Of a stretch of DNA of 64,000 bases, positions 1-64,000 are shown in pieces. Below the pieces are notes generated by a model. That model was not told where the DNA came from. It saw nothing but the letters and a program-made list of their open reading frames with translations, and ran no database searches. The position numbers and the translations under genes were made by a program. How positions within the stretch are numbered: position 1 is the first letter of the stretch; every line of letters starts with the position of its first letter. Origin of the DNA: Kalaharituber pfeilii. Taxonomy: Eukaryota; Ascomycota; Pezizomycetes; Pezizales; Pezizaceae. The stretch is from positions 62,001-126,000 of the forward strand of contig WHUZ01000051.1 of assembly GCA_015179045.1 (NCBI GenBank), in the 5' to 3' direction.

Positions 1-963
1 AGTGAAGTGCAAAATTAACGGAGCCGAATGTCCTACCCGATGCCGAAGTATTGAAATATTTCTGTACTTCAACTGCAAATTCCCGCACCGCAGTATAAAG
101 TTCTTCTAAAGCAGAATCCAACTTGCATCTAAAATCCTCCGCTGTTAAATCTGAATGCAATGTGACCTCCAGCGATGCATCCTTATAGATATGGGCGTAG
201 AATTCACACGTGGCCATGCTATCAATAATGGTTGCAGTTGCCCATTCCAAATTTTCCATTAATTCAACGTAATTGAGGGCGACCTATCATCATGATTAAT
301 TCCAGCTTCATGCAAAATGATTTCATGACTAACGTTCATAATCATCCTAACACTAGCCCACACGAGAGCAGTAGTTTCAGGACTATGCTGTATTGCAACA
401 TCGACAATTGATGCGTAGGTCTCCAAGCCTTTTAGGATCCGACCTATCTTGTCCACTACAGGAACAAGCTCACCATCGCTCTTCTTGTATTTCCACTGCT
501 CCTCTTTGCATTTATCCTCAGCAGACTGTAAATCCTTGATTATAGCTTCAATAGCATTGCGTTGTTTGTTCTCTATCTTCTGCTGAGGAGTTGGAGGGTC
601 TGCTTGCTCCTCCGGTGAATGCGATGTACCGCATGACGAAGAATTTTGGTTGGTATGTAATTGTGCTGATTGTGGTGGTACGGGAGTAGTAACTGTGCAC
701 TCAGATGCCTGTGACTGTTCTTCTTGTGAGGTTATGCGAGGAAGAGCAGGCGTGAGCCTATTAATCGGGGGAGGGGCGCTGCTGGCTCTCAGGTTTCCCT
801 TTTTTCCGACTGGAGATGTCGGTCGAGATAGGTGCGTGTCAAGTGGCGGAGATAAAGTGTCGCGGGTTTTGAAAACTGCCTTGATCCCACGCCCGACATT
901 CAGCGCTTTGTTCTTCAAACTTAAGCGGAACCCCCCTGGACTTCCGGGCTCCGGATTATCCAT
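1..963 (-). CDS. STAND/NLR-like protein, N-terminal part (runs off window)
   Basis: The frame opens with ATG at 963 (MDNPEPGSPGG) and runs to the left edge, so only the N-terminal part is present. Residues 1-130 are Pro/Ser/Thr/Gln-rich and probably disordered. A charged, helical stretch follows (KIENKQRNAIEAIIKDLQ), then blocks 'GRILKGLETYASIVDVA' and 'TTALVWASVRMIMNVSHE', which resemble the N-terminal region in front of NACHT or ankyrin modules in fungal STAND proteins. Near 280-290 the frame must shift by one base: the first frame stops after 'SPSITLN', while the frame with 'VELMENLEWATATIIDSM' stays open to base 1. There is no room for a normal intron there, so this is a real frameshift or an assembly indel. 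The NACHT or repeat domain is not visible. The family call rests on motif resemblance only. Confidence 0.55.
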
Positions 964-1020
964 TGGAAATGCCGTGTCGGGGATTTCACACAATTCTCAG
1001 AGGTATTGAATGCGAAACTT

Positions 1021-2580
1021 CACAAAGGAGGCTGCCTATTTTCGATATGATGTTGTGGGCGACGATTAGCGATTCTTTATTCCCTTGCGATATTGGTAAA
1101 ATCCCGCATTTATTGTCATGAAGCAGTTTTCTCCTCCCAAGCTGCCATCCCTGAATCGTGGTTGGCTGACTGCATGCCGGACCCAGGACTCTTTGGCTAC
1201 TGCATCTCGGGGGTGCCGGAGAGTCTGGCAAATTATGCAGCGCCAAGGTACACACGTGCAGTTCCCAAGTTACGTATCCAGCTGCTGTGGAGCTCGAAAA
1301 ATGACATGGTTCAGTCTGGTGAACAGAAACCATACAATCTTTTCGACACATACAAACATGCAAGCACCGCAACCACACAACCATCACAAAACTCTCACAC
1401 CTGAAATTCTGTAGAATCATATACAGTACCTGGAAGAAAATAAACTGACCACCAGAATCTACTCAAAAGACTCTTGCAATTGTAAGATGTAAATATACAC
1501 TCTATAATATATAAAATACCAGACATAGGAAACTTGTAAGATGTTGCCTCAAGCTGGGACAGTGGAAGTGGTCGACCCTGCGGCAAGCTATCGAGCTTGT
1601 GGAGGTACTATCAAACTAGTAAAAAACTATAGCTATCAAGCTGGAAATATAATTGAAGAGCGATTGAGTTGATGAAGAGTAGTTATCTCATTGTATGGCC
1701 CATTATTTATTTATTGATTGTAGCACCCCTACTTAACTGGCAACTACTCGACGTGTACTAAGTTTGAGCCTACAACAAGTGCTGTTCTCTGTACAAATCA
1801 AGGTACTAGTACCTTGGCAGCTGCACGTGAGCACCTTAGCGCTGCATAATTCGCCGAATTTTCTCGAGTATGCATACTCGAATACTTTGGAAGCGGGGAA
1901 GTGTGCGGAAATATGCAGCGCCAAGGTGCACTCACGTGGTTCCTTTGGTTACTATTACTGTAGAACGCTCAAGCTTGAGAAGGCCATGGAGTTGCAGCTG
2001 GGCTAGAGACGCAACAATACTCGAGTAAACAATACTAGGATACTACTCTACCACATTTGACAGCACTCTATGGACGCTCCTTGACGTTTCACCAATTGCA
2101 ACTCGATGATTTTTTTTACTAGTTCGATGCCTTTTCAGCCAACTCCTCCTAACTTAGTCACTCTGCTAGCTCGATATGGATATAGCTCCTTCACCAACGG
2201 CTTCGATTTATTGGCTGCCATGGGGAAGCGACACCTTATTAATTTTCTTTGTATAGTAGCGGCTACTCTTTTATGATCGTGAGGGTCTTCCACGATTTTT
2301 GGGGTGGGGAGGGGACGATTTTATCATACGGCTCAGGAGGTAGGGGTCACGTAACACCGCATACAGGCTGCGACTTTGCGCGATGCTAGAGCCTTTCGGG
2401 TGGATGCAGTTTTTTTTTTTTTTTTTTTTTTTCAGTAATTCTGTCCTATACGAGGTTTTCATGTGTATCAGTCCCGCCCTGTATGTTAGTTTTTAAATCT
2501 GCGGAAAAATTATGTGCGTTCGTTCCCCATCAATAATTTCCACAAACTAATCGGCCTTTTTTAACACCACTTTTTGGTCC
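1021..2580. other. Gene-poor stretch with dispersed inverted-repeat arms
   Basis: I see no convincing gene here. Open frames on the two strands are short and lack family features. The stretch holds several copies of a roughly 26 bp arm containing 'CTTGGCGCTGCATA' in both orientations (1233-1258 minus, 1824-1848 plus, 1912-1938 minus) and a bare poly(T) run at 2410-2432. Confidence 0.5.
1824..1938. repeat. Inverted repeat / possible foldback or MITE remnant
   Basis: The left arm at 1824-1848 (CACGTGAGCACCTTAGCGC...) pairs with the right arm at 1912-1938 around a 63 bp spacer. The arms differ by one substitution and a 2-nt gap. Related arms lie at 1233-1258 (minus) and about 2581-2616 (plus), so the motif is dispersed and not a single chance palindrome. 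No target duplication was found, so the element type is not settled. Confidence 0.45.
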
Positions 2581-2759
2581 CACGTGAGTCCATGTGAGTA
2601 CCTTGGCGCTCCGCAACTCCACAGACTTTGCAGCATCGCCGAGCACAAACAAAGATAACAGCCAATCCAAGCGTTATGATTGCGCAAGGGTGGAGTATAA
2701 CCTTGGGCATCCCCCCCCCTGTGATTATGCGGGCGCGGAGTGCCATCAATCAAGCTTGT

Positions 2760-3007
2760 TCATCTGGAACGAGTGCGGAGTATGGAGACTGAAAAGTGGC
2801 CAGGGGGGGGCGGATGCTCGGAGGGACCCACCAGAAGGGAAGGAGGGCGGGAGTCCTGCTGGTCGAGATGCTGGAGTGGGTGGGGAGATGATGACTATTA
2901 GTCTCGTAAATTGTTTGTTCTATATATTTTCCTTTCCCTACCTCTCCTATGTACTTAATCTCGCCATAGCCCTTAGGGCGGCATGCGAACAAAGATTTTA
3001 AAAAAAA
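2760..3007 (+). mobile_element. 5'-truncated LINE tail, A family (248 bp)
   Basis: This is an insertion flanked by the 11-bp direct repeat ATCAAGCTTGT at 2749-2759 and 3008-3018. It ends with the A-family tail (GCCATAGCCC...GGGCGGCATGCGA) and a short poly(A). The first part is G-rich and resembles the 3' end region of the LINE fragment split around 23.2/27.4 kb, so it carries more of the LINE 3' region than most short A-tails. Confidence 0.8.
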
Positions 3008-3333
3008 ATCAAGCTTGTGACAAACGTTACTTTACTATGTTAGTGATTCAAGCGACAGTAGAAACCCTCCAGTCTAAGCAAGAGAAATATTCCGCTACAA
3101 CTAAGGTAGAAGAATTTTTACGGTTCATTATAGAAAGGGCAAAATGTATTCACTGACTACAGGATTTTGTAAAGTTTATCAACATATCGAAACAAACCCC
3201 GAGCTGCCGATAGTTTTCCGTTAATGCATAGGCCTAGGCATTGAGCCCTTCAATGTAAATATTCACTTTGCTTGGCATCCGATCGCCCTTTCACATGCTG
3301 CAAGGTAGCTGCATTCTTCAACTTGCGATACTA

Positions 3334-4231
3334 TGGTTGGGGACGGCTTTAACCGACACTATGTAACTCTTCAATTTGCTTACTAATACAGCCCTTTTTT
3401 TTTTTTTTTTTCCCTCGCCCTTCGTTCGCCGGCCCCCTACCGCACAGAATTCCACACCTTTCGCTCTCGCCCTCTTTCTACCATACAGAATACCACACCC
3501 CTCGCTCGCCCTATGCTATACGGAGCACTGGGTCCCTTGCTTTTCGCTTCCTCATGCCTTTACCTCACAGAATAGTGCGCATACCGCTCTTCGCTTCCTC
3601 GCCCTCTACTGTATGGAATACCGCGCTTCGCTCCATCTTCTACCATAGAGCACCATACATTCTCTCACAAGTATACAGCATATTCAGTGTGATACCTCTC
3701 AGTACAGTACCTGCTGCTTTACATTCTGTAAGTACTGCTTCTATCTTTCACTACTATGATCACTGTATGCGATTTCTTAATGCATACTCTAATGGATATA
3801 CTTATGAAATTAAACAGTTTCAGGAATATGTATATAGAAATCATCCGATAAAAGCAAGTGGTAATTACATGTACTCTTGCCCTGCCATGGCGAATAGCTG
3901 CATGCGGGGTCACGTGATAAAAAAAAAAAAAACATGTACTCTAGACTTTACTCTTTTAAGCAATTTTTCTTGCTTACTAATACATAATTTTACCTAATAT
4001 GTATTAGTAGTATGTAACTCGGTTAGGGGTCCCCACCAAAATTTACCTCTCTTTAACTTAGGATAACTTTTTTACAAAAATTCATAAAATTAGAAATATG
4101 ACATAGATTAATTCTTTACTCAATTCTCTTTATATCTATGAGCAGTTTTAAATTTTTTTGATTTTTGTTGCATCGGTGATCGGTGTTGAAATTTAGGATC
4201 AAAATGTGCCGGTTAAAGGTGTCCCCAACCA
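3334..4231. mobile_element. Non-autonomous Tc1/mariner-like element (898 bp, TA target)
   Basis: The left end TGGTTGGGGACGGCTTTAAC and the right end, whose reverse complement is TGGTTGGGGACACCTTTAAC, form inverted repeats of about 26 bp. Each end abuts a TA dinucleotide (3332-3333 and 4232-4233), the target duplication of the Tc1/mariner group. No transposase frame is present. The left part is pyrimidine-rich with degenerate repeats around ACAGAATACC. A B-family LINE tail has inserted inside it at 3878-3931, so this element is older than that insertion. Confidence 0.7.
3878..3931 (+). mobile_element. B-tail micro-insertion (54 bp)
   Basis: The 11-bp target duplication ACATGTACTCT lies at 3867-3877 and 3932-3942. 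The insert is one B-family stem-loop unit (starts TGCCCTGCCATGGCG, ends GGTCACGTGAT) plus poly(A). It matches the 3' end of the LINE at 23295-27417. Confidence 0.88.
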
Positions 4232-4428
4232 TACTAGTAGTCTTCAAATACGATAAGTAGCTAGCCACCTACCAGTGGCAGCCATACCAGCTTTCTAGCG
4301 GCTTTCCCTGCAGCACTTGCATATCTCCCTTTCCTCGCATAGACCCCTTTTACGGTATTTTCCGGGATCAGCAGCCTCGGAATACGAGCTTTTCCCAGGT
4401 TCCTATATAGTAAGGGACTCAAGGTGTA

Positions 4429-6265
4429 CCAGTACTGGATAGGATACGATCTGCGGATAGGAAGCGACCGGGATTAGAGTACCCTCCCCAACTACCAAAT
4501 GCAGTCAATATTTCACAGAATAGTAAATACATATATGTGATGCATTGAGTATGGGCTAAATTGAGTACGCTGATTTTAAATCTGCAGTCAAAAGTACCAA
4601 AAAGCTATATCTACAGCATCTACAATTTTATACACCTCACTACCTTGCAGAATACCCCCCTCCGGCCCTCATAAGCTTATACCCATTCTAAAATACACTA
4701 CTCGCCTGCCTACTGATGGCAACGGGGTTGTGAGGACTAAATTATAATATAAGGTTAGTAGAAGCTCAAGATCTATTGTATAGCATTGTAAGTACTATTA
4801 TATATATTTCCAAAAGTTCATATATTTTTCTAGTTATTAATCTCAATCTTATTTAGCTCTTCAGAGGAGGAGAATTGAAGATACCGGTTTGGAATCAAGC
4901 TCCATATATATTGGGTAGAAGAGTGCATGCAAATGCCACTACTTCTTCAGATATCTGAGTCTTTAGCAGCTCTACCTCCAAGAATTCAGCTATATAGGTG
5001 GCTCTGCTACCTCTTCTCCTCTCTAGTATTTTTCTAGCTCTCATCTATATAACTAGCACGGAGAGCATGGAAGGATGCTGTCAAGTGGTAATATGTGTGA
5101 ATTGAGACTTACACTGATGTGAGAATCACTAGAACATATGGGAGATAGTAGAGGAGGAGCTCGATAAAGTAAGGCTTATGATAATTTGAATACAAGTAAT
5201 TCTGGCTATAATAAACCTCTTTTTAGTGAAAAACTCACTGTAGTGAAGGGATGGGCCAGATTTTTTATGTATACAGGTAAAGAAATTGCGTTTGCTATAG
5301 TAAAAACTAGTTATAGTAAAGAAATCGGTCGGATTCTTACTTATATTATAACCAGAGTCACCTCTACTAGGATTGAAGTAGAACCTAGTACAAGAGCAGG
5401 TAGTAATATCTCATCAGTGATACAAGAAAACCAGTATATCCTTCTATTAAGAGTTAACAGGCAGTTACTGGTATTTTTTTATTAACTTCTTAAAAATAAC
5501 AGAAGTAGCTACTTAACCGAGCCAAAACAGTTAAATAGCTGTTGCTGGACTATGAGTCAAGTACAAACACTATAGCTGTGGCTATGATAAGTAAGGATGC
5601 AGTCAAGGATATGGGCAATAGTGTAGGCAATGAGCTATTGTGGTTAGGGTGAGGTGAGGGTTGAAGCTGATAGTAGAGTGGTGGTGCAGTAGAGCTTTTA
5701 GAGTTAAACTCTCATAGTACTAGAGCTGTGAGGTGTTTGGGAGAGAAGGTGCAGCATCTGCATGAGCTCCTAGATCTATAGAAGCCAATTCGCAGCCAGC
5801 TGGGTCAGAATGGAAGTTGCTGAAGTCACAATCCAGAGGTGACGTGCTTGAAGTCACTAATTTGAACTAAAAAATAGATTTAGGCTCTATATAAGAAGGT
5901 ACGTACAGTGCTATAGTGCAAGCCTTGAGCTTCTGCTAATCTCTTATCATACTATAACACTGGAGGCACCACTGCCAGCAATGTACTAGTGGGTGGAATG
6001 CTGTAAGATGAGTATGAGCTCGTGAATGCTGGAGGGGGGTATTCTGCAAGGTAGTGAGGTGTATAAAATTGTAGATACTTTAGATGTAGCTTTTTCGTTC
6101 TTTTGACTGCAGATTTAGAATCAGCGCACTCAATTTGGCCCATACTCACAGCATCGTATATATGTATTTACTATTCAATGAAATATTGACTGTGTTGGTA
6201 ATTGGGGGAGGGTACTCTAATCCCGGTCGCTTCCTATCCGCAGATCGTATCCTATCCAGTACTGG
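4429..6265. mobile_element. DNA element with ~290 bp terminal inverted repeats (1.84 kb)
   Basis: The two ends are inverted copies beginning CCAGTACTGGATAGGATACG, each next to a TA dinucleotide (4427-4428 and 6266-6267). Homology between the ends extends inward to about 4715 on the left and 5975 on the right, with scattered mismatches. The roughly 1.25 kb core is AT-rich and has no recognisable transposase; a 99-residue frame at 5186-5485 has no family features. It is most simply a non-autonomous, long-TIR Tc1/mariner- or foldback-type element. Confidence 0.7.
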
Positions 6266-6396
6266 TATGGGTTAATACGGCGATGCGGATGACGAATAAA
6301 CCTCTCAACATCGGAAAGCCAGTCTTGGGACCAGGACACCGCATAGTGGGAAGGAAAAGTTATCTATGCGGTAATATAATGAGAGCCATATTCGGA

Positions 6397-6461
6397 AATT
6401 TTTTTTTTTTTTTTTTCTTTTTATATCATTAATCGCTTGCCGCCCTATGGGCTACGGCGAT
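6397..6461 (-). mobile_element. A-tail micro-insertion (65 bp)
   Basis: The target duplication GCCATATTCGGA lies at 6385-6396 and 6462-6473. On the minus strand the insert starts at ATCGCCGTAGCCC and ends ATTAATGATAT followed by poly(A), i.e. one A-family stem-loop unit. Confidence 0.88.
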
Positions 6462-6473
6462 GCCATATTCGGA

Positions 6474-9322
6474 GAAACGCTGGTTATGCCAATCGCCAGG
6501 GCAAGCGGTCAGCCGTAGTAAGGGTGGGTAGTTTCGTGATGTAACCAGGACGAGTTGTAAAGCTTGCGGTATTGGAATTCAACCTGCTAGCTTGGATCGT
6601 TAAGTAGTCGAAGTGAGGACCAGTCGAAGAGTTTCATTTCCAGGCAGAGAAAGTATTCGAGTATATAATTCGCGTACAAGAGGGGTAACCACCAGCGAGC
6701 TAAGCTTGCCAAGAATCACTTCCCTGTTGACTTCAACAAGAAGTCTCTACCTTTGCAGTTTGGCACTTTTCTTCTCATTGCTGCACGGCAACCTGTCACG
6801 TCACTCGACTCACCACCCTAAGGCTATAATTAAGTTGTACTCGATTTGTTTACAGCAGGTTGCGGGAATTCGTTGTTAAAAGAGTCAAGCAACCGATAGA
6901 ACAAGTTCTGGTGCGAATGAACATGGCAGTTGTGAACCTTACAGCGACAGCCATATACTACCAGCCTCCGTAAAGCGAAGTAGTAGTCGATACAACGCCT
7001 TAGCGGAGCAGCAACCACAACCACGGGCGAGATAGAGTCGCGGCCCATCGCAGGTACAATATATACTGGGAAGTCCCAACCGTTACTTACATCTCGGAAG
7101 GCAAAAGTTGCCCATTTATTCTAGCGGTTACTGCATATTGAGTGGACATAGTCATGGCAGCTAAAATCTGGCGCAATTATTGAAGTAGAAAATAATACAG
7201 AAAACATAGCGATTGCCGTCATAAGTACATGGACTTCATCGATACCTACCTTCTATGGAAAATGTTTTGCGCAAACGGGAAAATTATGCAAGGTCATCAA
7301 AAAGCAACTGTAGGTGAGGTGGAGGCAGTGTGAAGCTGCGTGTAAATTCTTGGTGATGTGGATGTTCTAAGAAGCAGTTGTCACTACCTTTACAGTAGCA
7401 ACCATTGTCAGATATCCCTGCTGAATGTAGACCGTGGTTATCTCATTGCCGCGGTGGGGGGGGGGAGGGGGTCCGCGAGTTTTCATTAATCCTTATTTTA
7501 TTCCAGCGACAATTACTTATATATAGAAAGAATTTACTCCGCTCAAGTGATGGAACTGCGTTACAGCAAGGGCAATAGACTGGAACGGGATATAGGTGTA
7601 CTGAACTTGTGGACAGTATGGATTCTTATTTCGCCGACTGGTACCACCCCGAGCTAAATTAAAACATTCCAGCGCTTTTATTTCACGATGCCGAGAACCA
7701 GAATTAATTACCACGAAGCAGGAAGGTGGTCTTGATTATTCTCATACCAAGCACATAGGGTATGACACTAGGGTCTGATTGCGCGGTGCGCCATGAGTGC
7801 TAACCAGTTAATGCCATTCCGACGACTCTCACATTGACACCGGAATTGTATTTTGAATATATACAGTGGTAAGTATGCATTGTTACTTTCATCTACTATG
7901 AAGAAACGCTTTTTCCATATAATTCTGAAGCAGCGTACGTCTGTATGCTATGTAAGAAATGGTACGATTATTCAGATGTAACGGAATGAGATAAGAGCCT
8001 ACATTATCACCCGACAATGGTAGCTAATGGATTTGTTGGGTAGAAGTAATATCAACTCTGCTAGTTACGTGAATCCAGGACGTAAAAGATAATCCACCAG
8101 CGGGGCCCACAAGCACATATTCAAATCTGTCGCTCGGGTTTCTTGGCCTTGTGCTCGTTACGGGAAATTGAAATTAACTTCATTAAATATTTTTTTTATT
8201 GCAGAAAAATTGCCGAGAAAGCCCAACACTTAGCGTTGTCACACGTAACTATTTCCGGATCCGATTCACTCTTATCGTTGACTACAGTAAAGCAAATAGC
8301 ATCATTACGTTCCTGTCGTACAAAATGTGCAGGCTTTTCCGGCACTGCTGACATGCATACAAACTATTCCTCTAGATGCCTCAGAGCCTCATCCCTCCGT
8401 CACCTACAATCGTGAACATTCAGGATTTTTTTCGCTGAACCCAGGATACGTGATAAGCGAAAACGACAATTTCTTGCATATCTAACCTGCAATAACTAAT
8501 ACAGACAGAACACAATATAAACTTGTTTTCATTGTTTGGTAGAACTATCTGAAATGGTTGCAAAAGAAGCGATATTAGAAATCCAGCTATCTCCTTTCTT
8601 TTCTGTCGGGAGCTCCACATACGCTTAATCCCTAGATCCGCATAAGAGAAGTTCTCAGTCATCAGGTATTTTTCTTGCTGAATAAGACAATTTATGTGCC
8701 GCGTTAAAAAGTTTAAAATACCTAGTTTTAATGGCATGTGATATACATATTGAGATCAATAGAATCTCAGGTAGGATCATTGATACATGGTGACTCAGAG
8801 TATTCCAGTATAGGGTTTGTATACTGTATACTAAATATATACTACTTTTAGGCTACAGATAGGCCTAGAAAATGCCCGGAGGATAATTTTCTATATTCTC
8901 CTATGCTCTGGCTTTAATTTTAGCCCATTTGAGAATCATTTGCACCCGCAGTAATTTTCGTTGTGGCCTCCGAAAGTGTTCAGTATTCCAAATGGGTTCA
9001 ATATCCCAGTGGCGCCCGTTATACCAAGTTGAAGCTTTTCTTCCTTTGAAAAGAGTAAAACTTCGGAATGAACTCCCGCTATTCTCTTATGTGGAACGTT
9101 GTGCTATTGTAATATCCAGACATTGTTCCATGTGTCTGATAATCCGCAGCAAAGGACTGAGGGTACTACTGAAACTAGTGGAGGACAGAATGGTTTGTTG
9201 TGGGAGTATTCATCTGCCGTTAACTGGTTCTATCTGTGATTGTCGCATCTTTTACTGGCATTGGGATTACGATTGATCATGAAGGGTAGCAGCTTAAAGA
9301 CAGGTTCATGCGTACGGGTTTC
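6474..9322. other. No recognisable gene
   Basis: Only short open frames without family features occur, and base composition is unremarkable apart from a G-rich run at 7452-7470. The stretch 8920-8955 is similar to 19085-19120 (TTGAGAATCATTTGCACCCG against TTGAGAATTATTTGCACTCG), so part of it is an unclassified dispersed repeat. Confidence 0.5.
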
Positions 9323-9336
9323 GACCCAGTGTTCCA

Positions 9337-9397
9337 CTCGCCATAGCCTTACAGGCGGCATGCGAGTAATGAAAAAAAAAAAAAAGAAAAAAAAAAA
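9337..9397 (+). mobile_element. A-tail micro-insertion (61 bp)
   Basis: The 14-bp target duplication GACCCAGTGTTCCA lies at 9323-9336 and 9398-9411. The insert begins CTCGCCATAGCC and ends GCGAGTAATG followed by poly(A) with one G. Confidence 0.9.
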
Positions 9398-9521
9398 GAC
9401 CCAGTGTTCCAGCACTGCACTTTTGGGTTGCATTATGAGTCGTAATAACAGGATGTATGAAAATGCATATTTCAACTCAACATGAATGTGTGCTCGCTTG
9501 GGGATAGGGATGTTGGACAAT

Positions 9522-9586
9522 TTTTTTTTTTTTTTTTTTTTTTTTTTATATCAGTGATCGCATACCGCCCTATGGGCTATGGCGAT
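9522..9586 (-). mobile_element. A-tail micro-insertion (65 bp)
   Basis: The 13-bp target duplication GATGTTGGACAAT lies at 9509-9521 and 9587-9599. Read on the minus strand, the insert begins CGCCATAGCCCATAGGGCGG and ends in a long poly(A). Confidence 0.9.
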
Positions 9587-10199
9587 GATGTTGGACAATG
9601 AACAAGGGATTGAGCGTTCTTACAGGCAATGGTGGGCACTGTTTCCTCCCGTTTCATGGCTAATTATAAGAATCATGGACTCTGTAAACTACATGCATTG
9701 AGAACTACACAAAATGGCAAAGGGCGATGATGTAGGAGAGATTTAATTTTACTAGGGGAACTATGGACCTTGGGTAATATACTGAAATTAGGAAATAGGT
9801 AATAGTAAATGATGGAAGAACGTCATGGTCTCTGCCAAAGGTTGGTAGTCTGTATGCGAGGCTACATGACCAAAAAAAAAAGGGGAAAAAAAGAGCAACG
9901 TGGACATGAGGCGAAGTCAGCCGAAACGGTTTATGACAATAAGTGAAAGAATAATATGGAAAGCTCTAGCAAATTTGAAGTGGCTTAATGCTTATGTGCC
10001 TAGTTATTGCAGAGACAGCGTGAACGTCTATCAGCGCATTACATCATCGCTGGCACGATCAAAGAATGCCAGAGCTGCGACCAAAAGGCACCGATATTAT
10101 CTCAAAAAAGATGTAGAGGTATTTATTCTTATACAGATTCGAACGGGCGTCTTGTCGGAGTGAAGAAAAGAAAATTTGTCCAACACATGGACCAAACCT

Positions 10200-11690
10200 C
10201 ACTGGCAGAACCCACAACGACCCCAGAGGGCACCAGAGCGGTCCGACCGAACATGATGACAGTAGCATATCAGAACGTGGGAGGTCGGTACTGGGGACGG
10301 ACCTCGCATTGCAGGAGGCAGCGGACAACACGATAGACATCATATTCATAGGGGAAAACTGGAGAGCCCCTGAGGGAGGGCACGATATTTCACCCGGCTT
10401 ACAACACAGTACACACACCAAAGGAGGATCGGAAAGTAGCAGCCTATGTGAGAAAGGACAGGATGGAAGGAGTGAAAGTGGAGGGAGGGACGGCCACGTT
10501 TTTTTTTTTTTTTTTTTTTTTTTTTTCACGTGACCCCGCATGCAGCTGTTCGCCAAGGCAGGGCGGGACGGCCACGTAACGATACACATGAAGGGAAGGA
10601 CCATCACCGGGATTGGTCCAAAAAGCAGGACCAACAGGGCATCCAGTTAAAAGACACACTGGGGGCTCGGGGCTTGACTCAACAGATGACGAGAGGCACG
10701 GTGACCTGGACGAGAAACATAGAAGGCCAGCAGAGGACCGCATTGCTGGACCTAGTCTTCACGAGGTCCGGAGACTGGCGAAAGCTCACACTCACGTGGA
10801 TCATCGGTGCGGACCACGCGACGATACGCAGGAGACTTCACACACAGGACAGAACGAAGACCAGGACAATCAAAACGACAGACTGGGACCAGTGGGAAGA
10901 GTACCTGGACACATGCGGGGACATACCCCTCGCCGAAGGCGTAGACGCAAGCGAAATGATCCAGGACCTGAACAGCAGATTGACAAAGACCGCCAACATA
11001 ACGGAAAGGTCCAAGCGCTGGTTCAACAAAGAGGTAAAACAAGCCCGAAAGATGGTGAGGAAAATCCTACAACCAAACAGCGGAGCCTCCAAAGAGACAC
11101 GCACCAGAGCCAGGAGAATCCGAAGAGACATCATTCGGGAGAAAAAGAGCCAACACTGGGAGGAATTCCTGGAGGAGGACAGAATCACATCGCCATGGGA
11201 CGTCTTCTGTCAGGCAAGAGACCCATTTCGGGCGAGGGAGTTAATGGGAATTGCGGGGACGGACGAGGAGATCGCCCAGTCGCTGATCGAGCGAACCATG
11301 ATAACCAACGGGGGGACAATCACATCCTTCCGACGCCCAGAGAAGCCGCTAATGGACCGTGACACATCCAGAACGGGGATCGATAGGGCGCTATCGAGAG
11401 CGAAACCGAAATCAGCTCCGGCATACAATACAGACGACTGAAACTCATCCGGAAAACCACGCTATGGCGAGCACTCCGAGAAAGGATAGTCGACTACATG
11501 AACGGAGAATACAACTTCGCCAGAGGCTTCGACGTGGTAATGGTCCTCAAAAAGGAAGGGACAGGAGCGACCCGGGGTCATGGAGACCAATCACCCTCCT
11601 GAACACGGTAGCCAAACTGGGACAGAAAGTGGTGGCGGACATTCTCCAGACCAAACACGAACTATTTCAAGACCAACAGTATAATGATCC
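10200..11690 (+). pseudogene. LINE endonuclease-to-RT relic (A family)
   Basis: Broken coding sequence of a non-LTR retrotransposon. Blocks in several frames match the order of an APE-type endonuclease and the start of RT: 'VAYQNVGG' near 10270, 'DIIFIGENWRAPEGG' near 10340, the endonuclease C-terminus 'ALLDLVFTRSGDW' followed by 'GADHATI' near 10740-10830, a long linker open at 10530-11441, and RT motif 1/2 'SWRPITLLNTVAKLGQKV' near 11575-11630. At least three frame changes separate them. RT motifs A-C and the 3' tail are missing. A B-tail copy interrupts the endonuclease region at 10500-10564. A second fragment of the same family lies at 19385-19690. Confidence 0.8.
10500..10564 (-). mobile_element. 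B-tail micro-insertion (65 bp)
   Basis: The target duplication GGGACGGCCACGT lies at 10487-10499 and 10565-10577. On the minus strand the unit begins CGCCCTGCCTTGGCG and ends GGTCACGTG followed by poly(A). It sits inside the LINE endonuclease relic. Confidence 0.9.
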
Positions 11691-11799
11691 AATCCCAAGC
11701 TCTAATCCAAGACGTCCTAGCTCCAATCCCAGATTGGCAACCAACATATAATGTACCAATACTTGTACATATGTAGCTTGCCTTAACACCTCAGCAACT

Positions 11800-12680
11800 C
11801 GCGACCATCCCACCTCCAGGCCAAGTCGACTTCATCTCCGCAGGCTCACCCTGCCAAGGCTTCAGGCAACGCGAACCTCGACCGCGATAGCGGAAGATCC
11901 CTTCGCAGCTCTTCCCTCGTCGCTAGTGTCGCCAGCTTCGTCGACTTCTACCGCCCCAAATTCGCCCTTCTGGAGAACGTCCACAGGCACGCCCAGGACC
12001 GCATCAAGAAGAAAGACGGCCTTCCCTACAACGTCTTCTCACAGCTACTGTGCGCGGTCGTCGCGATAGGCTACCAATGCCAACAATTCACACTTGACGC
12101 CTGGTTGTTCGGCTCGTGCCAAACTCGCACCCGTCTCTTCGTCTCCATCGCTGCTCCTGGGCTACGTCTCCCTCCATGACCTGGCCTGGCCGCTCACATG
12201 AACACCCGTCCGCTATCCGCAGCAAAGCGCTCTTTGAGGCCCCAACGGTAAGAAGTTCGGCCGTCGCGAGCTCTATGGACCATGTACGTACCCCTTTGGT
12301 TCTTCTGGTGAGCGCCTAGGTGACCTGCCATGGTTGGGGGACAATCACACTGGCATATGCACCAAGTACCCGGACCATCGGCATTCTCGGATCGAGGGTC
12401 CTCGCGCCCGGATGCTTACGACGCATGTCCTGAAGACGCCAGGATGCAATTCCCTCACCTCGCCATAGCCTACCAGGCGGCACGCGAGTAATGATATAAA
12501 AAAATAAAAGAAAATGCAATTCCCTTCGCCGCGCAATCAACCAAGGACACATGCCAGCGTCACTGGACTTTTATGACCCGTCATGCGCGCGCTTGCGCGA
12601 TATCTCTAGGTCCTGGAGCCGTATTTTTCAAGATGAGCTGTGCAGGACCGTGACGACGGCCATTACGCCTCAGATCTGTC
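11800..12680 (+). pseudogene. DIM-2/Masc2-like C5 DNA methyltransferase catalytic-domain relic
   Basis: The catalytic core of a cytosine-C5 DNA methyltransferase is recognisable across frames. Motif IV is '[13 protein letters not shown]' at about 11825-11863 with the catalytic PCQ. After a frameshift near 11885 come 'SLVASVASFVDFYRPKFALLENV' (motif VI ENV, about 11905-11980), 'FSQLLCAVVAIGYQCQQF' and the motif VIII region 'RTRLFVSIAAPG' (about 12127-12162). Target-recognition-like pieces follow ('GDNHTGICTKYPDHRHSR', about 12339-12393), then 'TVTTAITPQ' near 12650, matching motif IX. The order and the 'ASFVDFYRP...LLENV' signature fit the DIM-2/Masc2 maintenance/de novo clade of ascomycetes, but clade assignment is inference. 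It has stops, at least one frameshift and an A-tail insertion at 12456-12513, and the N-terminal BAH region is absent. Confidence 0.75.
12456..12513 (+). mobile_element. A-tail micro-insertion (58 bp)
   Basis: The target duplication ATGCAATTCCCT lies at 12444-12455 and 12514-12525. The insert begins CACCTCGCCATAGCC and ends GAGTAATGATAT followed by A-rich sequence. It lies within the methyltransferase relic. Confidence 0.9.
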
Positions 12681-12779
12681 CGCGATTTTAACTTGGAGGT
12701 TCTATTTCTAATAAGGTATAGCATTTTGTAATGAACCTGCATTGGCATGGATTTGACTGTTCCCTACTATGGTGGCCAC

Positions 12780-13332
12780 TGATAAGATGATCTGGAGATC
12801 TCCCTAAGGAGAGGGATAATTATGCTAGGCTAATACAAGAAGTCATTCTAAGTGAAAAATTCTCCTTGAATACTATAGTAAGCAATTACGAAGCTGAGAT
12901 CTAGACTCTGACCCAAACCGACCCTTCACTTAGAATATACAGAAGGCACTAGAAAAGGGAGAAAAACGATCCAAAAGCCCCACTAGGAGAATATAACTTC
13001 AAGGATGGCATCCTATACATCTAATATACAGCAAGCCTCAACATATGAGATCCTATCCTGGAACTACTACTGGCCAGGCATGTGCAAAACAATAGCCCAT
13101 TATATTTGGAACTATGACACCTGTGCCCGTATTAGGCCTGTCTACCACGCAACCTACGGATTCCTGAAATCCTTAAAAATACCTACTCGAAGATGGGACT
13201 CCTTTATCTTTTTCCCTTGTCCTCGCCATAGCCCATAGGGCGGCAAGCGAGTATTGATATAAAAAAAAAAAAGAAAAGATGGGACTCCTTGTCCAAGGAC
13301 TTTATTACTGGGCTACCCGAATCAAATGGAAA
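12780..13332 (+). pseudogene. Ty3/gypsy pol relic (integrase N-terminal zinc-binding region)
   Basis: A degraded frame reads 'YEILSWNYYWPGMCKTIAHY', then 'NYDTCARIRP' and, after removal of the A-tail insertion at 13205-13277, 'PTRRWDSLSKDFITGLPES'. The spacing of 'YYWPGM', the paired-Cys region with one Cys lost and 'RWDSLSxDFITGLP' is typical of the N-terminal end of gypsy integrases. The rest of pol is missing or unreadable. No LTR was found. Confidence 0.7.
13205..13277 (+). mobile_element. A-tail micro-insertion (73 bp)
   Basis: The target duplication GATGGGACTCCTT lies at 13192-13204 and 13278-13290, splitting the gypsy integrase relic. The insert carries about 17 extra 5' bases before TCGCCATAGCCC and ends GAGTATTGATAT followed by poly(A). 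Confidence 0.9.
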
Positions 13333-13386
13333 GCCCTGCCATGGCGAACAGCTGCACGCAAGGTCACGTGATAAAAAAAAAAAAAA
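13333..13386 (+). mobile_element. B-tail micro-insertion (about 54 bp)
   Basis: One B-family unit (CCCTGCCATGGCGAACAGC ... GGTCACGTGAT plus poly(A)) at the end of the gypsy relic. No clear target duplication is visible, so the downstream flank may have been rearranged. Confidence 0.75.
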
Positions 13387-13486
13387 CTCGGATACTTCTG
13401 TCGCTGCCATTTTGACTTAGTTGTCCCTTTCATGCTTCATCTTGCACGTAGAATTGCTTACTGTTTTTGCATGCACACGCTGCTAT

Positions 13487-13494
<8 letters not shown>

Positions 13495-13530
<36 letters not shown>

Positions 13531-13535
13531 TTCAC
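13495..13535 (-). mobile_element. Ultra-short poly(A) insertion (41 bp)
   Basis: The target duplication GCTATATCAGGTT lies at 13482-13494 and 13536-13548. Between the copies are only about 34 T and seven bases (ATTTCAC), so on the minus strand this is GTGAAAT plus poly(A): a retroposition event that copied almost nothing but the tail. Confidence 0.75.
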
Positions 13536-13999
13536 GCTATATCAGGTTGATCCAGATTTGTTGCACGCGATCTACTTCATTGGACTCATTATTCTCTCCC
13601 CACTAGTTAGCCGATCTCCGTTGTGCATCCCACATCGGCATACAGTAAGTACAGCGATCGAATAGACAGCTGATGCTCGGCATTCACTCATGCCTGCTCG
13701 CACATAGCACCTGCTGCGGAACGCTGGTTGGCCTGCATCTGCGGCTGAATCTTACGTCTGCATGTCCCACATGCGCTGCTTCAATGCATGCGGCAGCGCA
13801 CTGCGCTTGGATCTAGGGCTAGCTACTCTCAGCCTCACACCAGTCTTGTCCTCAAAGCCTATCTGTATTAAAAGCTGAACGTTCATGCAGTTTCTTACAC
13901 CGATTAGTTGAAATGCCCCTCATGGGTACATTTGGCAGCAAGAGCTTCGCTAGTAGACACATATTTCGTTGCTCATAGATCTTGTCTGCTCCCGAATCC

Positions 14000-14083
14000 G
14001 GTCCGCTCGCTAACGGACCGTCCACTCGTGAGCAGATTGAGTTCGCAAGAGGACCGGGCGAGGACTGAATTCGCGAGCGGACC
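14000..14083. repeat. Short inverted repeat (84 bp)
   Basis: GGTCCGCTCGC at 14000-14010 is the exact reverse complement of GCGAGCGGACC at 14073-14083, and the interior repeats related GGACCG/CTCG words. It may be a small foldback. No coding sequence is evident around it (13549-14670). Confidence 0.4.
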
Positions 14084-14676
14084 AGAACATTAGCAATACC
14101 TAGTAATATCTACATCGGCATGCTCATTTTTATCTTTCTGATTGGTACAGTTATCTGCATTGGCTTAAACTGTGCTTGATTTACTGTGAACTAAAACATC
14201 ATTATTATGATTAGCGGTCGTACCCAATGGAAAGCTCGGATGGCAGCAAATTATGAATTTTTTTGTTTTTATTCTGTAAATGCGCTGGCAGTGCAATTTC
14301 CTATAAATAGTTTTTGTCTTTTGACATTACATGCATCCGTAGTCAAGGTGTAGGTCAACCCCCGTTGGGCCTAACTACATAGCTAACTCCGAAAACATTA
14401 AGGAAAACTATGCGAAAACTAACTGGACTGAATAACCAGAGCTCTCTATGAACCACCCGCTAATGCTTCACCCATTCTAGTAGCTGTACCAGCCTCTCCT
14501 GGCTCCTCACATCCCCTTGATGACGTCCATCCTGTCTGACCATTTCTTTTCCTATATTCAGCAATCTCTAGGATATGTTTCCATGTTAGCCCGGTCACAC
14601 CATCTGCATCCAAGTAATGCTTGTTCTCTTGTTCTGTGTTTCTAATCATTGCTATAGATGGTGGCAGTCCATGCTA

Positions 14677-14818
14677 CAGTCGAACCTCTCATATTTGATC
14701 CTGTGAATCAACTATGCTGGGTTTGAGTCAACTGGGCGGTGGTGATTGTTGCATACTATTTTGCCTTATTGGACAAAACCTGCCGGTGTCGGCGCTATCC
14801 AATATAATAGGTTCGACG
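14677..14818. mobile_element. Pogo/Tc1-like MITE (142 bp)
   Basis: The inverted ends CAGTCGAACCTCTCATATT and, reverse-complemented, CGTCGAACCTATTATATTGG flank a 142 bp unit bounded by TA on both sides (14675-14676 and 14819-14820). A CAGT...AACCT end is typical of pogo/Tc1-type MITEs. No coding sequence. Confidence 0.6.
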
Positions 14819-15014
14819 TACCTACTGCCAATTTGACTGTGGGCCACTAATAAGAAGTCACTGCTTCTTGCAGGTGGCAGCCATTGGCATGAAGCTACCT
14901 CCAGTACGTCTATGTCAACAAGGGTGCCTTAATCTTTATTCATGATTGGAGGCACACAGATGCAACAGGTGGTACTTGTATGACTATTCAGCCTGTCATC
15001 CAATTGTTGTGCAC

Positions 15015-15079
15015 AGCCCTGCCATGGCGAACAGCTGTGAGGGGGGTAACGTGATATTAAAGAAGAAAAAAAAAAAATT
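15015..15079 (+). mobile_element. B-tail micro-insertion (about 65 bp)
   Basis: One B-family unit (AGCCCTGCCATGGCGAACAG ... GGTAACGTGATAT then A-rich). A 7-bp direct repeat TGTGCAC flanks it at 15008-15014 and 15082-15088. Confidence 0.8.
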
Positions 15080-16137
15080 ACTGTGCACCACTAAATTCCA
15101 GTAGAGCTCCCAAGGTAGCAACCTTCTTAGCCCCAGTGAAATGTCAAAGCGACATAGTATATGTACACCCTGACATATTCAAAGTCTGTTGCGAGAGACA
15201 GTGTACACCTGCTGAGATTATTGGGAATACTCTAATATACCAATACATATTTCAGCGCACTCCACACTCTCTTAAATCCTTCATGAATTATCCAGGTTTG
15301 CCTATTTTGGATGCCACCAACGTTTTGCTTAGTTCCTTGGCCCTGTGGATTCTCGGCGTAGAGAAGCTATGCTTCATGCAGTCATATCCTGAAACTGAAA
15401 TTTATTGTTGTTGCCTGGGCCCTGACTAAGCCTCCCTTCCAGTTGCTCGCCCCTGTGACTAAAAAGAAGGAAAATCACAAATGAAAAGAATCAAAATCGA
15501 AACGCCAACGACCACATGTGGTGAAGCTGGTGGTAAACCAACCCCTCTATCCGATAATCTGAACACCCACCGGACTAGTATTATGCTACCATTGGCCTGG
15601 TTCTACGCTTTGCAAACTTGGTCACATTCTGTATTTCATCCCAGTTATGTTTTCGGTCATGCACCTACCAATACTCTTTTCCGACGCTTCAAGCAAAGTA
15701 ACTTCTGCCTTTGGTACGGCTCTCCTTATGCTACCACTGACTTTCAAGACTTAGGGTATTCTACCGGCGTTCGAATACTCAGCATTCTATCTATAGCATA
15801 TCTTGACTCTCACACTCCCATGCAGATATTTCTACAGTTAATAAGATAATTCTAGCCAATGCTTGGACAAGAAAATGGAAGCTGACGGAGAAACATTAGT
15901 TTTAAGTCTATTAGGCAGTCATAATTGGATCGTAGAGCGCCCATAAATCACAAGCAGTGAAATAACAAGGTCCCAGTGGGCACTAGATAGCAAATAAGAG
16001 ATACAAGCTGTCCATTACGTTAGTTAAATCTGAGTCCTCAGGTAATAAGGGTTGCACAAGAAATTTCCTTAGTTTGTCTTAGTTGACATTATAGTCATTA
16101 TTTAAATGCTTATTAGTTATTTATAATCTACCTTCTT

Positions 16138-16171
16138 TTTTTTTTTTTTTTTAATTTCATTACTCCCTGTG
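16138..16171 (-). mobile_element. Ultra-short A-tail insertion (34 bp)
   Basis: The 13-bp target duplication AATCTACCTTCTT lies at 16125-16137 and 16172-16184. The insert on the minus strand is only CACAGGGAGTAATGAAATT plus poly(A), the last bases of the A tail. Confidence 0.8.
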
Positions 16172-16921
16172 AATCTACCTTCTTGTGGTAACTCAGTGCC
16201 AATCTGTAAGCTTTGAGAATCATTGCCCAACACTTCACCATATTGTGCGACGTCGGCTATCTTGCCAAGGGTCAATCAAGAGCAGAAATGGAAATGAGAC
16301 ACATTGTGGTCGAATTCCAAACATGAACACTTAAATACGTACAGTACTTATAGCATCGCCGAATATGCGGAATTCACCACCGCGCTTGTTGAGGGTGCAG
16401 ACTAACAACAAGGTTGCTCCGAGTCATTGTGCATGAAATACTGTTGCACCATTACTTACAACTTAACTTGTCCATCCTTGGACTCAGGATACAGCTATGA
16501 AGATGCTGCTAGAATATCCGTGGTGATGTGAACTAACATCTAGCGGAAGGTTTAATTATCTGAAGCTACTGTCGTAGATTCAAACAACCTTGATAAAAGC
16601 AATTGCGCAAAACCATGCATAAACTTTCCCAATAGCTTGAACCTTTACTGATGTGTTTAGAATTTTATATGCATATAGATTCTAAAATCTAAACGGAAAG
16701 CGAGATTGAGCCTCTAGTAATAGCAGCTCATGCGTTTAGAAGGCCATTAGAGAGCTAGCATATTTGTCGCGGTCACTCCAAGTATTTACTATCCTCCATC
16801 CCATTATTAACCTGCCAACTTGCAGTTTATGCTGCTATCCATATACTATTGGTTCACACAGCTTTCCCATATAGCGACATACTTTCTATGTTCACCAGGG
16901 TTCACCTACCCCCAATCTATA

Positions 16922-17313
16922 TTACGACTGTATGGGGTAATGCAGACTGAAGTGAGGCTTATAAACGGCCCTCAAGCAGAGAGGTTTTACTGCACCGTTC
17001 ATCACCTTCTCCGATGCTTTTGAGGTCTCCGAAGACTGTCCTTTTGTTTTGTTGGGGGTTGTGGGTACCTTCTTCCCCTTTTGCGATGGTTGCACTAAAG
17101 GGGTAGCAGATTTAGAGGGGCATATTGTGTTGCTGGAGTGTGTTGGGAGACAATTTGCTGCGTATGACAGGCGTGGTGGTGTCTCAAGTTCGGTTTGTGT
17201 TTCCCCTTCCTTGGAGTCACACTTCACAATGTCAGCGTGTCGGTCTGTGCATGTGTACCCCCCACTCTCATCAAAGTATTTAAACACACCATCCCATCCG
17301 AACTCTATCACAG
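16922..17313 (-). CDS. Possible exon of an unknown gene
   Basis: The open frame has Lys/Thr/Ser-rich composition and a 'DGVFKYFDESGGYTCTDRH' start, but no ATG at its 5' end. A TAG directly precedes the open part, which could be the AG of a splice acceptor. It lies head-to-head with the DUF4360 gene. No family is recognised and the call is weak. Confidence 0.22.
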
Positions 17314-17427
17314 CCTAACATAGGATTCTCTGCACTTTGTTTCTTGGTCCTCAAGCTTTATACCTCTCAGTGTCTCAGCATTGTAGCAACTCTAGGCTCA
17401 TCCACCATTTTCTCTCCCCCAATCAGC

Positions 17428-18096
17428 ATGCATGCCACTACAACCAGGACAATCACCTGTCTCTTGTTTTTCGTGCTCGCTCTCGCATGTACGCCAAACC
17501 CGGATGACCCCTCACCGAATCCATGGTGGCTATATCCACGACCGCCGCCATGGTGGCTTCAAACTGCCTCTATTTCGGAAATCACTTATGCTGGCACCGG
17601 GTGCCCCGCTGGCACGGTAACCGTCGTTTTTTCTACAAATTCGCTGAAGCTCAGCCTTGAATTTAGCTCCTTCAATGCTAGCGTGGGGCCCGGTATCTCC
17701 ATGCGCGAAAGGCGCAAAAATTGCAATATTGGCCTAATGCTCAGTCATCCTTCAGATTGGGCATTGGGGTTGCACAATCTTACTTACTCTAAATACATTA
17801 CACTTGATCAGAAAGTGACGGCCACTCAGAAGACCTCAATCTGGCTTGACGGTGAAGGCAAGATTGCTACGCAGTTTTCCTCAAGTTGGATTGGTCCACT
17901 CAGTACTGCTCTAACTTCCACTGATGAACTCCAATCCGGCATTCTCTGGCTCCCCGATGACAAGCATACTCTGTACATTAACACTCAATTCGCTCTCGAC
18001 AACTCACAGAACATAGCCGGATCTGGAATGATCAAAGCAGACCCCACCACAGGAAAGCACACTGTTGATCTGGGTTTTGGCATTTCGCCATGTTAA
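17428..18096 (+). CDS. Secreted DUF4360-family protein (222 aa)
   Basis: A single intact exon. The ATG at 17428 is preferred over upstream in-frame codons because it begins a classic signal peptide (MHATTTRTITCLLFFVLALA), with cleavage likely near residues 20-24. A Pro/Trp-rich linker follows (NPWWLYPRPPPWW). The rest carries features of the DUF4360 fold: 'YAGTGCPAGTVTVVFS', then 'FSSFNASVGPGIS' and 'RRKNCNIGLMLSHP', with paired cysteines. DUF4360 proteins are secreted fungal and bacterial proteins of unknown biochemical role. Base composition is ordinary for coding DNA, there is no premature stop, and it is one of the few clearly intact genes here. What it does outside the cell cannot be read from the sequence. 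Confidence 0.85.
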   Translation: MHATTTRTITCLLFFVLALACTPNPDDPSPNPWWLYPRPPPWWLQTASISEITYAGTGCPAGTVTVVFSTNSLKLSLEFSSFNASVGPGISMRERRKNCNIGLMLSHPSDWALGLHNLTYSKYITLDQKVTATQKTSIWLDGEGKIATQFSSSWIGPLSTALTSTDELQSGILWLPDDKHTLYINTQFALDNSQNIAGSGMIKADPTTGKHTVDLGFGISPC

Positions 18097-18602
18097 GAGG
18101 CGGAAGCAGGGAGGAAAACGGATGCCGGAAGGAGAAGAGCAAAAGAGAAAACCGATGAGAATGCAGTTATTGCGAATTTTATGTGGGTGTCACACGGGGT
18201 CCAGATCGAGAAAGGTTCTCATGAGGGTTATCCAACACATACTTGATAGGCGTGGGCGATGGAAGGAAGGCAAGTAGGATGGGGGTGGTGACAATACACT
18301 GCCAATTTTTTTTTTTGTCACTACTCACATCCGTCCTATGATCATGGCGAGACGAAATCACTGCAAGGACTGAGTGCGTAAGGGTATTTAATCGGATGAG
18401 CGGGGCCCGAGGCGTTGTTGCGGCGGACGGACCTGGGAGCGCTTGGTAGTGGCATGCAACTGGAACTGAGTGCTGTTTATTTATTGTTATTGTTATCATC
18501 TTCATTGCCATGACTTTTCATTTCCCTAATGTCCTCCAAATGTGTTTTTTTTTTTTTTTCATTTCGAAACTTCGTAGCTGGAAAACCAAAAAAATACATT
18601 TA
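18097..18602. other. Downstream flank of DUF4360 gene, no gene seen
   Basis: No supported coding region. It contains short poly(T) runs at 18307-18316 and 18544-18559 but no target duplications around them that I can identify. Confidence 0.4.
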
Positions 18603-18612
18603 ATGGGAACCA

Positions 18613-18747
18613 CATTTTGGACTGGGTGGGACAGTGAATTATCGTGAGAAATGGGGGTCTTCGTTTTCCTTTCCGTCTAGTATTTATAATTACACACACA
18701 TGTACCTAAAACATCGCCATAGCCCACAGGGCGGCAAGCGATTAATG

Positions 18748-18777
<30 letters not shown>
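18613..18777 (+). mobile_element. 5'-truncated LINE tail, A family (165 bp)
   Basis: The target duplication ATGGGAACCA lies at 18603-18612 and 18778-18787. The insert ends with ATCGCCATAGCCCACAGGG... and a poly(A) of about 24. It carries about 95 bp of LINE 3' UTR upstream of the stem-loop. Confidence 0.85.
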
Positions 18778-18778
<1 letters not shown>

Positions 18779-19384
18779 TGGGAACCAGAAGCGCAAGTAA
18801 TCACTCTGTAATTCATTTCATAGGACTCAGAAATATTGACGACAACCTTCGGACTTCGTCGAATTATGACGCGCAGAAAAGCAGACCAGCTAAGCATGAG
18901 GAGACAAACACTTCATCACATGTTGTGTATTGGTAAGGGTACAAACTGAAACTTTGCTAAATCGGTAGTGAATGTGTTATTTGGTGTTATGGAATGTACA
19001 AACAGCAAATATAGACATACTTCATAGGCAATGGTAAAATATATAACCTACTTATCCTCCATATTGTGCCATCCTCTGGCTTCTATTTGGGCCCACTTGA
19101 GAATTATTTGCACTCGCAGACAGCTTATGTTGTGATATCGACAATATCGCAATACATCGGTTTTGCGCAATGTACTGGTTGCTAATGTTATTTCCAAGGA
19201 TGTGGATGCCCTAAGCGAGCCAAAAGTACGAAATATATAGACATCTCCAGCTCTTACAATTGGTACGAATTACCAGAATTGATTATAGAGAGCTTTATGA
19301 CCCCTCTAGTATCATAAAATAGCTATAGACTCATAGGGCCGCTCGTGTTGTTGGTTTGTCAAAGTTATTCATTTGACCATGTGG

Positions 19385-19690
19385 TGGGTACAGCACTACG
19401 AGTATGGACCAAACACTGGGGACTGCGACAGCAGATACTAAAATGCACAGCGACCTGGACCAGGACGGTCGAAGGCAGGATGAAAAGAGCACTCCTAGAC
19501 CTAGTCTTCATAGGCCCAGGCCAATGGCAGAGAATAGAAACAACATGGATCGCCTTCTCGGACCATGCAATGACAACAGGGAGATTCACCACCACACAAC
19601 GAGCGAAGACCAGGAACATCAACGTGACCGACTGGGGCAGGTGAGAGGAATTCGTTGAAGAATGGGGGGACCTACCACTGGCGGTGTGAT
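19385..19690 (+). pseudogene. LINE endonuclease fragment (A family)
   Basis: 'RALLDLVFIGPGQWQRIETTW' and 'SDHAMTTGRF' parallel the 10.7-10.8 kb relic (ALLDLVFTRSGDWRKLTLTW, ADHATIRRRL), so this is a second fragment of the same LINE family's endonuclease C-terminus. The frame has a TGA near 19643 and both ends are lost. The following 19691-20290 shows no supported gene. Confidence 0.7.
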
Positions 19691-20304
19691 GACGGCTCAA
19701 CAGCATCCACTCTTTCACACGGGTACTGGTATCTAGAGCTGGCTGAGTGAAGCCTCAAGGGCGGCCTCAATGATCAAATGTCAAGAAAAGGGTCTTCAAT
19801 TGTCTTCTCTGTGCATGTCCATATCTGTCTCTGCTTGCTTGCTTGCTTCCACAGTTCTATGTACATACAATTTATAGACCAACTTCACCTTCCAACTGAG
19901 CCTATACATCCATATCTCGCTTCCTAAATGTAGCTTTCTTCCCCATCCTACGCATGTGTCATAATGTGGCCCTACCGATGAGTACCGCTCCAGCCCGCGT
20001 TTGGCCTTATTCTTTCCATCAGTACCGTGGTTACCACCACATATTACCCCCCTCTCCTAGGCAGCAGCCCTCTGTGTTCGAACCATCCAAAGAAGAAAAC
20101 CAATCCAAAATAACAAAACAAAGAACAATAAAAGACCAGTTAATGTCAAAGTTTAATATGCCCCCCGCATTCCAATTCCCTCTCGCTTCTGCTGCTTCTC
20201 CCAATTTCCTTCTGGTTGTACTCTGCGTTCTCCTGGCTTGTCCTTATATCTCTCAACATGAATTCCCAGTCCATCCAGACAGCAGTCAGTAATGGCTGGA
20301 ATCA

Positions 20305-20442
20305 TTGCTGACTGCCTTCTTTTACCGCCACTGCTTGCCTGGTTTTGCTACGATTCTGCTTATGGCTCATCCAGCCATTACTGACTGCCTTCTTTTACCG
20401 CCACTGCTTGCCTGGTTTTGCTACGATTCTGCTTATGGCTCA
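20305..20442. repeat. Tandem duplication, ~70 bp x 2
   Basis: CTGACTGCCTTCTTTTACCG...TTATGGCTCA occurs twice in direct orientation (about 20309-20371 and 20379-20441) with near identity, joined by CCAGCCATTA. A short inverted echo (AGTCAGTAATGGCTGG) precedes it at 20284-20300. A recent local duplication. Confidence 0.7.
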
Positions 20443-20469
20443 CTTGTATTGAGCAAAATGTTGCTGAGT

Positions 20470-21434
20470 TTTCCTATTTATGATAGATAGTAGTATAGCA
20501 GCTGCCATTATCTCTGTTGTGATGCTTGGCTTGTACTAGCCGCTCTTATAGTCTCTCAAGAATAACTTCTGGTAGAGTTCCTCTATAACAAATACTCTGT
20601 ATCTAGCTTCAATTTCACTTACTACTATTAGTATATTATAGCATATACTATATGCTTTGGCTTTCTATAAGTTTGCTAATCCAATTACCTAATTTGTTTC
20701 TAGATCTATGAGAAGATTAAGCTATTTATAAACCTGCATTAATGTTCAATAAAGCTATAATTCTGAGTTATTCAATATATTAAAAGTACATTCTTTAATT
20801 ATACTTTTATATTAAGATACTATATATACATATAACTTCAATAAATTCTTTTAAGTAATACTAATATAACTATTTATCTTTTTCTTATCTAGAAGTAAAA
20901 TTCTCTTTGCTTCAAGTAATCAGCAAATTTATATCTAATAAGAATAATAATATTTTTCAAACTTTTATAGCTAATACTATTGTATCTAGTAGTAAGTAGC
21001 ACGAGTTAGCTCGAGCTAGCTTATAAGTAAGTAAGCTCGGCTCGAGCTAAGCTCGTTAAATAGAAGGTGAGCTTGAGCTTAATTATATAATATTGATAAT
21101 TAATCTAAACTATTCTATAGCTTTATTCTTCTTACTACTATCTACTAAATTCAGTATTTCTTTTACCATTCTACATGTACTTTTGCTGCAAGTTTCTTTA
21201 CTACTTTCTTTAGCTTCAAAACTATACAAGTTAATTATTAGTTCTATTTCTAACTTATTGTATAAGTTTATTAAAAAAAAAGAAAAATAACTTAGTAAAG
21301 TAAGTTTGTATTAATCTAAATAAAAAACTTGTATTTCTAAACTAACTTAGATCGACTTGAACTAATGTAAACACTATGTATAATTAAATACTAAAAATAT
21401 TACCACTTAATATACTTCCTAAAAACTAGATCAC
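20470..21434. other. AT-rich stretch with MITE-like end
   Basis: Strongly AT-rich, TpA-rich DNA without genes. One end of the MITE family seen at 21435-21737 is present at 20990-21020 (TAGTAAGTAGCACGAGTTAG), but its partner is not obvious. The composition would fit repeat-induced or methylation-driven mutation of an old repeat, though I cannot test this. Confidence 0.45.
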
Positions 21435-21737
21435 TAGTAAGCGGCACGATCCGAGCCAGCTCGAGCTCAAGCGAGCCAAGATCATGCTATTGCCAGCTCG
21501 CTAAAATGCTTAGCCAGTGCAAGGTTTCATAAACTGTAAATACCTAATATAGTCATAATTAGAGACTTCGAGCTCATTCTGACCTACCAACAACTTCGAA
21601 ATGCACAATTTAGCTGATAGTAGTGAGAAAGATGAAAATTTAGCTTAGTTTAGTTTAGTTTGTCAATATTATATATATAATCAATCTAGGCTCGAGCTCA
21701 TGCCAGGCCAGCTCGAGCTAGCTCGTGCCGCTCACTA
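21435..21737. mobile_element. MITE with ~30 bp TIRs (303 bp)
   Basis: The left end TAGTAAGCGGCACGATCCGA and the reverse-complemented right end TAGTGAGCGGCACGAGCTAG form inverted repeats extending through an AGCTCGAGCT-rich segment. The interior is AT-rich and non-coding. No convincing target duplication, so the superfamily is open. Confidence 0.55.
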
Positions 21738-21744
21738 ACCATTG

Positions 21745-22110
21745 ACCATGTATTCTCTTTTCCTTTTCGCTCCATGCAACCTCTTGTATTAATTTCCCCT
21801 AAATAAGATTGTTTACCTGCTGTGCTGAATGTCATGACCTGCTGAACCGCTGTCTGCTGAACCGCTGTCTGCTGAACCGCTGTCTGCTGAACCGCTGTCT
21901 GCTGAACCGCTGTCTGCTGAACCGCTGTCTGCTGAACCACTGTCTGCTGAACCGCTGTCTGCTGAACCACTGTCTGCTGAACCGCTGTCTGCTGAACCGC
22001 TGTCTGCTGAACCGCTGTCTGCTGAATCACTGCCTGCTGAACCGCCGCCTGCCTGCGCTCCATAGATCACGAGCCCCGACCGCGATCCGCCGTTACAGAG
22101 ATCTGTACTT
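21745..22110 (-). repeat. Repeat with TGTAACGGCGGA end and 15-bp minisatellite
   Basis: Positions 21839-22055 hold about 14 tandem copies of the 15-mer CTGAACCGCTGTCTG, which is open in all frames because its length is a multiple of three. The flanks (GCAACCTCTTGTATT on one side; GCCTGCGCTCC and CCGCCGTTACA on the other) match the 35572-35787 repeat, where the minisatellite is degenerate. On the minus strand the unit begins TGTAACGGCGGA, a start resembling that of LTRs, so it may be an LTR-derived repeat with an expanded array. I do not regard the open frames as genes. Confidence 0.6.
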
Positions 22111-22498
22111 GCCAGTAACATGCAGTAACTATACTAGTATTCGTGCTATTCATTATGACAGGTCCAATTACTATGTAAATTCAGGAAACGAGCCAGCAAA
22201 TATGATATCCATCCAATATGACAGTTTTGACTGTACATGAAAGTACTCTACACAACTCTTGTATGTAGGTATATGCAAGCATGTAGAACTTACTAGAGTA
22301 GCACCTACGCCTGTATATATGCGCAATACATGAAAGTACTTGGTATGAAGCTGGGGCCTACGATCGAACGCCTGAGGCTTACATTTGTCCTACTCGGAGC
22401 AGTACCCTCGTGCCCAATGACTGGCTAGCATGCTTTGCACTTGGTGGCGCACATACTCTCATAGGAGACTACATCTTTTTATCTCACTTGGAAGCACC

Positions 22499-22620
22499 TC
22501 GCGGGCAATACATGTACTTAGTGTTTATTTCTTTCCTCTCTTTTGGTTAGTTAATATATACCTCGCCATAGCCCATAGGGCGGCATGCGAGTAATGACAT
22601 TAAAAAAAAAAAAAAAAAAA
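22499..22620 (+). mobile_element. 5'-truncated LINE tail, A family (122 bp)
   Basis: The target duplication ACTTGGAAGCACC lies at 22486-22498 and 22621-22633. The insert ends CTCGCCATAGCCCATAGGG... GAGTAATGACATT plus poly(A). It includes some 60 bp of pyrimidine-rich LINE 3' UTR. Confidence 0.9.
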
Positions 22621-22633
22621 ACTTGGAAGCACC

Positions 22634-23136
22634 AGGTGAATACATTCAATGTCAACATAATCAGTCTGATCTAATCCCGAGATTAGAGCTCTCCGCCTGG
22701 CATGAGACCACATCCATTGCGTCTGACTACAGCACCCACCTAAATTCAGGCATTAACATGCCCCGGTGTGGTAGCTAGCGCGCCTAAGCTACTATCACCG
22801 AGCTGGCGCTGGGCTCAGACGCAGCAGATCACGAGATTCGTATGATGATAGGGCATGCTAGGTTACATACACAAAGTGAGGGTAACTCCAGTAGCATGGA
22901 GATGCTTAGAAATGGCGATGCTGCACAAACTGGTCCAAGAAGGCATTCTTTCTACCTTCCTCATCTTTCATCTTTCATATTAGTCTTCATCTTTCATCCT
23001 TCCTATTCACCGTTTATTCATCTATCCATACTTGTTTTCCATTACCCTCAACCATTCTACACTTATGTCCTTCTAATATTGGATTTTGCGCTTGCTATAC
23101 AATTAAACAATCTCTTGCTTATACTCAGACTAGCCA
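22634..23136. other. No recognisable gene
   Basis: Single-copy-looking sequence with a pyrimidine-rich stretch at 22950-23060. The open frame 22842-23261 is of mixed composition and runs into a LINE tail; no support for a gene. Confidence 0.4.
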
Positions 23137-23220
23137 CCCTGCCATGGCGAATAGCTATATGCGGGTTATGTGATATTTCAAAAAAAAAAAAAAAAATAGA
23201 AAAAAAAAAAAAAAAAAAAA
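23137..23220 (+). mobile_element. B-tail micro-insertion (about 84 bp)
   Basis: One B-family unit (ACCCTGCCATGGCGAATAGC ... GGTTATGTGATATTTC) followed by about 40 A with a TAG interruption. No certain target duplication. It directly precedes the LINE debris at 23225. Confidence 0.75.
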
Positions 23221-23293
23221 GGCAATACAGCTACTACGGCGCCGGTGCCAGGGAGGAGTAGCCCGTGTATGGGAAAGGCGATGGCCCGGGGGG

Positions 23294-23331
<38 letters not shown>

Positions 23332-23580
23332 ATAACCCCGCTTGTAGCACGTGGCCATGGCAGGGTCCCTGGGCAAGCCCTCGAAGCCCGGAGACAGGCT
23401 TAACAAACAAAGAAATTTCTATCTACTTCTACCACCTGATTCCAGAAACCTCCGGGCGGACCTTCCGGTTTCTGCCTCAGGGAGACTCCACTATATATCT
23501 CCCCCCCCCCCCCCTCCCCTCTTCTCCACACTTTCGCACCCCGGCAAGCAAACTTCCCCGACAGCAAACCGCACGGCGCC

Positions 23581-24555
23581 CTAGAACCTGATCCCAGAGA
23601 AGAACCTTTCCAACTCATCCCACTCCTCCCCATTCTCTGCTGTCCTTTTCCAGTTCTTCTCCATATCCCCCCATTCTCTAAAGCCTTCTGGGCGAAACCT
23701 CTGCTGACTGCACTGGAAGGCTAGGTGCGCCCCCGTCTGGGCCTCCCCGCAGCTGCACTTCTCCGATTCCGCCACTCCCATCCTCTTTAACCACACCCTG
23801 CATCTTCCTCTCTCCAGTCGCAATGCTGTGAAGTTGGACACCGCTGTCCTATTCCACTCCATTACTTTCCCCCTCCCGAAACCTTCCACCTCCCTCCTCT
23901 CCTTCCTCCACGCCTTAATCCTCTGGCGCACCCCGCTCCCGGTGGCCACCTCTTTCCCTTCCACCGCCGTCCCCTTCTTTGCCCACTCATCAGCCTTCTC
24001 ATTCCCTGCAATTCCGATATGAGCCTTGACCCACATCAGTTTCGCGTCCCCTCCCTTCTTCTTTCTCCTCGCCACGGCATCCACCACTCTCCTCACATCC
24101 TCGGTTTTTCCCTTTCCCTCCCTGCCTGCCTTCTGGATCGCCATGATGGCAGCCTCAGAGTCTAAACAGATCAGTACAGGGACCTCCTCCTCTACACTCT
24201 CCAGCGCCTTTCTCACTCCCCTCACCTCCCCATCGAAAACCGTCGCCGTTCTCCCCACCACCTCCGCCACCGCTGCCGACCTCCCCCACACTCCTGCTCC
24301 CACCTTGCTGTCCTCGATCTTGCTGCCGTCGGAGAAAAGGACCGCCCTTTCTCTTCCAGCTTCCCCGATCGCGACTTCCCACTCCCCCCTCGTCTCCACT
24401 TCTCCTTTCCGCCTCTCCACCACTTCCACCTGCCCCTTCTCACACTTCCCCCCCCACGAGATCTCCTCCCCCTCTTCTGAGAACCTAGACCACTGGCTCT
24501 GCCAGCGGTCCAACACCGCCTCATACCCGTCTTCTTTCCCCAGTGCCCACTGCAC
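23581..24555 (-). pseudogene. LINE-B ORF2: RNase H domain and C-terminus
   Basis: Open for 324 codons in frame with, but separated by a TAG from, the upstream RT part. RNase H type I features: 'AVLFSDGSKI' (first Asp), 'EVRGVRKALE' (Glu), 'VLICLDSEAAI' (Asp) and 'WVKAHIGIAGNEKADEWAK' (His and last Asp). A C-terminal Cys/His knuckle follows (KCSCGEAQTGAHLAFQC). RNase H removes the RNA strand during retrotransposon cDNA synthesis. All catalytic residues are visible. The protein would end 'ERFFSGIRF'; the same C-terminus recurs at 40.4 kb. Confidence 0.85.
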
Positions 24556-24558
24556 CCC

Positions 24559-26705
24559 CTAGTCCTTCCAGTCCCTCGCTTCCTCTTCCCTCTCCTCATT
24601 CCCCGGCCTGGAGTCCGTCGTGCATAGCTCCGCTAGCTTCGACGGTGCTTCCACTTCCCGGACGATCGCCCTCGCCTGCGCCCCGTCCAGGACCGCCTCC
24701 ACGTCCTCCACCCCACACACCGCACTCACCCCTCCTACCCCCGCTCCTCTCCCTCCTCCAGCCGCCTTCTTCAACACCTGCAGCTGGACTCTCTCCATCT
24801 CCTTCCTCCATTCCTTCTGTCCCCTCCACCCGATCTCGCTTCCCCACATTGCAACCGCCCTCACCATCCCCGTGTAGGCTTGCCTCCAGCTGCGTGGAGA
24901 CATCCCCCAGTTCCGGTTGCCCAGTCCCGAGAGAGCCCCCGCCAGCCTCCGCGCTCGGCTCAGCCTGTTTCGCCAATATGCGCCAAAGGTCAAGTTCTCA
25001 TCGAAGATGACCCCTAACCACTTCAGCATCTCCCCCTCTTTCTTCAACCTCCTTCCCACCCCGAAGGTTATCATCTCCCACTTCGACTCCTCCAGCGGGA
25101 TCTGGTCTTCCTCCGCCACCTCCGCCATCGCCACCTTCACTTTCTCCCTGAGCCGCCCCATATCCCAGTACCCGTCCCAGTCTAGGATCGTTGCTGCCAG
25201 GTCGTCAACATACGATGGCACTTCTACCTCCGCCCCCATCGCCACCCCCCTCAGCCTTCTCTCCATCTTCTCAATGGTGGGTGCCATGAAGATGAGGAAG
25301 ATGACCGGTGACAGTGGTGACCCTTGCGGAACCCCCACGTTCGACCTGCCCCTCCCTTTCTCCTCGCCGTCCCACCACACTCCGAACTCCCTGCCTCCCA
25401 TAAACTCCTCCAGCCACCTCCGCTTCTTTCTCACCCCCTCGCTCCCCCTCTCCTCAATCCTTCTCAGGACCACCTCCTTCCTCACGATGTTAAAGCCTCC
25501 TTTAACATCCGCCGTCACCCACGCTGCTCTCCCCCCCTGTGCAGGCACCTCTGCACCTTTGTTACCGCCCTCGCCATCGCCTGGATCGCATTCCTCCCCT
25601 TGCGTGCTCCCAGCTGGAGCCTGTGGAAGAGTCGGTCTTCTTTCTGCAGCCTGCTGGCCATGACTTTCTCCCCGATCTTCCCGATACAATTGATCAGGTT
25701 AATTGGCCTCCACGCTTTCGCCGTCTTGATGTCCTTGCCCGGCTTCGGTATCATGACGACCCTCATCTCTCTCCACTCCGCCGGGGTCCTGTTCCGGATC
25801 CAGTTTTCAGCGACCTCCCTCACTAACTCATCCCCGATGGGAGTCTTCAGGGCAGCTTTGATCAATCGGTATCCGATTCCGTCAGGTCCCGGTGCCGAAT
25901 TGTTTTTGGTGCCCTGCAACGCAGCCCTCACTTCTCCTTCTACTCTCTCCCTCTCCCTCTCATCCCCCTCCTCCTCCGCTTCCCCCTCCCCCACCTCCTC
26001 CCCCGCCTCTGCCTCCCCCTCTTCCCTCCACGCAAAATTCCTCTCCACCAACGCCCTCACCTTCTCTCCGTCCCCCTCCAACTCCCTCCCCTCCTCATCT
26101 TTCAACCTTCCCATCCTCTCCTTTCCTCCGAAAGGGTCCTTTGCTACCCTCACCACTCTCCATGGGTCACTGTGCCCCTCCTCTTCCACGAAGTCCCTCC
26201 AGCACCTCTTCTTCTCCTCTCGGATCTTCCACTTCAGCTTCTGTACCGCCGCCTTCCACCCCCTCACTCTCTCTTCCTCTGTTAACCTCGCCCTCGCTCC
26301 CACCCCCCCTCGCGCCAGCCTATTGACTTCTTTCCTCATCTCTTCAATCTCTTCCGTCCACCACCTTTTACTCTTCCCTCCTACCCTTACTTTCTTCTCC
26401 AGAGACTCCTTCCATCGTTTTAGTCTCTCATACCCGCTCCCCTCCCCTACCCTTTCCAGCCACTTCTTCTTCTCTTCGTCTTCCCATTCTCCGCCCCACC
26501 CCTCGACCTCTTTCTCCACCCTTTCCCAATCAATTCTCACCCTCTCTTCCATTTCTCTCCCTCCCTTCTCCTCCTCCCACTCCACTACCAGTCCTGAGTG
26601 GTCTGAGCCCCCTTCCCACAGCTCTACTTGCACCCCTCTACCCCCCTTACCCACACCAAGTCTATTCTCGATTCTCGCACCCTGCCTTCCACTTCTCTCC
26701 TCCAC
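24559..26705 (-). pseudogene. LINE-B ORF2: linker and reverse transcriptase
   Basis: Two overlapping frames, 25515-26705 and 24559-25689, form one RT after correction of a frameshift in the overlap. The upstream part is a Glu/Arg-rich linker (WWTEEIEEMRKEVNRL), then RT block 'SAPGPDGIGYRLIKAAL' and 'AWRPINLINCIGKIGEKVMA'. The downstream part has motif A 'WVTADVKGGFNIV', motif B 'GVPQGSPLSPVIFLIFM' and motif C 'SYVDDLAATI'. Motif C is YVDD, common in fungal LINE RTs. The TAG at its end (DWKD, then stop) cuts off RNase H; it could be TGG mutated to TAG. Confidence 0.85.
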
Positions 26706-27244
26706 GTCCCTACTCTTTCTCCCTTCAAGGTAAAGCCGGCCTCCTCCATTCTCTCCCTCAGTCTCCTACCCTTTCCGTTCTCCCCAGTTCCTTCTAAACT
26801 CCACATCGGGCTATGCGCATTCCAGTCTCCCATGATTACACATCTCCCCTCCACCCTCGTCACCTCTTCCACCCACCCTTCAAACTCCTCCTCCCTCCAC
26901 CCTCCATTAGCATATACTCCCCCAACCAAAACCTCACCCACCCTACCCCATACTACATTCTCTCCCCCCCTCCTCCCCCTCGCACTCCTCTTACTGCTTC
27001 TCTCCCATCCTACTACTCGCGTTCCTGCCCCCACCTCCCCCACCCTCCTCAGGGCTGGATGCCATCCTGTCTTCCACCCGGACTCCTCCTTTCTCTTCCA
27101 AACTTCTCCCTCGAAACCTAACTCCCAACCCTCCTTGAAGATATTCTCCCTCCACACATGTCCTACCACGGACGACCCCCCGACGTGTAGGTACCCCACT
27201 TTCACCATAAGGCTATCGGTACCCCGCTGCTCTCTGCCTCCCAT
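26624..27244 (-). pseudogene. LINE-B ORF2: APE-type endonuclease
   Basis: The endonuclease begins near 27220 ('VKVGYLHVGG') and carries the C-terminal catalytic motifs 'CVIMGDWNAHSPMW' (Asp and His region) and 'RESRIDLVWVRG'. It would nick the target DNA for target-primed reverse transcription. It overlaps the linker/RT frame by about 80 bp, implying a frameshift. Upstream, 27250-27410 reads 'GKLLELEGFLKARKGG' in another frame, possibly the end of ORF1 or the ORF1/2 junction. Confidence 0.75.
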
Positions 27245-27424
27245 CCATCTCCCGGCAGGTCCATATCTCCAAACAAATCTCCCAGCACCACTCGCGGTCG
27301 GTGCCTTGACCCCTCCATATCGTCTCTCTCATCGATCTCCATTCTCTCTCCCCCTTTTCTTGCCTTGAGGAAGCCCTCCAGCTCCAGCAGCTTCCCCTTC
27401 TCGTCCCAGTCTTCCGCGGGGGGC

Positions 27425-27650
27425 GAGAGGCACTCCTCAGATCCCCGGAGGGGAGCGAAGGGGAAGGAGACGAGCTGATGGCACTGATGGGGTGGGTGGA
27501 ACGCTAGAGTTTCATGGAATTGTCTGGGTGTTGGTTTTTCCTTTTCTTTCCTTTTCTTTCCTCTTCCTTTTCTACTTTATCTCCTATGCACCTTAAATAT
27601 CGCCATAGCCCCAATCGCGGCACGCGACTAATGATATATAAAATTGAAAA
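27425..27650 (+). mobile_element. LINE-A 3' fragment split by the LINE-B insertion
   Basis: Plus-strand LINE debris ending with an A-family tail (TCGCCATAGCCCCAATCGCGG ... ACTAATGATATATAAAATTG). Joined to 23225-23294 across the LINE-B insertion it gives a continuous frame ending 'RSPEGSEGEGDELM', with a TAG at 27505-27507, and its DNA resembles the 5' part of the insertion at 2760. Its own target duplication was not found. Confidence 0.6.
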
Positions 27651-28069
27651 AAGTAGCTCCTGCTCTGGAACCAAGGATACCTTCGTGAGCGAGGGCGACT
27701 TTGGAGAGAAAGGCGCAGCAGAGAGAGAATGACGCATTACCGTGTGAGATTTTTTTTACGACGTGGTGGGGTGTGTTTTGGAGTCCACTTGAAACGTAGT
27801 GATGTGCAGTCCTGCCCACTCTGGCACTGTGCAAGGGGGGGCATCTGCATACCCCTCCGAACCCCCTCGGGGACGCGTATGCGTACGGTTCTGTACCATA
27901 GGGTAGACTAGTGTAACGAAACTGGTACAGGTGCTTCTCGGATATTCGTCAGAGCTCTGGGGTGGTAGACTAAGAGAAGTACAGTCCATTAGGCCAGAGT
28001 GCAATGCCACTTATTCAGCGCTGTACGCTGAGATTTACTGTAGCCTATGTCGGCCTTCGCTCCTCGGTA

Positions 28070-28460
28070 TTTTTTGTATTTTTTTTTTTATATCATTACG
28101 CCCCGGGGGCTATGGCGAGGTGCTAAGCACATAGGAGATAGATAGGAAATGGGAAAATTAACATGAAATAACAGTCAAAAAAATCAAACAACTGCTCCGC
28201 TTCTCACATTGTCTCCTTTGCCCACGTCGGCACGGCCACCAGAGTTGTCCCCTTCCTGCTCCCCGGCCTTCGGGGGTTTTCTAGCCGCCGCCTGGCCCCC
28301 TGGCTACATGTCCTGCACCTTCTCCCAGTTGTGCGTTGGCGTCTCCTCCTCCTCCTCCTCGCGCCACTGGCATTCCGGGCTATCCGCTTTCCCTACTCTG
28401 AATTCCCACGCGTTCAGTCCTTTGCCGCCTAATACACCTAGGTATCACCTGCAGGCAGTC
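28070..28460 (-). mobile_element. 5'-truncated LINE-A copy with knuckle remnant
   Basis: Poly(T) at 28076-28089 followed by the antisense A tail (ATATCATTACGCCCCGGGGGCTATGGCGA). Further right, on the minus strand, 'GKGLNAWEFRVGKADSPECQW' parallels 'NKGLKEWRYGIGKAESPECRW' of the LINE at 55.8-57.0 kb. The knuckle cysteines after this point are lost and the frame soon stops. The 5' limit is uncertain. Confidence 0.65.
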
Positions 28461-28531
28461 ATCCTGCGAGCGCCCTGTTATGTACATTTGTATGCCCCGC
28501 AGACTCCGCTCTCAGTTATAGCAATTACAAA

Positions 28532-28593
28532 CCTTGCCATAGCCCATAGGGCGGCAAGCGAGTAATGATATAAAAAAAAAAAAAAAAAAAAAA
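28532..28593 (+). mobile_element. A-tail micro-insertion (62 bp)
   Basis: The 14-bp target duplication ATAGCAATTACAAA lies at 28518-28531 and 28594-28607. The insert begins CCTTGCCATAGCCCATAGGG and ends GAGTAATGATAT plus about 24 A. Confidence 0.92.
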
Positions 28594-28607
28594 ATAGCAA
28601 TTACAAA

Positions 28608-29340
28608 AGTATATTACGCGGCGCCGGCTGTATATCTCGCATGCCATGGCATTACTTCACCGAAATACGAAATTAAAAGAGGTTTCTAGATTTTTGTTAG
28701 CATTCAGCCTTTTCCGTAGTGCAAAGAAAACCATTTATGGGTTCTTTCCCAGGCCTCCCTGGAGTGTATTGAACTGGGCTATGCTACTAGACCAAGGAAC
28801 GACACAGGAGGCTGCAGAATAAATGTTCTACTAATTGCGACTAAAGTACCATTGATATTTGCATGTATTTCACTTCTATGTAGAAAAAAAAGCATATTTC
28901 CCGCCTGTGGCCCATATTTTTACGTTTGATGCACTCGGCACGGGAAGTACTGTAGCATTGAACGTCCACTTTACTTAAGATTGCTGCAACTTTATTCTCA
29001 ACTTTCGGCAAACCTATCACTTCCTTTGCAGAGATTCGACTACCCTATATGGCAATAACATTACTCAGATTAGCATGCTTGGCGTCAGGGCAATACCCCC
29101 GTCAAGGATATGAGTTTATTGCTGAGGAAAAGTTGTAGATAATGTAATTAGTTCATGCAGCAGGCAGTTTGGGAGTAATAAAGAAAACAACAAAGTAAGG
29201 AGCAAGGTAGAAACTTGGTCTTGAGTACCCGCCTGGGAACCGGCGCCCCACCGCACAGCGATTGCCTTGGGTTCAGCCTGCCAGACGGTTGATCATAATC
29301 CGCGCAGATCGTCCTGCCTCGGTGATTAGCCTCTGCACCA
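28608..29340. other. 3' flank of gene A, no gene seen
   Basis: No supported coding region, repeat or RNA gene. The last 120 bp before the stop codon at 29341 are likely 3' UTR of the minus-strand gene. Confidence 0.45.
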
Positions 29341-30955
29341 TTAATCTAATGGGAACAGTTGCATGAGCACCATAAATCCGTCATCCCCGTTCAGGTTCGC
29401 AATAATGCTTCCCCCGACAGCAGCGGCGCCAAAACCTGCTACTGCGCCAACGGTTGCGAGGAGCGGCGCACCCGCCGCTGTCGCGGCACCTGCCATCCCA
29501 ATTCCCTGCAGCATTGCAAACAGCCCTCCCGCCTCGACCACCCCGACGGAAGCCTGCCAGCCTGCAGCTATGCCACCTGCAACAGGGCCTAGGGGTCCAA
29601 ATCCAAGAACTGCCGCCAGCGGGCCTAGAACCAGCACGGGTGCGACCGCAACCGTAAGCAAACCGGCAAAGGCTGCAACGCGGCCCCACGGGAAACCACC
29701 CGGGGCACCACCATGAGGGCCGCCTCCGCCGCCTCCACCACCACCGGGAGGGCCTCCACCACCACCGGGAGGGCCTCCACCACCACCGGGAGGGCCCCCA
29801 CCACCACCGGGAGGGCCTCCGCCACCACCAGGAGGGCCACCCCCGCCTCCTCCGCCGCCACCAGCAGGGCCACCTCCCCCGCCGCCAGGAGGGCCTCCCC
29901 CACCACCTCCGCCTCCACCAGGAGGGCCTCCCCCACCACCTCCGCCTCCACCAGGAGGGCCGTCATCATCGCCGCCTTTATCACCACCAGGGGGGCCGCC
30001 TCCGCCACCTCCTCCGCCCTGCGGCAGACTGACCTTCAACACCAACCGTTCGGATTTCATCGCAAATTGGGTAAAAACCTTCCCACCCCCCAACGCGAGC
30101 AACAGGCCCGCAAGTTGCCAAATTCGGATATCGTTCGCCGGACTACTGTCGCGTGCGTGAACGAAGATGAGCAAGCGCGCTAATGTGAACTTGTACATAA
30201 TCATCCTCGCCTCACTTTCCCTAATTTCCCGCCCGTCAAATTTGATAGGTGATAAAGATGGATAAGGCAATGTACTAGGAAATTGTGGCGGGAAATTTTC
30301 CGAGAAGGTCAGCAGCTTTGTCGCAAGGGGGAATGATTCAAGGTCGTCCTCTAAGTTCCATGATTCGTACTGGACATCCGCAGCGCGTGCAGCTAGGAAA
30401 GACAAAGTTGATCGTATAAAGTCTTCGGCACATTAGTTAGTATAACTGGTTCCGCGCTGTGACCTAGACCTCTCCCGCTTGGGACCCTGGCTTACCAATT
30501 GCATCTTTTTTATAGAAACCTTTTTCACTATGACACGTCTCTACCAGCTTTCCGAATCCAGTGACCAGCTCCTCATCTACCTCTGGAATCTTCATTGACT
30601 GATAAATCTTCAAACGTTCAGAACTCATGTATGTGCCATGCAGTTTCCTCATAAGCCCCTCTCCGCTGTAAAGGTGAATTTCTTTTTCGGCGTTCTCAGG
30701 GGGTGTCAATGTGTATAGATGATCTCCTATAAACCACGAGAGAAACACAGTTAGGTAACAAACACAGTGAGGGAGTCATCAGAAAAGACATTTACCTCTT
30801 TTGCATTGCCGTGGAATAAGAATCTTTTCCAGGGTCAGTTTTGAAACCTTGCCTGGCGACTCTGCTGGGTATTGTATGATAAGCCGCTCAAGATCCCCTT
30901 CTGGATTTACCATCTGTTTGGCCAGATCTTGCACGTTTATTGATGAGGGACCCAT
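29341..30955 (-). CDS. Gene A: ISG12/IFI6-like C-terminal domain protein (480 aa)
   Basis: Three exons: 30796-30955, 30496-30726 and 29341-30392. Introns are 69 and 103 bp (GTAAAT...AG, GTAAGC...AG; the second has a TACTAAC-like branch site), and total coding length is divisible by three. The start MGPSSINVQDLAKQM matches paralogues B and C. Residues 1-255 form an unrecognised region shared by the family ('ERLIIQYPAESPGKVSK', 'MSSERLKIYQSMKIPEVDEE', 'ADVQYESWNLEDD', 'IRIWQLAGLLLALGGGK'). A Gly/Pro tract of about 105 residues follows (258-363). The last 117 residues are a Gly/Ala-rich hydrophobic domain ('GPVAGGIAAGWQASVGVVEA', then 'GGLFAMLQGIGMAG') resembling the interferon-induced 6-16/ISG12 family. 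In animals that family acts at mitochondrial and ER membranes; fungal roles are unknown. The domain call is by eye. Confidence 0.75.
29720..30020 (-). repeat. Gly/Pro-coding in-frame repeat array in gene A
   Basis: Repeats of a (CCACCACCACCGGGAGGGCCT)-like unit, about 24 bp, encode PPGGGGG blocks on the minus strand, with five near-identical units at about 29738-29850 and more degenerate ones to 30010. Paralogues B and C have only a short GRGGGGG linker at this place, so the array expanded in A. Confidence 0.8.
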
Positions 30956-30999
30956 GGTTACCAATATCAAGATTGGGTTATTGAAGATATTTGGGAGCT

Positions 31000-31955
31000 G
31001 TAGCTCGGTAATGTGGTATAGACATTGAAGGACTCTAAGCTGCAGATAAAGATGAGCAATGCGGTCGAACCAGACCATAAATGTGTGAACCTCGACAGTT
31101 TTTATCGCAAGTCAGACCTCGATCCAAATCTCGATTTTTGTCAGAACCTCATGCGAGTGTATGTCAGGCCCCCAATGATGCGCGTCTATAGCTTGTATCC
31201 CAACCCTGCATGCTCCACACCGTGGAAGCTTAACCAAAACTGTCCTAGGTCCTCATATCATAGGCACGTCAGCTGGTGGTGCAAGGGACTCAAGCGCAAG
31301 TAACAAGTAAGAGCTGAACTCACCCATTATCGTGTGGACCGCATGCCGCGGCAGATTTTGATTAGTTTACCTATCGCAAGTCCGAAGCGGCGCTGATCCC
31401 CTTTGCGCTAACTTTTTGCCAAGCACCGTACCTAGCCGACAGGGCACTGTCGAGGAGGAAAGTGGACTAGAGGGAAGAAGGAGTAAATCACTGGAATTGA
31501 ACGAGGTCTATGGATCTGACTTTCTTCAACCTTGTAACGATGATTGTATTGTGTTGCTTATGTTCTACAGAGAAGGCCTCCTCCTCGCCCTCTTGATATA
31601 CCCGTAATTCTCAAGTACCCCCTTCCTCTTTTGGTAGTTTCCCAGTTCGTCAACCCGCCGAACCTTCTAGTACCCTCTCCTCTGGCCTTCCTTTACCAGG
31701 TCACGTGCAATGCCAAGGTCCTCCCCAGGTTTGCGACAGCACTCGTCTTCGTGACTGATAGACCAAATAGATATAGAGTTAGTCAATACCTACGTCGACC
31801 CACGTTGCTTACTCGTTCTAATTGCTGAATTAATCCTCAGCACTGGCCCGAACAATTCACCAATAGGTATATCTTGTAAATTGTCGGGGACATCGATCAC
31901 CGTGCTCATGTACTCGGTATCAAGGGTAAGTCTTCAGAAGCGCGAAAAGTTGCAT
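31000..31955. other. 5' flank of gene A
   Basis: Promoter-side flank with homology to the 5' flanks of B and C (for example GTATGTCAGGCCC with AATGATGC at 31158-31182, compared with 37754 and 42561). It is interrupted downstream by the Tc1/mariner element. No other gene is seen. Confidence 0.5.
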
Positions 31956-31959
31956 ACAA

Positions 31960-33320
31960 TGTGACAGGGGTAGTTGCTAGGATAGAGTCCAGCTGTTTGT
32001 TATGTTATGTTACTTCGGCGCGCATAGTTTCTACACGCTTTGCATTGTTACATGCTTTAATATTTGTTTTCAATTTGCATTTTACTCGCATACCTTCCCA
32101 GTCACGCTGTTGAAGCCTGCATATAGCGAAATGAAAATTCGAGGTACACGCAAAGATCATGGTCACGAAATTCGCAATCGAGAAACCACTCGAGATGAGC
32201 GCGTCCGAATTATCACTTTACGTGATGATGCAAAAATGAAGTGGAAAGAGATAGCAGCTATTGTCAATATAGACTACCGAACATGTGAAGCAATTTATCG
32301 ACGAGCGAAAATACTGGGTACTCCGAGGAATAGAAAAAGAACTGGCCGTCCTATTCTTTTTACCGAAGAAGAGAAGCAGCGTTTGAAGGAGTTCGTTACA
32401 CGAGATCGATATACACGGCGGTTATCCTGGGAGGAAATTAGAGATGCTATGGGATATAAGTGTTCGGCACGTGCGGTCCAAGAAGCGATGAAAAGTATGG
32501 GATATCACAAATGATATCCTCGAAAAAAATGGGGGATTCGAGACGAAAACAAAGTGAAAAGAGTTGCTTGGTGTCAGCGGCACTTACATCTTACCGAGGA
32601 GGATTGGCTGCGTGTTGTTTGGACAGATGAATCTACATACAACACTGTAGGTTTTGGACATCGACCATTGGTAATTTGTAATGCAAGTGAGGAATTTCAT
32701 CCTGATTGCATTGACGAAATATGGGAATCTGGTCGGCAGTCAGTTATGGTATGGGGTGCTTTTTGTGGAGAGTTAAAATCGGATCTTTATTTTGTGCCAT
32801 TTGGTGCGAAACTGGATTCAGCGAAATATACTACTAAAATCTTAGATCCTTTGCTTATACCTTTTTGGCATAAAGCTTGTGAGTTCTATGGATGGACTGT
32901 AGTAATGGAGGATGGTGCACCGGGTCATAAAGGTCATTCAAAAGCATGCCGAGCGAAAAATGGGATGGAATCTTTGGAGTGGGCAGCGCAATCCCGGATT
33001 TAAATCCAATTGAATTGCTTTGGGGTGACATGGAAGTGGAATTGAGTTTACAATATGGGCGTATTAAGGATTTAACGGTACTCAAAGAAAAGCTTCAAGA
33101 AGAGTGGGATAAAATAACCAAAGAGCGGCTCCTGTCATTAGTTAGAAGTATGCCAGACCGGCTTCGAGCTGTTATTGCAGCCGGTGGTAATGCGACACCT
33201 TATTAAATTTTATGCAGTTAAAAATTACGTGTGTCGTACTTTTGTGTGTAAATCCCATACAAAAGTTCTGAAGACTTTTCGACAAAAAGTCCTACCTACT
33301 TCACTTTTGACCCCCTGTCC
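31960..33320 (+). mobile_element. Tc1/mariner element (boundaries approximate)
   Basis: A transposase pseudogene (32131-33206) lies between GTGACAGGGGTAGTTG near 31967 and CTTTTGACCCCCTGTCC near 33307. The latter reverse-complemented reads GGACAGGGGGTCAAAAG, partly similar to the left end. The inverted repeats are imperfect and TA duplications are not clear, so the limits are uncertain. The element interrupts the 5' flank of gene A: sequence matching the flank of C (GCGAGAGCGATTTT...GCTCG) resumes at about 33400. Confidence 0.65.
32131..33206 (+). pseudogene. Tc1/mariner transposase with one stop and one frameshift
   Basis: The N-terminal helix-turn-helix region (MKWKEIAAIVNIDYRTCEAI) is followed by a GRPR-like 'RKRTGRPILF' and a second HTH to 'MKSMGYHK'. 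The DDE catalytic domain has 'VVWTDEST' (first Asp), 'VVMEDGAPGHKG' (second Asp) and 'PDLNPIELLWGD' (third acidic region), ending 'AAGGNATPY'. Two lesions: TGA at 32512-32514, where an Arg CGA is likely (C-to-T at a CpG), and a one-base loss near 32994 in a C run before 'PDLNPIE'. Otherwise the frame is well kept, pointing to recent activity. It would cut and paste the element at TA sites. Confidence 0.88.
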
Positions 33321-33429
33321 GGTGGCGCACATTAGTGCATGCATAGCGCTTCTGAGTATTTTCCCCTGCCCCCGAGTACGCGCCTCTGTCGGTTATAAAG
33401 CGAGAGCGATTTTATTTCCGCTCGAGTTC

Positions 33430-33500
33430 CTTTCTTTTTTTTTTTTTTTATATATTACGTGACCCCGCTTGCAGCTGTTCGCCATGGCAGGGCAAAGAAA
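33430..33500 (-). mobile_element. B-tail micro-insertion (71 bp)
   Basis: The target duplication CCGCTCGAGTTC lies at 33418-33429 and 33501-33512. On the minus strand it reads TTTGCCCTGCCATGGCGAAC ... GGTCACGTAATATAT plus poly(A). It lies in the duplicated 5' flank of gene A and is absent from the matching flank of gene C (43150-43190). Confidence 0.9.
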
Positions 33501-33512
33501 CCGCTCGAGTTC

Positions 33513-34017
33513 AAATAGTCTATAATTGCCAAACCAACATCAGGTGTGAGCGAATAAGTGTGCCAATGCCTGAGGCCGCTGGATATGATTGGCATAAAAG
33601 ACGTAGTATTGTAATTGCTGCTATTGGGCTGTATTTGTTAAACTTTAGGTAGAAGAGATGGTTGTTATTCCTCCGTAGGCAGAGTTGGTGAAGTACCGCA
33701 TCTGGATGCCCGCTCGCTACGCTTGCAACGGGGGCAGAGCTTGCGACGGGGGCAGGAGCAATGCTTGCGACACTCGCGAATCTGAACTTGGGTTCCCTAT
33801 ATATGGGGATAGGACTGCGTGCCCTGGAACCTCGCAACCAGAATCACCGAGGCCCGATCTCAAGCAAAATTTGTGGGTGGATGAAACTCTAACATTTTGC
33901 TAAATCTACCTCGTGAAAAGTGCCCAGCCTGACAATGTTCGCATCCCTAAGTTACACTAACTTAACCATCATCTTGTGAGGCTCGGGGGGCCAAATCAGA
34001 GAAAAATGACTACCTGC

Positions 34018-34049
<32 letters not shown>

Positions 34050-34396
34050 TTTCTTGAATTAATCACAGCTGGCGTATGGGAATTGGTGAAAAAAACTTTT
34101 GTCAGTGTTGCACTGATAGTGGGGATAAGGGCAATAAATGCCAACACTTTTCACTCATAGGCGGGTGCAAATTTTGTTTTTGATATGGTGTTGAGAAATA
34201 GGAGGGATGAACGAGTAGTTAGACACAAGATGTATAGATCTCACTGGTTTGAGTTGTGTGAACATGGTATTGTGCCTACGCGTATAGCAAGAGAAGCTAG
34301 CCGTGACGGCTCGCTGCGACAGCCGCAGTGCAGTATAGGTGCCGTAATTTCATGCACATGGTAGCAGTACGAGGAATGTGTATATCATATAACCTT

Positions 34397-34434
<38 letters not shown>

Positions 34435-35570
34435 TTTGTTTGCTTTTATTATCGCGTTGTAAGATAGACAGAAAATATCCACCACTGCACCGGAGCTGTG
34501 AGAACTACCTTGCGACGTATAAACTATAAAGGTAGCGTTGAATATTACAAGTACTGAATTTCTACTTTCAGTGAGGTATCAATTATAGCGGCGTTCAGGC
34601 TATACCGTTAGCCGGCGACCGGAACCATTCTATTCGATCGATGCGACTTGCAGGTCAACTGGTCGAGCCCCTCTGGGTATTCGATGTCACTTTGAAAAAA
34701 AAATAAAAAAAAAACGTTGGAGTTAAACGGTAAACGCCTGGGTATATTGCTGCTTTTTGATGCGTCTGTTTCCGTCACTTTTGGTATAGCCCAACATTGT
34801 GCAATGTCAGTCGCAATGTTTAAATAATCAGGCTCGAAGTTGTGGGTACGATCCGAAATTCAGAAATTGTTTGCTTGGCGCTAGCGTTGTTTGACTACCG
34901 CATATGGCAAGACGCTACTCAAGTAGTAATTCTTGGCCTTAGAACAATCCCTGTCACTTCCAGAAGAGGCATCCGCTTGTATCGCCTAGGAGAGATTCCG
35001 GATATCTCTGCTTGTAAAGGTCGCACTTGGAAAATTTGACTCAGCGCCAGAGAGATACCTGGGGTGTTCCCAAGAATCTTCACTCTAAAGAAAAATGTAC
35101 TTATGGCTACGTGCAGAAGACGATCTTAGTACGTCTATTAATGGCAATAGAAGAATGACTTGTACAATACCCACTATCAACGTATCCGTAAGTGGCAGTC
35201 ACCTCACGAGCACTGCTTTGTCACGAATAGGCACATGCTCCCAAGCAGGCCACCCCATTCGTAAACTGATCGGCCTCATTCGATGGTAGAGTGTTTTTGT
35301 TTTGAAAATCGCAATGGCCAGTATTCATCCAAGCAAATTCTAAAACCCATTCTCGCAGTAGCTTGTGACATGAGCCTCTGAATCGGTGCCATATCATGGC
35401 ATACTGTAACGGGATATTGTATAGCGAGCCGGGTAAATAGCTTCACGCTAAAAGATGACCTCTGACAAGCATTTCGGGATGTCGGTACAATACATACGGG
35501 TAAAAATGATGCGACCTGAGTGCGTATTGCAGTCTCAAACGTGTATATAAGTGGTGTTCATGGCTGTGTG
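33513..35570. other. No recognisable gene; two bare poly(T) runs
   Basis: 33513-33680 is homologous to 43180-43330 (flank of C). Poly(T) runs at 34021-34049 and 34398-34433 look like poly(A) insertions whose target duplications I could not identify. Short open frames lack support. Confidence 0.45.
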
Positions 35571-35571
35571 T

Positions 35572-35787
35572 TCCCCGTTCCTTTTCTCTTTACGCAACCT
35601 CTTGTATTTAGTTTCTACTAAGTAGAGTGGTTACCTGCTGTGCCGATCCGCTGAACTGCTGTACCGCTGTGAACCGTTGAACCGCCTTGCTGCCGCGAAC
35701 TGCTGAACTGCCGCCTGCCGCCTCCTGCCTGCGCTCCGTAGATCGCCGTCATCCACGGGCCCCAGACCACGTCCGCCGTTACACATA
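35572..35787 (-). repeat. LTR-like repeat, TGTAACGGCGGA end
   Basis: On the minus strand it begins TGTAACGGCGGACGTGG and matches the 21745-22110 repeat in both flanks (GCAACCTCTTGTATT; GCCTGCGCTCC). The central CTGAAC/CCGCTG words are a degenerate form of the 15-bp array there. No target duplication was found. Confidence 0.5.
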
Positions 35788-35959
35788 CTATATGCTCCGA
35801 AATTAACCGAATCCTGACCCTCGTTGGAAAGATTCTGGTGGACTGCACTTAGGTAGGGAATATATTTTTATAAGAAAAAAAAAGGCTGAAAACTTTCAAT
35901 ATCTTTATTGCTGGGATAATTGTTATCCCAGTAGGGCAGTACAAGAGGAATGAATCACC

Positions 35960-36020
35960 CTGCCATGGCCAAGTGCTACAAGCGGGGTTATGTGATTAAA
36001 AAAAAAAAAAAAAAAAAAAA
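35960..36020 (+). mobile_element. B-tail micro-insertion (61 bp)
   Basis: The 16-bp target duplication AGAGGAATGAATCACC lies at 35944-35959 and 36021-36036. The insert begins CTGCCATGGCCAAGTGC and ends GTTATGTGATT plus poly(A). It is absent at the matching site of copy C near 40870. Confidence 0.93.
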
Positions 36021-36115
36021 AGAGGAATGAATCACCGAAAAAGAAAACAATTTGATAACATGATCCATGAAGTGCCATTGTAGAGCAGCAGCGCTGCTTC
36101 CGCCTCAGTTAACCT

Positions 36116-37515
36116 CTACACATGCAATGATAGCAGTTGCAGGACCACCACAAATCCGTCAGCTTCGCTGAAGCTCAAGTTCGAAATAGCAGTTCCTCCC
36201 ATGGCAAGGGCACCAACTCCCGCTACTGCGCCGACGGTTGCGAGAAGCGGCCCGCCCGCCGCTGTCGCGGCACCTGCCATCCCAATGCCCTGCAGCATTG
36301 CAAATAGACCTCCCGCCTCAACCAACCCGACGGAAGCCTGCCACCCTGCCGCTATGCTACCTGCAACAGGCCCTGCGGCTCCAAACCCAAAAGCTGCCGC
36401 TAGCGGGCCAAGAATCAGAACAGGCGCAACCGCAACCGTAAGCAAGCCGGCACATGCTGCAACCGTTCCCCACGGGAAACCGCCTCCTCCTCCTCTACCC
36501 CGCGTCAGGAAGGGCACACTGACCTTCAATACCAACAGTCCGAATTTGAGCGCGAAGTTGCTAAAAGGTTTTTCACCGGCAAGCGCCAGCAACAGGCCCG
36601 CAAGTTGCCAAATCCGGGTATCGTTTGCCGGATTACTTTCGCGTGCATGGAGGAGGATGAGCAAGCGGGCTAATGTAAACTTGTACATCGCCAACCTCGC
36701 CTCATTTTCGCTAAGCTCCCGGCCGTCAAACTTGATAGATGTGGATGGACCCGCGGCTGGAGTTGGAAATTGCGGTGGGAAGTTTCTCGCAAAGGTCTGG
36801 AGCTTTGTTGCAAGGGAGGATGATTCAAGGTCGTTCTCTGTGTTCCATGATTCGTACTGTACATCCGCAGCGCGCGCAGCTAGGGCTGACAAAGATGATC
36901 GTATAAAGTCTTGGGTACATTTAGTCAGTACACCGCACTCATTGGCTTCCGCGCCATGACCTGGACCTTTCCAGCGTAGGGCCTCGACCTACCAGTTGCA
37001 TCTTTAGTATAGGTCGCTTTTTCGCTATGGCACGTCTCTACCAGTTTTCCGAACCCAGTGGCAAGCTCTTTGTCCACCTCTGGAACCTTGATTAACTGAT
37101 ATATTTTCAAACGTTCAGAACTTATGTCTATGGCATGCGGTTTCCTCATAAGTTTTCCCGTGTAAAGTTGGAATTTTTTTTCGGAGTTCGCGGGGGGGTT
37201 AATGTGTATAGACGATCTCCTGGTTTAAACACGGGTGAAACATGCAGTTAGGTCATGAACTCAGTTAGGACTCATTAGGGAAGACATTTACCTATTTTGC
37301 GTTGCCGCGGAATAAGAATCTTGTCCAGAGTCTCTTTTAAAACCTTGCCTGGCGACTCTGCCGGGTATTGTATGATAAGTTGCTCAATGTCCCCTTCCGG
37401 ATTTGCCATCTGCTTGGCCAGGTCTTGCACATTTATTGCGACATGCGAGTATTGAAATAAAAATAAAAAAAAATAAAATAAAAATAAAAATAAAAAATTG
37501 CACATTTATTGGCAT
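36116..37515 (-). pseudogene. Gene B: broken ISG12/IFI6-like paralogue
   Basis: Same three-exon layout as A and C (37292-37515, 36993-37219, 36116-36879). Exon 3 is open and keeps 'GPVAGSIAAGWQASVGLVEA' and 'GGLFAMLQGIGMAG'; the linker is short (RGRGGGGG). Two lesions disrupt the 5' half. A 60-bp A-tail plus 13-bp duplication sits six codons after the ATG. Exon 2 is 227 bp instead of 231, with a 1-nt and a 3-nt loss near 37185 and 37155, which shifts the frame. Splice sites still look normal. It is probably a pseudogene of recent origin. Confidence 0.8.
37438..37497 (+). mobile_element. Ultra-short A-tail insertion in exon 1 of gene B (60 bp)
   Basis: The 13-bp target duplication TTGCACATTTATT lies at 37425-37437 and 37498-37510. 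The insert holds only GCGACATGCGAGTATTG of the A tail and a (A)nT-patterned tail of about 40 bp. It lies antisense in the coding exon. Confidence 0.9.
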
Positions 37516-38164
37516 GGTTGCCGATATCAAGAGTGGATTATTGAAGAATTCTGGGATGGCAGCTGGGGATGTGGTCAATGAATTGAATGATTCAAAGCTG
37601 CGGAGGAAGATGAGCAGTGCGGTCAAACCGGTCCGTGAATAAGTGAACCTCGACAGTATTTAATGCAAGTCAGGCCTCGATAGGAATCCCGATTTTCGTG
37701 AGAACCCCAATGCGAGTGATTGGTTGTTGTTTTGTCTCTCAGCTCTCTTGTCTGTATGTCAGGCCCGCAATGATGCAAGTCTATCGCGCATTACACTCAC
37801 CGTGGTCTTTCCCAAGCCTGCACCCCTTAAGGAATCAGATCAAATGCAGTGTGGAATCTTAACCAAATCTGTCCTAGGCTGTTGTATTGGTAGTGGGAGC
37901 AGAAACCACCATTCGCGCCGCTCTGTTGCAGCGCAAAAATCAAGTGCAAGTGGCAAGTCGTACACTCCACTGAAGGGAAGGCTCAGAGGTTGGTGTGGGC
38001 AGATTTTGTATTCGTGGCTATGGCGAGTCCAAAGCGGCGCTGTGCCCTTTGTACGATGATCGCGCAACTTTGGCCAAGCCAGTGTGCATAGCCGCCAAGC
38101 CGCTCCTATCATGTTATCATATTATGACCGATACACCAACTAGATATGGTTACTGTACCAAACA

Positions 38165-39240
38165 GTGTGGTGTTATTGCTATAGTTTTGATCTAGTTGTG
38201 ATAAGATTATCATGCTAACCGGGTATTAATTGACTTTCACGATTTAATCCATGCATTGGTACAATAATTTCTTAGCAAGAATGATGTATCTGGTGAGTAC
38301 ATATTTCATGAATTAGTATAGGCTAATTCTATAATCCTAACAATTCCATTTGAATCCTGTAATAGTCGGAATATGTACATGCATAACTTTGGTATCTATT
38401 CTGGATGTACCTTAGGTTGTATCATTCATTTTACATTCTCCACTTCCATATACATATAGTATCCTTCTCGCTTTAAGTACATTACTCAGTTGAATTCAGC
38501 AGTTGTCTGGCGCGTTTTTTGTGGTATATATTAGAAGAGATGTATAATACATATATCGGATATATTACATATCATGTATTATAGGTATATTGTATTAGAT
38601 ATTCAATTGTATTTATATACTAAGATATAAAATACATACAAATAATGAGGTATCACTTTTTAAGCAAGCAAAGCTGATACTAGGCGGCCGCCACTAATTA
38701 TACAATCATTAAGTATATGCTTATCCACATATGAATATTTATCCCCATAACCAGCTTCATCCCCATACATATCTGCAATTATCTTTATACATTCATAGAA
38801 ATCTGCTAAAGTTACCTAAATAGAACCCAGTAGTTAGAAAGGATAGAATGACTCAGCGCTGTCTTTAAGTTTTATACATACTGGGGGTGTACTTTGTTAG
38901 AACGATATGAATCTAGCCCCTCATTCATGTATGACTGTAAAAGTTGCAGCATAATAGTTGTACTGATAGACAGTTGAGAGAAGGCGATAGGGAGATAAAT
39001 GGGCCAATGGGGAGGCGATGGATTCTAGTGTGAAATAGAGAACTATACTTCTTATATATCCTGTGCAGTAGATTAGTTAGCTAGAATCTTTCACTGCAGT
39101 AATAATGCACTTACATGTCAGAATCTTTTTGCCAGCATGAGATAGAAAGGATCTAAAAGTTATATAGAATTAGATAATTATTAGCCATTGAATAGAATAT
39201 CATTGCAGAGCAAAAACTTACTCAAATTTGCTCAATGACA
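38165..39240. other. AT-rich, gene-free stretch
   Basis: AT-rich sequence with many TATA/ATAC words between copies B and C of the duplication. No open frame with support and no clear transposon ends. Confidence 0.5.
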
Positions 39241-39244
39241 TTGG

Positions 39245-39765
39245 CTATTTGAGCTTAAACAGTAGGCTCAGAACGGAGGGCTGTAATAGGCTCAGAATGT
39301 AGGGGGATAGTGTAACGGATGGTGGTAAACGCAGAGAGTTATCGTCCGCCAGGCCAAAAAGACGCTTGACCAGTGATACTCGCTAGTCCTCTGTGTAGCT
39401 CATATAGCACATTTCACGACTGTGACGCCGGCGGCTGTCGCATATCGCCTACATCGCATATGCGCATACTGCGCGCGCGCATCCACCGACTGCCCGCCCT
39501 ATGGTTGCGGTGAATCCGTAACAGATAGGCTCAGAATGTAGGCCTATAATAGGCTCAGAATGGAGGGCTATAATAGGCTCAGAATGTAGGAGGATAGGCT
39601 CAGAATGTAGGCCCGTAATAGGCTCAGAATGTAGGGGAAAACCTCAGAACGTAGGCTGTAATAGACTTAGAATAGAGGGCTGCAATAGGCTCAGAACGTA
39701 GGCCTGTAATAGGCTTAGAATGGAGAGTTGTAATAGGCTCAGAATAGAGATCTATAATCTTATTA
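39245..39765. repeat. Minisatellite, ~27 bp unit
   Basis: Imperfect tandem units built on TAATAGGCTCAGAATGTAGG (variants ATGGAGGGC, AACGTAGGC), about a dozen copies. A 213-bp solo LTR splits the array at 39311-39523. Not a CRISPR: there are no unique spacers and this is a eukaryotic context. Confidence 0.85.
39311..39523. mobile_element. Solo LTR (213 bp) with 5-bp target duplication
   Basis: It starts TGTAACGGATGGTGG and ends GTGAATCCGTAACA, i.e. the TG...CA boundaries and short inverted ends (TGTAACGGAT / ATCCGTAACA) of an LTR. GATAG is duplicated on both sides (39306-39310, 39524-39528). No internal retrotransposon region remains, which fits LTR-LTR recombination. Confidence 0.75.
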
Positions 39766-39984
39766 GTGGTATATTCTTAAGAATATTGATGTTGATACCT
39801 TTCAAATGATTAGAATCTCTAGGCAGAAATCAAGATCCCTTAAGCTAACATACCATTGTGAGAGAAGGGAGGAAGAAGACCTACTAGCTCTTCAGACAAA
39901 CTCTGTGAAACTGTTTTATCACGTTGGGACCTGAAAATCCCAGATCTAGAGAATAAGTTGGCTATGAGAAAGTATAGAGGGATA

Positions 39985-40440
39985 GCCATGTGGAGAACAA
40001 CTGCTTCGTGTTGAAGAAGCTGGGGGTGGTGGAATCGGATAGATGCAGGTATGGGGACGTGCAAACGGGGGGAGTATCTCGCTTTCTGATGCAGATTTTT
40101 TTTTTTTTTTTTTTTTTTTATTTCATTAATCGCATGCCGCCTCGAAGGCTATGGCGATGTTTTAGATACATAATGTGAAATGAGAATGAAAAGAATAATA
40201 TGAAAAACTGAGATATCCCCGCCCGCTCTAAGTCCCAAGTTTACTCTTTCCCCGCCCAGTCCAATATCTCCGCCATGTTGATGTCTTTGTCCGGATGTGT
40301 GATTCTGATGCAGAAGCTAGGAGAACCGTCCAGAAGGTTTTGAGAGGTGGAGTGACATGGGAAAGAATTGGAAAAGAAAGGCGGAGAATGGGGAGGAATA
40401 TGACATTTTAGAGAATTTCTTCGCTGGGATCAAGTTCTAG
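39985..40440 (+). pseudogene. LINE-B RNase H C-terminal fragment
   Basis: 'KLGVVESDRCRYGDVQTGG' matches the LINE-B knuckle region 'RMGVAESEKCSCGEAQTG', and the end 'NWKRKAENGEEYDILENFF' then 'AGIKF' matches 'NWKRTAENGEEWDELERFF', 'SGIRF'. Stops and frameshifts are present. It is split by an A-family insertion at 40096-40304. Confidence 0.8.
40096..40304 (-). mobile_element. 5'-truncated LINE tail, A family (209 bp)
   Basis: The target duplication CTGATGCAGA lies at 40086-40095 and 40305-40314. Antisense A tail next to poly(T) (ATTTCATTAATCGCATGCCGC), then about 140 bp of LINE 3' UTR. Nested in a LINE-B fragment. Confidence 0.88.
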
Positions 40441-40839
40441 AAGGTAGGAGAAGTAGCTGCCTATACTAGGTAGCCGGCAACTGTGAACTTGTCGGCTATT
40501 AGCAGCCAAATACCTGTCTATAGATTGCATAGCAAAGTGTATGAATACCATATGTAATGATGATAATATTCAATATTCAATTTAGTACAAAGCACATTAC
40601 GAAATGGCTATGGCTGTACTAGCACTATAAGATTTGGGCATATTTTACAAACTGCACCAGTATGTAATGCAGACAGTACCGGACAAATTCGGGGAAAGTG
40701 TATGTACGCCAAGTCGGCTTTATTTATGGCTGGCAACTTTTGAATTTGAAATTCACTAATGTAATCTGGTAGTTCCGTTAAGCTATGATGCATACCGAAG
40801 TAATAACACCGCACTTTTTGGTACAGTATGTACGTAATT

Positions 40840-43330
40840 GTTATTCCAGTAGGGCAGTACAAGAGGGATGAATAACCGAAAAAGAGAACAATTCGATAAC
40901 CTGAGCCAAGAAGTGCCATTGTGGAGCAGCAGCGCTGCTTCCGCCTCAGTTAACCTCTAAAAACAATCAATGCAATGATAACAGTTGCAGGACCACCACA
41001 AATCCGTCAGCTTCGCCCATGTCCGAAATAACACTTCCTCCCATGGCAAGGGCACCAACTCCCGCTACTGCGCCGACGGTTGCGAGAAGCGGCGCGCCCG
41101 CCGCTGTCGCGGCACCCGCCATCCCAATGCCCTGCAGCATTGCAAATAGACTTCCCGCCTCAACCAACCCGATGGAAGCCTGCCACCCTGCCGCTATGCT
41201 ACCTGCAACAGGCCCTGCGGCTCCAAACCCAATAGCTGCCGCTAGCGGGCCAAGAACCAGAACAGGCGCAACCGCAACCGTAAGCAAGCCGGCACATGCT
41301 GCAACCTTTCTCCACGGGAAATCGCGGGGCTGCGGGGCAGGAGTTACTGCACCGCTACCTAGAGTACCACTAGGGGCACCGCCTCCTCCTCCTCTACCCC
41401 GCATCAGAAAGGGCACACTGACCTTCAATACCAACAGTCCGAATTTCAACGCGAAGTTGCTAAAAGGTTTTTTACCGGCAAGCGCCAGCAACAGGCCCGC
41501 AAGTTGCCAAATTCGGGTATCGTTTGCCGGTTTACTTTCGCGTGCATGGAGGAGGATGAGCAAGCGGGCTAATGTAAACTTGTACATCGCCAGCCTCGCC
41601 TCATTTTCGCGAAGCTCCCGGCAGTCAAACTTGATAGATGTGGATGGATCCGCGGCTGGAGTTGGAAATTGCGGTGGGAAGTTTTCCGCAAAGGTCTGGA
41701 GCTTTGTTGCAAGGGAGGATGATTCAATGTCGTTCTCTGTGTTCCATGATTCGTACTGCACATCCCCAGCGCGTGCAGCTAGGGCTGACAAAGATGATCG
41801 TATAAAGTCTTGGGTACATTTAGTCAGTACAACGCACTTATTAGCTTCCGCGCCATGACCTGGATCTTTCCAGCTTGGGACCTCGACCTACCAGTTGCAT
41901 CTTTAGTATAGATCTCTTTTTCACTATGGCACGTCTCTACCAGTTTTCCGAACGCAGTGGCAAGCTCCTCATCCACCTCTGGAACCTTGATTGACTGATA
42001 AATTTTCAAACGTTCAGAACTTATGTATATGGCATGCGGTTTCCTCATAAGTTCTCCTCCTCTGTAAAGTTGGATTTCTTTTTCGGAGTTCGCAGGGGGG
42101 GTTAATGTGTATAGACGATCTCCTGGTTTAAACGCGGGTCAAACATGCTGTTAGTCATGAACTCGGTAGGACTCATCAGGAAAGACATTTACCTCTTTTG
42201 CGTTGCCGCGGAATGAGAATCTTGTCCAGAGTCACTTTTGAAACCTTGCCTGGCGACTCTGCCGGGTATTGTATGATAAGACGCTCAACATCCCCTTCCG
42301 GATTTGCCATCTGCTTGGCCAGGTCTTGCACATTTATTGACATGGTTGCCGATATCAAGAGTGGATTATTGAGAGAATGTGGTCAACAAATTGAAGGATC
42401 CTAAGCTGCGGAGAAAGATGAGCAGTGCGGTCGAACCGGACCGTAAATGAGTGAACCTAGACAGTATTTATCCCAAGCCAGGCCTCGATAGGAATCCCAA
42501 TTTTCATGAGAACCCCAATGCGAGTGATTGGTTGTTGTTTTGTCTCTCAGCTCTCTTGTCTGTATGTCAGGCCCGCAATGATGCAAGTCTATGGCGCATT
42601 GCACTCACCGTGGTCTACTAAGGAATCAGATCAAATGCAGTATGGAATCTTAACCAAATCTGTCCTAGGTTGATGTATCATAGGCACGTCAGCTGGTAGT
42701 GGGAGCAGAAACCACCTTCACGCCGCCCTGCTGCAGCGCAAAATCAAGTGCAAGTGTCAGAGGTTGGGGTGGGCAGATTCTGATTCGTAGCTAAATGGCA
42801 AGTCTGAAGCGGCGCTGTGCCCTGTGTGCGATGATTGCTCAACTTTTGCCAAGCCAGTGTGCATAGCCGACAAGGCTACCATATTGGGACTGATCCACCA
42901 ACTAGATATGGTTAGTCAATACATCAACCCGCATTGCGTACCCGCTGAATAATTCTCGGCAGTGTGAGCACAGGCATGATCAACCATTCGCCGATAGCAA
43001 TGGTAGGTATATCGTTCGACAGAATGAGCTGAATGAGCCAGCAAGTCAACTGTTGGATTAATATTCCTGATTTGGGAACAACTTGATTGCCGCAACCTCC
43101 ATCGCTGCGCTTATGCAAGCGCTCTCCAGGCAAGCTCTCAAGATATAGAGCGAGAGCGATTTTCATTTTCGCTCGGGGTTCAAATTGGCTATAAATACCA
43201 AGCGGACATCAGGTGTGAGCGACTACCAAAGCCTTGAGACTGCTAGGTATAAGTTGGCATACAAGGCGTAGTACTGTAATGTTGCTATTGGGCTGTGATT
43301 GTGATACTTTAGGTTGTTATACCTCCGTAG
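40840..43330. repeat. Segmental duplication copy C (pairs with 35905-38160)
   Basis: Direct-orientation duplicate of the B segment, including the 3' flank (GAAGTGCCATTGTGGAGCAGC), the gene and about 900 bp of 5' flank. The distal part (from about 42880) also matches the flank of gene A (33400-33680), so A, B and C arose by successive local duplications. Confidence 0.8.
40967..42343 (-). CDS. Gene C: ISG12/IFI6-like C-terminal domain protein (397 aa)
   Basis: Three exons, 42193-42343, 41892-42122 and 40967-41778, with introns of 70 and 113 bp; total coding length 1194 bp, divisible by three and free of stops. The start MSINVQDLAKQMANPEGD agrees with A and B. The N-terminal 260 residues are the family's unrecognised region (ERLIIQYPAESPGKVSK; SSERLKIYQSIKVPEVDEEL; TRIWQLAGLLLALAGKK). 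The linker 'RGRGGGGGAPSGTLGSG' replaces the long Gly/Pro tract of A. The last 117 residues form the hydrophobic Gly/Ala domain with 'FGAAGPVAGSIAAGWQASIG' and 'SLFAMLQGIGMAGAATAAG', close to ISG12/6-16 proteins. It is probably membrane-inserted. No signal peptide is evident. It is the cleanest intact member. Confidence 0.78.
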
Positions 43331-43334
43331 ACAG

Positions 43335-43932
43335 AGAAGCCAAAGTGCTATCTATATACATAGAGCTTTCGGTTGCTCTCTAGCCTTACTGGCCTCCATC
43401 ATAGCACCCGTACTGATATCCGACACACAAACCCATCATCTCCGACCGCACATTTCTGCAGATCTTTAAAAGTAATGGTCCCGCTCTATATGCTTAACTT
43501 GTAGTAGAACAAGTGCAATCTGATTTTATTTTGCTTTTAGTTCGTGTACTTTTCTATTAATTTTTCATAGTAAAATCTGAGGTGCACGTGACGAGTGCCC
43601 ACAACCATAGACCCGCCTTGGGTAATAAAGGGTAGCTTGATCTGATTATATAGGATATACAGCTAGACGTAGAGGATCCAAAGCGGAGGTGCTCACAGGG
43701 AAGTGGTTTATTTTTCGCCAAGTATTGCATAATCATGGCAAATCAACTGTCTTGACTGTTCGCATAAAGAATTTTCATCATGCCCTCGAGATCACTAGAC
43801 ACTTCAAGCAGTCACAGTCACTGATACTGAGGCACCACTGCCATTGAAAATTGTCCTGCAGTATACCTGCTATGTAACAGGAAGACAACTGCCATAGCAG
43901 TGGTGCTTGGTGACCAAAATAAGGTGATTGAC
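43335..43932. other. No recognisable gene
   Basis: Flank beyond the duplicated segment; no supported open frame, repeat or RNA gene. Confidence 0.4.
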
Positions 43933-43943
43933 GAATATCGCTG

Positions 43944-44231
43944 GCATGGAAGAGGAGACCTCTGCACACATCTGGTCCAGGTGCGCGGTCTGAAGAAGGG
44001 AGTGGCCACGGGACCTGGAGGTAATGAAGAGGCCCACAGCAAACAGCAAAGATGAACCAGACCCCCTGGTAGGGCTGCTGAGATGGGTAGGGAGGTGACG
44101 TTGGAGGTGATCACATGTTTTGGTGTTTTATTTTGACCAAAATTGCCTTGTTGATTTTCTTGTTATTATTTCCTGGGTACTCGATCTTGCCATAGCCCAC
44201 GAGATGGCATACGAGGGCTGATATAAAAACG

Positions 44232-44263
<32 letters not shown>
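43944..44263 (+). mobile_element. 5'-truncated LINE tail, A family (320 bp)
   Basis: The target duplication GAATATCGCTG lies at 43933-43943 and 44264-44274. The end carries a diverged A tail (CTTGCCATAGCCCACGAGATGG) and about 30 A. The 5' part (CCAGACCCCCTGG...GGGTAGGGAGGTGA) resembles the copy ending near 46997. Confidence 0.9.
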
Positions 44264-44265
<2 letters not shown>

Positions 44266-44274
44266 ATATCGCTG

Positions 44275-45115
44275 AAATCGATGGAAACCGCTATGGTAAT
44301 TGCTGAGACAGCGCCAATAGCCGCAAGAGAAGCAGTGAGTGACAGCTCTGCAGAAATCTACATTGAATTCTGCAGTGCATTTTTATCATCATGAGCAAGT
44401 TCAGATATATTCATATATACTCATGTTCACTCTTTCTCAATTATATATACCCCTTAACTTGCTCGCCTGTATTTAGTCTTCATTGGTCAACATACATTCA
44501 TTCTCTCTCATGCCGTGCCTTGCCTACCCCTGTCTTGTGCATCCGCAGCACGTGCAGCATGCATGACTTTCAGCACTATCTTACACAGCAGTCCGCACAA
44601 TACCAGAAAGTCCGCACAGACTGTCCCAAGACATCCTATCTGTAAAGGATAATTCTAATAGTACGGTCCAGACCGCCCATTCCCTACTAATATTAGAAGG
44701 GATGGTATGTGAACAATGATGTACTGTATTAAAAAAAAAAAAAGATAGTCCATTAATGCAGCAGCTATGCAATACTATGCAGCAAGCTATCATTGAGACA
44801 GGCCGTGCGACATTCCAACAATCAATCTACGTAGACTTAGTCTTGCAACCATAGCATCAAAGTGTACGCCTGATGCGGTCCGAGAACCGCAGGCAGAATG
44901 TGCCTGCCAGGAGAAGTTCTGAAGTTCCCTCTACTAACTTCATTGCATGATCTAACACTGTTACTTATAACAGTGGGCAATACATGCGAGCATAAACTTG
45001 AGCTACAAAATTCAAATCTGTTGATATCCACAAAAAGCTATGGAAGGGTTTGTGTTTTCTGTATGTGTATTTATACACTTGCAATTGTGCCATATTTAAC
45101 CCACCAGGTAGTTTC
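44275..45115. other. No recognisable gene
   Basis: Only short open frames; a poly(A) run at 44730-44743 lacks an identifiable tail or target duplication. Confidence 0.4.
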
Positions 45116-45123
45116 AAATCATG

Positions 45124-45166
45124 CCTTTTTTTTTTTTTTTTTTTTTTAATCATTGTTCGCGTGCCG
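45124..45166 (-). mobile_element. Ultra-short A-tail insertion (43 bp)
   Basis: The direct repeat AAATCATG at 45116-45123 and 45167-45174 flanks poly(T) and AATCATTGTTCGCGTGCCG, the last part of an antisense A tail. Confidence 0.75.
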
Positions 45167-45235
45167 AAATCATGACTCCATGAGCAGGTATTTCTAGTAC
45201 ACTCTTCCGAAGTATCATTAATATTAACGCCACTG

Positions 45236-45345
45236 ACCGGGATCCGGCGCAGTACCGGGATCCGGCTCAGTACCGGGATCCGGCGCAATACCGGGATCCG
45301 GCGCAATACCGGGATCCGGCGCAATACCGGCATCCGGCGCACATC
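45236..45345. repeat. Minisatellite, 18-bp unit x ~6
   Basis: Tandem copies of ACCGGGATCCGGCGCAAT with C/T and G/A variants. Each intact unit contains the palindrome CCGGGATCCGG... and a GGATCC core. The minus frame gives a VLRRIP repeat; I do not regard this as a gene. Confidence 0.8.
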
Positions 45346-45399
45346 CGGAATAAAAACAATAGCCTCCTGTAAGGCCAAATCTTCATAGAAGATAACTAA

Positions 45400-46200
45400 A
45401 TTGCACATACAGCTTGGAGAGGTATAGAAAGTAACTTCCGCACCTCAGTTTGCCAATTGGAAATTTTGAATGATACTCTATGGTAGTAGTTGCCCAATTA
45501 GGCATCTGAACCCTATGCAGATATTAAATGGCAAGATAGCTATTTAGGACCTTGAGCAAGTGCATATACCTTCTATAGTATGTATTTAAGAGATCTAGAA
45601 TATTTTATGATAATTGGATATATATGAAACAAGTGGTGAGCTAATATCCATACATATATTTTTACTGCTAGAAGTGAATTTTGATATTCAGTCTGTATAT
45701 AATTCTAAAAATATGAGGCATGTTCAGAATGCGCTAGAATATAACTCTATACATAGGAGAATATATCTTGAGTAGCTTATAGGTAGAGGTATTGACAGAA
45801 AGTAGAGATTAATTAGAATATCTATTCAATTAGATAATACATATTTCTTAATACATCATGTATGAATGCTGCAGTTCTGAGCTATGAAACTTCAGAAATA
45901 TAATCTAGAAGCTCTTGAAATATTATATAGAAACTCTCAAAATGACTCAATTATACCTGTTAAAGTTACACATAATTTCTTGAATTTGGTCTATTTATTT
46001 TCTTAGAACTTGATGAAGTGAAGAGAATAGTTGAATTCATAGATGCTATTCATTTTACAGAAGAGATAGTAAGGGAGTAAATAAGAAAGTTACCTCTTGG
46101 GTAAGTTGAGTAGTAGGGAGCTAAGTACAGAAATGAGAAAGTTATAGAAATGCAATAGCAAAGAAATGAGTAACAAAAATAAGAAACAAGTGAAGCCAAA
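45400..46200. other. AT-rich, gene-free stretch
   Basis: AT-rich DNA with no supported coding region. Possible minus-strand open frames at 46050-46403 have no recognised features. Confidence 0.45.
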
Positions 46201-46779
46201 GAACTAGGATCTTGGAAGTCCAAATAGGGAAGATGGAACGCCTGAAAGGCAGATGCTGTGGAGATGACGACACACATGGGGACCAAGGCAGGTGCGAGGT
46301 GTGGAAGAAGAGGTTGCCAGGGGGGTGGTGTAAGAGGGGAGCGATAGTGTCTACTATCTTCAGAGTGACCGGAAGGTTGAGAACTGGCGGAATACACACA
46401 CAAGGCTTGTATTCACGTGTTGAATAGCGAATGCGAACCGTATATGTGAAATGTAGTATTGCAAGAGTGCCAAAAAGATTGCTTGCTTTCCTAATTACAG
46501 AACCAACATGCTACTTTAATCTACATATAAACAAAGGAAGCAGAGAAAGTAATAACTCGAATCACAAAGTAAAGAAAGATTCTATGTCAAAGAGTTCTAA
46601 TAATGAAAGAAGTCCAAATTATCAAAGAAGAATAATGAAAGAAGAGTAATCAAAGAAGCCATAGAAAGATCCGTCCTGTATGCCAGAGTGACAACCCAGT
46701 ATCACAAGGCTTGACCTATTGCGATGCAACACCAATTCTTTCAGCTACCCCACACTGGAAGCAAAGCAATAAAAAAGCC

Positions 46780-46997
46780 TCGGCAAACAGGGAGGATGAG
46801 CTGGACCCCTTGGATGAATGAGTGGGCAGGTGAGGTGGAGGGAGTACTAGTCATTATACGCATTTCTTATGCGTTATTCCCATTACTTCGTTACGTCAGT
46901 TGTTTTTGTTATCTATTCTTGTATTCTCTGTTATATTCTCAACTTCGTCATAGCCCACAGCGTGGTTTACGAGTAATGATATTTAAATATAAAGGGA
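46780..46997 (+). mobile_element. 5'-truncated LINE tail, A family (about 218 bp)
   Basis: It ends with a diverged A tail (TCGTCATAGCCCACAGCGTGG ... GAGTAATGATATTTAAATAT) and a short A-rich run. The 5' portion (GATGAGCTGGACCCCTTGG) matches that of the 43944 insertion. No target duplication was recognised, so the start is approximate. Confidence 0.65.
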
Positions 46998-47104
46998 AAA
47001 AAAAGGAACTGTTGAGGCTTTGCTAGGGGCAGCAGTCTTGCATTGCCTACGCTGCTGGTTATGGCAAGTTTGTGGACTGCACTGGGAGTGTCCGCAGACG
47101 TCTT

Positions 47105-47190
47105 GCCCACCATTGCTACATGCGAGTAATTAAAACGGAGACAAAGGGAAACAAACGAGTATTGATATAAAAAAAAAAAAAAAAAAAAAA
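47105..47190 (+). mobile_element. Two overlapping ultra-short A-tail remnants
   Basis: ACATGCGAGTAATTAAAACGG is followed by ACGAGTATTGATAT and about 26 A. The second is flanked by similar GGAAACAAA / GGAAAACAAA words. Probably an insertion into, or next to, an older tail. Confidence 0.55.
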
Positions 47191-47244
47191 AAAAGGAAAA
47201 CAAAAAAGAATACAAAAATAACGACATTTCTTTCGTACACCACT

Positions 47245-47345
47245 GGCCACCTCGTCTTTGTTTTTTTGTTTTTTTTTTCTTTTTCTTTCATTACTCGCGT
47301 GCCGCCTTGCAGGCTATGGCGAGATGTTAGATACATGATGAGTAT
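47245..47345 (-). mobile_element. A-tail insertion, antisense (limits approximate)
   Basis: Poly(T) with interruptions (47258-47288) followed by CATTACTCGCGTGCCGCCTTG and GCTATGGCGAGATGTTAGATA, the antisense A tail. It lies about 80 bp beyond the 3' end of the ankyrin gene. No target duplication was identified. Confidence 0.7.
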
Positions 47346-47421
47346 ACGGAGGAAATTAGAGTCGAAAATCGCCTCCTCCTCAACTACTCCTTCTATCCAG
47401 CCGACTCAATCCACCAAAGGT

Positions 47422-50400
47422 CTATTCTGTCGTTCTTTGTCTAGCAGCAGCTGTTTCCATCCCGAACCAGCTCATCATTCTATTCTCTTGCTCTTCAGCT
47501 AGCAGCAGCCGCCTCACATTATCTTCCGTTGCGAGTTGAAGTGCAGTGCGCCCTCCGTTATCTCTTGCCTCAATATTGGCCCCGGCTCCCAGTAAAGACC
47601 TAGCCACACTTACCTCTCCATGAATTGCTGCCCAGTGCAGCGCACTTCGCCCTTCCTTATCCTTTGCCCTCACATTCGCCCCACATTCTAGCAGGAACTG
47701 CACCAACTCTTCATGCTTATTCTTTGTTGCCACAGTTAATGCGGTCTGTCCATCCATTGAGGTTGCTTCAATGTTAGCCCCTTTATTCAACAGTGCTCTC
47801 ACTGCACCCAACTGTCCAGATGCGGCAGCATAATGTAATGCGGTCCATCTATTTACACCAGTGGTTTCAGTATTCGCCCCCTTCTCTATCATGAACTCGA
47901 CTAGTCTTTCATGTCCGTAAGTGGCCGCTTCCATCAGTGCAGTCTCCCCATTGCTCTCCACCTCAATATTCGCCCCTCTATCCAACAGCCCTTTCACCGT
48001 ACCGAACTGTCCTTCCCTGGCAGCATGGTGTAGTGCCGTCAAGCCGCTCATATCAATCGCTTCAATATTGGCCCCTCTATCCAACAGCGCTTCCACCGCA
48101 CCCAGCTGTCCTTCTCTAGCAGCATGGTGTAATGCCGTCAAGCCACTCATGTCACTCGCTTGAATGTTAGCTCCTTTATCCAACAGCGATTTCAAAACAC
48201 CAATCTTTCCTTCTTTGGCAGCATAGTGGAGTGCAGTCCGTCTGAGCAGACCACGCTTTTCGATATTAGCTCCCTTCCTTATCATGAGCTCTACCAGCGC
48301 CTCATGTCCACAAGCTGCCGCTTCCATCAGTGCGGTCTCGTGCCGATCGCTCATGGCTTCAATACTCGCTCCCCTATCTAACAGCATTTCCACTGCACCT
48401 ATCAGTCCTGCTTTGGCAAAATAATGTAGTGCTGTCCGCCTATTCGTATCCGTCGCTTCAATATTCGCCGCCTTCTCCAACAAGAGTTCCACCACTGCTT
48501 CATGTCTGCAATCCGCGGCCCACATCAGTGCAGTCTTGTGCGATTCGCATGTCGCGTTAATGTCTACCCCTTTATCCAACAGATATTTTAGCACACTGAG
48601 CTGTCCCTTCGCTGCGGCGAGGTGTAGAAGTGGTAATCGGCCGGTCATCAACGCCTCAACATTTACCTTGGGAGTCAGGAGTAGCTCTGTGACCTCCTCA
48701 TCCTGCTTATCAACTGCTAGGTGGACCGCCGTCTGCTGTTCCTTATCCATTGCATACACATTTGCTCCCTTATTACAAAATGTCGCCACAAGGGCCTTGT
48801 CACGAGCCAAAACTGCCAAATGTAACGCTGTACGTCCATCTTCGTCTTCATTCGATAGCTGTGCGTTTTGAAGCTCCCGAGTAGCGTTCAAACAATGTTC
48901 TGCGCATGCCAGTGCTTCCCCAGCGCCGGAGAAATCCAAAGTGACGAGGTGCAACGGTAACCTCCCATAATTGTCACGGGCAAGCCTGTTCGCTCCTCTG
49001 TCCAACAACAACTTGGTCACCCTGGCTGATTTATATAAAGCTGCGAGATGAAGGGGTGTGCGTTCAGCGTTATCCCTCACATGTGGGCTTGCCCCGGCAT
49101 TGATCAGGTATTCCATTATGGCGACATTCCCTATAGCAGCAGCATAGTGAAGAGGGCGCATTCCATTCCGGCCATATAACTCTATTTTGGCCTCTGCTTG
49201 GAGAAGGTTGACAACAAGATGATGATTTTCAAGCATTACTGCGTAATGTAGTGGTGTAAACCCAAGGACATCTTGAGTGTTTATTGCTGTTTGGAAAGGA
49301 GAGAGATTTGGAAAAGGTCCTAATTGCTGAGGAGGGTGCTCAGAGAACGCATAATGCAGGGGAGTTCGGCCAAGGATGTCAATCTGGAATTTGATTTGCC
49401 TGCCAGCGAGCAATGGCTGTAAACCAGAACTCAACGCTTCAATATGATCGGAAGTAAGCTTTAAAGCAGTGTCCATCTTCGTAACGTCACACTGCCATGC
49501 AATCGGTTTGCTCCGCGTTGGATGGCAGTACCTCCTCACGGAAGGCTTTGGGGGTCCATGGGCTGCCGAAACAGCAACTTGGAAGCTTGCCACCCATGGT
49601 CAACAGAAAGTACAGTTGCTCTAGTAGGGAATTGAGAGCAGACTGATGCCGTTCATTGTTGTATAACTCTTGAAAGAGTGTATCGCATATGGTCACGGCA
49701 TCTAGATAGGTGCCACTGGGCCGGCGCTGCCTCTTGTAACTATCCACTTCGTGTTTCAAGGACTGATAAAATGCAGAGACTACTGCTAGAGCTTGCACGG
49801 CGACCTCACCATCAAAACCAAAGGTGGTGCAAGCTCTGAAGAGCCATAGGTAGATATCACCAGCCTTTGAAGATTGTCCTGTTAATTGCAGCGGAAGAGC
49901 TTTCTCTCGCGCCCACCTATTCACATACATATCAGTCTGCTATCCACAGAGATAATTAATATATATTTATGTGACCTACGTTATAACGGCATCTACCTTT
50001 GGCAGCCTTGCAACTGAGCTAAATGCTGTCACGATCATGAGTTGGGCATCTTGTTCACTGCAGAGCCCGCTCTTTTCCACACCACGAGCCAACCTTTCAA
50101 GTACCGTATTTTGTAATTTTATGGTGAAGCCATCCCTCACATCACTGTTGTTCCTCTCGATTACAGTAGTTTTGCCTTGAATAGCCTGGATGCTGCTGGA
50201 AGCTGTTCTCAAGAATCGTGAAAATGCATGCATTGTACACATTTTTGCCATCGAACAATAACCAATCAAAGCGAAAGCGGTAAAACTAAGGTTAGGATCA
50301 GATCCTAAGTCAAAATTCTGGGACTTGTGCACGTTCCTGTATATTAACCTCTTGCATGGCAGATATATTGCTGTTCTGAGCTCCTCTATTGTACCGTTGT

Positions 50401-52982
50401 CAGTGCTACCTGAATGGTAAACGTTCAAAAAGATTTGGTATGAATATATGAATGCCTACCACTTGTACACCCATAAAAATCACGGGAATCTAAGACTTCT
50501 GGAATTGCGACGCAGCCTTCGTTTTCTTGGTTCACATGTGTATCTAGACTTGTGCGGAGTGAAACTTCAAAAATAGGATTTCTTTCATCTTCGATCCACC
50601 AGCAATAGTCTCTCCAAGAAGTAACAACTTTTTCCCCAAGTATGTGTACCTTTTTTCTCCCTGAGGGCTTCCCGTCGAAGGCATAGAGCCACAGGGACAC
50701 CATAGCCTCAAGCTCTACTCTGTCTACTTTCCATTGATTTTCGGCCTGTATCAAACTAAAGTTGATCGATCGTAATTGGCGTGTAAAATTCTCATTCGGG
50801 CCGCTCGGCAGCAGAGTATGAACGACCTCGTCAGCTGCATTACCCAAGGAATTCACGATTTCATTAGCACTGCATTTCCAACCAGTTATTTCTGCCAGCC
50901 GCTTTCTAACCATGACTGTATCACGGGTGATTTCGTCCTTGTTTGGGTACAATAAGCTGTCAAACGTGACAATGGCGGCCTCCCTATTGGTTTTGTCCCA
51001 GTATACTGCATGTTTACCCCACAGGACATGCAGCTTACGTAGGATCTGTGCTCTTTTGTTACGTTCTGCATCCTCCGTCTCAAGTGCCCTCCAGAAATAC
51101 CCATCGTAGCCACCATTGTTATCAGGATCCACGGCCGCAATTCCATCAAGACTGTAGCCACCGCCTAGGACCAATCTTGTCGCAAGCCAGTCGAGCTCGA
51201 AACCCTTGGGAAGTCTTTGTGCAAACGGCCGTTGAGCAAGATCAAGTCTAACTAATGCTCTTACAACTGTCATGACCAGCGTAGCACCTAGCTGCGCAAC
51301 TGTCGCAGACCAATGCATTGAACGTAGACCGATTGCATAGGCAAGAAATCCGAGTATGCTTGTGAATGTCGCAAGCAGTACCAAGATTTCTATTGATGCA
51401 GACGTATGATTGTTCTCATCATATTCTGTTGGCTGCTTCCATTGCCGCGGGCTGCTAACGGCATGAGCTGAGGGGGAGATTTCGGATATTGCTTCGGCTT
51501 GAGGCACGTGGTCGGCATTTTCGCTCTCATTATATGATGCTCCGGCGGGATGCGAGGTCATCAGAGAAGTGCGTTCTCCACGGGCGAAAAGTAAAAAGGA
51601 GTCGAAATTTTGGTCATTCACAGTCTGTCCCTGTTGGACCCAGAAGAGACGGAATGGCTCGCCGTTGGGGGTTCTCCAGTATGTCTCTGTGGTGCTCCTT
51701 TCAACAATATAGGAGCAAAGTAGCATTCCAATTATTAGGCATACTGTACCAGCAATAGTAACAGCCAGGGCCGATGAGTTTGGTAAAGGGCTCTCTGTGT
51801 TTGTCCGTTGCAGGCCGGGATAGTAGGTCACTATAGCCTCGGTCACTAGAACCGCACCTTGAAGCATAACAGCAAACAATGCAGCAGCCCACAGCCACCA
51901 GTCAGAGAGGCGATTGTCAAGGTTAATACTGATATTTGGAGCATAGGGTGTAGCGATCAAGGATGTTGATGGTGAGTCTGAAGTCTTCATTGGCTGGTTT
52001 TCCATATCTCTCGGCTTGCTTGGAAATCGTGTTAATTTTCGTAGAAGCCTTTTCACTCCGGGTGATTCTGATCATATTCCCTCCGGTTAACTTAAGTCCC
52101 ATAATTCATAAGCCCGACCCGGGTCGGGAATTCATGAGGAGGGGGATGATGTAATGCAACGAGAAATTTTCGTTCCGGGCTGCGAAGGTGTGGAGGATGG
52201 AGAGGAGAGGGGAGAGGGGAAAGGTGGAGAGATAGAGGGGAGCCTCCCTGATGCAGAAACCAGAAGAACCGTCCGGAAGTTTCTGGAATCAGGTTTTAGA
52301 AGGGGGTGGAACGGGGATGTGTATATAGAACTTTCTTTGTTAAGCCTGTCTCCGGGCTTGGAGGGCTTGCCCAGGGACCCTGCCATGGCTCGGCGCTGCA
52401 AGCGGGGTTACATGATTTAAAAAAAAAAAAAAAAAAAAAAAATTTCATAAGCTTGCAATCAGGTTGGAGTAGGATGTTACCTTGCTTTTTATTCAGAAGC
52501 TTCAAATTTTTTGCCTCTTCTAAATTGTACAAACCACATTTTTTGTCTTTTCTCCGTTTAGGAAAATACAGGATCTGTTTTATGGGTGCAAATCCCATCA
52601 CTCGCACAATCTGGCTGCCATTCCAGAGTTCACACACATCATGAGACGTGGATGACATCAACTCAACCTCCACAATACCTCTGCTCTCTCTAGCTCTCCC
52701 AATCGTAGCCTTCATCCAGTTCGGTCCGCCTACACGGATGGCGCTCACAATTGCCGTGATTGTTCCAAGAGGAGCCATTGCAAAGATGACATGTTCGGAC
52801 CAGCCCATGGACTGGCTCATAAATTGTTTTGTGACTTGCTCACCGAAAAGCGCGAGAAGGGGCCCCAGGTCAGAGATGAAAGTATCGGAGAAAACACCAG
52901 CAGCCTCGTCCGCATTATCATCATGAGCTATCGCAAGTTGGAACGTGCAAGCCAAGGCAACAATTCTAGAGATCATCTTCAT
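47422..52982 (-). CDS. Membrane-anchored ankyrin-repeat protein (1666 aa model, 5 exons)
   Basis: Exons 52481-52982, 50460-52067, 49997-50409, 49532-49939 and 47422-49491; all introns GT-AG (413, 50, 57 and 40 bp) and total coding length 5001 bp. The start at MKMISRIVALACTFQLAIAH is signal-like; an upstream start is possible. Residues 30-165: 'FISDLGPLLALFGEQVTKQF', 'VIFAMAPLGTITAIVSAIRV', 'VELMSSTSHDVCELWNG', a conserved block of fungal ankyrin proteins. About 210-420: 'APNISINL' and four likely membrane helices (for example AAALFAVMLQGAVLV). A helical region follows, then about 17 ankyrin repeats (residues 1010-1650; TALHHAAREGQLGAVEALLD). It resembles NLR-like receptors without a visible NTPase. 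The first intron contains a 330-bp LINE tail but splice phases still fit. The exon 3/4 donor is the least certain. Confidence 0.8.
52114..52443 (+). mobile_element. 330-bp B-family retroposon inside intron 1 of the ankyrin gene
   Basis: The direct repeat TTCATAAGC lies at 52105-52113 and 52444-52452. The insert begins CCGACCCGGGTCGG (a perfect palindrome), shares GTGTGGAGGA... and GATGCAGAAACCAGAAG with the LINE-B 3' region, and ends CCCTGCCATGGCTCGGCGC ... GTTACATGATTT plus poly(A). It is antisense to the host gene and lies between the donor at 52480 and the acceptor at 52068. Confidence 0.85.
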
Positions 52983-53049
52983 ACGGAGCAGAATGTAGAG
53001 ATCCCCAACAATCATAGGTATTACTGCACGGGAACTTGGTATCAAGAGC

Positions 53050-53811
53050 GGTTAGTAACGACAATGCTTGAACCCTCAGTTACTGAGTTGCAAAGGACTT
53101 ATGGGGCTTGCTTATGTGTTCATATTCAATGACCTTTTCCCTGGATATAGGTGGCACTTACAAATACCACTGCACAGTTAAATAGAAGTCGTTTTTAATG
53201 GTCAAAGATTCGGGAACGCTAGTTGTGGATCGAACGCTGGAGAAAAAAGTGAAAGGCGAGGGTGGATCTGGAAATTGAGATTTGGAGACAATTGTAGTGC
53301 CTTATATTTGAGTCTCGCACCTATTACCCGAACGCTTCGCCAAAGGAAGTAACACTTTTGAAAGAAGTGTTAGGCAGAAATGCTATAAGTAGGTGGTGTC
53401 ACTCAAACATACGAACTGAAGATTGGTCAAATTGGGGAGGACTATCTAAGGCTGCTTTGGCAAGAATCCCAATTACTCGAGCTAGCTGCAATTACCGGTC
53501 CAGAGGATTCATCGTCGCACATAATGTGCGCAGGTTCAGGTCGATTCCCACTATCAGGTTACAAGGGTCAAAGTAATGCCTAGCATGCGTCCTTTGGCGC
53601 ATTTTCCTTATTATTCTCTGTCCTATGATTGGCATGCAGGAGGTCGTTTGTCCTTATCTCTTCCCATGTTCGTTAAGTCACGCTTCAGTAGCTGAACCCC
53701 ACTTAGGTAGGCATAGTGGAGCTGAGTCTGAACCCTGCTACGTAGCGACTCTTTGGCGACCTTACATTGGCAGCTTCCACCGGACTCTCTTTTTCCAGAC
53801 AGTTGGCAAAT
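53050..53811. other. Upstream flank of ankyrin gene
   Basis: Presumed promoter region for the minus-strand gene. No other gene supported. Confidence 0.4.
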
Positions 53812-53877
53812 TGTTTTTTTTTTTCTTTTTTGTTCACATACGTAACCCCGCATACAAGCTACAAGAGTATGGCAGGG
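53812..53877 (-). mobile_element. B-tail micro-insertion (about 66 bp)
   Basis: Antisense B unit: poly(T), then CACATACGTAACCCCGCATAC and ATGGCAGGG. Diverged (extra AAGAGT). Only a weak CAAAT flanking repeat. Confidence 0.7.
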
Positions 53878-54889
53878 ACCCAAATATCTGGGTCAGGTAT
53901 CGTCCTCTCTCCACGCAGGCCCTCCAAGTGAGTTGCGCCCCATCCTTGTCCTTTCCAACTTCCCTGCATTTGCCAAATTTTGGAAACACCGCTACCTATC
54001 GCATCCTTGTACCGTCCTTTATCTCAGTCCAAGTTATGGAGAATTGAAAACCTAAGCATCGCTTCAAAATCGGAGATGCAACCGAATTGCGTTTCAGTCC
54101 GTCTAAGAGACGCCATATTAAAATCCATACTATACTGTGGAGCAGAAGAATATTATGGGAAAATAAAATGTCACCCAAATCTGCATGGAGATTCTGAACC
54201 TTGTTCCTCGAACCTCTTGTTTGTGAGCTACTGTACATATCTCGCCAAGTCATACATGAGCAGCGTAAGTTGCCACTCACGTTCTCATGACCATTATGGG
54301 CTAGGCTGATCTTAAAATATGAAATGAAAAAATGATCGATCTTCTGGTACACAAGCCAGACTCTTGGTTGTTCATGGACTGTGCGGGCGTATCAGAGGAA
54401 GGTTGCACCAATTTTAGTCATGAAGCAAATCCATGCAGTAGCAAATCCATGCAGTTCAGAAGCAACAGTTCGTATCCTGCATTGCCGCTGATAGTGTGAT
54501 CCACAGTTCTGATCTTTGCCCTTGCTCCCCGTTCAGTACGATGTAGAAATTCGGACCAATAGCTTCAGTGGCATCTGATTCTATTTGCCAGGGATACATT
54601 CCTGTTCGGCAGCTAGCATTCATACTTCCTTTTTTTTTTTTTTAATTACATTTTTATTCCTTTATCTTTATACAGTAAATGCTACTCAAATGTAAAAGGG
54701 ACGAATTTTGTTTTGCCCCATGCATCAATGCATACCATTGACCAATGGGTCTACTTATCCGCCATGTAGTGCAGACCTACTCTGCCCGACAGGGATAGGC
54801 CTCGTGGTTTCAGTATGCAGCTGAACCCATGCTACAGGGCCTGACGACGATTGTAAGCAACTGATGTGAGGCCCACCATATTTTGTCTT
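53878..54889. other. No recognisable gene
   Basis: Short open frames on both strands without family features. Poly(T) at 54630-54643 may be another bare tail. Confidence 0.4.
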
Positions 54890-54895
54890 AACAAG

Positions 54896-54898
<3 letters not shown>

Positions 54899-54926
<28 letters not shown>

Positions 54927-54970
54927 CCCGTCACGCGACCCCGCATGCGGCTGTTCGCCATGGCAGGGCA
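54899..54970 (-). mobile_element. B-tail micro-insertion (72 bp)
   Basis: The target duplication AACAAGAGC lies at 54890-54898 and 54971-54979. On the minus strand it begins TGCCCTGCCATGGCGAACAG and ends GTCGCGTGACGGG plus poly(A). It landed next to the end of the Tc1-like MITE. Confidence 0.9.
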
Positions 54971-54982
54971 AACAAGAGCATA

Positions 54983-55673
54983 CAGTCCAACCTTGTGATA
55001 AAGAACACGTAAAATTTGGCACTTTGTTTTCACTACAGCAAGGTTTCAGTATAGAAGATTGTGGCAAATTAGTCATATAGTATTAGCAGCTGAGTTCGGA
55101 ATCTTGGACAACCGACCATTACAACCAGATAACATCTGTATCGACTTACTAGTAATAAAATAGCCACATTAATAAATTGATTTGAATGGGACAGTTCGGG
55201 TAGTGATGAATAGGAATGGAGGTAGAAATTGAGAGGGCAGTCGTAGTGGAAAAAGAATATAAATTAGATGGAAATCAGTAGGAATTGAGATCCATCACCA
55301 AGACCCTAGCAGTCAAGAGGTCTACTATCAAGCAACGACCATTTTATACTGCAACGTACCTGGAAGAAACAGATACACACAACTTGGTTTAGGTCAACCT
55401 CTAGCACTTAGGGGCATAGCTGGTGTTCGCTGGGGTTGCTCGGGAGTTACTGATGCGCAGAAGGCAAGGCAGTAGCAGGGTAATTTCTATGAATTTCATT
55501 AGCCACTTTCCCATTGTATCAGGAACAATTTGTATGTACATAGAACTAACTTCCTCTAGATTCCACCCCCCCTCCAATTACATTATTTAGTGCAATTTCG
55601 TTATAGCAAAGTTAACTTGCGTGGGGACGAAAATCCGAGAAGGCGGTGTGTTCATAATAGCAAGGTCGGACTG
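54983..55673. mobile_element. Tc1/mariner-like MITE (691 bp)
   Basis: The left end CAGTCCAACCTTGTGATAAA and the reverse-complemented right end CAGTCCGACCTTGCTATTAT form inverted repeats of about 26 bp. TA precedes the left end (54981-54982); the right side reads TC, so the duplication may have mutated. The interior repeats GTTATAGCAA-type words; no transposase. A related end lies at 61608. Confidence 0.6.
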
Positions 55674-55810
55674 TCTCTACTTCAAATTCTGTGGATGCTA
55701 GAGAAAATCACTCGGAAGAAAGGCTTTTTTTTTACAATGACAGGTCTTCGTGAGCACAGTAACAATGATAACCTTGGCAATAGCCATAAAGTTCAAGTGC
55801 GTGAACGTGC

Positions 55811-57031
55811 TTTTTTTTTTTTTTTTTTTTTTTTTATTTATTTCATTGATCGCGTGCCGCCCTATGGGCTATGGCGATGTTTAACTAAATAATAAATGAT
55901 AGAAAATAAAGTATAGCTAGTATAGGAAATAAGAAATAATGCTTTATTCCTCCCCTGCCCAAATCAGGACCTTGGCCACTTCCGCCCCCCCCCCCCCCCC
56001 TTCGACTGTCTCAGTCCGTCCACCCCTTTACGTATCTTGTCCTTCCATGGCTTGCAGTCTGTGGCTATGTGCGTGAGATTTTCCGGGGCCTTTCCGCACC
56101 ATCGACATTCTGGTGATTCCGCCTTGCCTATGCCGTATCTCCATTCCTTCAGCCCTTTGTTCCCCAGAATGCCTGCCAAGGTTGACATCAGTCGACGGTT
56201 GTCTATGTCCTGTAGTGGTCGGTACGAGAGTCCCAGGCGGTTTCTCTCCTCCGCTCTTAGAGCTTTCCCTTCCTGTCTTATGCCGGCTTCCGTTACTACT
56301 TCGTCCTCGCACTGTAAGGCTGTTCCGATTTTAGCTGCTCGGTCTGCCTCCGTATTGCCTTTCACTCCTTTGTGTCCTTTGACCCAAGTTATCGCCAGAT
56401 CCAGGTTCCCCTCCGCCACCGTCCGCTCCCATTGTTCTCGCACTTCCTGTGACGCTCCGTCCACCGTTGGGTCCCCTCTGGCTATCCTTTGTAGTCTGGC
56501 TATCGCTGTGCGGGAGTCCGTAACGATTAAGATCTCCCCCTCGTGCTGTAGAGCCCGGCTGATGGCTATCATCTCCCCGTCGTTCACTGTGCTTTGTCTC
56601 CATAAGTAGTATGCTTGGTCCGTCTGCTGTCTATATGTTCCCGCCCCCGTGGACTTGTCTATCCGGCTGCCATCAGTGTAAACGCTCTCCCATCCCTCCT
56701 CTTCTTCTCTCCGAATGATCTCTTCCCATTCTTCTTTGCTTAAGTCACTCCGTTGAATGGGGAATGTGTGTAGTGGTAGGGGTTCCCGATGGATCAGCGT
56801 CCCCCGGAGGTATTTTGTGTCAGGCTGTGGATCCCGGATCGGTTCTTTTGGAAATCTCAGCGTGCGGGCTTCGACACGGTCTCTCTCCCCGTATACAAAC
56901 GCTTCCACCGATTCTAGGTTCGTTAGTCCTTCCACTACGTCCCTCCGGGTGCCCCATGGGGCCCCGATCATGTCCCTGGCGGCCGTGTATTGCCAACTTT
57001 CCAGTTTTCTCATCTTTTTTTCCGCCGGCGC
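55811..57031 (-). mobile_element. 5'-truncated LINE, A family (1.2 kb)
   Basis: The 12-bp target duplication GCGTGAACGTGC lies at 55799-55810 and 57032-57043. On the minus strand it ends with the A tail (CGCCATAGCCCATAGGGCGG ... CGATCAATGAAAT) and poly(A). It carries the RT C-terminus and RNase H and defines the source tail for the A-tail family. Confidence 0.92.
55964..57028 (-). CDS. LINE-A RT C-terminus and RNase H (5'-truncated, open)
   Basis: The frame is open across the whole insertion and even into the flank (to 57151), so the first residues upstream of 'APAEKKMRKLESWQYTAARD' are host DNA. RNase H features: 'GWESVYTDGSRID' (Asp), 'NDGEMIAISRAL' (Glu), 'ILIVTDSRTAI' (Asp) and 'ITWVKGHKGVKGNTEADRA' (His, Asp). 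A CCHC knuckle follows (ECRWCGKAPENLTHIATDC). It lacks endonuclease and the RT core, so it cannot move alone. Its lack of stops implies a young insertion. Confidence 0.85.
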   Translation of the reverse strand, partial: PAEKKMRKLESWQYTAARDMIGAPWGTRRDVVEGLTNLESVEAFVYGERDRVEARTLRFPKEPIRDPQPDTKYLRGTLIHREPLPLHTFPIQRSDLSKEEWEEIIRREEEEGWESVYTDGSRIDKSTGAGTYRQQTDQAYYLWRQSTVNDGEMIAISRALQHEGEILIVTDSRTAIARLQRIARGDPTVDGASQEVREQWERTVAEGNLDLAITWVKGHKGVKGNTEADRAAKIGTALQCEDEVVTEAGIRQEGKALRAEERNRLGLSYRPLQDIDNRRLMSTLAGILGNKGLKEWRYGIGKAESPECRWCGKAPENLTHIATDCKPWKDKIRKGVDGLRQSKGGGGGRKWPRS

Positions 57032-57043
57032 GCGTGAACGTGC

Positions 57044-58226
57044 GTTGAGATAATGATTCCAATTTGCAGGAATTTTGATTTGCCTTTTCCCAACTATGTG
57101 GAGTCTACATAGAAGCAATTGGGAAGCTTCAATGAAGGGAACTAACTCCAAGACAAAGAAACTATGTCACCTGAAGGAATTCTGGGTACGAGAATAAACA
57201 ATGAAGTTAGGCCCAACCACCTCCAATACTTAGTATTCTTATAGCCGAAAGTTCCTCTGTCAAGAGCTAATATCTTTTTTTAGAGGGGAAAAAAAAAAAA
57301 TCCCCCCCCCCCTCCCCCCCTCCCCCCCCTGCCGGCTTTTGAGCACCTAGCTACTGGTGCTTCCCCAAATGAAATTATAATGTTAGTCAGCTTCTCTTGT
57401 AAATGTAAAAATGGAACTTACCAAAATGAGCCCTCTCTCCTTGTAGGCTTCCGATTCAGCAGTTTGCGTATCTGCTTTGGTTATCATAAAGCCTCCCAAA
57501 TGTTTCATTGGAAGTATATATCTGTACGAGTACCGCAGTAGGAAAAAAGCAAGTGGTCGCGCAGTAGCCCGCAACTAGGTTTTACCATTTTGTCATGGTG
57601 ATCCTACCACATAGTGTGATTCGCCACACAATGAATCACAATATGCCAAGTATAGATAATTGACTGGCAGCGACTACCGACAGCAAGGGCGAGCGGACTA
57701 GAAATTAAGCAACCGGTTAAAACTTTGGTGGCTATGTCGGGATGCAACACTTACCCGCCCGCCCGACTGCTGCTGCTATTCCGTGCAGATTTATCTTCAC
57801 AAAACGTAAACAGCATACTAGAAACATATCCCCAGGATGTATACCATTCCTCCTTGGCCTAACTATACTGGCCAATAGATCATCTGCAGCTAATATCCCG
57901 GGGTTCAAACTGTGCGGTGGAGACAACCAGGCTGACAGACCGAATGGCGGGGCTCATGTATCCGTCGGAGCAGCTGCAGCAATCGTGCCCCTGTATGACG
58001 GTTCCGCGTAGCCATTTTCCTCCTCTGAGACCTTACCCAGTATCCACAATCTCACAAAGGATTCTTTGGCTTAGTATTTGGGTTTTCACATGCCACTCTA
58101 TAGGGTAAATAAATACCAGCTTATAGTCGTCACATTTCCGAGGGTACCGGACGTTTCCGTGTTTTCCAGGGGCGGATTTCAATAAAAAAAAATTGACGCA
58201 TGAGCTCGCCTCTCTCTTTCAATTAA
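57044..58226. other. No recognisable gene
   Basis: It contains a C-rich run at 57301-57330. Open frames at 57742-58011 (plus) and 57732-57926 (minus) overlap antisense to each other and have no recognised features. Confidence 0.4.
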
Positions 58227-58815
58227 TTATGATAGGACCCCGAGGCGGGGGGTAGAAGTGCGATCATGAGTGTCGGTAGAGGTGGAATCTGTGAAGTAAG
58301 ATACACCGCACACCATGATGGATTCGGGATCTCCAGTCTCGAGATTTGTTGCAGGGGTGTATGATGCAGTCGCTAGCAGCATAGCTTCTTCATTGGAGGG
58401 GTATTTTGGAAGGAATACCTCAGCGACGAAAGCATTGCGCAAGTTCTTGCTTCTAGGTGACTCTATCCTTGCGAAAATCAGTATCCTCATGTCTATCATA
58501 ATGAGAAAATTAACAGTGAAACATAACTTACTCTCTGTTGCCTCAATGCCTCCCCGGGCTTGATGCAATCCACATTCCAAGCATTTTCCGTCTCCAACTC
58601 GGTCAACTGCTTCTAGTTCCGTACCTTGTCGTCCCTTCTGTAACAAACTCCTCACTTGCGTGGTGACAGCAGAAACCGTACTTCCCCCTCCCGTTACGGG
58701 TTTATTGTTCAAGCAGTTGAACTGCTTGGGATATTGAGCGTCGCGGGTGCACGCGCCGGTGTGAACAGGCAGAGTGTATACAATGATACCGCGTCTGCAT
58801 GCACGAAAGGACCGG
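58227..58815 (-). CDS. Possible small two-exon gene, unknown
   Basis: A minus-strand frame is open from about 58815 to the stop at 58227. The stretch 'YTLPVHTGACTRDAQYPKQF' and several cysteines precede 'NNKPVTGGGSTVSA'. A good donor/acceptor pair (GTAAGT at about 58533, TAG near 58495) would remove a 39-bp in-frame intron and join 'GGIEATE' to 'MRILIFARIESPRSKNL'. No ATG is found at the 5' end; an upstream exon is needed. No family is recognised. It could be a real Cys-containing protein or chance. Confidence 0.35.
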
Positions 58816-58899
58816 GTCTAGACTTGGTGGGCTGAGCAATAAGGTAGGCAAAACGATCAATTCATAGCATGTAATATAAGCAATGCATAGCAAGTGATA

Positions 58900-59970
58900 G
58901 CACAGAAAAAAGAAGAGAAAAACCGCTGCCTAGACATCTCCCACTACATCCACACCTACGCCTATATATCACCGGCGTATGACTAAGCCAGACCTTGACC
59001 GTATGCCAAGAAATGACCAAGCTCCCGCCGGCGATTTTTCTCATTATCCCACACCGGTATGGACCTATAGGGCGCCGGAGAGATGGTTGGTGTTGGCTTA
59101 TGGAGAGGGGGGGGTGTATGTATTATGACCAGGTTATGCCGGAGGAGTGGCGATGGGAATGACTTCGCGATGGTGATGCTTGCTGGCTGTGTAGGCCGTT
59201 GGGAGAGGAAAGGATACTGGGTGGTTTTAATTAAGATCACTGTGAGCGGAGGAAAAACTGTTACGCCTTAGCAATGAAGAAGCATCAGGAGCGACGGAGA
59301 ATACTATTCCAGGGCCCACGTATTACCTTTGCTCTCGACATCATACCATATTATTTCAGGGGCTCCGCAAAATTCTGCCACTTCCAGCTCCTCTATGTTC
59401 TCCTTTAGCTTTTCCCTCTGGTCACTTTCTCCACTTCTCTTCCAATTTTATTTTATCCCAAGGGACTAGAGATTCCGAAGGAGGGGTAGTATGGTTCGGC
59501 GCTGCTATTCGGTGACCAGTATTTTACCCCCCTTATCAGCGCTTTGATGGTTGGCGGGAGGAGTCTTGCTAAAAGAGAGAGAAAGTCCTCAGGGGTTTCA
59601 TCGAACCGGAATTGTGGGAGAAGACTTTACCATGGAGAGCTTTCAATGTTTACAAGTTTTGAAGGTGTGGGAGTTGTGATTGCGGAGTCGCTCTAGGTGC
59701 TCGATCTTTTGAGGTGGCTGGCGCTAGGTAATGTAGTTCGATGGGTGTCTCGGGAGAGTCTCTGCCAAAGTCTCAATTGGTGATGTTCCAGGCTCTGATC
59801 ATGTTTCAGGGGCCGGTGCGCTTGTGCATCTGTACCCCTCGAAGAGCAATGTTGCTCCACAGGATTGGATTGTGAAGAGACCCTAGATTGTGACCATTAC
59901 AATGCTAAATAAAATAGTCTATGTGGAAAATTCACGACAAAAGGCTCTGTATACATGTCGACTGATTTTC
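58900..59970. other. No recognisable gene
   Basis: No supported coding sequence. 59460-59780 shows gene-like composition but is broken in all frames; it may be an old pseudogene. Confidence 0.4.
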
Positions 59971-59975
59971 AAACC

Positions 59976-60653
59976 TCAGCTACAAACATTCCTCCATTTA
60001 ACTAGGCCAATAACAGTCTGCACTGCCAAATATACCCTGTGCTGGTTCAAGACCTTATAGCAGTTGATTTCGCCTCTCCAATGGCTGGCCAACCCGACCA
60101 ACCTATCGACATCACTTAAACCTCTATCAATGAACCGCCCATCATTGATGCAAACCTCATCATTGAAATTTCCATAATGAACCCCATATTTTGCAAGCAT
60201 TGAGCGTAATCGCGTTACCAATCCATATTCAACCCTCTTGTTGAACTCATCCCCTTCGCTGGCATGGTGGTAACGTTCCGGATATGGTTTTGATCCATAC
60301 ATCCAACGCAATAGTTCCTCCAGATCGTGGTCAAAGTCATGCATACGCTCAGGGGGAATTGCAAGAAGTTCGCAATAATCAGCATTTCCAATAGAGACCC
60401 CATGAACACTTCCGGAGGAAGCACTTGTTCCGCTGGTATTAGCGAGCCGTTGAACCTCCATGGCCAGTCGTTCATTCTCCGCTGCCAGTCTCTGATTCTC
60501 GGAGTTCAACCTGCTATTCTCTCCGATTATTGCTCCCACATGTACTCGCTCATCGATGACTCAAAGAAACAGTTAGATAAAATCCCTGTGCAAGGAAAAA
60601 TAATACTTACCACTTGTATCAGCATTGTCAGGAGTTTTGCGACCCTCTGCCAT
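59976..60653 (-). CDS. Leucine-zipper-like coiled-coil protein (208 aa, 2 exons)
   Basis: Exon 1 60611-60653 (MAEGRKTPDNADTS), a 51-bp intron with GTAAGT donor and CTAAC branch site, then exon 2 59976-60559; the coding sum (627 bp) is divisible by three. Residues 24-50 form a heptad coiled coil ('NSRLNSENQRLAAENERLA', leucines seven apart) without a basic DNA-binding stretch in front, so it is not a normal bZIP. A Ser/Gly linker and a conserved-looking globular part follow ('DFDHDLEELLRWMYGSKPYP', 'RLRSMLAKYGVHYGN', 'GLASHWRGEINCYKVL'). I do not recognise that domain. The frame is intact. A dimer-forming protein is likely, its role unknown. Confidence 0.65.
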
Positions 60654-60795
60654 TAATCCTGTGCCAAAATCATTAATTTGAAAACTATGTTCAAGGTTTC
60701 TGAAAACCTACGGTTCAACATTAATGATGTATTTGTTATATCCATTCTTTGATCTTGTATTTATTATTCGGCTAAGGTGGCTGTCACAACGGGGT

Positions 60796-61130
60796 TTGCC
60801 GACCCGGGAGAAAGTTTGCGGGTTGCGAGGGTGTGGAGGAAACTGCGAAGATGTGGAGAAGAGGGGAGGGGGGAGAGGGGGTAGTGGAGCCTCCCTGAGG
60901 CAGAAACCGGAAGGACCGTCCAGAGGTTTCTGGAATCAGGTTTTAGAAGTAGATAGAAATTGTTAAGCCTGTCTCCGGGCTTCGAGGGCTTGCCCAGGGA
61001 CACTGCCATGGCTTGGCGCTGCAAGCGGGGTTATGTGAATTTATAAAAAAAAATAAAAAAAAAAAAAAGAGTATGTTTACTGTGGTGGTGTACTCTATAT
61101 ATTGTGGAACTGGAATCGTGGGTTGTAAAA
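60796..61130 (+). mobile_element. B-family retroposon with apparent 3' transduction (335 bp)
   Basis: The 14-bp target duplication TGTCACAACGGGGT lies at 60782-60795 and 61131-61144. The insert begins TTGCCGACCCGGGAG, shares the LINE-B 3' region (CTCCCTGAGGCAGAAACCGG) and has the B tail and an A-rich run to about 61070. About 60 bp of unrelated DNA (GTATGTTTACTGTGGTGG ... GGGTTGTAAAA) lies between the A-run and the second target copy, as expected if transcription ran past the element's poly(A). Confidence 0.85.
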
Positions 61131-61144
61131 TGTCACAACGGGGT

Positions 61145-62605
61145 AATGGAATGGCAGGTATACTTATTTATCTCCAGTGGAGGAGCGGGGAGCTTGGCAC
61201 ATCAGGCCCGCAACCTACATCCTTACCAGGAGAACCACTTGTGCTTTATCCACATCCACTTCCACTGCACATAAGACGCTTCGCGTCGCACTAGAAAAGT
61301 CTCAAAAAGCATCCAGACTAATTCTATATCATCCCTATCTTTGGGTATTATACTAAATCTAAGGTTTAGATACTGGACAATGCTGGCGGGCAAAGACTGA
61401 TCATGACACTGTCACTCGGCTTGGTAGATTGCGACCTTGCAACCGTTTGTGAGTCGAGACATAATCCGGGCGCTCCACCTTGCTTTTCTGCCATCCCCAA
61501 GTCCTGCAACTTGTGCAGTTCGCTTATCATGGGAATTTGTGCGGAATCAACTAGTGTCGTAGCGTGATTTTTGTGGTAGTGATCGCTGCAAGGATTGATA
61601 CTAGCTACAGTCTACCCTTGCTATAACGAAACTCGCTATAGCGAAAACCTTGCTATACCGAAAATTGCACGGAGCCATTGTACTTGTTCCGTTCGCACTC
61701 AAACACCTCTTGCTATAACGAAAATCCACCAAATAATGAAACAAAAATTATGCAGCAGCAAGTTCCCGCAATTGGGCAAGGCAACTGAGGATTTGTATTT
61801 AAGCTGAGTTCTGATACGTGGGCACCCTCCCTTGGCATACCACATCCTTCGCAGCCGACGGAAAACAACGTGAGCGTACGTTCCTCTCACCTGATAGATA
61901 TGGCCTTTCCTGGAATCGAATAATTACATTTACGATACTTAGATTCAGTTCTTTTTATGAGTGCGCGCTGAACACTCTGCTGCTCTGGACCAACGATATT
62001 TCCCAGGGTCTCCCCAATTGAACCGGACCACATTTAATAATACGGATATGATACCATACATTGTCATTCTATCAGTGCGGGGAAGACGTAGGTACAACGC
62101 AAGGACAGGCTTGGCACGAGGAGCACGTGGAGATAAGGATAGCACGTGAGGAATATTGGGGTGTATATATGGTATTCTGTGCTGTCCTTCATACAACTAA
62201 CAATCTCTTCTCTGTTCTTTCGCACCCGCATTGTCGCATTAGTAGTCGTACATTAGTTCCGCCAGCTCTCACCGCTCCGGTCCATCGCAAGGCAGTAAGT
62301 GGGTACTATCTGTCGTCTTACATTGATCCCCTTCGAACCGGAGAGCTGTGGCTAGAACGGAAGTAAGATTCGACCACTCGCATCTTGGGCATACCTTCGG
62401 ATTCGCATATTTGGACACCCTCGCATCCTACCTTGGCACCGTAAGAAGGTCAACTCAATGATTAGGAAAGTGGGGAGAGGACCAGAGACCCTGAAAAGCC
62501 ACGGCGAATAGCATCAGTGCAAGTTCTTTTTCGCTACAATGATAAGAGTCATTTGATAACTTAGCGAAAATGAAAGCCACAAGCTACCAGACAGGCATTG
62601 GAGTA
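61145..62605. other. No gene; Tc1-like end at 61608
   Basis: CAGTCTACCCTTGCTATAAC at 61608, after TA, resembles the ends of the 54983-55673 element, with ATAACGAAA-type words repeated to about 61730. A partner end was not found. No supported gene in this stretch. Confidence 0.45.
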
Positions 62606-62891
62606 CCGTATTAACTCACATAAGAGCAAGAAAACAAACGCGCGCTAGTTCGGTCTTGGCAAAATTCTCAGCACCAGTGCGCGTGTATCACGCACAGGCA
62701 CGTAATGATCCCCGAATTACCGCGATGCTAACCTCAACACCACGGAGATTCGTAGAGAAGCTGGAGATTAGCCGTGCTTAGTAATGCCAAGATTGCACGA
62801 ACAGCGCGCTAGCATGATTAATGGCGCCTGAGTCCTGCCAAGACCGAACTAGCGCTCGTTTGTTTTCTTGCTCTTATGTGAGTTAATACGG
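62606..62891. mobile_element. MITE with 58-bp inverted repeats (286 bp)
   Basis: Nearly perfect inverted repeats of about 58 bp (left end CCGTATTAACTCACATAAGA) bounded by TA on both sides (62604-62605, 62892-62893). The interior is GC-moderate and non-coding. TA target and small size fit a Tc1/mariner-type MITE. High arm identity suggests recent insertion. Confidence 0.8.
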
Positions 62892-62893
62892 TA

Positions 62894-63529
62894 TCTGAAT
62901 GGACGTTTTGACAGCCTGGTGATGTTATCTTTAGCCACCTCACTACATTTCAGACTTTGATAGTACTTATCGTCATTCGTGCCCTTTTGAAACTGAATTG
63001 CATGGCCGAAAAAACGGTAACATTCCGGAAGATACAGTAACCTGTAAAAAGTTATCGGCGTATGATAAGTGTTACTCTCATGTAAGTGTTGGTCTCACCC
63101 TATTCTGCTTAGTAAGCTCGTACGGCGTTTGGGTAAGAGTATCATGCAAGCCTATGATAATCCCCAAGACTTTTTACGGGTCACTGTTAGTCTCGTAACC
63201 AGCTTTCTTCTTTTCCCTCTACATTTCAAGACGTTCTTCACCTTTCACCGCGCACCTCGGATCGCTACTTGTGTCTCGCAACCCACCGCAATCGCACACC
63301 GCACCACACTCCGCTCCCTGTACTCTCGCACCTTACGCCTTAATACGTGATTCTCTCACACACGTCGCTCTCGTTTTTGTCCCAAACCGTACTCAGCACC
63401 CGCGTCCTGCACGAGGAAGGATCGCTCGTACCTCGCAAACTCCCTTATTGTATCGGCTATTGACGGTTGGGCCCAGCAACTTGCTTCGTTTGTCTATCCA
63501 CCCGCTCGAAAAAGTAATAACAATGGGGG
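62894..63529. other. Possible 5' part/LTR of the gag relic, unresolved
   Basis: No gene recognised. The sequence leads into the Ty3/gypsy gag relic and may contain its LTR and leader, but no LTR boundaries or primer-binding site could be identified. Confidence 0.3.
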
Positions 63530-63999
63530 GTAGGACTGCTGAGTCTGCGTAGACCACCACGACTGCTCCTCATGCTTCCGCAACGTATTTCTTCCCACTA
63601 CCGCATCAATCCCGGAGCCCCAGATTTCGACGGAAACAATGCAACGGACTTTTTAACGACTTAGCAAGACCTAACTGTTGAGCGGACCGACGACTATCGC
63701 ATTAAGAAGTTTCCCTTATACTGCGACAAGATTATTGGCAAATACGTTGAAACCATGGGCAAGTGACTTCAAGGAGATCACCACTCGGAGTGAATTCAGA
63801 AATGAGTTTCTGGAAGAATTCAAGGAAGATGATACCGAACAACGCAGATATACGGAAACATACCTTCAATTCATTGTCTGTACGATGCACGATACCATTG
63901 ATCCAACTCCTGCCACTTCCGAGTGTTTATTTTGAACTTCGTTGAAAGAAAAATTGGTCTCGAAGGGGGTCATCAATGAGCATACTCGGGTTTTTCTCT
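63530..63999 (+). pseudogene. Ty3/gypsy gag relic (runs to window edge)
   Basis: The frame 'PDFDGNNATDFLTT', stop, 'QDLTVERTDDYRIKKFPLYC' then 'DKIIGKYVETMGK' has the arrangement of gypsy capsid N-termini (FDG...TDFL..W..L...Y), and a TAG sits where a Trp is usual. The frame then shifts by one to 'FRNEFLEEFKEDDTEQRRYT'. The element continues beyond base 64000. It would form the retrotransposon capsid if intact. Confidence 0.65.
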
Positions 64000-64000
64000 C

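Follow-up and report, generated by a model that had tools for sequence, protein, structure and literature searches.

The window analysed here is a stretch of 64,000 nucleotides from the desert truffle Kalaharituber pfeilii, and carries three related loci, A, B and C, on its reverse strand. Gene A (29341..30955) has three exons (30955-30796, 30726-30496 and 30422-29341) encoding 490 aa. Gene C (40967..42343) also has three (42343-42193, 42122-41892 and 41808-40967), encoding 407 aa; the last exon of A ends at 29341 and the start codon of C is at 42343. All introns are of the GT..AG type and measure 69 and 73 nt in A, 70 and 83 nt in C. The three-exon models of the preliminary description are borne out, as the spliced frames are open and the deposited proteins agree with them: C equals BDZ91DRAFT_738264 letter for letter, and A is contained in BDZ91DRAFT_851357 (531 aa), whose predicted N-terminus is 41 aa longer. 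The architecture of the family consists of an N-terminal domain of about 260 residues, a Gly/Pro linker, an Ifi-6-16 (ISG12/IFI27) domain and a short hydrophobic tail; the lengths first given, about 255 residues for the N-terminus and 117 for the C-terminus, hold. In A, the Ifi-6-16 (PF06140) domain and the C-terminal tail form the last 117 residues (29344..29694), and a Gly/Pro-rich repeat linker (29699..30009, repeat family D1) connects them to the N-terminal domain. In C, the Ifi-6-16 domain and its C-terminal hydrophobic tail are encoded at 40970..41320. The A-C locus is densely packed with transposon-like frames and SINE-like insertions.

B (36116..37515) had been listed as a further family member, but it is a decayed copy. 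Its exon 1 is interrupted by an A/T-rich insertion between direct repeats, exon 2 carries a one-base deletion, and the reading frame of the gene runs into a stop after 43 codons. Exon 3 (36909-36116), with the Ifi domain at 36125-36478, is the sole open one. The dN/dS of this exon against C is 1.04, and B evolves neutrally.

A genome scan of K. pfeilii identified seven loci of the family, namely A-C, D and E, and F and G, and a homology search seeded with C found relatives in other public assemblies. These results support the earlier claim of a duplicated fungal family, a two-domain protein family known so far from K. pfeilii and these further assemblies. Genome scan and gene models show local duplication and decay. 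Intact pairs have dN/dS ratios of 0.30-0.48, and both domains are under purifying selection (C-A 0.38, C-D 0.37, F-G 0.30); values of 0.3-0.4 are ordinary and give no sign of diversifying selection. The decay and neutral evolution of B, together with the mobile elements crowding the locus, would fit recent duplicates that are heading for loss and have no current function. This explanation is very unlikely in view of the constraint on the pairs C-A, C-D and F-G and of the open gene models of A, C, E, F and G, which agree with deposited proteins.

The resemblance of the C-terminus of A-C to the Ifi-6-16 family, proposed earlier, is confirmed by profile searches. The curated cut-off of PF06140 is 29.1 bits. 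C scores 37.9 bits as a whole protein and 42.0 bits for the domain alone (E 8.7e-11), the A domain alone 32.7 bits (33.9 bits in the genome scan), B 36.4 bits, and D and E 37.6 bits, all over the cut-off. The whole protein A gives no PF06140 match in Pfam, probably because of its Gly/Pro linker; in the Pfam search F reaches 10.9 bits, under the cut-off, and no PF06140 match was obtained for G. Searched against PDB sequences at E<=5, the family profile matches human IFI27L1 alone (2loq; E 8.9e-4). By hydropathy, the Ifi domain contains 19-mers that resemble TM segments, and F and G have fewer of them. In the full-length AlphaFold2 model of C, residues 262-407, comprising the linker and the Ifi part, have a pLDDT below 50, too low for the model to demonstrate packed helices.

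A C-terminus that is simply Gly/Ala low-complexity sequence might owe its Pfam score to composition. Gly and Ala do make up 38-42% of the Ifi domain in A, C and E, and hmmsearch bias corrections for these three amount to 28-32 bits. We trained an HMM on 11 Ifi domains preceded by other N-termini, obtained from the search seeded with C, and applied it to A, C, E, F, G and four other sequences (B and D were left out), each compared with 500 shuffles. The scores were 50.9 bits for A, 66.4 for C, 51.7 for E, 40.4 for F and 26.6 for G, while the best shuffles reached 1.5, -0.7, 5.1, 8.5 and 7.5, respectively; the four other sequences likewise exceeded all their shuffles. After bias correction, A, C and E stand at 51-66 bits against a shuffle maximum of 5.1, and F and G exceed all their shuffles with only 29-30% Gly and Ala. 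The shuffle test largely refutes the composition explanation, which is now scarcely credible.

The N-terminal domain, described from the start as unassignable, has no Pfam match over the cut-off, the only hit being Topoisom_I_N (E 0.11 with the piece, 0.25 with whole C). Two NCBIfam matches are far below the cut-off (E 0.039 and 0.24), and a PADLOC search of four proteins at E<=1 returned none. AlphaFold2 predicts a separately foldable domain (pLDDT 80.0, pTM 0.85), and no significant match to this model was found among PDB folds. Used alone as a query, the N-terminal region of C retrieved only three proteins (P0001-P0003, E<=0.1). This search is insensitive, because P0004, whose match in the C-seeded search extends over 98% of C, escaped it, and the result therefore cannot prove that the domain is absent elsewhere. 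With F as the query, the deposited F and G proteins were the sole matches (two proteins, E<=0.1).

In animals, ISG12/Ifi-6-16 proteins are interferon-induced and their mode of membrane action is debated. In A-E, some 80 residues of the C-terminal domain match the Pfam profile of the Ifi-6-16/FAM14/ISG12 family (human IFI6, IFI27, IFI27L1, IFI27L2) over the cut-off, and both groups share hydrophobic Gly-rich segments, in line with the IFI27L1 match. In contrast, the K. pfeilii family has a Gly/Pro linker and a C-terminal tail, and its members A and C reach 407-490 aa, whereas IFI6 is 130 aa long and lacks an N-terminal domain of this kind. With their N-terminal domain of about 260 residues, these proteins are therefore fusions containing an Ifi domain and not ISG12 orthologues. 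A longer N-terminal region also precedes the Ifi domain in other Ifi-6-16 proteins (P0010-P0014, P0017, P0018, P0021 and P0022), among them proteins of the fungi Neophaeococcomyces, Arthrobotrys and Orbilia, but in this group a kinase C-lobe-like segment takes the place of the K. pfeilii domain. The kinase C-lobe-like motif occurs in 9 of 24 proteins; the Pfam kinase score was below the cut-off in five of the seven scanned, and the other two had no match. A luciferase-annotated domain is also found among fungal N-termini before the Ifi domain. Such variety is consistent with a membrane module whose regulators can be swapped.

K. pfeilii has further Ifi loci (L012, L014, L015 and L017) that have the Ifi core in common with the family, but the family's N-terminal exons give no match there, and by eye they contain an intron inside the core (after V-x-A-G or similar) that is absent from A-G. 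We rate the architecture as new, the membrane family itself being already known: no description of the A-G fusion in fungi was found in the literature searched. Among the matches listed in the open-licence PMC literature, no functional study of the Ifi-6-16 domain in fungi was found and the accession PF06140 occurs in the secretome table of one paper; in the main texts of the fungal NLR, immunity or cell-death papers searched, none of the terms tried for the domain occurs.

The family had been placed near NLR-like and ankyrin genes. This stands for the ankyrin-repeat gene, about 5 kb from C, and is weak for the NLR: on the contig of A-C (C308) the nearest intact-looking NLR gene lies 28 kb from A, and since the 78 Mb genome contains at least 98 NACHT matches, this proximity says little. 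The 5' part of the NLR gene (1..996, reverse strand) is the context seen in the window, its NACHT and WD40 parts lying to the left. Identities in the N-terminal region of this NLR amount to 83-95% for C293, C18, C296 (two pieces) and C20; ranked by score, the match that follows has 49% over 183 residues, some short pieces reaching 64%. On C20, the contig of D and E, this NLR clade is represented at a distance of about 18-22 kb from D by a gene that contains in-frame stops and appears to be broken, so that a functional sensor partner is not apparent on this contig. Among the NACHT matches listed, which are a lower bound, none is on the contig of F and the nearest on that of G is about 158 kb away.

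Gene K (59976..60653, reverse strand), a two-exon model of 208 aa with a heptad-like N-terminus, has no Pfam match over the cut-off. On C308 as well as on C20, copies of K and NLR genes of a single clade are found close to the family, from which we infer that K is possibly associated with the Ifi family. For the NLR clade, a random-placement estimate for both contigs, made after the fact and assuming 30 kb and independent loci, is about 1.5e-5; we rejected the neighbourhood as strong support given the abundance of NACHT matches. Synonymous distances between C308 and C20 differ (NLR 0.16-0.17, K 0.38-0.59, Ifi C-D 0.76), so these genes were not copied in one event, and we rejected the idea that the NLR, K and Ifi genes had been duplicated together in a single step. 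A HET domain between D and E was rejected as a partner, its Pfam score being borderline.

These neighbours bear on the idea of a cell-death executioner comparable to HeLo or gasdermin proteins, in which a nearby NLR would activate the Ifi domain and membranes would be permeabilised. The presence of NLR-clade genes in the neighbourhood on two contigs, the HET domain between D and E and the hydrophobic Ifi domain point in this direction. However, the C20 NLR is interrupted, NACHT matches are numerous enough to make proximity cheap, and the HET score is 22.7 bits for a cut-off of 22.5 and is missing from the seven rows listed at E<=0.001 in the genome scan. No HeLo, HELL or gasdermin Pfam match was obtained in A and C (E<=1) or in F and G (E<=10). 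Fungal HeLo/MLKL-like and gasdermin proteins resemble the family in no more than the broad concept of a membrane domain under regulation, and in K. pfeilii this membrane domain is C-terminal. IFI6 is moreover reported as anti-apoptotic (PMC9923010), and we consider an executioner role unlikely.

Animal Ifi relatives insert at the endoplasmic reticulum or mitochondria. By analogy, the Ifi domain would insert into an internal membrane and the N-terminal domain would stay in the cytosol, and both placements together are probable. The N-terminal domain may sense or receive a signal and control the effect of the Ifi domain on the membrane, either remodelling or weakening, within a response to stress, virus or non-self. 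A signal-controlled membrane-acting stress or defence protein is our best guess overall, a tentative one that may well be wrong; the earlier wording, a 'membrane-acting effector system', extrapolates from the domain family and is possible but unproven. Counted in its favour were PF06140 in A-E, the IFI27L1 match, TM-like segments, the foldable N-terminal domain, purifying selection, local duplication and decay, exchangeable N-termini, K and the NLR clade nearby, and the role of animal IFI6, which is located in the ER membrane and interferes with the replication organelles of flaviviruses (PMC8228428). Counted against it were the weak PF06140 signal of F and G, the low Ifi pLDDT, the broken C20 NLR, unequal dS, ordinary dN/dS and the lack of hits for this domain's terms in the fungal NLR, immunity or cell-death papers searched.

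The Ifi domain might instead be a constitutive membrane anchor, the N-terminal domain doing an ordinary organelle job (adaptor, trafficking or lipid handling) with no effector or cell-death role. Purifying selection shows no signs of conflict, the nearest intact-looking NLR is distant, and the same genome has Ifi loci lacking the family's N-terminal domain, so that an Ifi domain need not mean defence. Local duplication, the decay of B and an apparent lineage restriction, itself limited by search sensitivity, fit fast-turnover families better, which leaves the anchor a serious but doubtful alternative.

In a more far-reaching reading, Ifi-6-16 could represent a further class of fungal membrane effectors beside HeLo/MLKL-like proteins and gasdermins, with exchangeable N-terminal regulators (possibly a new fold here, kinase-remnant domains elsewhere). 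In that case the interferon-induced ISG12 proteins of animals would represent a reduced offshoot of a more ancient, modular system for defence at membranes, with the NLR clade and K near A-E acting as its sensor and regulator; this extension is speculative and quite improbable. Fungal Ifi domains, with their own or other N-termini, offer a comparative route to Ifi function without interferon. As a conjecture, the C-terminal tail may dock on the sheet of the N-terminal domain and act as a latch.

The proteins encoded in the window are deposited under Kalaharituber pfeilii, a desert truffle belonging to the Pezizomycetes. The window spans C308:62001-126000, and the assembly containing it comprises 78 Mb in 360 contigs. 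Three copies of one gene family lie in the window, all on the minus strand. Spliced models were obtained for gene A (exons 30955-30796, 30726-30496 and 30422-29341; 490 residues) and gene C (exons 42343-42193, 42122-41892 and 41808-40967; 407 residues). The C model is letter-identical to the deposited protein BDZ91DRAFT_738264, and the A model is contained in BDZ91DRAFT_851357, whose start lies 41 codons upstream. Gene B is a decayed copy: its exon 1 is interrupted by an A/T-rich stretch with direct repeats on both sides, a one-base deletion lies in exon 2, and the reading frame ends after 43 codons. The short exon 1 insertion (37438-37507) and another in intron 1 of G, a family copy elsewhere in the genome (L007), both have A/T runs and direct-repeat flanks, and appear SINE-like by eye. 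Interrupted transposase-like frames, Tc1/mariner-like by eye, lie between A and B (31981-33206); they match HTH_23 at 24.8 (Pfam cut-off 24.6) and a Tc3-type HTH under its own cut-off.

The proteins of this family consist of an N-terminal domain of about 260 residues, a Gly/Pro linker, a C-terminal domain and a short hydrophobic tail. The preliminary description had likened the C-terminus to the Ifi-6-16 (ISG12/IFI27) family PF06140 and called for a profile search, which bears the resemblance out. Against a Pfam cut-off of 29.1 bits, the whole C protein scores 37.9 bits, its domain by itself 42.0 bits (E 8.7e-11) and the isolated A domain 32.7 bits. Whole protein A matched no Pfam family, likely because of the Gly/Pro linker. 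Ten genome loci matched PF06140, seven of them above the cut-off (A, B, C, the copies D and E on contig C20, and two others); the F copy scores 10.9 bits, under the cut-off, and G gave no PF06140 match. Since Gly and Ala are abundant in this domain (38-42% in A, C and E; 29-30% in F and G), we built a composition control, in which an HMM of 11 relatives with other N-termini was run on each domain and on 500 shuffles of itself. A, C, E, F and G score 50.9, 66.4, 51.7, 40.4 and 26.6 bits, while their best shuffles reach 1.5, -0.7, 5.1, 8.5 and 7.5 bits. The relative P0004 and loci L012, L014 and L017 likewise score above all their own shuffles, the highest shuffle maxima being 15.0 (L012) and 12.3 bits (L017). 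As the training relatives had been found with C as query, the result serves as a check on composition more than as evidence obtained independently. A profile from an 11-row alignment, one row being an N-terminal piece of C, was searched against 177,635 PDB sequences (E<=5), and its sole match was human IFI27L1 (2loq, E 8.9e-4); the C domain as a single-sequence query did not find 2loq.

The A domain matches seven genome loci: A, B and C on C308, the contig of the window, D and E on C20, F on C302 and G on C135. The N-terminal part of C exon 3 matches five of these (A-E), while that of F matches F and G only, so that the N-terminal domain forms two diverged branches. Of the copies outside the window, E, F and G were compared with deposited proteins, and their models are identical to these. 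A search with C returned 22 proteins, including relatives from public assemblies (P0004-P0009). P0004 (430 residues) is 44% identical over 98% of C; P0005-P0008 cover 58-69%, and P0009 only 23%, its N-terminus having diverged. The tail is strongly hydrophobic in P0001-P0009 (6 or 7 of 8 residues) and weaker in F and G (5 of 8). Among the remaining 13 proteins, some are as hydrophobic at this place as F and G or more so, with P0021 and P0022 at 6. Four Ifi loci lacking the family's N-terminal domain (L012, L014, L015 and L017) share, by eye, an intron position inside the Ifi core that is absent from A-G.

Intact members of the family are under constraint. The Nei-Gojobori method gives a dN/dS of 0.37 for C-D and of 0.38 for C-A, where the N-terminal domain taken separately has 0.37 and the Ifi domain 0.39; the F-G value of 0.30 is rough owing to a synonymous distance of 1.23, and that of D-E (0.48) comes from just 15 changes. 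The comparison of C with B exon 3 gives 1.04.

In nine of the 22 proteins (P0010-P0014, P0017, P0018, P0021 and P0022) the Ifi domain is preceded by the motif F-A-(L/V)-G-x-L-x-Y-(E/Q), which we take to be kinase subdomain IX. Seven of the nine, all but P0011 and P0013, were scanned with Pfam: five gave weak kinase matches under the cut-off (best E 6.3e-4) and two gave none. Database annotation assigns PF17648 to P0016 and PF01602 to P0020. Thus the Ifi domain has been combined with several N-termini. The kinase C-lobe-like segment before Ifi in these nine proteins recalls the pseudokinase plus membrane domain layout of MLKL.

Judging from its domain family and hydropathy, the Ifi domain would insert in a membrane; we conjecture that the N-terminal domain regulates the protein and that the family may serve defence. 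IFI6 is reported in ER membranes, where it hinders flavivirus replication organelles (PMC8228428), and is also reported to be anti-apoptotic (PMC9923010). We treat cell death itself as a competing reading and not as the default. A term search of the main texts of PMC9815663, PMC12881547, PMC10197012 and PMC12258605, which deal with NLRs, immunity and cell death in fungi, gave no mention of Ifi-6-16/ISG12, and in the open literature searched PF06140 appeared in one paper, in a secretome table. We conclude that the domain family is known and its architecture here new.

The genome holds at least 98 NACHT matches. Left of A lies an NLR gene (C308:58282-62996) with a NACHT domain (50.4 bits) and WD40 repeats, whose N-terminal region matches DUF7708 under the cut-off; to the right another, with in-frame stops, lies 24 kb from C (C308 ~128.3-131.9 kb). 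The N-terminal region of the left NLR recurs at 83-95% identity on C293, C18, C296 (two pieces) and C20; the next-scoring match is 49% identical over 183 residues, and short pieces elsewhere are up to 64% identical. The C20 copy has in-frame stops, which by themselves could mark introns; we judge it broken because its NACHT part is spread over several frames. On the same contig, D and E point in opposite directions and enclose a frame with a borderline HET domain, while copies of gene K lie on both outer sides, a mirror-image layout at C20:9983-29218 (L029, L030, L041). In the window, K (60653-59976, minus strand) has a two-exon model of 208 residues with a heptad-like N-terminus; of its eight genome matches, six lie on C20 near D and E, three of these being adjacent pieces; C308 has one and C312 a weak one. 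Comparing C308 with C20, the synonymous distance is 0.16-0.17 for the NLR, 0.38, 0.54 and 0.59 for the K copies and 0.76 for the Ifi pair C-D. These unequal values rule out joint copying of NLR, K and Ifi genes in one step. Their co-occurrence may be due to linkage that has persisted, to gene conversion or to mixing within a rapidly evolving compartment.

Elsewhere in the window, an ankyrin-repeat frame with 15 PF00023 stretches and the hydrophobic frames upstream of it, which had no Pfam match, appear by eye to form one gene (47425-53051). Frames at 23584-27365 and 55967-57166 resemble, by eye, pieces of non-LTR retrotransposons, and a DUF4360 protein (PF14273, E 2.5e-35) is encoded at 17284-18093.
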